DNA of 36,599 bases from a candidate division KSB1 bacterium. GTDB taxonomy: Bacteria; Zhuqueibacterota; JdFR-76; DREG01. A model generated the notes under the pieces. That model did not search any database, was not told where the DNA came from, and was given only the letters and a program-made list of their open reading frames with translations. The DNA is taken from the NCBI GenBank assembly GCA_022566355.1, contig JADFJB010000034.1, positions 1-36,599 of the forward strand, in the 5' to 3' direction. Positions 1 to 36,599 of this stretch are shown in pieces. The position numbers and the translations under genes are program-made. How positions within the stretch are numbered: position 1 is the stretch's first letter; each line of letters opens with the position of its first letter.

Positions 1-4
1 CAGA

Positions 5-68
5 GGCAAAAAGTAACAAAGGCACAAAGGAACAAAGAACCAGAGGCACAAAGTAACAAAGGCACAAA
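5..68. repeat. Degenerate 8-nt tandem repeat (GGCACAAA family)
   Basis: Eight consecutive 8-nt units can be read: ggcaaaaa, gtaacaaa, ggcacaaa, ggaacaaa, gaaccaga, ggcacaaa, gtaacaaa, ggcacaaa. The period is a strict 8. The same unit on the other strand makes up the tract at 32571-32626. No gene overlaps it with any credibility. Confidence 0.85.
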
Positions 69-155
69 GTATTGAAAAAAAAAGAAGGAAATAAGGTAAT
101 AATTCAGCCTCGAAATCCCTAAGACTCAAAGGATGACGGAAAGAGAAACAAAAAA

Positions 156-240
156 GGTAAAAAATAAAAGGTAAAAGGTAAAAGGTAAAAGGTAAAAGGT
201 AAAAGGTGAAAAGTAAAAAGTGAAAGGTATAAGTAAAAGA
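156..240. repeat. 7-nt tandem repeat (GGTAAAA)n
   Basis: Five perfect copies of ggtaaaa occupy 170-204. Degenerate copies lie on both sides (aagtaaaa, ggtgaaaa, ggtataag). Together with the tract at 5-68 it fills the roughly 390 bp before the first gene, where I see no gene. The long minus-strand reading frame across it (126-311) is low-complexity Phe/Leu sequence and is not credible as a protein. Confidence 0.85.
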
Positions 241-341
241 AAAGACAAAAGACAAAATTGAAGGACGGCGCTTGGATGTATTTGTTGAGATCTTATTGAT
301 TTATAATACAAACTTGGAGTCTTTCAGTCTTGGTGGCAATA

Positions 342-370
342 TTTATGAATAATGCAGGCCTAATTAATTA
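342..370. repeat. Dispersed repeat, single arm related to the element at 30465-30570
   Basis: The segment resembles the terminal arm of the 30465-30570 element: an (A/T)TTATGAAT core, then nTGCAGG and an AT-rich tail of TAATTAAT type. Related arms are at 9421-9450 and at both ends of 30465-30570. Here it lies just upstream of the ogt start and could overlap its promoter region. Confidence 0.45.
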
Positions 371-394
371 AAACAATATAAACGAGGCAACTTT

Positions 395-895
395 GTGAAA
401 ATCTATACTTCAAAAGTGGAATCACCTTTTGGCATTATTTATTTGGCATCCTCTGATGATGGCCTGGTTCAAATTGGATTATCAACAGAGGAGAAATTCT
501 TGGTTGAATTGAATAAACAATATCCTATGTCACAAATTGAAGAAAATAATGCTAACAACCAATTGGCATTGCAACAGCTCAAGGATTATTTTTTTGGAAA
601 ACGAAATAAGTTTTCTATTCCGTTTAAATTGTCAGGGACTGAATTTCAAAAGAAAGTATGGAATGAATTGTTAAAAATCCCTTACGGCCAAACGATTACC
701 TATGGAGAAATCGCCAAAAATATTGGCAATCCGAAAGCGGTAAGAGCGGTAGGATTGGCGAACAACCGGAATCCTGTCGCAATTATTGTCCCATGCCATC
801 GAGTTATAGGTGCAAACGGGAAATTAGTAGGGTATGGTGGTGGTTTGGATATGAAGGAAAGTTTGCTTAAGTTGGAGGGAGCTTTGTTAGCCTAA
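395..895 (+). CDS. ogt: Methylated-DNA--protein-cysteine S-methyltransferase
   Basis: The 166-aa product repairs O6-alkylguanine by transferring the alkyl group irreversibly to its own cysteine. The signature PCHRVIG is present with the acceptor Cys at residue 134. The preceding helix, RAVGLANNRNP (residues 117-127), carries the Arg that flips the base, and TYGEIA (102-107) starts the DNA-binding domain. The length matches Ogt/MGMT proteins without an Ada regulatory domain. The start is GTG at 395, with a GAGG-like site at 384-387; no ATG upstream fits. It is cytosolic and acts alone. A second base-repair gene, mutM, lies 800 bp downstream on the same strand, but the TA locus and cold-shock gene between them make a dedicated repair operon uncertain. 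Confidence 0.95.
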   Translation: MKIYTSKVESPFGIIYLASSDDGLVQIGLSTEEKFLVELNKQYPMSQIEENNANNQLALQQLKDYFFGKRNKFSIPFKLSGTEFQKKVWNELLKIPYGQTITYGEIAKNIGNPKAVRAVGLANNRNPVAIIVPCHRVIGANGKLVGYGGGLDMKESLLKLEGALLA

Positions 896-942
896 TAGTA
901 CTAACTTAAGGATTCATCAATAGTTTTAGGAGATATAATTAG

Positions 943-1122
943 ATGGATACTTTAAAACAAGAAGCGCTTGCAGCTATCTCAAAATTACCTGAAAGCGCTG
1001 AAATCGATGATATAATGTACCGAATTTATGTTATTGATAAAGTAAGAAAAGCAAAGAAATCTATCAATGATGGCGATTCGTTAAGTATTGAAGATCTTAA
1101 AAAAGAAATAGAATCATGGTGA
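943..1122 (+). CDS. Type II antitoxin, ParD/RelB-like, partner of ParE-like toxin
   Basis: This small frame encodes 59 aa and starts MDTLKQEALAAISKLPE. It is mostly helical and acidic, and it ends in an ESW motif. This layout (ELPE, a central helix, then SIEDLKKE...W) is typical of short antitoxins encoded directly before ParE/RelE toxins. An AGGAGA ribosome-binding site lies 8-10 nt before the ATG. The last codons overlap the toxin start in an ATGGTGA arrangement (toxin ATG at 1116, antitoxin TGA at 1120-1122), which implies translational coupling. The antitoxin family is assigned by context and style rather than by a diagnostic motif. The gene looks intact although its toxin partner is frameshifted. 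Confidence 0.8.
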   Translation: MDTLKQEALAAISKLPESAEIDDIMYRIYVIDKVRKAKKSINDGDSLSIEDLKKEIESW

Positions 1123-1408
1123 TATGGTCTTTCCCTGCAAAAGAGGACTTAAAGATTATTCATGATTACATTGCGAAAGATTCTAAAGTCTACGCAAAAA
1201 AAGTAGTTGAAAGGATTGTTGAAACTACAGAAAAGCTAAATGAATTTCCAAAAATTGGTAGAATGGTTCCTGAGATTGATAGTCATAATGTGAGAGAGCT
1301 ACTCATCTATTCCTATCGATTATTTACGAAATAGCCCAAAATAGAATTGAGATTCTTACTATTGTTCATAGTAAAAGAGATTTCTCTTCTGGAATTCTTA
1401 AAAATTAA
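1116..1408 (+). pseudogene. ParE/RelE-family toxin, frameshifted
   Basis: The frame starting at ATG 1116 reads as a ParE/RelE toxin (IWSFPAKEDLKIIHDYIA, then KIGRMVPEI and RELLIYSYR) but stops at 1332-1334 after 72 aa. The missing C-terminus is encoded directly afterwards in another frame: IIYEIAQNRIEILTIVHSK followed by RDF, ending at TAA 1406-1408. Joining the two at Arg68 (codon 1317-1319) gives a normal 97-aa ParE with the canonical YRIIYEI...ILTIVH...RDF core. One missing A near 1319 explains the break. The truncated form lacks the last beta strands that carry the conserved C-terminal Arg, so it is probably inactive. A sequencing or assembly error is an alternative explanation. Confidence 0.85.
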
Positions 1409-1446
1409 ATAAAATGCTTACAATTAAAACTTTAACCGGAGAAATA

Positions 1447-1653
1447 ATGCAATATGGCATAGTCAAAAATTGGGATTCATCACGGGGGTATGGATTCATT
1501 GTCACGGATGATGATGAAGATATATTTGTGAACATAATTGATCTCGACATCACAATAAAGAAAAGAGGACTTCTAGAAGGTGACCGAGTCTCTTTTGATG
1601 TTCGCAGTGATTTGAAAGGGGAAAAAGCCATAAATGTGCGGATAGCCCATTGA
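1447..1653 (+). CDS. Cold-shock domain protein (CspA-like)
   Basis: The product is a single cold-shock OB-fold domain of about 68 aa. It opens MQYGIVKNWDSSRGYGFIV, where RGYGFI is the RNP1 nucleic-acid-binding motif. DIFVNI replaces the usual RNP2 VFVH, keeping the aromatic residue but losing the His. It ends in a basic/hydrophobic strand (EKAINVRIAH). The frame is open from ATG 1414, but GGAG at 1438-1441 lies 5 nt before ATG 1447, and the shorter form begins exactly where cold-shock domains begin, so 1447 is chosen. It probably acts as an RNA chaperone or single-strand binder. It sits 18 bp before mutM and may be cotranscribed with it. Confidence 0.85.
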   Translation: MQYGIVKNWDSSRGYGFIVTDDDEDIFVNIIDLDITIKKRGLLEGDRVSFDVRSDLKGEKAINVRIAH

Positions 1654-1671
1654 GACAATTTTGGAGGATCA

Positions 1672-2502
1672 TTGCCTGAATTACCTGAAGTTGAAACGGT
1701 ACGCCAGGGTTTAATTCAGGCAGTATTGAATAGAAAGATTAAGGATGTTGAAATCTTTCAACCGCAATTACGGTTTCCAGTCCCGGTTGAGAAATTGCAG
1801 AGGGACATCATTGGTTGTGAAATTCGATCTATCCAAAGAAGAGGCAAATATTTAATACTCGAATTGAGTAATAATTTATCGATTATTGTCCATTTGGGTA
1901 TGAGTGGACGATTATTTGTAACCTCTCATAACAGCAAAATAGATAAACACGACCATGTCATCATTAGCCTTGAAGGAGGAGAACATTTACGATTTCGAGA
2001 TCCCCGTAGGTTTGGAATGATCGATGTTTATCCTTCTGATGATTTGGAGAATCATGCCAGGTTAAAGGAACTCGGCGTCGAGCCTTTAACATCTGGCTTT
2101 GAAATAAATTATTGTTTTAATAAAGTAAAAAATTCCCAAAGACCCATCAAAAATATGTTAATGGATGCGTCCTTTGTGGTCGGTTTGGGAAACATCTACA
2201 CAAGCGAAGCGCTTTACAAAGCAAAAATTCATCCCGGTCGAGCATCAAATTCACTGACTAAGAAGCATTGGAAATTGTTGATTGCTTCTATTCAATCTGT
2301 TCTTAAAGAAGCCATTTCCCAGGGTGGAACTACACTACAAGATGAAGGATTTAAAAATGTTTTGGGATCCGGCGGCATGTTCCAGCTAAAACTAAAAGTT
2401 TATGGAAAAGAAGGTGAGCCCTGTGAAATCTGTGGCCATCCGATTACCAGGTTGGTTCAGCAAGGAAGGAGTAGCTTTTTATGTAAAATCTGTCAAAGGT
2501 AA
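1672..2502 (+). CDS. mutM: Formamidopyrimidine-DNA glycosylase (Fpg)
   Basis: The 276-aa bifunctional glycosylase/AP lyase removes 8-oxoguanine and FaPy lesions. The N-terminus PELPEVETVR is diagnostic: Pro2 is the nucleophile after Met removal and the following Glu is catalytic. RRGKYLI (residues 56-62) carries the conserved active-site Lys. The C-terminus ends in a zinc finger with CEIC and CKIC separated by 16 residues. The length is typical. The start is TTG at 1672, fixed by the need for Pro at position 2 and by GGAGG at 1663-1667, 4 nt upstream. It lies in the same direction as ogt and the cold-shock gene. Confidence 0.97.
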   Translation: MPELPEVETVRQGLIQAVLNRKIKDVEIFQPQLRFPVPVEKLQRDIIGCEIRSIQRRGKYLILELSNNLSIIVHLGMSGRLFVTSHNSKIDKHDHVIISLEGGEHLRFRDPRRFGMIDVYPSDDLENHARLKELGVEPLTSGFEINYCFNKVKNSQRPIKNMLMDASFVVGLGNIYTSEALYKAKIHPGRASNSLTKKHWKLLIASIQSVLKEAISQGGTTLQDEGFKNVLGSGGMFQLKLKVYGKEGEPCEICGHPITRLVQQGRSSFLCKICQR

Positions 2503-2601
2503 GTTTATTCAGATCAAAGAATTAATCCAACACACGCTTGATCCGGTTTTATAAATTTGAACGATGAACTTTTTAATATCATTGCTGTTTAACGTTTTAA
2601 T

Positions 2602-3771
2602 ATGGAGGAGACAACAATTAACAGAGTCCTGATTTGTTTTGTTTTATTGGTTTGTATTTTCAATCAAAATTGTTCAGACATGCAATATGTAAGATACCTG
2701 TTACAAGGCAGGCTGATCACTTCAATTGAAAATCAAATGACAGAAATTAACCTTGATGCTCAACCAAGGTTTGCAGACGCTTTTGATATCGACCATGACG
2801 GGGATGATGATTTGGTAATAATCGACGATCATGACGTGCTCCTTATTTACAAGAATGTTGCTTCCGGCAGGCTCTCCACACCGCCCTATGAAATTGTCGT
2901 TGAAGAGGGCGCCCAACGAATCGCACATGGAGATTTCGACAATGATGGATCGGTTGACATGGCAGTTTCAAACCAATATTCGGATGACATAGCCATACTA
3001 TTCAATGGGGAAGGTGGAGATTTTTTCGAAGTTTATTATAATGAAGTTGGAATTGAGCCTTTTGCGATCAGTGCCGGAGACCTGAACAACGATGGCAAAA
3101 TCGATTTATTGGTATCTCACCTTAGTAATAATTCAAGCATTAGTATTCTGGTGGGACAAGGGGATGGTAATTTTAATATCAAAAAAATGATAGAAGTTGG
3201 TCAGATTCCATACGATATCGCAATGATTGATTTAGACAATAATGGTTTCCTGGATATTTTATCGGTTAATTTCGATTCAAATGATCTTTCCGTTTTCCTC
3301 AATGTCGGTGATTTCTTGTTCCATACTGAAAAAGTATATCCAATTTCGGGTAATCCGTTCAATTTGACGGCGGTCAATTTTAATCATGACGATTTTCCTG
3401 ATGTTGCGGTTACTTTGTTTGATGTTGATTCTCTTGCCATCTTAATCAATAACGGTAAAGGAGAATTTGACGAAATACTCAAATTTAATACAGGCAAGTC
3501 ACCATTATCCTTGGCAGCAGCCGATTTCGATGGAAATGGTTGGGAAGATATTGTTGTTGCAAATTCTGAAGAGGATTCACTATCATTTTATTTCAATGAC
3601 TCAGACTATCTTGAACAATTCAAAGTAGGTTTGGAGGATAATTTTAAAGCAACAATGGTAAAAATTTGTAATTTTAACCAGAATGGTTATCCTGATTTAG
3701 TCTTAACTTATTTTGATAATCAGAAAGTTAGAATCTATTATGACGTTTTTCAGTGGAGAAAGTGGAGATAA
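2602..3771 (+). CDS. FG-GAP/VCBS repeat protein, exported
   Basis: The 389-aa product has an N-terminal hydrophobic segment (RVLICFVLLVCIF, residues 8-20). A Cys at residue 24 could be a weak lipobox. The rest is seven repeats, each built around a calcium-loop motif: DIDHDGDDD, DFDNDGSVD, DLNNDGKID, DLDNNGFLD, NFNHDDFPD, DFDGNGWED and NFNQNGYPD. Seven repeats would close one integrin-like beta-propeller. The fifth and seventh copies have lost some acidic ligands. It is probably a periplasmic or surface protein for binding or adhesion; no catalytic residues are seen. It has no T9SS tail of its own. The next gene, a T9SS substrate 112 bp downstream, has its own promoter, so an operon is not required. 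Confidence 0.85.
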   Translation: MEETTINRVLICFVLLVCIFNQNCSDMQYVRYLLQGRLITSIENQMTEINLDAQPRFADAFDIDHDGDDDLVIIDDHDVLLIYKNVASGRLSTPPYEIVVEEGAQRIAHGDFDNDGSVDMAVSNQYSDDIAILFNGEGGDFFEVYYNEVGIEPFAISAGDLNNDGKIDLLVSHLSNNSSISILVGQGDGNFNIKKMIEVGQIPYDIAMIDLDNNGFLDILSVNFDSNDLSVFLNVGDFLFHTEKVYPISGNPFNLTAVNFNHDDFPDVAVTLFDVDSLAILINNGKGEFDEILKFNTGKSPLSLAAADFDGNGWEDIVVANSEEDSLSFYFNDSDYLEQFKVGLEDNFKATMVKICNFNQNGYPDLVLTYFDNQKVRIYYDVFQWRKWR

Positions 3772-3826
3772 TGAAATTAAGAAATTCTAACTTATAACTA
3801 ATGTTTAAAGAAAAAATATACTATTT

Positions 3827-3855
3827 TTGACAAGTTCTTTTTAATGATATATATT
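3827..3855 (+). promoter_or_regulatory. Near-consensus sigma70-type promoter
   Basis: TTGACA at 3827-3832 is followed by a 17-bp spacer and TATATT at 3850-3855. This matches the -35/-10 consensus closely and would start transcription near 3862, about 22 nt before the ATG at 3884. The short leader has no clear Shine-Dalgarno site. Confidence 0.6.
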
Positions 3856-3883
3856 AAAGGACAAAAGTTGAATTGGATTTTTC

Positions 3884-5524
3884 ATGAAGTATAAAACTAA
3901 ACTAACATTACTTTTCCTTTTCATTTGCTCGTCCAATAATGTTGCTCAACAGAAGTCTACATGGGAAGTTATTCAAGATAAAATTTTAACACCCAACTGT
4001 ACGAGTTGTCATGTTGCAGGATCTTCTTTTGCCATTCAATCGGGGTTGGTTTTAACCAAGGATGTTGCTTATAAAAATATAGCAAATGGTACGCCTAACA
4101 ATGAAGCAGCGAGGGGCGATGGATTATTACTGGTGGGAAATAAAGGGCTCGAAAGTCTTTATAAAAGCTATTTGTGGGAAAAAATTGATGCTCCCGATCA
4201 AGAACATTTTTTTTCGGATCATCCGTATTATGGCTCTCTTATGCCTTTGGGGGCGCCACCCCTTACCAATGGACAATTGAAATTTATGAAAGAATGGATA
4301 CTTGCCGGAATCCCCGAAACCGGAATTGTGGCAGATGAATCCATTCTTGAAGATACTAGTAGATTTGAAATTCCTGAGTTTCAACCACTGCTTCCACCTG
4401 AACACGGCGTGCAACTTCATCTTGGCCCTTTCGACGTTCAACCCAATTTTGAAAGAGAATTTTTTTATTACCTCCCGCTGAATAATAAAGAGGAGATTTT
4501 TATAAATCGTGTAGAAATAAATATGCGGCGAGGAAGCCATCATTTCATTGCATATCAATTTAATTCTGAAATTCCTGATTATTTAATCCCCCAGGCGAAT
4601 GTTATTCGAGATATTCGTAACAGTGACGGAAGCTATAATATTTTAAATTTATTAGCCACGCCATTTCATACTTTTGTTACTGGTACGCAGTGGCCAAACT
4701 TGAATTATCATTTACCCCCGGGGGTAGCCTTAAGGCTACCGGCCAATATCGGATTGGATTTAAATCTACATTATGTAAATAGAACCGATGAGATTATGCA
4801 AGGTGAAATATATACAAATTTACACTTTGTAGAACCTAAGGATGTTGTTCATGAAGCAAAGACACTCAATCTTGGGAAATTTGATATAGAACTTCCACCT
4901 CATCAAGTAACTACTTTAACTAAAGTATTTACATTTTGGGAGACCAGATATATCTTCCAGCTATTCTCTCATGCACATGAACATATGACAGAATTTCGAG
5001 TTGAGATTGATGGAGGTCCAAGGAATGGAGATCTTGTCTATATCACTTACGATTGGGAACACCCGCCTATTCTGGAATTAGATCCCCCGTTAGTCATAGA
5101 AGAAGGCCAGGGTCTAAAACTAATCACAACGTATAATAATTGGACAGATCGTACTTTAAATTTTGGCTTGCGTAGCGATGATGAAATGATGATTCTTTTT
5201 GGCGGATATTACTTGAAAACGGCCACGAGTGTTGAAGATAATGGGCGAGTTAACCAGCCTGAAGTTTTTACCTTGGAGCAGAATTATCCAAACCCATTTA
5301 ATCCACAAACCACGATTAGTTACAAGTTACCTCAACAAACTCACGTCAATTTGGCTATTTATGATATAACAGGAAGAATAGTTGAACAATTACTTGATGA
5401 TACTCAACCTGCAGGAGTCCATCAAATTATTTGGAACGCGAATGGCGCTCCCTCCGGTATGTATATTGTTAGAATCAAAACGGATAGTTTTCAGTCTATG
5501 CGGAAAATGCTGTATTTGAAGTAA
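3884..5524 (+). CDS. Secreted mono-haem / PHM-type copper monooxygenase-like protein with T9SS sorting domain
   Basis: The 546-aa product has three parts. After a signal peptide (residues 1-21) comes a cytochrome-c-like or planctomycete-type haem domain with one CxxCH (CTSCH, 39-43) and a possible distal ligand in SLMPLG (118-123). The middle (about 170-445) resembles the two-domain fold of copper type II ascorbate-dependent monooxygenases (PHM/DBH). It has the CuM/CuH-type landmarks HH in GSHHFIAY (219-220), LHY (His296), HAHEH (363-367) and DDEMM (Met435 or Met436). The C-terminus (about 466-546) is a type A T9SS sorting domain starting QNYPNPFNP and ending in MLYLK. The expected role is an outer-surface or secreted oxidoreductase whose haem could feed electrons to copper. 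Substrate and activity are unknown. It has its own promoter. Confidence 0.8.
   Translation: MKYKTKLTLLFLFICSSNNVAQQKSTWEVIQDKILTPNCTSCHVAGSSFAIQSGLVLTKDVAYKNIANGTPNNEAARGDGLLLVGNKGLESLYKSYLWEKIDAPDQEHFFSDHPYYGSLMPLGAPPLTNGQLKFMKEWILAGIPETGIVADESILEDTSRFEIPEFQPLLPPEHGVQLHLGPFDVQPNFEREFFYYLPLNNKEEIFINRVEINMRRGSHHFIAYQFNSEIPDYLIPQANVIRDIRNSDGSYNILNLLATPFHTFVTGTQWPNLNYHLPPGVALRLPANIGLDLNLHYVNRTDEIMQGEIYTNLHFVEPKDVVHEAKTLNLGKFDIELPPHQVTTLTKVFTFWETRYIFQLFSHAHEHMTEFRVEIDGGPRNGDLVYITYDWEHPPILELDPPLVIEEGQGLKLITTYNNWTDRTLNFGLRSDDEMMILFGGYYLKTATSVEDNGRVNQPEVFTLEQNYPNPFNPQTTISYKLPQQTHVNLAIYDITGRIVEQLLDDTQPAGVHQIIWNANGAPSGMYIVRIKTDSFQSMRKMLYLK
4714..4740. repeat. Two overlapping perfect palindromes inside the monooxygenase-like gene
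   Basis: ACCCCCGGGGGT (4714-4725) overlaps the 18-bp perfect palindrome GGTAGCCTTAAGGCTACC (4723-4740). They encode PPGVALRLPA just before the LHY copper-ligand strand. Reading frame and protein motif are undisturbed, so this is either chance within conserved codons or a REP-like insertion kept in frame. Confidence 0.6.
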
Positions 5525-5620
5525 GTCAATTTATTATCACCTCAATTTATTCAAACCTCGAAACTAATCCTCATTCATTTCGTATTTTTTGAATCAATTT
5601 ATCATAACTATTCACTAGAT

Positions 5621-5929
5621 AGGCTGTAGCTTTTTAGGCTGTAGTAGGAACCGCGGTTTCAGTTCCGTCCAATCCCAACGCTTCGGGATAGAAGCATGTA
5701 CGAGAGAAAGTCAGGTTGAATATCTTCGTCCCAGATGGCCGGGATCGCTTTTGGATCGTTAAATGAATTATATTATCAGTTTAGCCTTGCCAAACGGTTG
5801 GGATACTTCAAAGAGTATGAAAGAGCGAATATTAACGAGTCGAAAATTGCAGAAACTGAAAATATCCTAGGCACTTTGATTAGAACAATGCGCAAAACCT
5901 AACAACCTTATAGCCTATAGCCTACAGTC
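5621..5929. repeat. Repeat-rich gap flanking a gene remnant
   Basis: The 600-bp gap 5525-6127 has no intact gene. On the left are two direct copies of aggctgtag (5621-5629 and 5636-5644) and an inverted pair ggaac/gttcc (5647-5651 and 5662-5666) around CGCGG. On the right is a 7-nt tandem run, tatagcc, tatagcc, tacagtc (5909-5929). Its cctacagtct is close to the inverse of the left copies. The four-helix-bundle remnant lies between these inverted repeats. Confidence 0.6.
5735..5902 (+). pseudogene. Four-helix-bundle (S23/IVP-type) protein remnant, C-terminal part
   Basis: An open frame of 55 codons starting MAGIAFGSLNELYYQFSLAK and ending GTLIRTMRKT matches the C-terminal half of the four-helix-bundle proteins often found in FCB genomes and linked to 23S rRNA intervening sequences. 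Family members carry GS(L)xEL..QL..A..LG and end with LxxLIRxLRK. The N-terminal half (the usual SxSIxANxxEA region) is absent: a TGA lies in frame at 5717-5719 and no match is seen upstream. The ATG at 5735 is probably an internal codon rather than a true start. The piece sits between inverted repeats. Confidence 0.65.
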
Positions 5930-6127
5930 TAAACACCTGAATAGTTACAATTTTGTCTTCAATCACTTATCGCCTTGGTTGTTCTTGACTTTAAGATCAC
6001 GAAAAGGTAATTTGACAATAAGCACTTTATTTAAGATTTAATTCACGGAAATGATAAGACCGGTATAAATTCCTTTCTGAAAGAATTTATAAAATTTTGA
6101 ATCCATAACAAAAACTTCGGGAGGCTT

Positions 6128-8224
6128 ATGTTAAAATCAAACTTAATTTATAGATTAAGTTGCGCTCTGATCTTCAGTGCAAGTTGTGTTTTTGCCCAAC
6201 AGGCAACGCTGGAAAAACAACCGGTACTTTTTGCGGAACCATTGAGTCCACGAATTGCCAATTATGATATTGACGTCAAACTGGACACGGAAACCCGAAT
6301 TCTTACGGGAAAACAAACTCTGGTTTGGCACAATACCTCAAATGACCAGATTGACGAGTTGCAATTTCACCTGTATCTTAATGCATTCCGCAATAATCAA
6401 TCTACTTTTATGCAGGAATCCGGCGGCACACATCGTGGTAACGTGATTGATGATGACGGCTGGGGGTTTATGGAAGTGGAAAAAATCACAACCGCTGATG
6501 GCGAAGATTTGACTTCAGGCTTGGAATTCATTCATCCTGATGATAATTATTTAGACGATAAAACTGCTGCAAGGGTACCGCTTTCAAAATCCATCCCTCC
6601 AGGAGGATCGATCGTCGTGACCATTGACTTTAAAGCCAAATTACCTAGCCCTCCGTTTGCCCGTACCGGGGCAAAGGATGAGTATTTTTTTGTTGGGCAA
6701 TGGTTTCCCAAAATAGCGGTATATACTGAAGATGGCTGGAATAATCATCAATTTCATGCCAATTCAGAATTTTTTGCGGATTACGGTGTTTATAATGTCA
6801 AAATTACTGTTCCTGAAGAGAATGTGGTAGGTGCGACGGGTCTGGAAGTAGACCTGGTCAATAACGGCGATGGTACAGCGACCCACTATTTCCATGCAGA
6901 GGATGTGCATGATTTTGCCTGGACCACAAGCCCGGAATTTGTAGAATTTACCGGCAAGGCGCAAGATGTTGACATTCGTGTTCTCATGCAGCCGGATCAT
7001 GCTTACCAGGGTGAACGACATTTAGCTGCTACGATAGCATCTGTTGAATATTTTCAAAATTGGTATGGTGATTATCCATTCCCGAATTTAACGGTAATCG
7101 ATCCCAGGCGAGGAGCGGAAGGCTCCGGTGGCATGGAGTATCCAACTTTAATAACTGCCATGACACAATATGGTTTGCCTGAAGGGATAAGAGTTGTTGA
7201 GATGGTTATCGTCCATGAATTTGGTCATAATTTTTGGTATCACTTGTTGGCTTCAAATGAATTTGAAGAAAGCTGGATGGATGAGGGGATCAATACCTAC
7301 ACAGAAATTCAAATTATGGATGCGGAATATGCCAAAGAAGGACGAGGTGGAATGATTGATTTTCTCGGTATCAAAATCAATGATGTCCAGTTGCAGCGTG
7401 GTCAATATCTTTTTGGCGCTGATCTGGATCCGGTTGTGAAAAAGGCCTGGGATTTTTACAATAACACAAGTTATGGCATCAATTCGTACGCAAAACCTGG
7501 CGTCATTTTAACCACTCTGCAGAATTATATCGGTACAGAAAAAATGAAAGAAGTGATGCAGGCCTATGTCCATCGCTGGCGCTTTAAACATCCGAAATCA
7601 CAGGATTTCTTTGATGTCGTGAATGATGTAGCCGGACAGGATTTTACCTGGTTTTTTGACCAGGCGTTCTATTCCAGGAAACAAATCGATTACAGCGTAG
7701 CAAACGTTTTTTCACGGGAGATTCGAGAAAAGACAGGATTTGATTTTTCTATTTCAACTGATGAAATGGATACAGATTTAACAATTAGTACTTCCGATTC
7801 AACTTCAGAATTTATCCTGGAAGAAGCCGAACCTATGGAGGGTGACTCTGTTGAATCCGTCGAAGAAGAGGACAGCCCCAAAATGTTTTACAACGAAGTA
7901 AGAGTTCGGCGTTTAGGCGACTTTGTGTTTCCAGTTGAGATCCAAATCGTATTCGATAACGGTGATACTTTAGTTGAAAATTGGGATGGCAAGGACTTAT
8001 GGAAAAAATATAAATATACAAGACCAAACAAGCTGGTTTCGGCAACAGTCGATCCGGGACAAAAAATAATTCTCGATGTTAATTTTACCAATAATAGCCG
8101 GTTGGTTGATAACCGGTCGATTGGGATTAATAAACTGTCGATCCGTTGGATGTTCTGGATGCAATTTTTAATCGACCAACCGGATTTCATAAACTTGTTG
8201 TCGGCATTTAACGAGGTGTTTTAA
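6128..8224 (+). CDS. Exported M1-family metallopeptidase (gluzincin)
   Basis: The 698-aa zinc aminopeptidase-like protein has a signal peptide (about residues 1-23, ending VFAQ). An N-terminal beta domain (about 40-270) is typical of M1 enzymes. The GxMEN-like exopeptidase loop is GGMEY (334-338). The zinc site is HEFGH (363-367) with the third ligand Glu386 in WMDEG, giving HExxH-x18-E. After about residue 555 an acidic linker rich in Glu/Asp/Ser leads to a C-terminal beta domain. It probably trims peptides in the periplasm or at the surface. Replacement of Asn by Tyr in GGMEY may change N-terminus recognition. A GGGAGG-like site precedes the ATG. The membrane-protein gene 68 bp downstream is probably cotranscribed. 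Confidence 0.9.
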   Translation: MLKSNLIYRLSCALIFSASCVFAQQATLEKQPVLFAEPLSPRIANYDIDVKLDTETRILTGKQTLVWHNTSNDQIDELQFHLYLNAFRNNQSTFMQESGGTHRGNVIDDDGWGFMEVEKITTADGEDLTSGLEFIHPDDNYLDDKTAARVPLSKSIPPGGSIVVTIDFKAKLPSPPFARTGAKDEYFFVGQWFPKIAVYTEDGWNNHQFHANSEFFADYGVYNVKITVPEENVVGATGLEVDLVNNGDGTATHYFHAEDVHDFAWTTSPEFVEFTGKAQDVDIRVLMQPDHAYQGERHLAATIASVEYFQNWYGDYPFPNLTVIDPRRGAEGSGGMEYPTLITAMTQYGLPEGIRVVEMVIVHEFGHNFWYHLLASNEFEESWMDEGINTYTEIQIMDAEYAKEGRGGMIDFLGIKINDVQLQRGQYLFGADLDPVVKKAWDFYNNTSYGINSYAKPGVILTTLQNYIGTEKMKEVMQAYVHRWRFKHPKSQDFFDVVNDVAGQDFTWFFDQAFYSRKQIDYSVANVFSREIREKTGFDFSISTDEMDTDLTISTSDSTSEFILEEAEPMEGDSVESVEEEDSPKMFYNEVRVRRLGDFVFPVEIQIVFDNGDTLVENWDGKDLWKKYKYTRPNKLVSATVDPGQKIILDVNFTNNSRLVDNRSIGINKLSIRWMFWMQFLIDQPDFINLLSAFNEVF

Positions 8225-8292
8225 TCAGTTCAATTTTGATGGAATCGGTAGACGAGAGTTCCGAACGAAGAATTTAAAATAGAGGAAGAAAA

Positions 8293-9210
8293 ATGGTAGG
8301 AACAGCTTTGAAAACTGGCTTTTCAAACATGTGGACAAACAAACGCATGTTGATCGTTTTTTATTTAAGCAATTTATTTTTTGGAATGATTCTGATGCTG
8401 CCGTTTCGTGGGGCACTTTCGAATTATATCGGTAACAGCAAAATGGGTGAGATCCTGGCAGGGCGATTGGACATGGATTTCGTGTTGGAATTCATCCAGA
8501 ATATTGATTCTGTGATGGGTTTATTTGGGTCGCTAGTTCCTTTGGTGCCGATCCTTTTTTGGTTATTCCTGATATTCCTTTCCGGCGGCGCATTTGCCGT
8601 GTTTGCAAGCGGAGAAAAATATACACCTGTTGCTTTCTGGGGCGGTTGTGCACAATATTTTGGCCGGTTTATTCGGTTGGTTTTGTGGAGTTTGCTGTTC
8701 GGTGTGTTATTCTTCCTTTTACAGCTCTTGGTCTCTCTAGTTAGAAAATTATTTGGCGATGATCCTTACCAGAACATAACCTATTGGCTAGGATGGGTAA
8801 CGGTTGGCGTGCGTTACATCAGTATTATTTTATTTGGAATATTGTTGGATTATGCCAGAATTCATGCTGTCACAACAGGAGATCGCAGAATGCGAGTCTC
8901 GGTTTGGTATGCTTTTAAGTTCATGTTCAGGAATTTTGTCAAAACCTTCAGTCTTGCTCTATTCTTGTTTGTTATCGGCGCTATGGTTTTGGTGATTTAT
9001 AATCTTATATCCGACAGTTTATCGGCTCCGAGTGCTTTGGTCATTCTTTTGTTATTCGTTTTTCAACAGCTTTATATGGTTTTTAGAATGATGATGAGGT
9101 TGACCTTTTATTCAAGTCAGACGAATCTATTTCAGAGCTTAAGTGAAGACAAGATTACGGTAACTGAGACTTCGGAAGGTGAGATTGGTATAGAAGGTGC
9201 GCCGGCGTAG
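8293..9210 (+). CDS. Multi-pass membrane protein of unknown function
   Basis: The 305-aa product has about six hydrophobic segments (near residues 20-40, 78-107, 130-150, 168-190, 213-236 and 243-263) joined by short loops. It has a basic N-terminus (LKTGFSNMWTNKRM) and a hydrophilic acidic tail ending EGAPA. I see no transport, catalytic or nucleotide-binding motif and do not recognise the family. AGAGGAAG lies about 5 nt before the ATG. Its position 68 bp after the M1 peptidase gene, with a terminator-like structure downstream, suggests a two-gene operon. A role linked to the peptidase, such as uptake of its products, is only a guess. Confidence 0.8.
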   Translation: MVGTALKTGFSNMWTNKRMLIVFYLSNLFFGMILMLPFRGALSNYIGNSKMGEILAGRLDMDFVLEFIQNIDSVMGLFGSLVPLVPILFWLFLIFLSGGAFAVFASGEKYTPVAFWGGCAQYFGRFIRLVLWSLLFGVLFFLLQLLVSLVRKLFGDDPYQNITYWLGWVTVGVRYISIILFGILLDYARIHAVTTGDRRMRVSVWYAFKFMFRNFVKTFSLALFLFVIGAMVLVIYNLISDSLSAPSALVILLLFVFQQLYMVFRMMMRLTFYSSQTNLFQSLSEDKITVTETSEGEIGIEGAPA

Positions 9211-9335
9211 ATGTTTTTCTAATTCTTAAAATAGGGCTATGCAAAGAATAAGTTTTTTAAAGGAATAAAATAATTCTTATGAAGTAAATCAGTCAAATAA
9301 TCAAGCGATCTAATTTATTTAATATATTTTTCCAT

Positions 9336-9423
9336 AGCTGTTTTCTCGAACTTTGTTATTATTTTTGTTATTGCTTAACTAAATATAAAACAATAGCTTG
9401 TAAAAGAAAACAGCTTTTTTTTT
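9336..9423 (+). terminator. Long stem-loop followed by a T9 run
   Basis: AGCTGTTTTCT (9336-9346) and AGAAAACAGCT (9405-9415) are perfect 11-bp inverted arms 58 nt apart, and nine T residues begin at 9415. It lies about 125 nt after the stop of the membrane-protein gene. The large loop is unusual, though inner TTATTG/CAATA segments could shorten it. The surrounding gap (9211-9605) contains no gene. Confidence 0.5.
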
Positions 9424-9450
9424 ATGAATTATCCAGGTTAATTTAATTAA
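9421..9450. repeat. Dispersed repeat, single arm related to the element at 30465-30570
   Basis: TTATGAATTATCCAGGTTAA followed by an ATTTAATTAA tail closely matches (inverted) the left arm at 30465-30485, and more weakly the segment at 342-370. No partner arm is seen nearby. Confidence 0.55.
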
Positions 9451-9530
9451 TATAGAAATTCATTTAGTTATTCTTAATCATACATCATGTGCATGATTCT
9501 TTGATGGTCCTTTGATGGTTTTTTTTGGAG

Positions 9531-9551
9531 TGCGTCAACCGTGTTGATGCA
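9531..9551. repeat. REP hairpin, left of RAYT gene
   Basis: GCGTCAAC (9532-9539), loop CGT, GTTGATGC (9543-9550) forms an 8-bp stem with one G-T type mismatch. It is the inverted counterpart of the hairpin at 10187-10205 on the other side of the transposase gene. Confidence 0.75.
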
Positions 9552-9605
9552 CAAGTTTGAATCATGTCGCAATCCATCGAGCCAAATCAATAATTCCAGA
9601 TCTAT

Positions 9606-10166
9606 TCAAAAATCATCTTCTACCTTGATCTTGTCAAAAGGATAATTTCTAACAAGTTCTCTAACAGCATCTTCATTCTCACGGAATCGATAATAATAGC
9701 TGCCAAACTCCCATTTTACTGGGTCATCTATCAGAAAGTGTTTCACAGGATTAAACCAGGTATAATTTATCCTCGCAAAATAAGATCGTTCGTAAGTTAA
9801 ACAGGTATCCCAGTAATTATACCATATCCTCTTTTTCTGTTCTAAATCCGGAAAAGTTTTCCTAAGTTTTAAAGTAGTAAACCTGTGGATATCCCTGATA
9901 ATTTTAGGCAAATCAACAGCGTTTTCTGGAGAATTGACAATCAAATGATAATGATTGTCTAGAATAACCCAATCTTCAAGATGCCAATCGCCTTTGGAGA
10001 ATCCTTTTATAATTGATTCTAACAGGATTTGTTTTGCGAACTTTGTCGAGAAATGGTGTAATTTTTGGTATGTGCTTGCTGTTATGAAGTATTTTGCATT
10101 TGGGATGAACAAATGTGGAGGATTGTGTTGATAGGTTTTGTAGATAATTTTTTGATTGGTTGTCAT
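9606..10166 (-). CDS. REP-associated tyrosine transposase (RAYT, IS200/Y1-like)
   Basis: The 186-aa product belongs to the Y1 HUH superfamily. The N-terminus has an FITASTYQK beta strand. The HUH metal site is NHYHLIV (His72 and His74) after WVILD. The C-terminal helix YFARINYTWFNPVKHFLI contains the NPVKH signature of RAYTs, with Tyr135 the likely nucleophile. RAYTs cut and join DNA at REP palindromes, and one such palindrome lies on each side of this gene in inverted orientation (9532-9550 and 10187-10205). This strongly supports the call and suggests a self-contained REP-RAYT unit. The gene is alone on its strand and looks intact. Start at MTTNQK, with no strong ribosome-binding site. Confidence 0.9.
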   Translation of the reverse strand: MTTNQKIIYKTYQHNPPHLFIPNAKYFITASTYQKLHHFSTKFAKQILLESIIKGFSKGDWHLEDWVILDNHYHLIVNSPENAVDLPKIIRDIHRFTTLKLRKTFPDLEQKKRIWYNYWDTCLTYERSYFARINYTWFNPVKHFLIDDPVKWEFGSYYYRFRENEDAVRELVRNYPFDKIKVEDDF

Positions 10167-10184
10167 GATGTTTTATGCTTAAAA

Positions 10185-10206
10185 GCGCATCAACACGGTT
10201 GATGCA
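10185..10206. repeat. REP hairpin, right of RAYT gene
   Basis: GCATCAAC (10187-10194), loop ACG, GTTGATGC (10198-10205) is a perfect 8-bp stem. The loop is the reverse complement of the loop in the left copy (CGT), so the two hairpins face each other as inverted repeats around the transposase gene. Confidence 0.8.
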
Positions 10207-10332
10207 TTCCATATGAATTTAATTATTAATTTTGTAATAACTTATTTAAACAAGGCCCCTCTTAGAAAATCATCCCGTTTTTACTTGTTCATAATCCAAT
10301 TAGGCTAACTAAATAACGAATATAAAATAGAA

Positions 10333-10360
10333 AAAAATCCCCTCAGATGAGGGGATTTTT
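10333..10360 (-). terminator. Rho-independent terminator of the RND operon
   Basis: AAAAATCCCCTC (10333-10344) and GAGGGGATTTTT (10349-10360) form a perfect 12-bp stem with a 4-nt loop. It lies 28 bp past the stop of the last efflux gene. A/T runs on both sides would let it work in both directions. Confidence 0.9.
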
Positions 10361-10387
10361 GGTTAAAATATGAAGTCCGGATTTATA

Positions 10388-13300
10388 TTACTCAGCTGGC
10401 ACAACTTCCATCGCTGTTTTACCTTTTTGTTTCGAAAGATAGAGAGCAGTAATCTTCTTGAAGTAAAGGCGCAAGTCATCAAAAAGTGTATATGCCCAAG
10501 GCACTGCAATTAATGTCAAGAGGGTTGAGGTAAGCAATCCACCTATGATAACTCTGCCCATGGGTGCATACGGAATTCCGATCATTTGTGCATTACCAAC
10601 CGCCATTGGCAGCAACCCGCCAATCGTTGTGAAAGCCGTCATTAATATGGGGCGAAATCGCTGTTTTCCAGCTTCGATAATTGCATCGTACCGGCTGTAG
10701 CCTTCTGTACGAAGTCTATTCACGAGATCGATTATAACGATGGCGTTGTTAACGACAATGCCAACTAGAATGACAAATCCGATTACACTCATAATGTCCA
10801 TTGTTGTGTTTGTTATAAATAATAACCAGAAAGCACCGACAAAGGCAAATGGGATAGACACAAGCACAGAAAGTGGTAAAACAAACGATTCAAACAAAAT
10901 GCCCATCAAAAGGAAAACAAAGATTACTGCCAGCATTAATGCAAAAGACTGGCTTTCGTTGGTTTGCTGCATACGGTCAAAGCGCTGCCCTTTGCTCCAG
11001 GAATATCCATAGGGCATTTCAAAACCCGCCATTACTTTATCTACTTTTCCAAATAAAGATTTCATATCATCCTGGGTAGAATTGGCTTTGATTCGTAGAA
11101 AGGTTTTGCCATTTTCACGTTGAATTTCGCCGAATCCTTTCTTCATAGTGAATGTTGCGATGGCATCTAATGGAATCTCTTTACCTGATCGAGAGAAAAA
11201 TGTCATATTTTTTAACTGAGAAAGATTCTTACGATCTTCTTTACGGAGTTGGATATGGACATCAATTTCTTTATCTTTAGTTTGATACTTAGGAAGTGGA
11301 ATTCCCCGCAAAGCATATTGCACGGTTCCGGAAATCGTAGCTGGTGAAATGCCATATTTTGCTGCCTGGTCTCGTTTTATGAATAAATGAATCTCATCAC
11401 TGCCATTTTCGCGATCGGTTTCGAGACTGATGATTTCATCGATGGTGCTTAATCTCCGTTCTACTTCCTTGGCTAAATCGGATAATGTATTGGTATCGTC
11501 ACCAAAAAGAAGGATTGAAAGAGATGCATCATCTCCGGCTTGTTGCCGCCAGGATGTGCGAACCGTGATTCCCGGGAAGTCGGGAATTCTTTTCATAATA
11601 TCTTCCAACACATCCTTCCTTTCCATTACACCGCCAGGAAGGTTGCCAAATTGTTTACTAATATTATCATAAACCACTTCATACCAATCTCTTCTTGGCT
11701 GAGGTTTAAGAAAAACCCGCATCATACCAAAATTATGGCTATGACGGGCGTCGATTGTCATGACCCCGTAAATATCACGTTTGACATTAATGGTATCCTC
11801 AATGGTTCCAAATACCCGGTCTGCATCTTCAATGGTGTAATTATCCGGCATTTCAAAATAAAGCCGAATATCGTTAATGTTACCGTTTGAATCCGTACTT
11901 TTGATATTGCTTATTGCATACGGCAAAGAAGCCATAACAAAGAGAAGGATCACACCCATTTCCAGACGATGGGTAACACTCCAGCTTAACATTCTCTGGT
12001 AAATCGCGTTGGCCTTTGTGATCACTTTAGCTTCTTTCACTTCTTTTTTGCTGGTAATCCGGGTAGCAGCGAGAGGAATAAATATCATTGCGATAAATAG
12101 TGATGCAATTAATGAAATGACAACAGGAAAACCGATACGGAACATATAGAACTGAAAACCCGTGTCGTCATTCATTAAGATTAAAGGCAAGAAAACCACT
12201 ACAGTCGTCATCGTTGCCATGGTAATCGCTAGAGCCACTTCGCTTGAACCAAATAATGAGGATTCCTTTTTTGATGCTCCTTGCGATCTCTTTCGATAAA
12301 TATTTTCCAGCACAACGATAGAATTATCGACTACCATACCAATAGAAATCATTAACCCCATCATGGTGATTAAGTTCAGAGTCCAGCCCATAAAATATAA
12401 GACTGTCATAGTAACCAGCACTGTCAGAGGAATTGCGATCGTTATAATAACTGTCATGCGAAATCGTCGGAGGAAAAAGTAAAGTATAAAGAAAGCAAAA
12501 AGTCCGCCCCACATTCCTGTGGTTAATAGGTTGTCGATGGATTCCTGAATGAATTTGCCCTGGTTAAACAAGATATCTATTTCCAAGCCCGCAAGTTTGG
12601 GATCTGCTTTAAAAGTTTCTTCAAACATCTTTTTAAGGTTATTGCAAAGTTCAACAGTATTGGCTGTTGATTCTTTAAAAACGCCCACGCTAATTCCTCT
12701 TTTGCCATTGATGGTCTGCCGCCATCTCCTCTCAGGAACATCATATTTAATTTCAGCAATGTCCTTTAGTTTTAAATTTGCACCACGAATCGGCAGATTT
12801 TTGAGCTGGTCCAGATCACTAAATTTCCCAACGGAGCGGACAAATATCTTCTGGTTGCCTTCGGTCACATAACCGCTTGCTAATGAAAAATTGTCATTTC
12901 TTAACTGTTGAATCGTTTCATAGAGATTAATATTGTAACTTCTAACTTTATCCTGGTTTATGTAAATCAGAATGGATTTTTCTTCGGCACCCCAAATTTC
13001 TACCTTTGCGACTCCATCGACTCGCTCCAGGGGTTTTTTCATCACTTGTTCGATCAAAAGATATGGATCTTCAAAGTGTTGGTTTTGTGCCATAGCAACC
13101 CAAAAAACAGGGTCGTCATCGTCAGTAAATTTACGTAAATAGATCCTTTCTATATCATCTGGCAGCTCAGCTCTAACCCGATCCATACGGTCCCGAAGCT
13201 GGGCATAAGCCACATCCATATCTGTGTTTTGTCTAAACTCAATAAAAGTCCAACAACCATTGCTGCTGCTGCTTGTATTTACCCGCCGCACACCATTGAT

Positions 13301-13540
13301 GGTTCGGCATTGTTCTTCGATGGGTTTGGCAATCTGCTCCTCAACTTCTTGTGGATTCGAGTTAGGGTAGGGCGTATAAACACCCAAAAATGGCGGAATA
13401 AAACCTTGTGGTAATAGCTCGACTGGGATTTGTGTAAACGAAATAAATCCCACAACTAATACTGCAAGAAGTGTCATCAAAACTGTTACAGGGCGGTTTA
13501 TGGAAAAACGCGGAAACAAGCTGCCTTTGAGTTTGGACAT
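10388..13540 (-). CDS. Efflux RND transporter permease subunit (second, standard length)
   Basis: The 1050-aa inner-membrane proton-driven pump is of the AcrB/HAE-1 type. TM1 is at about residues 18-36 (TVLMTLLAVLVVGFISF), followed by the porter-domain start SNPQEVEEQIAKPIEEQ. The TM4 proton-relay segment reads ISIGMVVDNSIVVLENI, keeping the first Asp and replacing the second with Asn as in many HAE-1 proteins. TM10 has GIVVNNAIVIIDLVNRLR. Near the C-terminus are GGLLPMAVGN and TLIAVPWAYTLFDDL. The length is normal. It is the last gene of a three-gene operon (adaptor, 1280-aa permease, this one), 58 bp after the larger permease. Two different permeases with one adaptor suggest a hetero-oligomeric pump, as in MdtBC. 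The substrate cannot be read from sequence. Confidence 0.92.
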   Translation of the reverse strand: MSKLKGSLFPRFSINRPVTVLMTLLAVLVVGFISFTQIPVELLPQGFIPPFLGVYTPYPNSNPQEVEEQIAKPIEEQCRTINGVRRVNTSSSSNGCWTFIEFRQNTDMDVAYAQLRDRMDRVRAELPDDIERIYLRKFTDDDDPVFWVAMAQNQHFEDPYLLIEQVMKKPLERVDGVAKVEIWGAEEKSILIYINQDKVRSYNINLYETIQQLRNDNFSLASGYVTEGNQKIFVRSVGKFSDLDQLKNLPIRGANLKLKDIAEIKYDVPERRWRQTINGKRGISVGVFKESTANTVELCNNLKKMFEETFKADPKLAGLEIDILFNQGKFIQESIDNLLTTGMWGGLFAFFILYFFLRRFRMTVIITIAIPLTVLVTMTVLYFMGWTLNLITMMGLMISIGMVVDNSIVVLENIYRKRSQGASKKESSLFGSSEVALAITMATMTTVVVFLPLILMNDDTGFQFYMFRIGFPVVISLIASLFIAMIFIPLAATRITSKKEVKEAKVITKANAIYQRMLSWSVTHRLEMGVILLFVMASLPYAISNIKSTDSNGNINDIRLYFEMPDNYTIEDADRVFGTIEDTINVKRDIYGVMTIDARHSHNFGMMRVFLKPQPRRDWYEVVYDNISKQFGNLPGGVMERKDVLEDIMKRIPDFPGITVRTSWRQQAGDDASLSILLFGDDTNTLSDLAKEVERRLSTIDEIISLETDRENGSDEIHLFIKRDQAAKYGISPATISGTVQYALRGIPLPKYQTKDKEIDVHIQLRKEDRKNLSQLKNMTFFSRSGKEIPLDAIATFTMKKGFGEIQRENGKTFLRIKANSTQDDMKSLFGKVDKVMAGFEMPYGYSWSKGQRFDRMQQTNESQSFALMLAVIFVFLLMGILFESFVLPLSVLVSIPFAFVGAFWLLFITNTTMDIMSVIGFVILVGIVVNNAIVIIDLVNRLRTEGYSRYDAIIEAGKQRFRPILMTAFTTIGGLLPMAVGNAQMIGIPYAPMGRVIIGGLLTSTLLTLIAVPWAYTLFDDLRLYFKKITALYLSKQKGKTAMEVVPAE

Positions 13541-13598
13541 GGTTCTCTTCCTTACATACTGATGATCAAACCAATTTAATTATTACTTCGAATTCTCT

Positions 13599-16500
13599 TT
13601 AAGCTTTTCTGTCGACAATGCTGTAAACCGTTGGGATAACAACGAGCGTTAAAATAGTAGAAACCAGCAGTCCGACAATAACTGTGATTGCCATTGGCGT
13701 CCTAATTTCAGCTCCATCGCCTAATCCTATGGCCATAGGCAGCAATGCAAGAATAGTTGTTGCTGTCGTCATCATGATCGGGCGAAGCCGAACTTTACCC
13801 GCCTGAATAATGGCTTCCATCTTTTCCATTCCTTTCTGGCGCAATTTATTGATATAATCCACAAGAACAATTGCATTGTTAACGACGATTCCGGCAAGCA
13901 TAATCATGCCTAGAAACACGACGATGCTCATCGGAATTTGTAAAACAAACAGGGCAATCAAGACACCGATAAAACCGAGAGGAATCGTAAAAATAATTAC
14001 AAATGGGTGAATAAGCGACTCAAATTGGGAAGCCATTACGATATAGACCAGGAATATGGCCAGCATTAAGGCCAGCATTAAACTATTTAACGATGTTTCC
14101 ATTTCTTTGTTTTGGCCGGCCAGGTTGTAAGAAAATTCGAGCGGCATATCAGTATTTCCAAGAAGCGTATAAATATCTTCACTAATGCTTCGTAAATCAC
14201 GACCGCCGATATTTGCTGTAATTACTGCTGTTCTTTCCTGGTTCACCCTACGAATTTCAGCCGGGCCTTCATTCACACGAATTTCAGCCACAGCTTCCAG
14301 TGGTATTGGTTTCTCGCCACCCGGATTTATAATTAATCTCGATAAATTCTCAATACTTTGTTTGTCTTCATCCCGCAATCGGACCAGAATGTCAATTTTA
14401 CGATCTTTGTCTTTAAACTCTGTGGCAACATCACCTCGAACTTTATTCCGTACGATCGCAGCGACTTCAGAAATGTTTAATTCATAACGAGCTAAAAGTG
14501 GTCTGTTATAAATAATCTGTACTTCAGGATTCCCGCGCTGGACATTGGATTTTATATCAAATAAACCTGGAATGTTTTTCATATCCTCTTCCAACTTCTC
14601 AGAAATTTCCTGTAATATTTGTAGATTGTAACCATGAATTTCAACTTCGATAGGTGTTTTAAAACTAAACAGAACCGGTCGCGAAATTTTCCATTGCATC
14701 CCTGAATAATTATTCATTTGTGAGCGAATACGACGAATCAATTGTTCTTCCGAGTCAATCACGCTGCTTGCTCTTCGCATTTGAACAGTTAATTTCGATG
14801 TATGTTCTCCTTCTTCTGAGCTGGAATTTGAGGTCCTATCAGTGCCGGCGACCATGGCTACTTTGGCAACCGCCGGATCGTTCATTAAATATTGTTCGAT
14901 CGGTGTGCTCCGTTCTACAGTTAGCTCCACAGGCGTGCCAACCGGCATGGTGATGTCGATGTTAAATTCACCCTGGTGAACTTCGGGGATTAATTCGCTG
15001 CCAATCCTGGGTAAGATGAGCCATACAGTCAGCACAGCAACCGATGTAACGGAAGCAAGCGTAGTAGATTTATTGGTGAGCGCATAAATTAGAACCCTTG
15101 GATAGAACGATTCCAGTTTTCCATAAGACCAATTAAAAAGGGCAAAAACAAGCTTTGCAGGTCCAGATAATATTAGCTTAAATGACATGAGAGTGCCCTT
15201 TAGAAATACTGAAGCTGATATGATAAAATAATGAGAAAATCGGAAGGGCAACTCTAATAAGAAGGTATAAATGACATACTTGACGGTATAAAAGAAAATT
15301 GTGACCGGTAGAAATAAAATTCTACCGATTTTTCCTTTCCACTTACTACTTTCTATTTTTGCCTTAATAGAATACAAATCCTCCAGAAAAACAGGAAGAG
15401 AATTATTAACCAGGTATGTTGGCCAGATTTCTTTCACGAATTGGACACGCCAAAAGTCAGGATTTTGTGCGTAAGCGATAACCTTTTCACTCATTTTGAA
15501 TTTTAAAATTCGTAACAGTCTGAGCAGAAAACCAATCGGCAATAGTAAAAGAAGAATAGGCAATGTAAGAAATTTAATAAATACAATAAACAGGGCAGCT
15601 GTGGTTTTAAATAATTTTAGAAAAACTAATCCTATCGTTCTCAGTAATACAATTATGCCTGTAATTATTTTCGAAAAAAACCCTGCTTGCAAATTACCGT
15701 TTACCAAATTTGAAATGTCAGAATCTGTTGAAAATGAAAGGATATGTTTTTTTAGCAATTCACCCATTTGAACACCGGAGATGAATTTGCTGGTTTCTCT
15801 GGAAGCTAGCATCGGAATGAGAAAAAGAGCAACAGCTAAAGAAGCGAGCAATGAGAAAACTACCGTAAGCGCCATGTCGCCGAAAATTTGTCCCGCCACG
15901 CCTTCTACAAATACAATAGGGAAGAATACCGCAACCGTTGTAAGAGTTGAGGCAAAAACTGCACTGCCGACTTCACTCACTCCTCTTACCGTAGCTTGAA
16001 TCAAATCATCCCCTTCTTCCCGACAGCGGAAGATACTTTCCAAAACGACAATTGAATTATCCACCAGCATTCCGATTCCAAGCGCTAGCCCACCCAAAGA
16101 CATAATGTTCAAGGATACGCCGAACATTTTCATGGGAGCAAATGTTGCAATAATAGAAACCGGAATGGCAATGCCAACGATCAACGTTGCAGTCAAATTT
16201 CGGAGGAAAATGAACAAAACCAACACGGCCAGCATTCCACCGATGATTGCTGTAGATTTTACTTCATTTACTGAATTTTCGATAAAGATTGATTGATCGG
16301 ACAAAATATCCATATTGATACCGGATGGCAATTCATACGCGATGAAGTTAGTCATTTGTCGCAAAAGAAATTCCTGCCCACGACCGCCTTGACGGCCACC
16401 TTTGGCAGTTTTTTGCTCTTCCTCTTGTTTTTCCTCTTTCTCTTTTTTGGAGGATTCCAATCTTTGCACGAAAGCTTGTTGCTCGGCTGTACCAAAGACT

Positions 16501-17441
16501 CTTTCTGTTACTCGCTCAGCTACGGTGACAATATTCGCATCAGCTTCTTTATAAATTTCAATTTCAACGCTTTCGTGACCGCCAATGCGGGTTATAATCT
16601 CTCGTTCTTTAAAAGTCCGTTTTACATTTGCAACATCACGAATTTTTATTTCTCTATCATTCCATGTTCCAATGACAACTTCTGCAATTTCATTAACAGA
16701 TTTGAATTCGTTTAGTGTGCGGACGATATATTCAGTCTGACCCTCCTTTAAATTGCCCCCGGCCAGGTTTACATTCTCCTGGGCAAGGCGATTTCGTACC
16801 TGCTGAATATTGATGCCAATCAACGTGAGTTTTTGTTCGTTCAGCTCAACACGAATTTCTTCTTCCAAACCACCTTTGACTTTTACAGCTGCAACACCCT
16901 CGATAGTTTCAAGTTTTCTTTTGATGTCTTCTTCAGCCATATAACGAAGATAAACGAGTGAAATATCGCCATAAAGGCCAAATCGAATTATTGGATCAAG
17001 TGATGGGTCGTATCGCAAAATAATTGGCCGTTTCGCCTCATCCGGAAGGAATACCTGGTCTAACTTTTCCCGAACCTCGGCAGAAGCTTCGTTCATATCG
17101 GTGCTCCAGGTATATTCCAGCTTAACATCCGATTGTCCTGCTTTGGAAATAGAGCTGATTCCAACTAGATTATTAACGACGCCTAACGCTTGCTCCACAG
17201 GTCGTGAAATTTGTGTTTCTATTTCTTCGGGAGCTGTGCCGGTATATTCGGTGCGAACCGTTAATGATGGATAAGTAATATCAGGCATCAGGTTTAATGG
17301 AAGTTGCTGATAGGATATCCAGCCAAAAACGCCAACACCAATAGCAACCATTAAAATAGCCACCGGTCTTTCTGTTGTAAATCTAAAGAAATCTCCAACT
17401 TGTCTTTTAGTGTCTGAGATTTTTGATTGAGGGGAATCCAT
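13599..17441 (-). CDS. Efflux RND transporter permease subunit with extra membrane segments
   Basis: The 1280-aa RND permease is about 230 residues longer than usual. The core is canonical: TM1 near residue 27-45, porter motifs (TGTAPEEIETQISRPVEQAL), the TM4 relay GIGMLVDNSIVVLESIF with Asp460, and the C-terminal LPMAIGLGDGAEIRTPMAI. Extra sequence occurs in two places. A Lys/Glu/Gln-rich stretch with GGRQGGRG lies at about 329-357. A block at about 553-775, between TM6 and TM7, has three long hydrophobic stretches (590-645, 705-730 and 737-770) separated by basic linkers. The reading frame is unbroken and both flanks are in register, so this is a real insertion. It is cotranscribed with the adaptor upstream and a second permease downstream. 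The inserted block matches nothing I recognise. Confidence 0.92.
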   Translation of the reverse strand: MDSPQSKISDTKRQVGDFFRFTTERPVAILMVAIGVGVFGWISYQQLPLNLMPDITYPSLTVRTEYTGTAPEEIETQISRPVEQALGVVNNLVGISSISKAGQSDVKLEYTWSTDMNEASAEVREKLDQVFLPDEAKRPIILRYDPSLDPIIRFGLYGDISLVYLRYMAEEDIKRKLETIEGVAAVKVKGGLEEEIRVELNEQKLTLIGINIQQVRNRLAQENVNLAGGNLKEGQTEYIVRTLNEFKSVNEIAEVVIGTWNDREIKIRDVANVKRTFKEREIITRIGGHESVEIEIYKEADANIVTVAERVTERVFGTAEQQAFVQRLESSKKEKEEKQEEEQKTAKGGRQGGRGQEFLLRQMTNFIAYELPSGINMDILSDQSIFIENSVNEVKSTAIIGGMLAVLVLFIFLRNLTATLIVGIAIPVSIIATFAPMKMFGVSLNIMSLGGLALGIGMLVDNSIVVLESIFRCREEGDDLIQATVRGVSEVGSAVFASTLTTVAVFFPIVFVEGVAGQIFGDMALTVVFSLLASLAVALFLIPMLASRETSKFISGVQMGELLKKHILSFSTDSDISNLVNGNLQAGFFSKIITGIIVLLRTIGLVFLKLFKTTAALFIVFIKFLTLPILLLLLPIGFLLRLLRILKFKMSEKVIAYAQNPDFWRVQFVKEIWPTYLVNNSLPVFLEDLYSIKAKIESSKWKGKIGRILFLPVTIFFYTVKYVIYTFLLELPFRFSHYFIISASVFLKGTLMSFKLILSGPAKLVFALFNWSYGKLESFYPRVLIYALTNKSTTLASVTSVAVLTVWLILPRIGSELIPEVHQGEFNIDITMPVGTPVELTVERSTPIEQYLMNDPAVAKVAMVAGTDRTSNSSSEEGEHTSKLTVQMRRASSVIDSEEQLIRRIRSQMNNYSGMQWKISRPVLFSFKTPIEVEIHGYNLQILQEISEKLEEDMKNIPGLFDIKSNVQRGNPEVQIIYNRPLLARYELNISEVAAIVRNKVRGDVATEFKDKDRKIDILVRLRDEDKQSIENLSRLIINPGGEKPIPLEAVAEIRVNEGPAEIRRVNQERTAVITANIGGRDLRSISEDIYTLLGNTDMPLEFSYNLAGQNKEMETSLNSLMLALMLAIFLVYIVMASQFESLIHPFVIIFTIPLGFIGVLIALFVLQIPMSIVVFLGMIMLAGIVVNNAIVLVDYINKLRQKGMEKMEAIIQAGKVRLRPIMMTTATTILALLPMAIGLGDGAEIRTPMAITVIVGLLVSTILTLVVIPTVYSIVDRKA

Positions 17442-17466
17442 AATGTTTTTTCTCTAAATTAAAATT

Positions 17467-17571
17467 AACTGATAACTGATAACTGATAACTGATAACTGA
17501 TAACTGATAACTGATAATTGATAATTGATAATTGATAATTGATAATTGATAATTGATAATTGATAATTGAA
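17467..17571. repeat. 7-nt tandem repeat inside the efflux operon
   Basis: Seven perfect copies of aactgat (17467-17515) run without interruption into seven perfect copies of aattgat (17516-17564), ending in aattgaa. The array fills most of the 131-bp gap between the adaptor stop (17573-17575) and the next permease start (17441). Because 7 is not a multiple of 3 and no frame contains a stop, on the minus strand it can be read in any frame as repeats of NYQLSII. Confidence 0.97.
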
Positions 17572-17572
17572 T

Positions 17573-18706
17573 TTAGGTTCCGGAAAACTTTGTTTCTCGA
17601 TTCGTAACAATTTTTACTTTGGTTTGATCTTTTAAACCAGCTTGTCCCACCAGAATAATTTTGTCACCTTCTTCAATCGATGAAAGTGATTCAATTTTTT
17701 CATGATCTTGATAACCCACATCCAATTTAATTTTATGAGCAATACTATCTCGTACAACAAAAACATTCATGTACTCGTTTTCATAAATAATAGCTGTCTT
17801 AGGAATAAGAATTGCATTTTTGTGTGTATTTGTAATAATTCTGCAATTAACAAACATTCCAGGTCTAAGTTTATTATTTGTATTTCTAACTCCTATGGTA
17901 ACTTTGAAAGTCCCACTTTGAGGATCGACAACCGGGCTGACTCTTTTGATCCAACCTGGGAATAAATCGCCTTTTATGTGGTCAGAATAGATATAAGCCT
18001 GTTGCCCTTTTTTGATAATACCTATCTCTTTTTCCGGGATGTGAACAACCGCAATCATCTCATCCGTATTGACTACTGTAAATAACTTATCAGAAGTTTG
18101 AATTCTGTCTCCCTCACGACATAATCGCTCTCCAATTACACCGGTAATGGTTGACGTGATTTTGGTATATTTGAGGTTTAATTTTGCCTGCTGCCAGGCA
18201 ATCCTCGCAGCATCAGCAGCAAATTTTGCTGTTTCATATTCTTCATTACTCAATAGGTTTTTATCAGCCATTGCTCTTGACCGATTATACATACTTTGCT
18301 TTTGTTGATACTCGACATGTGCTTTTTCTTCAGCCAGAATGTATTCATCCGCTTCCAATTCAAGCAAAACTTGACCTTTAGCTACGAAAGTTCCTTCTTC
18401 GAGATTAATCTTCTCGACAAGCCCTTGAACGCGCGAGTAAACATCAATCATCTTTTCTGTTTCAAGATTTGAACTATACAATAAATAAGAGGATATGGTG
18501 CCACGAGACACTGTGGTCGTTTCAACAGGGATGAGGGTTTCTTCAGACTTTTTCTCTTTCTCACTGTCTACTTTAGAGGAATCTGCCTGTGCTTTGTGGG
18601 AACCGTTCGTGCCTTTTTGGCCGTCTGCTTCACTGTTTGAACAGCTTATCTGAAAGACTGCCAGGCTTAAAGTTATGAGTAGAATCAACGCTTTTTTAGT
18701 GCTCAT
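17573..18706 (-). CDS. Efflux RND periplasmic adaptor subunit (membrane fusion protein), lipoprotein
   Basis: The 377-aa HlyD/AcrA-family adaptor has a lipoprotein signal (residues 1-22, lipobox FQISC), so it is probably anchored in the inner membrane. A Lys/Ser/Glu-rich linker (about 25-60) follows. The first lipoyl half-motif is VQGLVEKINLEEGTFVAKGQ. A short helical hairpin (AEEKAHVEYQQKQ to AARIAWQQAKLNLKYT) and the second lipoyl half (ITGVIGERLCREGDRI) come next, followed by the beta-barrel and membrane-proximal domain with LRPGMFVNCRI. The short hairpin suits an RND rather than an ABC system. It is the first gene of the operon, with CAGGAG about 8 nt before the ATG. No TolC-like channel gene is linked; that component must be encoded elsewhere. 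Confidence 0.92.
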   Translation of the reverse strand: MSTKKALILLITLSLAVFQISCSNSEADGQKGTNGSHKAQADSSKVDSEKEKKSEETLIPVETTTVSRGTISSYLLYSSNLETEKMIDVYSRVQGLVEKINLEEGTFVAKGQVLLELEADEYILAEEKAHVEYQQKQSMYNRSRAMADKNLLSNEEYETAKFAADAARIAWQQAKLNLKYTKITSTITGVIGERLCREGDRIQTSDKLFTVVNTDEMIAVVHIPEKEIGIIKKGQQAYIYSDHIKGDLFPGWIKRVSPVVDPQSGTFKVTIGVRNTNNKLRPGMFVNCRIITNTHKNAILIPKTAIIYENEYMNVFVVRDSIAHKIKLDVGYQDHEKIESLSSIEEGDKIILVGQAGLKDQTKVKIVTNRETKFSGT

Positions 18707-18871
18707 TTTTAACTCCTGAAAATTATTACTTAATTATTTGTTTTTATCTTAAAGATTAGTAAACTATTACGTGATTATTTGGAGGGGGTTGCGGAAATTA
18801 AAACTATTTAAGAAAGATGTAATATAGCAACAAATCCAGAATGGGGTTTAGTAATGTTTTCGTTGGCAAAA

Positions 18872-18910
18872 AAAAAGCGTGAATGGCTACTTTTCCCATT
18901 CACGCTTTTT
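18872..18910 (-). terminator. Rho-independent terminator
   Basis: GCGTGAATGG (18877-18886) and CCATTCACGC (18896-18905) form a perfect 10-bp stem with a 9-nt loop. A run of A on the left and T on the right makes it work in either direction. It lies about 24 bp past the stop of the peptidase/Omp85-like gene. Confidence 0.9.
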
Positions 18911-18928
18911 TAGAAAAATCAGGCTTGA

Positions 18929-21913
18929 CTAAAAGTCAGTTCCAATAGAGAAAAGGGTATTCGGCTTCTCAAAATGTCTGAGATCAGTTGGCCATGCTAA
19001 ATCAAGTCGAAAGCTTAGAAAGCCCAAGTTCATACGCGCCCCAATGCCAGCTGCGCCTTTCAAGTCTTTAAAGCCAAATCCGCCTTCAGTAGTGAATGGT
19101 TGAAATGATTCTTTGATGTATCCCGGGATGTCTTCACCCCAAGCGGCGGCGGCATCAAAAAATGTAACACCACTAATGAAATCATATTTTTCTGATAAGA
19201 ACGGAAATATCGGGAATCGAAACTCCAAATTCTGAACAATAAATTTTGAACCTAACAATTCACCATAGTCCGCTCCACGGAAATCATAGGGTCCGCCAAT
19301 TCTGAAATATTGTTTATCCCGACCCATGCTTGTACCACCTAAAAATCTCCAGGCTAAAACTGAGCGGCTGTTGATGCTTGCATATTTCCTATAATCAATA
19401 AAAAGTGTAGTAAATTCAAAATCTTTTACTGTTTGCTGAACTGTGAGGCGATATCGACTGCCACTTCTTGGTCCGATGTATCCAAACGAAATATTATCAT
19501 GAACGTATGAAGCGCTAACCTGACCAAACGAGAAGCTGCCAAGATTTTGGGTGGTTTTTACTCTGCTGCCATTGATATATCCTTCAATAACCTCTTCTTG
19601 GCTTACATTGGCGATTCCAGTGGAAAGTTCAATTCTTGAAAACCGGCTAAACGGATATTGAGCAAATACACTTACTCCACGGTAGATTTGTTGAACGAAA
19701 CCCTGCGCACTTGATGAGAGAAAAGTGATATAGGAATAGGCATTTTGATAAATCTGGGCGCCATAATTAAATCTATTACCAAGATTAAAATAAGCCAAAC
19801 CAAGATCGGATTTAAGTGGATTGGTAAACCGCAGCCCTGTGCTGAAAATGAGATTATGATTGCCTAAAATATCGCTAAAGAGTAACTGTGCCCCACCGGC
19901 TGAGCCGTAAAGTCCACCTATGTTACCTCCTAATGCGACTGCATCCAATTTGAGTTTTCCACTATAATCACGCTCTTCAATAGAATCCGTATCTGCTAAT
20001 TCATATTCAGATAAAAATTCGTTTGGCTCGGGTAATTCAGGAAGTAGATTTGATTTGATTGAGAGAGGATAAGAACCGTTAGTTTCATCACTATTTCCAT
20101 TTGATGGTTCTGTATTGATATTTGTTCTCGAAGATTCAACCGCTAATACAGGTTCTTGTGGCGGGTATTCCATCCGAAAGAGCTGCCAGGCTCCATTCAC
20201 GTATGCTGAGAAAGCGATTGTTTTACCATCAGCAGAAATGCTAAGGCTCGGTGTGGATTCAGTTATTCCGGACACACCGTTATTTAATAAAGTAACAGTT
20301 TCAATTTCACTGGTCAATAAATCGATCGTATAAATATTAGGAATTCCCTGGTGGTCCGAAACGAAAATAATCTTTTCTTCTTCGCCAATCCATTGCGGCG
20401 CTGTGATATTGCCGGCTAAATCCGTAACCAGGTCAATTTTACCGGATTCTAATGTATATAAAGCCACATCCAAATCACCAAAAAATAGCTGGTCAATATC
20501 TGTACCTGTTCCACGGTCGGTTGAAAAAACAATCCGTTTGCCATCTAGAGACCATTGTGGATGAAGTTCCGCATAGCGATCATTTGTTAGTTGTTGTATC
20601 TTTTTATCCGCCAGGTTGACTATATAAAGATCGGATTTACCTCCCTTAATTCCAACAAATACAATTTGAGTCCCATCGGGAGAAAAAGCCGGAGAGCTTA
20701 ATCCATTCAATTCATCGAATGTCATTTTAAACAATACCTTTTTAGATTGCGCATTGACGATATAAATTCCATCATCTTTTCCGGTCTTTGATACAAATGC
20801 TATTCGCTTTCCATCACGGGACCAGTTTATGGCAGTATCGAAAAACCGCAAGACTTCAAATCGATTACTCTCTCCGCCCTTAATCAAACGATCCTCTTTT
20901 AGATCCCCATCATCCGATTGAGTGATTAAAAAAATGTCATCTTTTAAATTCTTATTCGAAACATAAGCGATACTCTTACCATCAGGGCTAACTGCAGGCA
21001 CAATGTTCATGCGATGGAAAGCGCCGGTTTTCTTGGTGATCTGCTGTGCAATATCTCCAGGCTCTTTGAGGGTTATATCAGTCTGGTAAACCAATTCACG
21101 CATTGCCGCGTGCCATTTTTCTGTTAATTTCTTGGGATCCATCTTTAACTGGGCTTTTAAAGCAGGTTCGAATTTTCCTAAATTAACTGCAGTTTTTAAA
21201 AGGTCACCGACTTTTCTCTTGCCATATGTCTCCCCGATGTAATACCAGAGAGACTCCCCGAGCCGGTAAACTCGAATATCAAAGGTATTGTTTAATTTAT
21301 CGACAGTTAAGAGATTGTCGTTTTCAAATCCATCACGGACCCACATTCGAGTCGTGTTACTCATCCCAACGGAAAGGTATTCAGCCATTCCCTCAACAAA
21401 CCAAAGAGGTGGATTAAACCGGGATTTAGCGATTTGGTTATCCGGCCTAAGAATAATATCGAACTGGAAAGCATGAACCAATTCGTGAATCAAGACATGA
21501 TTGAATTCACGGTAAGAACCTGTAATCGGAAGTGCAACCCGGTTTTTTAGAGATTCGGTGACCCCGCGTGTGCCATCTCCTATCATTCCCTGAACGATAT
21601 TTGTTTGTTGAAAATCGTTTACAGAGGCATAAAGAAGCAGGGGGATTCTTTCTTTAATTTGATGATCAAAAACTTCGGAAAGATAATCATATCCACGTTC
21701 TGCCATTCGGGCAGCATCGAAAGCGGCTTGTTTTTCTTCCGAGTAATAATGTACATCAAAATGCTCGGTTCGTAAAACGGACCAATCAAAATTTTTGTAG
21801 TGGACTTTATTTTGACCGAATTGAGTTGCTGTTTGGGACAACGCCGGAAGATTAAGAATTCCGATAAGTAATAGTGCTGCAAAGCAATGAGGCAAAAATG
21901 TTTTTGTCTTCAT
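18929..21913 (-). CDS. Gluzincin peptidase / PD40 beta-propeller / Omp85-like barrel fusion
   Basis: The 994-aa product combines a signal peptide (ending LPALSQ) and a peptidase-MA-like domain with HELVH (143-147) and a likely third ligand Glu174 in WFVEGMAEYL. Next is a propeller of six TolB/PD40 repeats (about 305-595, such as SPDGKSIAYVSNK, SRDGKRIAFVSKTG and SPDGTQIVFVG). The C-terminal part (about 650-994) is a beta barrel of Omp85/BamA surface-antigen type with FRGADYGELLGSKF. It is probably an outer-membrane protein with a periplasmic peptidase and propeller. The frame extends upstream to 21940, but GGAGG lies 8 nt before the ATG at 21911-21913 and the signal peptide starts there. Whether it cleaves, inserts or exports protein is unknown. 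It is transcribed alone, divergently from the MFS gene. Confidence 0.85.
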   Translation of the reverse strand: MKTKTFLPHCFAALLLIGILNLPALSQTATQFGQNKVHYKNFDWSVLRTEHFDVHYYSEEKQAAFDAARMAERGYDYLSEVFDHQIKERIPLLLYASVNDFQQTNIVQGMIGDGTRGVTESLKNRVALPITGSYREFNHVLIHELVHAFQFDIILRPDNQIAKSRFNPPLWFVEGMAEYLSVGMSNTTRMWVRDGFENDNLLTVDKLNNTFDIRVYRLGESLWYYIGETYGKRKVGDLLKTAVNLGKFEPALKAQLKMDPKKLTEKWHAAMRELVYQTDITLKEPGDIAQQITKKTGAFHRMNIVPAVSPDGKSIAYVSNKNLKDDIFLITQSDDGDLKEDRLIKGGESNRFEVLRFFDTAINWSRDGKRIAFVSKTGKDDGIYIVNAQSKKVLFKMTFDELNGLSSPAFSPDGTQIVFVGIKGGKSDLYIVNLADKKIQQLTNDRYAELHPQWSLDGKRIVFSTDRGTGTDIDQLFFGDLDVALYTLESGKIDLVTDLAGNITAPQWIGEEEKIIFVSDHQGIPNIYTIDLLTSEIETVTLLNNGVSGITESTPSLSISADGKTIAFSAYVNGAWQLFRMEYPPQEPVLAVESSRTNINTEPSNGNSDETNGSYPLSIKSNLLPELPEPNEFLSEYELADTDSIEERDYSGKLKLDAVALGGNIGGLYGSAGGAQLLFSDILGNHNLIFSTGLRFTNPLKSDLGLAYFNLGNRFNYGAQIYQNAYSYITFLSSSAQGFVQQIYRGVSVFAQYPFSRFSRIELSTGIANVSQEEVIEGYINGSRVKTTQNLGSFSFGQVSASYVHDNISFGYIGPRSGSRYRLTVQQTVKDFEFTTLFIDYRKYASINSRSVLAWRFLGGTSMGRDKQYFRIGGPYDFRGADYGELLGSKFIVQNLEFRFPIFPFLSEKYDFISGVTFFDAAAAWGEDIPGYIKESFQPFTTEGGFGFKDLKGAAGIGARMNLGFLSFRLDLAWPTDLRHFEKPNTLFSIGTDF

Positions 21914-21940
21914 TTTGTCAACCTCCGTAATTATTTTCAT

Positions 21941-22409
21941 GTAAAAGTTCGATACCCATTAAAACTCATAGCTCCTTAGAGTTTTATCAAATTTTCGAAT
22001 ACCTCCAATCTTTAATTTGCTTTGCCTTTGATATATTTATTTTTCGTCAATTGATCTCTGTAACTTTACGAATTGAATTAGGTTTCAAATAATTTTTTCT
22101 CCGCAAAAAATAGTTGAGTTAATCTTTTTAGACTTGATAAGATTAACTTTGTTTAAAAACAATTGGTTATAACAGAGTATAAAACGCTTTAAATAATTTG
22201 CTAAATTTTCAATTCAGACTTGACATTGACAAGAGTGAAACGTAATTTGGACAATTACATTATCACTAAAAACCGGCTACAAGAAGAGACTCAAATGTAA
22301 TCATGGGTTGAGTTAAATTGAAAATCGGTAGCTGGCTAAAAACATTAAGTTTTGTTATAACTCTTTTCAAAAATTAAAAATGAGTATCAAAATGATCTGG
22401 AGATAATTG
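21941..22409. other. Divergent intergenic region, no gene
   Basis: About 470 very AT-rich bases separate two divergent genes. No coding sequence or RNA gene is evident. It must carry the promoters of both; one candidate for the rightward gene is listed separately. Confidence 0.7.
22220..22248 (+). promoter_or_regulatory. Candidate promoter for the MFS gene
   Basis: TTGACA at 22220-22225, a 17-bp spacer and TAATTT at 22243-22248 resemble a sigma70 promoter. The leader would be about 155 nt. In such AT-rich DNA a -10-like match is easy to find by chance. Confidence 0.35.
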
Positions 22410-23699
22410 ATGTCTGATAATTTAAAGTTAAATCGCCGGACAGTTTTTAGCTGGTGCATGTATGATTTTGCGAATTCTCCCTTCACAACACTGGTTGTGA
22501 CCTTTATTTATTCCGCATATTTTACCGGCTACCATGCAGAAAACATCACGGTTGGGACAGTATATTGGTCTCGAGCCGTGACTATAACTGCAATTATCGT
22601 GGCTCTTTTATCTCCAATTGTTGGTGTCATGGCAGATCGGGGTGGAACCCGCAAACTTTTTCTTTTCATAACAACTGCTACCTGTGTTGTTGCTTCGACT
22701 TTCCTCTATACCATTGAGCCAGGATTTGTATTGCAAGCGCTCATTTGGTTCGTGATCGCAAATATCGCATTTGAAATGGGAGCGGTTTTTTATAATGCTT
22801 TTTTGCCTGATATCACTCCATTGGAGAAAATAGGCCGAGTTTCCGGATATGGTTGGGCATTGGGTTATGTGGGCGGATTGCTGGCATTGGTCATTGCTTT
22901 TGTTGGATTTGTCAATGCGGAAATTCCATGGTTTGGATTTAGCAAAGATGCTTATCAACATGTTCGTGCAACCAATCTTCTGGTTGCGGTCTGGTTTGCA
23001 GTGTTTAGTATTCCCACTTTTATCTGGCTTAAAGAAAATAAGTCAAGAGTTATTAAAGATGGAAAAAATACCGTCACTGAAAGCTATAAACAATTGGTTA
23101 ACACCTTTAAGGAAATCAGGAAATACCGTCAGGTTGTGAGACTTCTTTTAGCACGTTTAATTTACAATGATGGTCTGGTCACAATATTTGCTTTCGGTGG
23201 AATTTATGCTGGAGGAACATTCGGCTTTACTTTAGATGAAATAATTATTTTCGGAATTGTGTTAAATATTTGCGCTGGTATTGGAGCATTTGCTTTCGGA
23301 TATTTGGATGATATTCTCGGCGGCAAGAAAACCATCATGATTAGTCTGATTGGTCTTTCTGTGGCGGCTATCATTGCCGTTACAGCACAAAACCGCTTTT
23401 GGTTCTGGATTGCAGGAATTCTGATCGGGCTGTTTTCAGGACCTAACCAGGCTGCCAGTCGTTCTTTGATGGCACGCTTTGTACCGCGAAATATGGAAGC
23501 AGAGGCATTTGGATTTTTTGCGTTCTCAGGTAAGGCTACAGCATTCTTAGGGCCTTTACTCCTGGGCATCCTGACAGGTGCTTTTGACAGTCAACGGGTT
23601 GGCATTGCTATCGTCCTGGTATTTTTTGTTGTGGGGGGTGTGCTTTTGCACTTTGTGAATGAAGAGGAAGGGATAAAATTGGCGGCAAGGGGAGAGTAA
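22410..23699 (+). CDS. MFS transporter, UMF1/Atg22-like
   Basis: The 429-aa permease has about 12 hydrophobic segments. Its opening, RRTVFSWCMYDFANSPFTTLV, is characteristic of the UMF1 (Atg22-like) branch of the major facilitator superfamily. ADRGGTRK at the 2-3 loop is the MFS signature position, and GPNQAASRSLMARFVP lies in the C-terminal half. Atg22 exports amino acids from the yeast vacuole; the substrate of the bacterial relatives is not settled. ATG 22410 is preferred over TTG 22407 because GGAG (22399-22402) is then 7 nt away. Its last 200 bp are partly duplicated as a decayed copy 950 bp downstream. Confidence 0.9.
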   Translation: MSDNLKLNRRTVFSWCMYDFANSPFTTLVVTFIYSAYFTGYHAENITVGTVYWSRAVTITAIIVALLSPIVGVMADRGGTRKLFLFITTATCVVASTFLYTIEPGFVLQALIWFVIANIAFEMGAVFYNAFLPDITPLEKIGRVSGYGWALGYVGGLLALVIAFVGFVNAEIPWFGFSKDAYQHVRATNLLVAVWFAVFSIPTFIWLKENKSRVIKDGKNTVTESYKQLVNTFKEIRKYRQVVRLLLARLIYNDGLVTIFAFGGIYAGGTFGFTLDEIIIFGIVLNICAGIGAFAFGYLDDILGGKKTIMISLIGLSVAAIIAVTAQNRFWFWIAGILIGLFSGPNQAASRSLMARFVPRNMEAEAFGFFAFSGKATAFLGPLLLGILTGAFDSQRVGIAIVLVFFVVGGVLLHFVNEEEGIKLAARGE

Positions 23700-23731
23700 A
23701 ACGTGAAGCGTAAGACGGCAGACGTGAGAGT
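23700..23731. repeat. Degenerate 7-nt repeat directly after the MFS stop codon
   Basis: Units aacgtga, agcgtaa, gacggca and gacgtga follow the TAA immediately. The same family (gacgtga, gacggca on the minus strand) follows the stop codon of the amidohydrolase ending at 32660. Confidence 0.65.
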
Positions 23732-23754
23732 GTTAATACAAATACTTTTTCTTA

Positions 23755-23810
23755 TCATTTCCGCATGCTTACCCGTTAAAAACATACGGGCACAAGTTTA
23801 GCGCGAATCT
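23755..23810. repeat. Dispersed hairpin repeat, copy 1
   Basis: The 38 bp at 23766-23803 are identical to 24592-24629, and similarity extends outward on both sides. It contains the hairpin CCCGT-(9 nt)-ACGGG. It is one boundary of the HigA segment. Confidence 0.9.
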
Positions 23811-24133
23811 CATTTTTGCAATGATAAGAACCGGTTAATGCTTGTTCCTGTATATTAAACCAAAGAAAAATTGAAATCTATTCATACCATGAATGATAAT
23901 CATTCACACCTTGAATTAAATTACAAGCCACATTGGTTTACAATCTTATTTGGAGAGGGTGATAAAAGCTTTCGTTACACTCCAATCAGAATTTCAGTCG
24001 TTATTCACCCGCCATGGATTATCTATTTAGTAGATCACCAAGAAAGTTTTACAAATAATACTTCTTGATAATTATCTCTCCATGAGATATTAACTCATAA
24101 GGAATATGATAAGAGTAAATGGAAGGAATAACA
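23811..24133 (+). other. No confident gene; weak 59- to 65-codon frame
   Basis: This stretch lies between the repeat and the antitoxin gene, where a HigB toxin would be expected. An open frame runs from ATG 23889 (or TTG 23871) to 24068 and contains HWFTILFGEGDKSFRYTP. It has no recognisable domain, no convincing ribosome-binding site, and does not resemble HigB/RelE. I read it as probably non-coding or a remnant. Confidence 0.3.
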
Positions 24134-24553
24134 ATGGAAGTGTTAAATGAAGAAATAAAAGCAATCGACAGAATATGGCCGATTGCCTCCAGGGTTGTAT
24201 CGGTCATCAATAATGAAGAACAGTATGAATATGCCGTAAAAGTATTAGATAAATTAATCGATATGGTTGGTGAAGATGAAAATCATCCACTGGCGTCATT
24301 AATGGAAACCATGGAAACACGGATCGAAGAGTACGAAAATGAACATTATCCTGAACCGAAAAGAGATTCGATTGGGTGCTTAAATTATTTAATGGAAGAA
24401 CATAATCTAAAACAAAGTGATTTAAAGGAACTGGGAAGTCAAGGAGTCGTATCGGAAATATTAAGCGGAAGAAGAAAGCTTAATATCCGCCAGATTAAAG
24501 CGCTCAGCAAACGATTTAAAATATCGCCTGCCGTTTTTATTGAAGATGATTAA
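24134..24553 (+). CDS. HigA-type antitoxin / HTH regulator without adjacent toxin
   Basis: The 139-aa product is of the COG5499 HigA type. The N-terminal acidic helical half (about 1-85, including YEYAVKVLDKLIDMVGEDEN and HPLASLMETME) is the toxin-facing part. A C-terminal helix-turn-helix follows (LKQSDLKELGSQGVVSEILS, then GRRKLNIRQIKALSKRF). GGAAGGA lies 7 nt before ATG 24134, which is preferred over ATG 24119. HigA proteins normally sit directly after a HigB mRNA interferase gene; none is present on either side. It could be a solitary antitoxin protecting against a toxin elsewhere, or a stand-alone regulator. The segment is bounded by two copies of a 38-bp repeat. Confidence 0.85.
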   Translation: MEVLNEEIKAIDRIWPIASRVVSVINNEEQYEYAVKVLDKLIDMVGEDENHPLASLMETMETRIEEYENEHYPEPKRDSIGCLNYLMEEHNLKQSDLKELGSQGVVSEILSGRRKLNIRQIKALSKRFKISPAVFIEDD

Positions 24554-24580
24554 TTAGTGTCTTAACGAACAACTTTTCTG

Positions 24581-24635
24581 TCATTCCCGTCTGCTTACCC
24601 GTTAAAAACATACGGGCACAAGTTTAGCGGGTATC
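24581..24635. repeat. Dispersed hairpin repeat, copy 2
   Basis: Positions 24592-24629 are identical to 23766-23803 and in the same orientation. The outer bases also match in part (TCATTCCCG here, TCATTTCCG in copy 1). It is followed within 20 bp by the MFS remnant. Confidence 0.9.
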
Positions 24636-24650
24636 TTCCAGACTGGAATA

Positions 24651-24877
24651 ATGAGATTCGTGCTGAAAAACATTGAAGCAGAAGCATTTGGATTTTTTGC
24701 GTTCTCAGGCAAAGCTACTGTTTTTCGAGCCCTGGACTCTTAATAATTTTGGCAGGAGCATTGGCAGCCAACGAGTTGGTATTGCAATTGTCCTGATATT
24801 TTTTGTCGTAGGGGGTGCTCTTACACTTTATGAATGAAGAGGAAGAGGGGATTAAATTGGCAGGAAGGGGAGAGTAG
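24651..24877 (+). pseudogene. Decayed duplicate of the MFS gene 3' end
   Basis: The DNA closely follows the last 230 bp of the MFS gene (about 23469-23699). It starts ATGAGATTCGTGCTG (MRFVLKN, against MARFVPRN in the intact gene) and continues EAEAFGFFAFSGKAT almost exactly. It then carries small deletions and an in-frame stop in the middle before matching again through AACGAGTTGG and GAATGAAGAGGAAG to a final TAG at 24875-24877. Only the C-terminal part exists. Substitutions are spread over all codon positions, as expected for drift after duplication. Confidence 0.9.
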
Positions 24878-24971
24878 AAAACATAAAATGACAAACCCTA
24901 TCGTGACGTTCATTTCACAAAACGAGGAAAATAGTGTACCGATATTTATTTAACCAAATTAATTCAAAGAC

Positions 24972-25008
24972 AAAAAAGGCCGTCCAAATATTTTGAACAG
25001 CCTTTTTT
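24972..25008 (-). terminator. Rho-independent terminator of the S9 peptidase gene
   Basis: AAAAAAGGC (24972-24980) pairs with GCCTTTTTT (25000-25008), and CCAAA with TTTTG extends the stem inside, with two mismatches. It lies 28 bp beyond the peptidase stop codon. Confidence 0.8.
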
Positions 25009-25035
25009 GTATTCTCAAATATTAGTACTATTTTC

Positions 25036-27174
25036 TCAAGAACTCTGCCCAAGTCCTGCCAAATCCAACAAAAAGCAATAAATAAACGCAGTCTCACGGT
25101 ATCGCTTATATCGGCCTGAAGCGCCGCCATGACCGGCATCCATATTGATTTTCAGCAGAAGTCTGTTGTTATCCGTTTTCATCGCACGTAGTTTTGCGAC
25201 CCATTTTGCCGGTTCCCAATATTGAACCTGTGAATCATGAAGGCCGGTTGTTACCAGCAAATTGGGATAATTTTTGGCTTCAACATTATCATAAGGTGAA
25301 TAAGACAGCATATAATCGTAATATTCTTTCTTGTTAGGATCGCCCCACTCATCGTATTCGCTGGTGGTTAGGGGAATGTCCGGATCCAGCATAGTGGTAA
25401 CAACGTCAACCCAGGGAACGCGAGTGATTATACCATTGAACAAATCCGGAGCCATATTCATCACGGCGCCGACTAAAAGTCCACCTGCGCTGCCGCCCAT
25501 GGCAAACATTTTTTCCGGATTGGTATAATTCTCCTCAACCAGGTATTCTCCGCAGTCGATAAAGTCAGTGAAAGTATTTTTCTTCTTCAATAATTTACCA
25601 TCCTCATACCAATACCGTCCCATCTCTTGTCCACCACGAATATGCGCGATTGCATAAATGAAACCGCGATCCAGTAAACTGAGCCTGGCAGAATTGAACG
25701 TTGCATTCATACTGGAGCCATAAGAGCCATAACCGTAAAGGAGAAGCGGATTTTTGCCATTTTTCTCGATCCCTTTTCGATATACAATTGAAATCGGAAT
25801 TTGTACGCCGTCATCGGTAGTTGCGTATAAACGGTCGGTCACATAATCATTGGAATCAAATCCACCCAAAACATCTTCCTGCTTGAGCAATGTTTTTTCA
25901 CGAGTATTCATATCGTAGTCGAATGTTGAGTTCGGCGTGGTCAAGGAAGTGTATCCATATCGCAGGACGTTTGTATTAATATCCGGATTGGTGCTGATAT
26001 AAGCCAGGTAAGTGGGTTCGCCGAAATCCAGGTAATGTTCTTTACTTCCATCCCAGGGCATAACATGGAGCTGTGCCAAACCATTCTTCCGTTCAGAGAG
26101 CACAAGGTGATCGGTAAAGATCTCGAAGCCATTGAAAAGAACATCATCTCGATGTGGAATAACTTCTTTCCAATTGTTTTTCGAAGTATTGGTAATGGGC
26201 GTTTCCATCAAGCGAAAGTTTTTCGCATTTAGATTTGTCCGCACATAAAATTTATCCTTGAAATGATCCACATCATATTCGTGATCTCTTTCTCTTTTCA
26301 AAAATACCTTGAATTTTCCATTTGGATTACTTGCATCCAGGTAGCGATATTCGGAGCTAAGGGTTTGGTTCGAGCCAATCATCAAGTATTTTTTTGATTT
26401 GGTCTTAAAAATGAAGCAGGAAAATGTATCATCCGTTTCATTAAAAATGAGCTCATCGTTTGCCGGGTCTGTACCCAACACATGCTTGTAAATCTGGTTG
26501 GAACGGAGCGTTTCCAAATCTTTCCTGGTATAGAAGATTGTCTTATTATCGTTAGCCCAGGCGGCATTGCCGGTCACATTGGCGATTTTGTCTTCATAGA
26601 TTTCACCGGTATCTAAATTTTTAAACTGCAGCGTGTATAATCTCCTGCCAACAGTATCCACAGAAAAAGCAAGAAGGTTTTGTCCGGAACTCACATATCG
26701 TCCCCGAACCGAACAGAATTCATGCCCTTCAGCTATCTCGTTCGCATTCACCATAATTTCTTCTTTGCCATCCATAGAGCCTTTTTTGCGGCAATAAATG
26801 GGGTATTCCTTACCGTCTTCATAGCGTGTGTAATAATAATAATCATCTGATTTGTAAGGAACCGATTGATCGGTCTGCTTGATCCGGCCTTTAATCTCTT
26901 CGAATAATTCATCTTCGAGTTTATTTGTATGAGCCGTCATGGCATTGGTGTATTCATTCTCGGCTGTGAGATAATCGATCACTTCCTGGTCCTCGCGTTC
27001 TTTTAGCCAATAGTAGTTGTCGATCCGAATATCATCATGGATTTTCAACTCCTTCGGCTCGATTTTCGCAATAGGAGGTTCCAGGTTTGTAGGCATGGTC
27101 TCAACCTTTGCCGATTGACAGCTTGTAATAAACAAACAACACCCTATTACCAGAAATGGGATAGTATAACGCAT
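25036..27174 (-). CDS. S9A prolyl oligopeptidase / oligopeptidase B-like lipoprotein
   Basis: The 712-aa serine peptidase has a lipoprotein signal (residues 1-19, lipobox FITSC). An N-terminal lead-in (PKELKIHDDIRIDNYYWLKE) is followed by a beta-propeller (about 90-430) and an alpha/beta-hydrolase domain. The catalytic triad is readable: Ser562 in GGSAGG, Asp647 in GLHDSQV and His682 in AGHGGASGR. The GASGRY context and RGGQEMGRYWYEDGK are typical of oligopeptidase B (PtrB), which cuts short peptides after basic residues. Most PtrB proteins are cytosolic; here it should be anchored in the envelope. It is part of a minus-strand row of exported hydrolases and has its own terminator. Confidence 0.92.
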   Translation of the reverse strand: MRYTIPFLVIGCCLFITSCQSAKVETMPTNLEPPIAKIEPKELKIHDDIRIDNYYWLKEREDQEVIDYLTAENEYTNAMTAHTNKLEDELFEEIKGRIKQTDQSVPYKSDDYYYYTRYEDGKEYPIYCRKKGSMDGKEEIMVNANEIAEGHEFCSVRGRYVSSGQNLLAFSVDTVGRRLYTLQFKNLDTGEIYEDKIANVTGNAAWANDNKTIFYTRKDLETLRSNQIYKHVLGTDPANDELIFNETDDTFSCFIFKTKSKKYLMIGSNQTLSSEYRYLDASNPNGKFKVFLKRERDHEYDVDHFKDKFYVRTNLNAKNFRLMETPITNTSKNNWKEVIPHRDDVLFNGFEIFTDHLVLSERKNGLAQLHVMPWDGSKEHYLDFGEPTYLAYISTNPDINTNVLRYGYTSLTTPNSTFDYDMNTREKTLLKQEDVLGGFDSNDYVTDRLYATTDDGVQIPISIVYRKGIEKNGKNPLLLYGYGSYGSSMNATFNSARLSLLDRGFIYAIAHIRGGQEMGRYWYEDGKLLKKKNTFTDFIDCGEYLVEENYTNPEKMFAMGGSAGGLLVGAVMNMAPDLFNGIITRVPWVDVVTTMLDPDIPLTTSEYDEWGDPNKKEYYDYMLSYSPYDNVEAKNYPNLLVTTGLHDSQVQYWEPAKWVAKLRAMKTDNNRLLLKINMDAGHGGASGRYKRYRETAFIYCFLLDLAGLGQSS

Positions 27175-27406
27175 AATGATCTCCTTTCATTTATGAAAAA
27201 AATCAAATAAAAAGTGGTGAGATTTGTAAGATTTAAAAGCCATATAATGGAAAGATTCTCACTCATTTATTCTACAATGTAAGAAACAAGGTTTAGCAAT
27301 GCAATGTAAATGGTTGTTCGAGTTTTTATCACTTTTTCTCCTATTTTACTCTTTCGAACTTTGCAGTGAATATTTCAGGTTAGATATCGAAATTAGAATT
27401 TTAGTC

Positions 27407-28384
27407 TTATCTACCTTTAATTCCTCTAACCGCACCTGCAATTAAATTATAGGCTGCTTTTAAGGACAATTGATCTTTGTCATCGATCGGATATGACGCA
27501 ATGCCAATTGCGGATGTTTTTTCATATTTGAACATCAATTCCAAGGCAGCGGCTAACTCCTTGCTGGTAGGGCCATTGGGAACTGTGAGGGGGTGTCCCA
27601 TTACTTCCTTTGGGTCCAAAACATCCATATCGATGTGGATATATATTTTGTCTGTTAACCCGCTCAATCTCTTCATTTGATGATGGATATTGTCTGTTAA
27701 ATTTCGGATATCATCAGTTGAAATCATTTCGATTAATGAATTGTCGAAGCGCTCCTGCTCCAATGGATCAGTATCTCTTAACGCACCCATGACAATATAT
27801 TTTTCCGGAATTGCCGGATCCAAACCCGATTGCAAACGCATTCGCGTCAGACAATGACCGGCTGCAATCGCGACAGGCATGCCACCAAGCATGCCACTGA
27901 GTGTGGTTTCCGGTGTATTGAAATCACCGTGCGCGTCGATAAAAACCAGGCCGATTCTTAATGGTCGTTTACTTGTACCTGAATGCTGCAATCCGGCAAG
28001 CATTCCCATTAAGGAACTACAGTTATTTAAGAGTCCCACATTAAAATTGCCGTCTCTTTCGTTTTTTGCAACCCATTGCCCCAACCGGTTATTGGCATAA
28101 CCAAATTTATTCCAGACGCCATATTCTTTTTCTTCTTCCTTTGATAATTGTACGTTGGAAATGTTTACTATTTTGCCACCCATTCCTGAAAGAATATCTT
28201 TCAGCCCGCTATGTTCCAATATGTCTGGTCCTTTGGATATAGGCGAGCCGCTACGATCTCCTTTGTATGGATTTTTGACCAGGGCTATTTTTATTTTACC
28301 ATCATTGTCTATGTATTTTTGAGCATAAACATTAATTGGAATACTCAAAAGACAAATTATGGCGAAGGCAAATATTTTTTTCAT
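27407..28384 (-). CDS. Exported arginase/agmatinase-family (ureohydrolase) protein
   Basis: The 325-aa product has the ureohydrolase fold and binuclear-manganese motifs: DAHGD (Asp150, His152, Asp154) and DMDVLDP (Asp252, Asp254). The usual first metal ligand, His in GGDH, is replaced by Cys122 in LLNNCSSLMG. A clear signal peptide (MKKIFAFAIICLLSIPINVYAQ) precedes the domain, which is unusual because arginases and agmatinases are normally cytosolic. The frame opens at 28396, but GAGG 6 nt before the ATG at 28382-28384 and the signal peptide fix the later start. The reaction may be hydrolysis of a guanidino compound to urea, but the ligand change makes this uncertain. Its stop-to-start distance to the amidohydrolase gene upstream is 43 bp, so the two may be cotranscribed. 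Confidence 0.85.
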   Translation of the reverse strand: MKKIFAFAIICLLSIPINVYAQKYIDNDGKIKIALVKNPYKGDRSGSPISKGPDILEHSGLKDILSGMGGKIVNISNVQLSKEEEKEYGVWNKFGYANNRLGQWVAKNERDGNFNVGLLNNCSSLMGMLAGLQHSGTSKRPLRIGLVFIDAHGDFNTPETTLSGMLGGMPVAIAAGHCLTRMRLQSGLDPAIPEKYIVMGALRDTDPLEQERFDNSLIEMISTDDIRNLTDNIHHQMKRLSGLTDKIYIHIDMDVLDPKEVMGHPLTVPNGPTSKELAAALELMFKYEKTSAIGIASYPIDDKDQLSLKAAYNLIAGAVRGIKGR

Positions 28385-28427
28385 TGATGACCTCATTTTT
28401 AAGATTGAATTAACGATTTAGATCCCT

Positions 28428-30314
28428 CTAATTGGCTGGATTTTTCTTTAGTTCAAATCCGGGTTTCTGGTATTGAATCTTTCCACCAACCATAGTAAAA
28501 AGAATTTTCGAATTCATTTGTAATAATTCTTCATTTTCTATATTCAACAGATCGGCATCCAGGATAACTAAATCTGCAAGTTTGCCGACTTGAAGGGAGC
28601 CGCGAATAGGGTCGTCATAGGTCAGATATGCCCCGTTGATGGTATATGTTTTCAGTGCTGCCAGAAGTGGTATCCGCTGTTCAGGGCCATGAACCTCACC
28701 TGATAATTGATGTCGTCTTGTACGCATTTGGTAAATGCCAATCCAGGGATCGGGAGAATTATTCGGATAATCAGATCCGGATGCCATTCGGATTCCGGCA
28801 TCCAGAAATGTTTTGTAGGGTGTATGTCGCGACATTCTTTCCGGACCAATATTTCGCAGGAAGGAGTCTCCTTCAAAGTAAAGATTTGCCGGATTGATAG
28901 CAGCGATGATGCCGTATCTGGCCATTTCTTCAATCACTGCAGTATTTGGCTCATCAGGCAGATAACAGTGAATGATACTCCATCTCAAGTCAGCATTAGA
29001 ATCTTCTTTTTTAATCTGGTCCATAAGGATTTTATAAGCATCCACAGTTTGTCGAATAGCCGCATCTCCACAGGCATGGGTATGCAACTCCCAGCCATAA
29101 TTAGTGAGTTTGTTGAATTGTTCGAATCTATAATTAAAATCAGGATCTCGAAAAGCACCGTAGTTTTCACCACCCAATGGATCTTCAGGTATGGACAAGA
29201 ATGGCACCGAAACTGCTGCACTTCTGGAACCGATGCCTCCATCAGCGGAGATTTTAGCTCCACGAATTCGAAACATTTCGTTGCCAATATTATGAAATCC
29301 TAAAGCCTTAAGGCGATTTTCTATCTGTTTGGGATCACCCAAACCGGTTGGATCACCGCTGCGATACCAGCCATCGTAGATATTCACCCTGACCGGTAGG
29401 TTGCCGGTATCATACGCTGCTTGATAAATCTTGGTAACACTGCCCATTCTGGAACCTGCCTCGACAATGCTTGTGATTCCCAGTGAGGATAGTACTTCCA
29501 AACCCAGGATAAGGCTTTCTACTTTTTGCTTAAAGGATTGTTCAGGGATTACTTTTGAAATCAATAAAGGTGCTTTGGTGCCAACGAAGACACCGTTTGG
29601 CAGGCCAGAATCCGGGTCTCGAAAAATAATATCTCCAGCCTCAAACTCGGCTGGATCTTCTTTAAACCATGTAGGGTGGGTAGATGGATCATCGAAATCA
29701 ATGCCAAGCAGCTCGAAGACTTTGGTGTTTACTGCAATTCCATTATAAATGCGTTCTAGTGAGACCGGAATGTCTCGGGAAACATGGTCCAATTCATGGC
29801 GATTGGCCATGCGTTTTTCCACAAGCCGATCCTGGGTCCATCCCAGGCCGAATAGCCATTTCCCCATCTCTCCGGTGGTTGGATATTCCCAACCATCGAG
29901 ATTATTTTCTTTTTTGAGTTTGTCGAGGCGGTCTTTCAGTAATCGCTCGATATCAGCTATATTTTTGGCAGGTTCCATATTGACTGCATAATATTGCTGA
30001 AAACCGAGGTCGCGTACATGAATGTGAGTTTCGTTGATTCCGGGAATGATCGTTCGTCCACCAAGATCATACGATTTTGTTGAGGATCCCTTGAAACGCT
30101 CCATATCCTGATCTGAGCCAACAGCTATAATTTTATTTCCCAAGACCGCAATAGCGCTAGATTGAGGATTACTCTCATCCATAGTTAAGATTTTTGCGTT
30201 GGTATAAATCAGGTCTGCTTTTAGATTTGTTTGAGCTAAAGATGAATGAGATGCTAAAAATGAAACACTTAGGAGGAATAAGGTTGACAAAACTATTTTT
30301 TGAAGTTTAGGCAT
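28428..30314 (-). CDS. Exported amidohydrolase, YtcJ-like (paralog A)
   Basis: The 628-aa product is a TIM-barrel metal-dependent hydrolase of the YtcJ/COG1574 group. It has the HxH pair in ETHIHV (His97, His99), later ligands HTHACGDAA and SIIHCY, and the Asp in GSDYPNNSPDPW. The C-terminal composite beta-sandwich reads GSLQVGKLADLVILD. The frame extends 20 codons upstream to a TTG, but the signal peptide (MPKLQKIVLSTLFLL to SLAQ) starts at ATG 30312-30314, so that start is used even though its ribosome-binding site is weak. It is the most divergent of the three YtcJ-like paralogs here and about 50 residues longer. Substrate unknown; amides or formamide-like compounds are usual. Confidence 0.88.
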   Translation of the reverse strand: MPKLQKIVLSTLFLLSVSFLASHSSLAQTNLKADLIYTNAKILTMDESNPQSSAIAVLGNKIIAVGSDQDMERFKGSSTKSYDLGGRTIIPGINETHIHVRDLGFQQYYAVNMEPAKNIADIERLLKDRLDKLKKENNLDGWEYPTTGEMGKWLFGLGWTQDRLVEKRMANRHELDHVSRDIPVSLERIYNGIAVNTKVFELLGIDFDDPSTHPTWFKEDPAEFEAGDIIFRDPDSGLPNGVFVGTKAPLLISKVIPEQSFKQKVESLILGLEVLSSLGITSIVEAGSRMGSVTKIYQAAYDTGNLPVRVNIYDGWYRSGDPTGLGDPKQIENRLKALGFHNIGNEMFRIRGAKISADGGIGSRSAAVSVPFLSIPEDPLGGENYGAFRDPDFNYRFEQFNKLTNYGWELHTHACGDAAIRQTVDAYKILMDQIKKEDSNADLRWSIIHCYLPDEPNTAVIEEMARYGIIAAINPANLYFEGDSFLRNIGPERMSRHTPYKTFLDAGIRMASGSDYPNNSPDPWIGIYQMRTRRHQLSGEVHGPEQRIPLLAALKTYTINGAYLTYDDPIRGSLQVGKLADLVILDADLLNIENEELLQMNSKILFTMVGGKIQYQKPGFELKKNPAN

Positions 30315-30464
30315 TTTTTTATGGCTTTGACTGATTCCATCGATCCAGAAGACTGCGTGAAAACAGGATTTCAATGAAAAAAAGGTTTGAAATGGTTACC
30401 TCATTATAGAATTCATTCGCACTCACAAATAAAGTTGTGTGCTTCTATATTATTATATTATTAA

Positions 30465-30570
30465 TTAACCTGGATAATTCATGAACCTTATCACTGTCAT
30501 CCAGTAGCGACGGGATGACACTTTTGAAACTTCAAGCTTAATACTATAATTCATGAATAGTGCAGGTTAA
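30465..30570. mobile_element. MITE-like element, 106 bp, with nested palindrome
   Basis: The ends are imperfect 21-bp terminal inverted repeats (30465-30485 and 30550-30570): TTAACCTG...ATTCATGAA on the left and its inverse TTCATGAAT...CAGGTTAA on the right. In the middle is a second palindrome, GTCATCC (30496-30502) and GGATGAC (30513-30519). There is no coding capacity. Related single arms are at 9421-9450 and, more weakly, 342-370. The matching transposase is not obvious; the RAYT here uses a different palindrome. Confidence 0.65.
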
Positions 30571-30591
30571 CAAAGGCTCATTACTAGTGAA

Positions 30592-30652
30592 TCCTACGAA
30601 TTCATTCGTGGGAATAAGTAAATCCTAAAAGAATCTAACCGTTTTAACGGTT
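30592..30652. repeat. Two tight hairpins downstream of amidohydrolase B
   Basis: TCCTACGAAT (30592-30601) and ATTCGTGGGA (30604-30613) pair with one mismatch around a 2-nt spacer. AACCGTT (30637-30643) and AACGGTT (30646-30652) pair perfectly. The second lies about 50 bp after the stop of the gene at 30701-32371 and could help end its transcript, but only a weak T run follows. Confidence 0.55.
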
Positions 30653-30660
30653 TCCCAACT

Positions 30661-30697
30661 CATTTTCACACAACCTTTCCAGGCGATGGAATCAATA
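30661..30697. repeat. Direct repeat flanking amidohydrolase B, copy 1
   Basis: CATTTTCACACAACCTTTCC followed by a GCGATGGAATCAATA tail resembles 32410-32445 (CATTTCACACAACCTCTC, then ACGATGAAATCAGTA). The two copies bracket the gene at 30701-32371 almost exactly. Confidence 0.6.
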
Positions 30698-30700
30698 TAA

Positions 30701-32371
30701 TTACCGTGTAAAAACAACCTTCCCGCTGACAAGGGTCATCATGGCTTGCGTTTCAAGGATTTCTTCCGCAGGAATAATCATTATATCTTTAGAAAGCACA
30801 ACCAAATCCGCTAATTTACCAGGGGTAATCGATCCCAAAACATCTTCTTCGAAACTTGCGTAAGCCGCATCGAGTGTATAGCTTTTTAATGCTTCCAATC
30901 TAGTCAAACGTTGATCGGGATACCATCCACCTGCTGGTTTACCTTCCCGATCCTGGCGTGTAACGGCAGCATGGATACCCATAAACGGACTAAACGTGCG
31001 CCTGCCTTCATCCGAACCGCCAACAATTCGGATGCCGTTATTGAGGAAAGTTCGCCAGGCATATCCTCCTTTAATTCGTTCCGGTCCAACACGTTTTTCC
31101 GCCCACGGCATATCCAATGTGCAATGCATCCACTGAAACGAGGCGATTAAATTCAGTTTCGAAAAGCGGGGGATATCCTCCAATGCTACAATTTGAGCGT
31201 GTTCCACGCGAATGCGATGATCTTTGACCGGATTTTCCTGCAATGCTTTTTCTACCTCATCCAGTACGATTCGATTGCCGCGATCACCGATGGCATGTAA
31301 TGCTACATTAAAACCATTTGCCAGGCATTTACTTACAATTTGATAAACCTGGTCGCCGGGAACACGAATCACCCCAGTCGCAGAGGGCTCATCGCTGTAG
31401 GGCGCAAGCAGGGCAGCCCCGCGTGCTCCTAAAGCGCCATCAATGGAAAGCTTAACACCTCTTATAGTCAACCGATGATTCCCCTCGGCTATGACTGGCC
31501 CTGCATTTATAAAATCGTCCAGCAATTCTCCTGTTCGCCACATTCGCACATAGCCATTTATCCGGAACGGAAACTGGTTTTCGGCAATTAACTCGCGGTA
31601 GGTGTTAACTACTTCCATACTGGTTCCCATGTCGTGAGCGCCGGTAAAACCGTAGGAATGGGCCAATTGGATAGATTTTCTAATGCTTTCTTTGAGGCTC
31701 TCTTGTTGTTGTGGTGGAATAACATTTCGAACCAGCCATTGTGCATTTTCGATAAGGATGCCCGTAGGTTTGCCATCTTCGTCACGCTGAATGATGCCGT
31801 CGTCCGGATCAGGTCTGTCTTTAGTAATACCAGCGGTTTGCAGCGCTTTACTGTTTAGCCAACTGGCATGACTATGCATGCCAACAAATGATACCGGATT
31901 GTTGGGTGCCACCCGATCCAAATCTGCAGCAGTAGGCCAATCCTCAACTCCCCAGTTGGCTAGATGCCAGCCGGAGCCAGTCAGCCATTCTCCGGCAGGT
32001 AAACGCTGCACTCGTCTTTTAATTAAAGTCAACGCTTCCGCAAGACTGCGAGTATCATCTAACTCGACAATATTGCTTCGATCTGCTCCCAATCTGGCAA
32101 AGTGGAGGTGTCCATCTACCAGGCCGGGAACCACTGTTTTACCTTTCAGATCGATTTCTTCAGTTTGATCTCCCTTGTATTGATTGATCTCTTCGTTGCT
32201 GCCGACTGCCAGGAAATTCTCACCTTTTATGGCAATGGCCTCGGCCTTGGGATAATTCTCGTCTACGGTGACGATATTACCATTAATGAGAATTAAATCG
32301 GCATTTTTATTTGCTGAGCAGCTTATACTGATTAGAGCAATAAAGCAAGTATATTTTAATGATTTAATCAT
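30701..32371 (-). CDS. Amidohydrolase lipoprotein, YtcJ-like (paralog B)
   Basis: The 556-aa product has a short lipoprotein signal with Cys18 (ISISC). The YtcJ-type barrel has HxH in DGHLHF (His88, His90), GEWLTGSGWH, the later His in HAIGDRGN and VEHAQ, and the Asp in GGSDEGRR. The C-terminus has GSITPGKLADLVVLSKDIM. It is much closer to paralog C (34741-36474) than to A: both share GEW(L/I)TG(S/R)GWH and the KLAD(L/I)VVLSKDIM.IP.EEIL ending. It is expected to act in the envelope; substrate unknown. The gene is bracketed by ~37-bp direct repeats, consistent with duplication or insertion as a unit. Confidence 0.9.
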   Translation of the reverse strand: MIKSLKYTCFIALISISCSANKNADLILINGNIVTVDENYPKAEAIAIKGENFLAVGSNEEINQYKGDQTEEIDLKGKTVVPGLVDGHLHFARLGADRSNIVELDDTRSLAEALTLIKRRVQRLPAGEWLTGSGWHLANWGVEDWPTAADLDRVAPNNPVSFVGMHSHASWLNSKALQTAGITKDRPDPDDGIIQRDEDGKPTGILIENAQWLVRNVIPPQQQESLKESIRKSIQLAHSYGFTGAHDMGTSMEVVNTYRELIAENQFPFRINGYVRMWRTGELLDDFINAGPVIAEGNHRLTIRGVKLSIDGALGARGAALLAPYSDEPSATGVIRVPGDQVYQIVSKCLANGFNVALHAIGDRGNRIVLDEVEKALQENPVKDHRIRVEHAQIVALEDIPRFSKLNLIASFQWMHCTLDMPWAEKRVGPERIKGGYAWRTFLNNGIRIVGGSDEGRRTFSPFMGIHAAVTRQDREGKPAGGWYPDQRLTRLEALKSYTLDAAYASFEEDVLGSITPGKLADLVVLSKDIMIIPAEEILETQAMMTLVSGKVVFTR

Positions 32372-32409
32372 GGCTAAGTCTCTTTTTGAATTCTAATAAC
32401 AATTATGTC

Positions 32410-32445
32410 CATTTCACACAACCTCTCAAAACGATGAAATCAGTA
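32410..32445. repeat. Direct repeat flanking amidohydrolase B, copy 2
   Basis: See the matching copy at 30661-30697. It lies 39 bp before the start codon of the amidohydrolase gene, so it may overlap that gene's promoter or leader. Confidence 0.6.
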
Positions 32446-32470
32446 TTTCACGTTAGTTGTCTGCCGTCTC

Positions 32471-32531
32471 AGCCAAGGAGATTGCCACGTCGTCTTTCGA
32501 CTTCGTCTCAAGGACTCCTTGCAATGACACG
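32471..32531. repeat. REP-like nested palindrome
   Basis: Outer arms CAAGGAG (32474-32480) and CTCCTTG (32515-32521) enclose an inner GTCG/CGAC hairpin (32489-32492 and 32498-32501). With GAGATTGCCACG on one end and GCAATGACA on the other, it resembles the GTCATTGC...GCAATCTC class of short palindromic repeats seen in many bacterial genomes. Confidence 0.7.
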
Positions 32532-32570
32532 GTTCTTGATGTTTATTTTTCTTTTTTCTTTTTTACTTTG

Positions 32571-32626
32571 TGCCTATGTGCCTATGTGCCTATGTGCCTA
32601 TGTGCCTATGTGCCTTTGTTACTTTT
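32571..32626. repeat. 8-nt tandem repeat (TGCCTATG)5 plus degenerate copies
   Basis: Five perfect copies occupy 32571-32610, followed by tgcctttg and weaker units. On the minus strand the unit is ggcacata, the same family as the tract at 5-68, and the flanking sequence (gtaacaaa) is shared too. Confidence 0.95.
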
Positions 32627-32639
32627 GTTCGTTTCGCAT

Positions 32640-32662
32640 CTGCCGTCTCACGTCTCACGTCA
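32640..32662. repeat. 7-nt repeat abutting the amidohydrolase stop codon
   Basis: Units ctgccgt, ctcacgt and ctcacgt run into the stop codon of the minus-strand gene (complement of tca at 32660-32662). It is the same family as 23700-23731. Confidence 0.7.
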
Positions 32663-34309
32663 TTTGTCTTCACTGGCTACTTGATCTTTCATTCTCTCTT
32701 GTTTTTGCTTGTTTACCATTTCTTCCACATCTCTAAGCAGCTGCTTGGCATCATAAATAATTCCATCCTTGATCGTATATTTCACACCGCCAACTCGTTC
32801 AGGCTCACCGGTCTCATCATTTATTTTTTCGGCTCCGTTGCCGTAAAGGACTTTCAAGTTTGCGAGGGGATTTTCGTCGATAATCACCAGGTCAGCCAAC
32901 AATCCGGGACGAATTACGCCGCAATCTATAGGCAGGCCTTTGGGTTCGAAGAGCGCTTCCGCGCTATGCATGGTTGAAGAACGAATGACTTCCAGGGGGT
33001 GAAAGCCGGCTTCCTGCAGTAGTTCCATTTCCAGAATGGAGCCGAATCCATATGTCTGATAGATAAATCCGGCATCCGAACCCATGGTAACTCTTCCGCC
33101 CATATTTTTGTAATCATTCAAGAACTGCATCCAGACATGGTAAAAGTTTTTCCAGGCTACTTCATCCCAGGTTGTCCAGTAATACCAGTAGGAACCATGG
33201 CTTTTCCTGCTGGGCTCATAAAAATCCCAGAGAGATGGAAGTGTATATTTTTCATGCCAATCGGCTGTGCGAGCCCGCATCACATCTCTTCCGGCAGAAT
33301 AAATCGTCATGGTAGGGTTGATAATAAAATCTAGCTCGAGAAATTCCTTTAACAAAGCATTCCATTCGTCGCTTCCCCGGGGATGGATTAAATTCCACTG
33401 GCGAGCAACCTGACCAAACCGATGCTGTTCATTGTTATAGTTCATGTCAACAGGCCAGGGTTGAACATCATAATTTTTGTAAAGAGATTCGAATAGACCA
33501 TAATAATGTGTCTGAGTTCCAAGACCCAGGCGCGCCGCGTCGATCGCATTCATTTGCGCAACACCCATCTGGCCTAAATGGGCGGTTGAACCGAGCCCAA
33601 ATTTCTTCGCCTCATCGAGCAAAGCTGCCATAATCTCGGGACGATACGAGCCTACTTTCAACCCATCAATGCCTTTTTTGGCAGCATACCGTACCCATTC
33701 CCGGGCGTCTTTGGGTGTGCGGATTTGCCGATCTTTCCACTCTTTGCCGCTTCCAGGTCGATGGTAAGAAAAGATACGCGGAGCTACGATCTCATTTTTA
33801 GCGCTTCGTTCCCTTTCTTTTAACGACCACTCCAGCGGGCCGGTGGGGACGCCTCTTACTGTGGTGATGCCATGACCCATCCATAGCTTGTATACATATT
33901 CGGCTTCCGGCGCTTTTGGTACTCCGCCAGTATGCACATGGAGATCGATTAAGCCGGGTATCACATAGGATCCGTGAGCATCGATTTCTTTTGTGGCATC
34001 CTTGGGCCTTTTGTCTTCATCTATTTCTACTCCTGGTGATCCCACACTTTTTATTTCTTCAATCCGATTCCCTTCGATGACGATATCCACCGGACCTCTT
34101 GGTGGAGCGCCGGTGCCATCAATAACAATTGCGCCCCGAATGATCAACCGTTCAAATGGACCTTCGCCTTCTCCGGCCTTTCGGTCCGGTGCAGGTTTAA
34201 CCATTTTTGGTTGTTGTTTTTCTTCTGTTGGTTTGTCTTGTGAGAAACTATAACATGGAATTAAGAATAGTAGAATCAAAAATGCATTAATACGTTTTAT
34301 TGGTTTCAT
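32660..34309 (-). CDS. Exported amidohydrolase, COG1228 (imidazolonepropionase-like) type
   Basis: The 549-aa product has a signal peptide (residues 1-24, ending CYSFSQ) and a charged linker rich in Lys/Pro/Glu (25-50). The barrel opens with IDLHVHTGG (His124, His126) after a beta-sandwich segment (GAIVIDGTG). GLKVGSYRPE may hold the bridging Lys, STAHLGQ supplies a His ligand, and GSDAGF the catalytic Asp. The C-terminal PGLLADLVIIDENPL closes the sandwich. This branch differs clearly from the three YtcJ-like paralogs beside it. Relatives hydrolyse cyclic amides, dipeptides or lactams; the substrate here is unknown. GGAGG lies 5 nt before the ATG. Its stop codon touches a 7-nt repeat tract. 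Confidence 0.9.
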   Translation of the reverse strand: MKPIKRINAFLILLFLIPCYSFSQDKPTEEKQQPKMVKPAPDRKAGEGEGPFERLIIRGAIVIDGTGAPPRGPVDIVIEGNRIEEIKSVGSPGVEIDEDKRPKDATKEIDAHGSYVIPGLIDLHVHTGGVPKAPEAEYVYKLWMGHGITTVRGVPTGPLEWSLKERERSAKNEIVAPRIFSYHRPGSGKEWKDRQIRTPKDAREWVRYAAKKGIDGLKVGSYRPEIMAALLDEAKKFGLGSTAHLGQMGVAQMNAIDAARLGLGTQTHYYGLFESLYKNYDVQPWPVDMNYNNEQHRFGQVARQWNLIHPRGSDEWNALLKEFLELDFIINPTMTIYSAGRDVMRARTADWHEKYTLPSLWDFYEPSRKSHGSYWYYWTTWDEVAWKNFYHVWMQFLNDYKNMGGRVTMGSDAGFIYQTYGFGSILEMELLQEAGFHPLEVIRSSTMHSAEALFEPKGLPIDCGVIRPGLLADLVIIDENPLANLKVLYGNGAEKINDETGEPERVGGVKYTIKDGIIYDAKQLLRDVEEMVNKQKQERMKDQVASEDK

Positions 34310-34420
34310 TTGGCCTCCGTTGTTTTGAGATATTAATTCAGTGATTCAATAGTTATTTGTTTAGAAGTGTTTGAATAATCAAATGAATAAATAAAATTAT
34401 TCGTGTAGATAAAATATTTC

Positions 34421-34639
34421 TCAGTCATTCATTTCATCCCGACTAAAAGTTTTTCCAGGATGTACGTACTTTAAAGATTCCATAAACGTATCATAATTCG
34501 ATATTTTTAAATTATTTCTCACATATTTTTGCAACCATTTGCGAAATTCAGCATTTAAAGTCGATCGTTCACGATATGCTCTTTCCCGCGCTTTATGAAT
34601 GAGGATTTCTTCAGCGCTTAAGGTTATATTTTTTAACAT
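34421..34639 (-). CDS. VapB/CopG-like antitoxin without adjacent toxin
   Basis: The 72-aa product starts MLKNITLSAEEILIHKARER. This beta strand plus helix is the ribbon-helix-helix pattern of VapB/FitA-like antitoxins, and TLNAEFRKWLQKYV is a typical continuation. The acidic C-terminus (HPGKTFSRDEMND) would contact a toxin. AGAAGG lies just before the ATG. No PIN-domain VapC gene follows: only about 110 bp separate its end from the next amidohydrolase gene. An imperfect palindrome upstream (34659-34696) may be its operator. Function is inferred from the fold pattern. Confidence 0.75.
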   Translation of the reverse strand: MLKNITLSAEEILIHKARERAYRERSTLNAEFRKWLQKYVRNNLKISNYDTFMESLKYVHPGKTFSRDEMND

Positions 34640-34658
34640 AAACCTTCTTTTATTTATC

Positions 34659-34696
34659 TATATCACTAATATTGTATGCACAAATATAGTGTATAT
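34659..34696. promoter_or_regulatory. Imperfect palindrome, candidate antitoxin operator
   Basis: ATATCACTAATATT (34659-34672) and AAATATAGTGTATAT (34682-34696) are rough inverted repeats around TATGCA, 20-57 bp before the antitoxin start. Ribbon-helix-helix antitoxins usually bind such sites to repress themselves. AT-rich composition weakens the case. Confidence 0.35.
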
Positions 34697-34740
34697 TAAG
34701 AAATCTATCTCTTAAATACAAATCCTAGTAATCTAAAAAC

Positions 34741-36474
34741 TTAGTATTGTACTTCTCTCTTATATTTAACTTCACCACCCAAAATAGTATAATCCACCTT
34801 TGTGTTGAGTATTTCTTCTTCAGGAATAGTCATGATATCTTTTGAAAGAACCACAATGTCTGCAAGCTTGCCTTTGGTGAGTGATCCTTTCAAGTGCTCT
34901 TCGAAAGCTGCGTAAGCGTTGTTAATGGTATAAGAACGTAAGGCTTCTTCACGAGTCATTCGTTGATCAGGGTAAAATCTTGTACCATCCGGCATCATCC
35001 TGGAAACGGAAGCGTAAAAACTAGCCAGCGGATCGATATCTTCAACGGGCACATCCGTTCCATTCGTGACAACCACACCAGCATCCATCAGGGTTCGCCA
35101 GACATAAGCGTTGGATTTAGATCGTTCATCTCCAAGACGTTTGGGCACCCAGGGGGCATCGGATGTGCAATGCACGCCTTGCATTGAGGCAATGACTCCT
35201 AGCTGAAAAAAGCGTGGGACGTCATCCGGGTGGATATGCTGAGAATGCTCGATGCGCCAGCGTAAGTCAGTTTTGTTGGGATCCATTTTGAAGGTTTTTT
35301 CATAGATATCTAAAACTTCCCGGTTAGCCCGGTCGCCAATTGCATGCGTGTTTACTTGAAAGCCATTTTCAAAAGCGATTTCAGCAGTTCTTGTGATATC
35401 TTCAACAGTTTCCAAGACTAAACCGGTGCTGGAGGTTAGATCGATATAGGGTTCGAGAAGCCAGGCGCCATGGGAGCCCAGTGCACCATCAATTTGACGT
35501 TTGATGGAACGCACTGAGAGAAAATCATTATCTTTAGGAATTGTTCGGTATGAAGCTAATTTCTCTGCCATTGTTTCATTGCTTTCTCTTCGCACCATTA
35601 CATACAATCGAATTGGCAATTCACCACGTTCCGCAAATGCCTTGAAACGATCGATTTCAGCGAAACTTGCACCAGCATCATGAAAAGTCGTAATTCCTTT
35701 CGAAAGCGCTTCTTGACCGGCTAATTCTATTTTTTGTCGGGCTTCAGCTTCTACTTCCTCTTTTGATCGGTTTTCTAACGAAGCAGTTCGAGCCGCGCCA
35801 ACCATCCGTTGTGCGGTCTCTCGCAACAAACCAGTGGGATTCCCCAAGTTATCTTTGACAATTTCTCCTCCAGGTGGATTAGAAGTGTCTTTTGTAATAT
35901 TTGCAATTTCCATCGCTTTGGCATTGGCAAATGATGCATGACCACTGGCATGGGTTAAATTCACTGGATTATTTGGTGATATATTACTCAGTTCTCGATG
36001 CAATGGTACGCCATCCACATTTGGTTGCGGCACTTTGTCCCATTTTTCCTGGTGCCAGCCCCGGCCGGTAATCCATTCGCCAGGTTGTACTTTTTTAGCA
36101 GCTTCACCTACCATGGCGACGATTTCATCCCAATTTTTAACTTTGGTTAAATCCAGGATCATTTTTGAATTTCCCAGGCCCATATAATGCCCATGACCCT
36201 CAATGAAACCCGGTACAACCAGCCTGCCATTCAAATCAATCACTTCAGTATTATCGCCAATATATTTTTGAATTTCCTCATCACTGCCAACTGCAGTTAT
36301 GGAATAACCAGAGATTGCAATAGCTTGTGCTTCCGAAATAGTATCATCCAGGGTCACAATTTTGCCATTTTTCAGAACAAGGTCTGCTTGTGTGGACAAA
36401 CTGCATCCCCAAAACAAGCTAACGGCTAAAAATAATCCACTCAAAAATAACTGCTGTTTGAATTTTGAGTTCAT
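34741..36474 (-). CDS. Amidohydrolase lipoprotein, YtcJ-like (paralog C)
   Basis: The 577-aa product has a lipoprotein signal (residues 1-23, lipobox LFWGC, Cys24). The barrel has HxH in EGHGHY (His94, His96), GEWITGRGWHQEKW, HASGHASFAN, HAIGDRANRE, IEHSQH and NGTDVPVEDIDP with the catalytic Asp. The C-terminus is GSLTKGKLADIVVLSKDIM followed by TIPEEEIL. It shares this tail with paralog B (30701-32371), which marks a fairly recent duplication. It is expected to be envelope-anchored; substrate unknown. The antitoxin gene lies 100 bp downstream, and the upstream region reaches the window edge. Confidence 0.9.
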   Translation of the reverse strand: MNSKFKQQLFLSGLFLAVSLFWGCSLSTQADLVLKNGKIVTLDDTISEAQAIAISGYSITAVGSDEEIQKYIGDNTEVIDLNGRLVVPGFIEGHGHYMGLGNSKMILDLTKVKNWDEIVAMVGEAAKKVQPGEWITGRGWHQEKWDKVPQPNVDGVPLHRELSNISPNNPVNLTHASGHASFANAKAMEIANITKDTSNPPGGEIVKDNLGNPTGLLRETAQRMVGAARTASLENRSKEEVEAEARQKIELAGQEALSKGITTFHDAGASFAEIDRFKAFAERGELPIRLYVMVRRESNETMAEKLASYRTIPKDNDFLSVRSIKRQIDGALGSHGAWLLEPYIDLTSSTGLVLETVEDITRTAEIAFENGFQVNTHAIGDRANREVLDIYEKTFKMDPNKTDLRWRIEHSQHIHPDDVPRFFQLGVIASMQGVHCTSDAPWVPKRLGDERSKSNAYVWRTLMDAGVVVTNGTDVPVEDIDPLASFYASVSRMMPDGTRFYPDQRMTREEALRSYTINNAYAAFEEHLKGSLTKGKLADIVVLSKDIMTIPEEEILNTKVDYTILGGEVKYKREVQY

Positions 36475-36599
36475 TGAATCTCCATTTTTAAAAAAAATTA
36501 ATGATCTAGTGATTGTTCTTAACCACCTAATTTACAAATAGAAAACCATAAAGCAACATAAATCCATCAATAAAATTGATTTTCTCGAAAAAATATAAA

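Follow-up and report, generated by a model that had tools for sequence, protein, structure and literature searches.

The window analysed here, the whole stretch of 36,599 nucleotides from a candidate division KSB1 bacterium, holds at positions 3884-5524 of the forward strand a gene that starts with ATG and encodes a protein of 546 amino acids. The residues singled out in the first-pass annotation of this DNA were all found where it had placed them: CTSCH at 39-43, HH at 219-220, the LHY histidine His296, HAH at 363-365 and Met435/436. Upstream of the gene lies a sigma-70-like promoter candidate, TTGACA-17-TATATT (3827..3855, +), which was picked out by consensus scan only and agrees with the consensus at 11 of 12 positions. 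Because such a scan returned 11 promoter-like sites in the region where 9.6 were expected, the assignment of this site as the gene's own promoter is suggestive and no more.

The encoded chain opens with an N-terminal signal peptide (MKYKTKLTLLFLFICSSNNVA; 3884..3946, +), recognised by sequence inspection, with an approximate cleavage point ahead of QQ. By inspection this signal is of the Sec type and has no lipobox, unlike the signals of those relatives that have no T9SS tail. At the opposite end a flexible linker (5222..5254, +; model residues 427-437, pLDDT <50) runs ahead of a T9SS type A C-terminal sorting domain, which spans residues 468-542 (5285..5509, +). The sorting domain was recognised by PF18962 (E = 4.6e-11) and TIGR04183 (E = 4.6e-12), bearing out the T9SS tail, and with it the T9SS export, that had been proposed from the bare sequence. 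As is typical of T9SS cargo, this tail is accompanied in the genome by the T9SS component PorU, a sortase present at full length (5.4e-266), and around 85 similar T9SS tails occur elsewhere in the same genome. Because proteins for cytochrome c assembly and a haem-copper oxidase are encoded in the genome as well, T9SS export, maturation of a c-type haem and use of O2 are all plausible in this organism. The gene at 3884-5524 is the only PHM-like gene in the genome.

Residues 25-147 (3956..4324, +) form a c-type haem domain, in which C39, C42 and H43 are predicted to attach the haem and W138 is conserved. M120, which was absent from the earlier list of residues, is the probable distal haem ligand. 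The haem ligands are invariant in alignments of 42-52 relatives, and the predicted model of the domain is helical with a pLDDT of 95. It follows the order of a class I cytochrome c: in the numbering of the model, which is that of the protein minus 20, a helix at 6-19 ends at C19 of the CxxCH motif and M100-P101 precedes a helix at 109-120. When a profile of the haem domains of the wider family (A5) was compared with the PDB, all of the 60 matches listed were c-type cytochromes or other proteins containing a c-haem domain, the best of them hydrazine synthase alpha (4.7e-6). Members of the wider family match Cytochrome_CBB3, Cytochrom_C, Haem_bd and TIGR03806. The haem domain of the window protein, searched alone, gave no match to Cytochrome_CBB3, Cytochrom_C or TIGR03806 and is too divergent for these single models; a Foldseek search of its apo model alone against the PDB likewise returned nothing significant. 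The haem c domain of the first-pass annotation is supported, and it is very likely that the protein carries a c-type haem. We also considered fatty acid cis/trans isomerase (CTI) as an identity and rejected it, the weak match (0.08) covering only the short segment around the Met ligand of the haem domain. Cysteine occurs in the whole chain only at C15, within the signal peptide, and at C39 and C42; the mature chain thus has no cysteine beyond the two that would bind haem, and the disulfides of PHM are absent.

The copper domains are near-invisible to searches with the single sequence. Against PF03712 (Cu2_monoox_C) the window protein scored weakly (E = 0.13, with 12 bits where the cut-off is 23), a Pfam scan gave no match to PF01082, and PHM was not among the PDB matches returned by phmmer. 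Relatives were therefore needed to test the recognition of the copper domains. Four family proteins from the same phylum (L015/L036, L016/L038, L019/L035 and L020/L034) exceed the curated cut-off of PF03712, and all 10 sequences of a profile built from close relatives of the window protein (A1) match PF03712 at E-values up to 1. Compared with the PDB, the A1 profile found PHM as its best match (1.6e-4) and nothing else of significance, and in this alignment LHY, HAH and DEM fall on PHM H172, H242/H244 and M314. A further profile restricted to close relatives (A2) did not reach PHM, showing that divergent members are needed.

Such members were brought together in A3, which combines the core of the window protein with 22 bacterial PF03712 cores that are 12-52% identical to it. 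Across these 23 cores only eight columns are invariant: H219, H220, H296, H363, H365, M435, one Gly and the Glu of DEM. If invariance were placed at random, the chance that all six of the named columns would be invariant is approximately 4e-11. The A3 profile aligns over essentially the full core with PHM (4e-29) and human DBH (3e-26). Consistent with this, invariance of His, Met and Cys in the alignment of 52 sequences is confined to the columns C39, C42, H43, M120, H219, H220, H296, H363, H365 and M435. The alignment with PHM resolves two domains and, in order, a three-His CuH-type site and a CuM-type site of two His and one Met. The PHM-like N-domain (approximately residues 175-315; 4406..4830, +), for which Foldseek also returned PHM/DBH, carries the CuH-type ligands H219 and H220 (codons at 4538..4543, +) and H296 (4769..4771, +), all invariant and aligned with PHM H107, H108 and H172. 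The PHM-like C-domain (approximately residues 323-443; 4850..5212, +), which gives the weak PF03712 match, carries the CuM-type ligands H363 and H365 (the H363-A-H365 codons lie at 4970..4978, +), an invariant pair, and M435 (5186..5188, +), aligned with PHM H242, H244 and M314. The Met of the CuM-type site had initially been left as Met435/436. M435 is invariant, whereas the position after DEM varies among M, Q, N, G, L and C in the alignments of relatives; M436 was therefore rejected as a copper ligand and M435 retained. With this choice made, the full set of predicted copper ligands in PHM order stands, its six members invariant both in the 52 aligned sequences and in the 23 divergent cores.

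An AlphaFold2 model built from the 52-sequence alignment (pLDDT 88, pTM 0.76) was compared with the PDB using Foldseek. The top 31 matches were all DBH or PHM structures (E = 2e-12 to 4e-8, probability 1.00), with TM-scores normalised to PHM of approximately 0.6-0.67, whereas the next match outside PHM/DBH reached 8e-6 with a TM-score of 0.1. The first-pass annotation had staked its assignment on a PHM-like fold, and the predicted fold does match that of PHM/DBH, such that a PHM-type dicopper fold is almost certain. On the strength of the alignments and the model, the protein is placed in the type II copper monooxygenase superfamily (PHM/DBH; PF01082 and PF03712) as a member of a bacterial branch. 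That it acts as a monooxygenase is likely.

Homologues were found in 17 of the 147 genomes searched, mostly in the phylum of the window itself, the nearest being 52-65% identical. When A1 was run against a collection of 84,980 species genomes, 212 relatives were returned, and the best 80 of them belong to Calditrichota, KSB1, Gemmatimonadota, Fidelibacterota (Marinimicrobia), Rhodothermota, Latescibacterota, Bacteroidota and Planctomycetota. Every one of these best 80 has the haem motif. Further afield, among 27 bacterial PF03712 proteins that contain HH, 23 have CxxCH (or the variants CxxxCH and CxxxxCH) ahead of HH, in many cases preceded by a redoxin domain, and the other 4 have no haem motif. 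The recurrence of the motif in all 80 near and 23 of 27 wider proteins indicates that the pairing of the two modules persists from phylum to phylum, while the four proteins without haem (L121, L139, L123 and L130) imply that the copper fold is possible in its absence and that haem is not indispensable to the fold; two of the four come from one genome (G231) with four PF03712 matches. The initial description implied that the fusion was novel. This did not hold, as a haem c domain ahead of the copper core is the usual bacterial PF03712 arrangement and a feature of a broad bacterial family. The window gene is accordingly less singular and the family more interesting. A tree built by a quick method without bootstrap, in which long branches were flagged and only the main split is used here, has two deep clades, of which the first contains redoxin/cytochrome proteins with VVHH and the second, marked by GSHHF, includes the window protein. 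Scans of Pfam and NCBIfam turned up no model dedicated to the haem-PHM family, and the open-licence literature searched yielded no account of bacterial haem-PHM fusions; the family is widespread and apparently uncharacterised.

The means by which these proteins are held outside the cell varies. A T9SS-like tail is present in 11 of the 80 nearest relatives, none of which has a proper lipobox. The combination of a lipobox-like signal with no T9SS-like tail was found in approximately 59 of the 80 by a relaxed rule and in 36 by a strict one, these calls being pattern matches rather than the output of a dedicated prediction program. Most of the remaining nearest relatives are incomplete records. 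Type I dockerin modules were confirmed by Pfam in L076, L108, L077 and L088, the last two from Planctomycetota, and L088 fits the relaxed lipobox rule yet has a C-terminal dockerin. By inspection only, L021/L029 have a type I dockerin, and a PEP-CTERM-like segment can be seen by eye at the end of L088. Even the closest relative of the window protein in the tree, L039, has a lipobox where the window protein has a T9SS tail. Judged by these signals, most relatives look like lipoproteins, and the T9SS tail is one of several anchoring routes (T9SS tail, lipobox, dockerin) rather than a defining feature of the family. Such varied tethering outside the cell suggests that the job of these proteins is done at the cell surface.

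No neighbouring gene conserved across phyla was found around the relatives. The genes next to the one at 3884-5524, encoding an FG-GAP protein and an M1 peptidase, are found again at no more than one other locus. Within Fidelibacterota, a Lip_C lipase-like gene directly follows or overlaps the haem-PHM gene in approximately 17 loci (including L056, L057, L064-L068, L070, L071, L080 and L106), with a glutamine synthetase gene upstream; this neighbour is a weak hint of hydrophobic substrates in that phylum. In Latescibacterota the neighbour is an Amidohydro_2 protein. Elsewhere in the window, on the reverse strand, a REP-associated tyrosine transposase (9606-10166; NF047646 above cut-off) lies between the M1 peptidase region and RND efflux genes, which comprise two RND permease genes and an adaptor (10388-18706). 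One of these permeases (1280 amino acids; 13599-17441) is approximately 230 residues longer than its neighbour and matches its family in three stretches, suggesting a mid-gene insertion. Four consecutive amidohydrolase-family genes occupy 28428-36474, also on the reverse strand, beside an arginase-family gene at 27407-28396.

One KSB1 relative, L051, extends the arrangement. This protein of 1451 amino acids (first-module match at 5222-6478), which has a partial twin in L050, carries three haem-copper modules in tandem together with a T9SS tail. The first module is intact, and modules 2 and 3 keep both haem cysteines, the histidine and the distal Met. Relative to module 1, the haem domains of modules 2 and 3 are 57% identical and their copper domains 28-31%; of the six copper ligands, three are missing from module 2 (the equivalents of H219, H296 and H363) and none remains in module 3. 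Conservation of the haem domain therefore reaches beyond a role beside an intact copper site. As read from the sequence, this pattern would suit either an electron relay or a separate haem role.

These data allow us to propose a mechanism. On balance we favour a secreted, T9SS-displayed bacterial member of the PHM/DBH superfamily with a built-in haem redox partner that would feed the dicopper core. Copper would bind at both predicted sites, and an external donor would reduce the haem by one electron at a time, the haem handing these on to CuH and thence to CuM. CuM would then activate O2, leading to C-H hydroxylation of a substrate that is small or located at the surface, and ascorbate would not be needed once the haem delivers electrons. 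If the protein is a monooxygenase-type enzyme, it is more likely than not that the haem serves as electron donor. Residues R240, N316 and Y318 of PHM, which we take to anchor the peptide carboxylate, correspond in the A3 alignments to F361, I437 and F439 of the window protein. Given this replacement, a glycine-extended peptide is unlikely as the substrate, which is probably not peptidylglycine. More tentatively, and with somewhat less than an even chance, the proteins may constitute a large, apparently undescribed family of bacterial dicopper monooxygenases that are self-sufficient and tethered at the surface, rely on a built-in c-type haem rather than ascorbate and have a substrate other than a peptide, some lineages having a tandem haem relay round one working copper core.

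A fused haem does not in itself fix the direction of electron flow. The copper core might oxidise a substrate, or act as an oxidase- or dehydrogenase-like centre, with the haem as the exit for electrons to an outside acceptor and no monooxygenase reaction taking place. Such a role would sit comfortably with a family that is widespread without a known substrate and in which the peptide-anchoring positions of PHM are replaced. We nevertheless regard it as unlikely, as none of the six ligands of an O2-activating superfamily is missing or out of order, and the genome appears to be that of an aerobe. Characterised members of the PHM/DBH superfamily are, moreover, net electron consumers, which counts against flow in this direction.

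The retention of haem domains without working copper sites in L051 points to a value of their own, and the haem domain could therefore be a sensor, a gate, a docking module or a link to a surface electron network, with a small-molecule reductant supplying the catalytic electrons. Some bacterial relatives have no haem motif, and in a tethered CuNiR, RpNiR, the state of the haem gates access of the substrate (PMC13324648). Given this precedent, gating is a serious rival and a simple donor role is not to be assumed; we assign the sensor, gate or docking reading as a whole a low though appreciable probability, since a mono-haem c domain and an intact dicopper core are coupled across many phyla, which a donor fits most simply. 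Finally, the protein could be a copper-binding PHM-fold protein with no catalytic role, serving in metal storage or as a structural part of the surface, with a cytochrome domain attached. While there is no known substrate or partner gene and L051 contains copper-dead modules, two distinct ligand sets (three His; two His and one Met) are strictly kept, which fits catalysis better than storage, and degenerate modules were seen only beside an intact one, so that a non-catalytic protein appears improbable.

The PHM/DBH dicopper core is known from animal oxygenases that make hormones and neurotransmitters. A review table of cuproproteins places PHM and DBH under eukaryotes only (PMC7435645), in contrast to the homologues described here, which have intact ligands, are mostly fused to haem and occur in many bacterial phyla. 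With the haem as donor, the preferred reading, the window protein would be a testable candidate for a two-copper oxygenase that needs no vitamin C. If the haem does feed the coppers, these proteins would offer a single chain in which electron delivery to and between the distant coppers of the superfamily can be followed through the optical signals of the haem, and the family would provide ascorbate-free oxygenases for C-H hydroxylation.

The window protein shares with rat PHM (PDB 1phm/1opm) a two-domain beta-sandwich core with the same six ligands in the same order (H107, H108, H172; H242, H244, M314), the two coppers lying approximately 11 Å apart in the open form of PHM (PMC6123673). It differs from PHM in its fused haem c domain and T9SS tail and in having neither disulfides nor a PAL domain. 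With the carboxylate anchor replaced and the conserved disulfides absent, it falls outside PHM proper (EC 1.14.17.3). Human DBH (PDB 4zel) was the top Foldseek match (2e-12) and has a DOMON domain N-terminal to its copper core (PMC3197665). Both proteins therefore have an extra N-terminal domain, DOMON in DBH and a c-type cytochrome in the window protein, although the many cysteines and disulfides of DBH have no counterpart in the latter. A natural fusion of a c-haem domain with a copper enzyme is also found in RpNiR of Ralstonia pickettii, where the tethered cytochrome c serves the copper nitrite reductase and also controls substrate access (PMC13324648). Unlike the window protein, RpNiR has an unrelated cupredoxin fold and a C-terminal haem, and it reduces nitrite rather than activating O2. 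Among bacterial proteins, those that combine redoxin, cytochrome c and Cu2_monooxygenase domains (PF00578/PF13442/PF03712; for example, L037 and L126) have the same copper ligands and a haem motif approximately 140 residues before HH. They form a separate deep clade with VVHH in place of the GSHHF of the window protein, an MPPW haem motif and often an N-terminal redoxin, and the haem domain of the window protein is longer than theirs, with approximately 180 residues from CxxCH to HH.

Follow-up and report, generated by a model that had tools for sequence, protein, structure and literature searches.

How does an antitoxin gene come to lie between two identical short repeats, with the end of an intact transporter gene before it and the broken end of a similar gene beyond it? 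This question is raised by contig 34 of a 4.62-Mb draft genome (213 contigs; here G000) of a candidate division KSB1 bacterium, a stretch of 36,599 nucleotides that was analyzed as a whole and is referred to below as the window. The original prediction proposed that a HigA segment had entered between two old copies of an MFS 3' end. Identical short repeats around a gene may, however, belong to the young interior of old elements and need not mark the ends of a cassette. We consider it probable that the repeats in the window mark two insertions, both of small palindromic MITE-like elements from a single family, the left hairpin of each holding a 27-nt hairpin module; that HigA is the remnant of a spread HigBA pair; that the broken MFS end (MFS') is the tail of a once-functional gene; and that the present order was left by element-linked deletions or illegitimate recombination.

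The layout itself, an MFS gene end, a 38-bp copy, HigA, an identical copy and a broken MFS end, was borne out by coordinates, by an HTH_3 match and by alignments. The features are as follows, with the evidence for each in parentheses.

22410..23699, + strand: intact MFS/Atg22-like transporter gene (Pfam ATG22 4.1e-58, MFS_1 3.3e-27; the sole match in G000 at E≤1e-60)
23729..23862 (ends approximate), + strand: element copy 1, decayed, MITE-like (alignment to copies in its own genome)
23771..23797, + strand: 27-nt hairpin module of copy 1, within the loop of outer hairpin 23754-23810 (27-bp insert versus empty hairpin; fold)
24081..24131, + strand: the only remnant of a HigB-like toxin gene, coding for its C-terminal tail (16 codons and a stop; translation; tblastn)
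24134..24553, + strand: intact HigA antitoxin gene without a toxin gene (HTH_3 2.9e-6; PDB 'Antitoxin HigA' 7e-16)
24554..24666, + strand: element copy 2, MITE-like, right end truncated (nhmmer; alignment with full-length copies)
24597..24623, + strand: 27-nt hairpin module of copy 2, within the loop of outer hairpin 24580-24636 (27-bp insert versus empty hairpin; fold; alignment)
24654..24668, + strand: junction between truncated element copy 2 and the MFS' fragment (about 10 bases align to both)
about 24657..24877, + strand: MFS', a frame-broken piece of the 3' end of another MFS gene (alignment)
24970..25010, - strand: terminator-like hairpin of 19 pairs, past the 3' end of a convergent gene for what we take to be an S9-type peptidase (hairpin pairing)

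The two 38-bp cores (23766-23803 and 24592-24629, both on the + strand, one on either side of HigA) match at 100%. With up to three mismatches allowed, the core has 2 matches within the window and 0 in shuffled controls, which rules out chance repeats as the origin of the pair. Likeness between the copies reaches past the core, at 87% over a 63-base ungapped block and over about 110 aligned bases in all, and the left end of element copy 2 (TTAGTGTC) starts directly 3' of the HigA stop codon. Separating element copy 1 from the HigB tail are about 210 bp (23863-24072) that contain a 65-aa ORF; this ORF (23871-24068) was rejected as a gene, as it has no match in Pfam, NCBIfam or plasmids. The window holds no tRNA, which rules out a tRNA-associated site, and no known RNA family was detected in it at the gathering threshold.

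Layers of the repeat family and the identical core

Alignment of the copies resolves three layers: an outer MITE-like element, a middle layer of two REP-like hairpins in opposite orientation, and an inner 27-nt hairpin in a loop. The outer hairpin that carries the module forms the left half of the two-hairpin element, and the 38-bp core comprises the module plus 11 bases of this hairpin. The element ends in terminal inverted repeats (TIRs; TAGTGTCTGAACGAAAA). Paired TIRs, as in MITEs, were found in 17 plausible elements, after two of 19 candidate rows had been set aside as artefacts, and window copy 2 retains the left TIR only. Matching 2-bp flanks, as left by target-site duplication, were seen by eye in 13 of the 17 (AT in eight, AC in two, and TC, GT and TT in one each), the AT cases being weakened by their AT-rich context. 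In many other copies the outer element is absent, and just the middle and inner layers are present.

The genome-wide search for the repeat that the original prediction had suggested revealed a dispersed family. The module pattern occurs at 17 places in the genome at three or fewer mismatches, 15 of them outside the window (reversed-pattern control, 0), and copy 1 used as a query recovers 22 places at E<0.005, both window copies counted. Empty outer hairpins number 33 at three or fewer mismatches (control, 0). The 38-mer subtype, as defined by the module pattern with at most three mismatches, was absent from 58 other genomes, and viral carriage of the module was rejected, with 0 stretches in viral contigs. 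At one locus (L008, G000:C91) a tRNA-like sequence was noticed by eye right after a repeat copy at 722-776.

Measured against a hand-written consensus, copy 1 matches at 32/41 and 32/42 positions of its arms and at 27/27 of its module, and the arms of copy 2 match at 39/43 and 35/44. As DNA, the two window elements fold no better than shuffled sequences (z -1.4 and -0.7), in contrast to an idealised element without the module (z -5.95), indicating that the window copies have decayed. The repeats had been predicted to be younger than the MFS ends, mobile or under conversion. They do belong to dispersed insertion-type elements, and their core is younger or better kept than its surroundings: between copy 1 and copy 2 the arms agree at 58/83 positions and the module at 27/27 (Fisher p=4e-4). 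In other pairs too, conservation is higher in the module than in the arms (25/27 against 59/84 between copy 1 and L005), so structural constraint could account for part of the core identity. An inserted layer cannot predate its host, so that identity inside and divergence outside are to be expected, and on these sequences the identical core would be the innermost, youngest (or better kept) layer of two older, diverged elements.

Conversion finds some footing in the same data. Local gene conversion between the two copies, with no recent module insertion, would fit the diverged arms around the 38-base identity, and among the loci fetched from this genome an exact 26-mer is confined to the window pair. 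A third copy in another context (L013, C138) nevertheless matches over 25 bases, so that the variant is shared beyond the pair, and we regard conversion as rather unlikely.

Nesting in steps of 27 nucleotides

Reading the core as an inserted layer leads to the sizes of the elements and their hairpins. Whole elements of 138, 165 and 192 bp correspond to zero, one and two nested 27-bp inserts, and other sizes occur too. Exact outer hairpins in G000 (n=67, with a pattern that permitted 24-84 nt and left outside the set the window copies, whose outer arms are mutated) measure 25 nt (1), 30 nt (34), 31 nt (5), 38-42 nt (16), 56 nt (1), 57 nt (5) and 58 nt (5), with 0 in the reversed control. The module is present in 11/11 of the 56-58 nt hairpins; the 38-42 nt class carries another loop insert (TCCCGCCTGGGCGGGATT), found at 16 places in this genome (for example C1:48818-48856).

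Eight pairs, each of a filled and an empty hairpin, were selected by us from paralogous copies that come nearly all from one genome. The members are exactly 27 bp apart in 8/8 pairs, with 0 mismatches outside the insert in 4/8 and one to three in the rest. Insertion sites lie in the left loop at ATGCTT^TTAG, in the right loop at AATCTT^TTGAG and, in L013, in the module's own loop at CATGTT^TTTGG, and the orientation of the module relative to the T-run is constant in all pairs compared. Because the loop of the module resembles the loops that modules occupy, nesting can repeat. No orthologous site was seen in both an empty and a filled version, and the case for insertion is built on the paralogous copies. 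As far as sequence comparison goes, the module behaves as a separate unit, occurring in at least three different hairpin loops, in one orientation, and always adding 27 nt.

The stems of 23 copies show compensatory change. Paired cells amount to 87.7%, against 81.1% in shuffles, and cells with two-sided changes to 27, against 9.7; eight pairs have two-sided changes, and the covariation score was reached by 0/500 shuffles, a figure that is not a probability since the 23 copies are related. The AAG end of the module pairs with the CTT ahead of the insertion point (helix 2, in 100% of cells of the 23 copies), a pairing that is a possible guide for module placement. Our tentative proposal, to which we give somewhat less than an even chance, is that here, outside the cyanobacteria, the 27-nt hairpin moves as a unit of its own, inserting in one orientation into the T-rich loops of existing hairpins and building Russian-doll palindromes exactly 27 nt at a time, guided by AAG/CTT or loop/loop pairing.

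The size steps could also be read in the opposite direction, with the 57-nt form ancestral and the 30-nt forms produced by precise slippage deletions of the loop, without any insertion. Hairpin loops are in general prone to deletion, but one module is found in different loops, even within the loop of another module, and the 30/31-nt form is the common one in other families of the phylum among the matches listed; this course of events appears improbable to us.

The outer hairpin is widespread in the phylum, being found in 43/81 genomes, this one included. Nor is the module family confined to G000: nested hairpins of the module kind were recognized by eye, among the matches listed, in G059:C194 and G001:C556. 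An element with a 27-nt module is present in G059, which belongs to another family, and G075, from another family as well, shares the two-hairpin element, with a TIR resembling the one described above (TTAGTGTCTGTCCGA). At three loci of G075 (L220, L221 and L222) this loop position is occupied by other, longer hairpins of about 41-45 nt, so that inserts may land in the loop more generally.

Gene ends around the repeats

The genes next to the two elements are incomplete. Among plasmid matches, HigA is closest, at 54.6% identity, to the antitoxin adjoining an annotated HigB on a Leptospira plasmid, where the order is annotated HigB, a 1-bp gap and then the HigA homologue. Homologues were found in 2741 plasmid records, and their distribution is patchy, in 3/58 other genomes at E≤1e-8 and in 6/81 other genomes of the phylum at E≤1e-18. 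The codons right before HigA (HEILTHKEYDKSKWKE-stop) match the end of the one HigB reference protein used for comparison, L146 (tblastn E=1.6e-6, 63% over 19 aa), and no further convincing HigB parts were found in 23700-24200. The HigA sequence, with its HTH, and the toxin-first order are those of the HigBA toxin-antitoxin system (E. coli type, PDB 5ifg/5ycl). Here, in contrast, there is no complete upstream toxin gene, and HigB is reduced to its last codons as a C-terminal tail, which makes HigA an orphan antitoxin. It may be what was left of a horizontally spread HigBA pair after loss of the toxin gene.

Drifted MFS copies beside identical repeats had been taken as a sign of the repeats' youth. 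The drift was seen: MFS' aligns to the 3' end of the intact gene at 78-84% identity in aligned blocks, with small indels. As a measure of age, the comparison misleads. In 49 comparable codons, MFS' and the intact gene differ by 14 synonymous changes (one in the stop codon) and 4 nonsynonymous ones, or 13 and 4 once the stop codon is set aside (4 of 17, binomial p=1.2e-5), counts that omit the badly aligned middle of MFS' (about 24723-24765) and favour conserved stretches. The synonymous excess argues that MFS' was selected as a gene before its truncation, so that much of the drift predates that event.

A second complete MFS gene in the genome was rejected, as there is a single protein match and a DNA search gave no other MFS piece; the second copy is known from its tail alone. 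MFS' would be the tail end of a second MFS gene that once functioned. Copy 2 loses its right end where MFS' begins, and deletion or illegitimate recombination at the short shared stretch 24654-24668 may have fused the element to the MFS' tail. A similar loss, to the right of copy 1, may have taken most of HigB, and element-linked deletions or illegitimate recombination would thereby have produced the present gene order.

Among relatives, G001 of the same family (contig JAUXJX010000089.1, L036) has, in order, what is presumably a PD40 protein, the MFS gene and presumably an S41-type peptidase. It thus offers part of what the search for an empty site in relatives had called for, one MFS 3' end without HigA, but its downstream neighbour differs, so the locus falls short of a clean empty site. 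G002, also of the same family, gave no MFS match at E≤1e-60.

An island that integrated at the MFS 3' end and brought its own 3' end would make the intact gene a mosaic of host and island and the fragment the original end. Islands of that kind exist, and selection has acted separately on the two 3' ends, which have diverged. The identity of the intact gene to G001 is, however, even along its length (0.65-0.73 per 150-nt block, 0.70 in the final block), the segment has no integrase, and with G001 as outgroup the fragment holds 24 private changes against 12 on the intact end; we find such an island hard to credit.

It is very improbable that a small HigA cassette, with the 38-bp repeats as its recombination or att-like ends, inserted between the 3' ends of two MFS copies: HigA is flanked by identical direct repeats, is patchy in the phylum and is absent at the MFS gene of a same-family relative, but the module lies at the 15 other places noted above, usually in an outer-hairpin loop, the repeats are inner parts of larger elements, with each window copy in its own element, the ORFs between them include no recombinase gene, the HigBA pair is itself truncated within the supposed cassette, and two degraded gene ends beside two elements argue against a unit bounded by the 38-mers.

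Known elements and a possible mechanism

The elements that we consider to have shaped this locus have likenesses among known short palindromes. SDR elements, which Elhai reportedly described in 2008 from Nostoc-type cyanobacteria, are said to be hairpins of 21-27 nt that show compensatory changes, lie inside minitransposons and nest within themselves. The module resembles them in size, dispersal, placement within minitransposon-like elements, nesting and compensatory changes, and in these respects is SDR-like; it differs seemingly in sequence, and in its host, which is not a cyanobacterium. The target here is a REP-like hairpin loop, not HIP1, within which SDR5 has a precise insertion site (PMC4390886).

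CGTC-type REPs, as described in PMC3733652, have a CGTC/TGTC tag, an 8-bp stem starting with AT, a loop of 4-5 nt and a CCA tail; they form head-to-head dimers with tags outward, without a known dedicated transposase, and such dimers occur inside longer palindromes. The outer hairpin consensus (TGTCATTCCCG...CGGGAATCT) shares with them the CGTC/TGTC tag, a stem of 8-9 bp starting with AT and the pairing of outward-tagged hairpins. It departs from that description in its loop of 12-13 nt (about 39 with the module) and its CT tail, in the TIR with 2-bp duplication that bounds the pair, and in having a 27-nt hairpin nested within its loop. GC clusters of yeast mitochondria, in the part of PMC4478555 available, are likewise short mobile palindromes with short flanking duplications (2-3 bp), which merge and shuffle; their host is an organelle, their sequence is unrelated, and their merging is not described there as fixed-length loop nesting.

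A literature search for nested loop hairpins in bacteria found no report among the papers listed, the word 'nested' is absent from PMC3733652, and nested 27-nt hairpins may perhaps be unreported outside cyanobacteria. By analogy, they may work like the already known SDR elements, in REP-like outer hairpins. Empty, singly and doubly nested forms of one element in a single genome, in 27-nt steps and with a defined loop target, make it testable how elements too short to code for anything move.

We infer that the module moves by itself. In what we see as the likeliest mechanism, a hairpin would be extruded, and an enzyme supplied in trans, possibly a Y1 (IS200/IS605/RAYT-like) transposase, would insert module DNA, single-stranded or copied from RNA, into its T-rich loop. 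IS200/IS605 elements, whose targets are chosen through base pairing, offer an analogy for the guidance of the module. Y1_Tnp matches occur at four places in the genome, one of them in the window at 9606-10166. No hairpins, module or TIR were found within 900 bp of these four genes, and at none of them do REPs flank a RAYT gene as in a REPtron.

The Y1 (IS200/IS605-like) transposase ORF of the window (9606-10166, minus strand) lies between inverted GCATCAACACGGTTGATGC-type palindromes (window 9531-10210), an arrangement like that of TIRYTs, transposases flanked by TIRs. At window 152-239 and 17466-17570, 7-bp units (AAAAGGT, TAATTGA/TAACTGA) are arrayed in tandem. Heptamer arrays are reportedly found in the neighbourhoods of Nostoc SDRs as well. 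Inverted arms of 78 nt (81%), composed of 8-bp tandem units, stand 32 kb apart at window 9-86 and 32549-32626.
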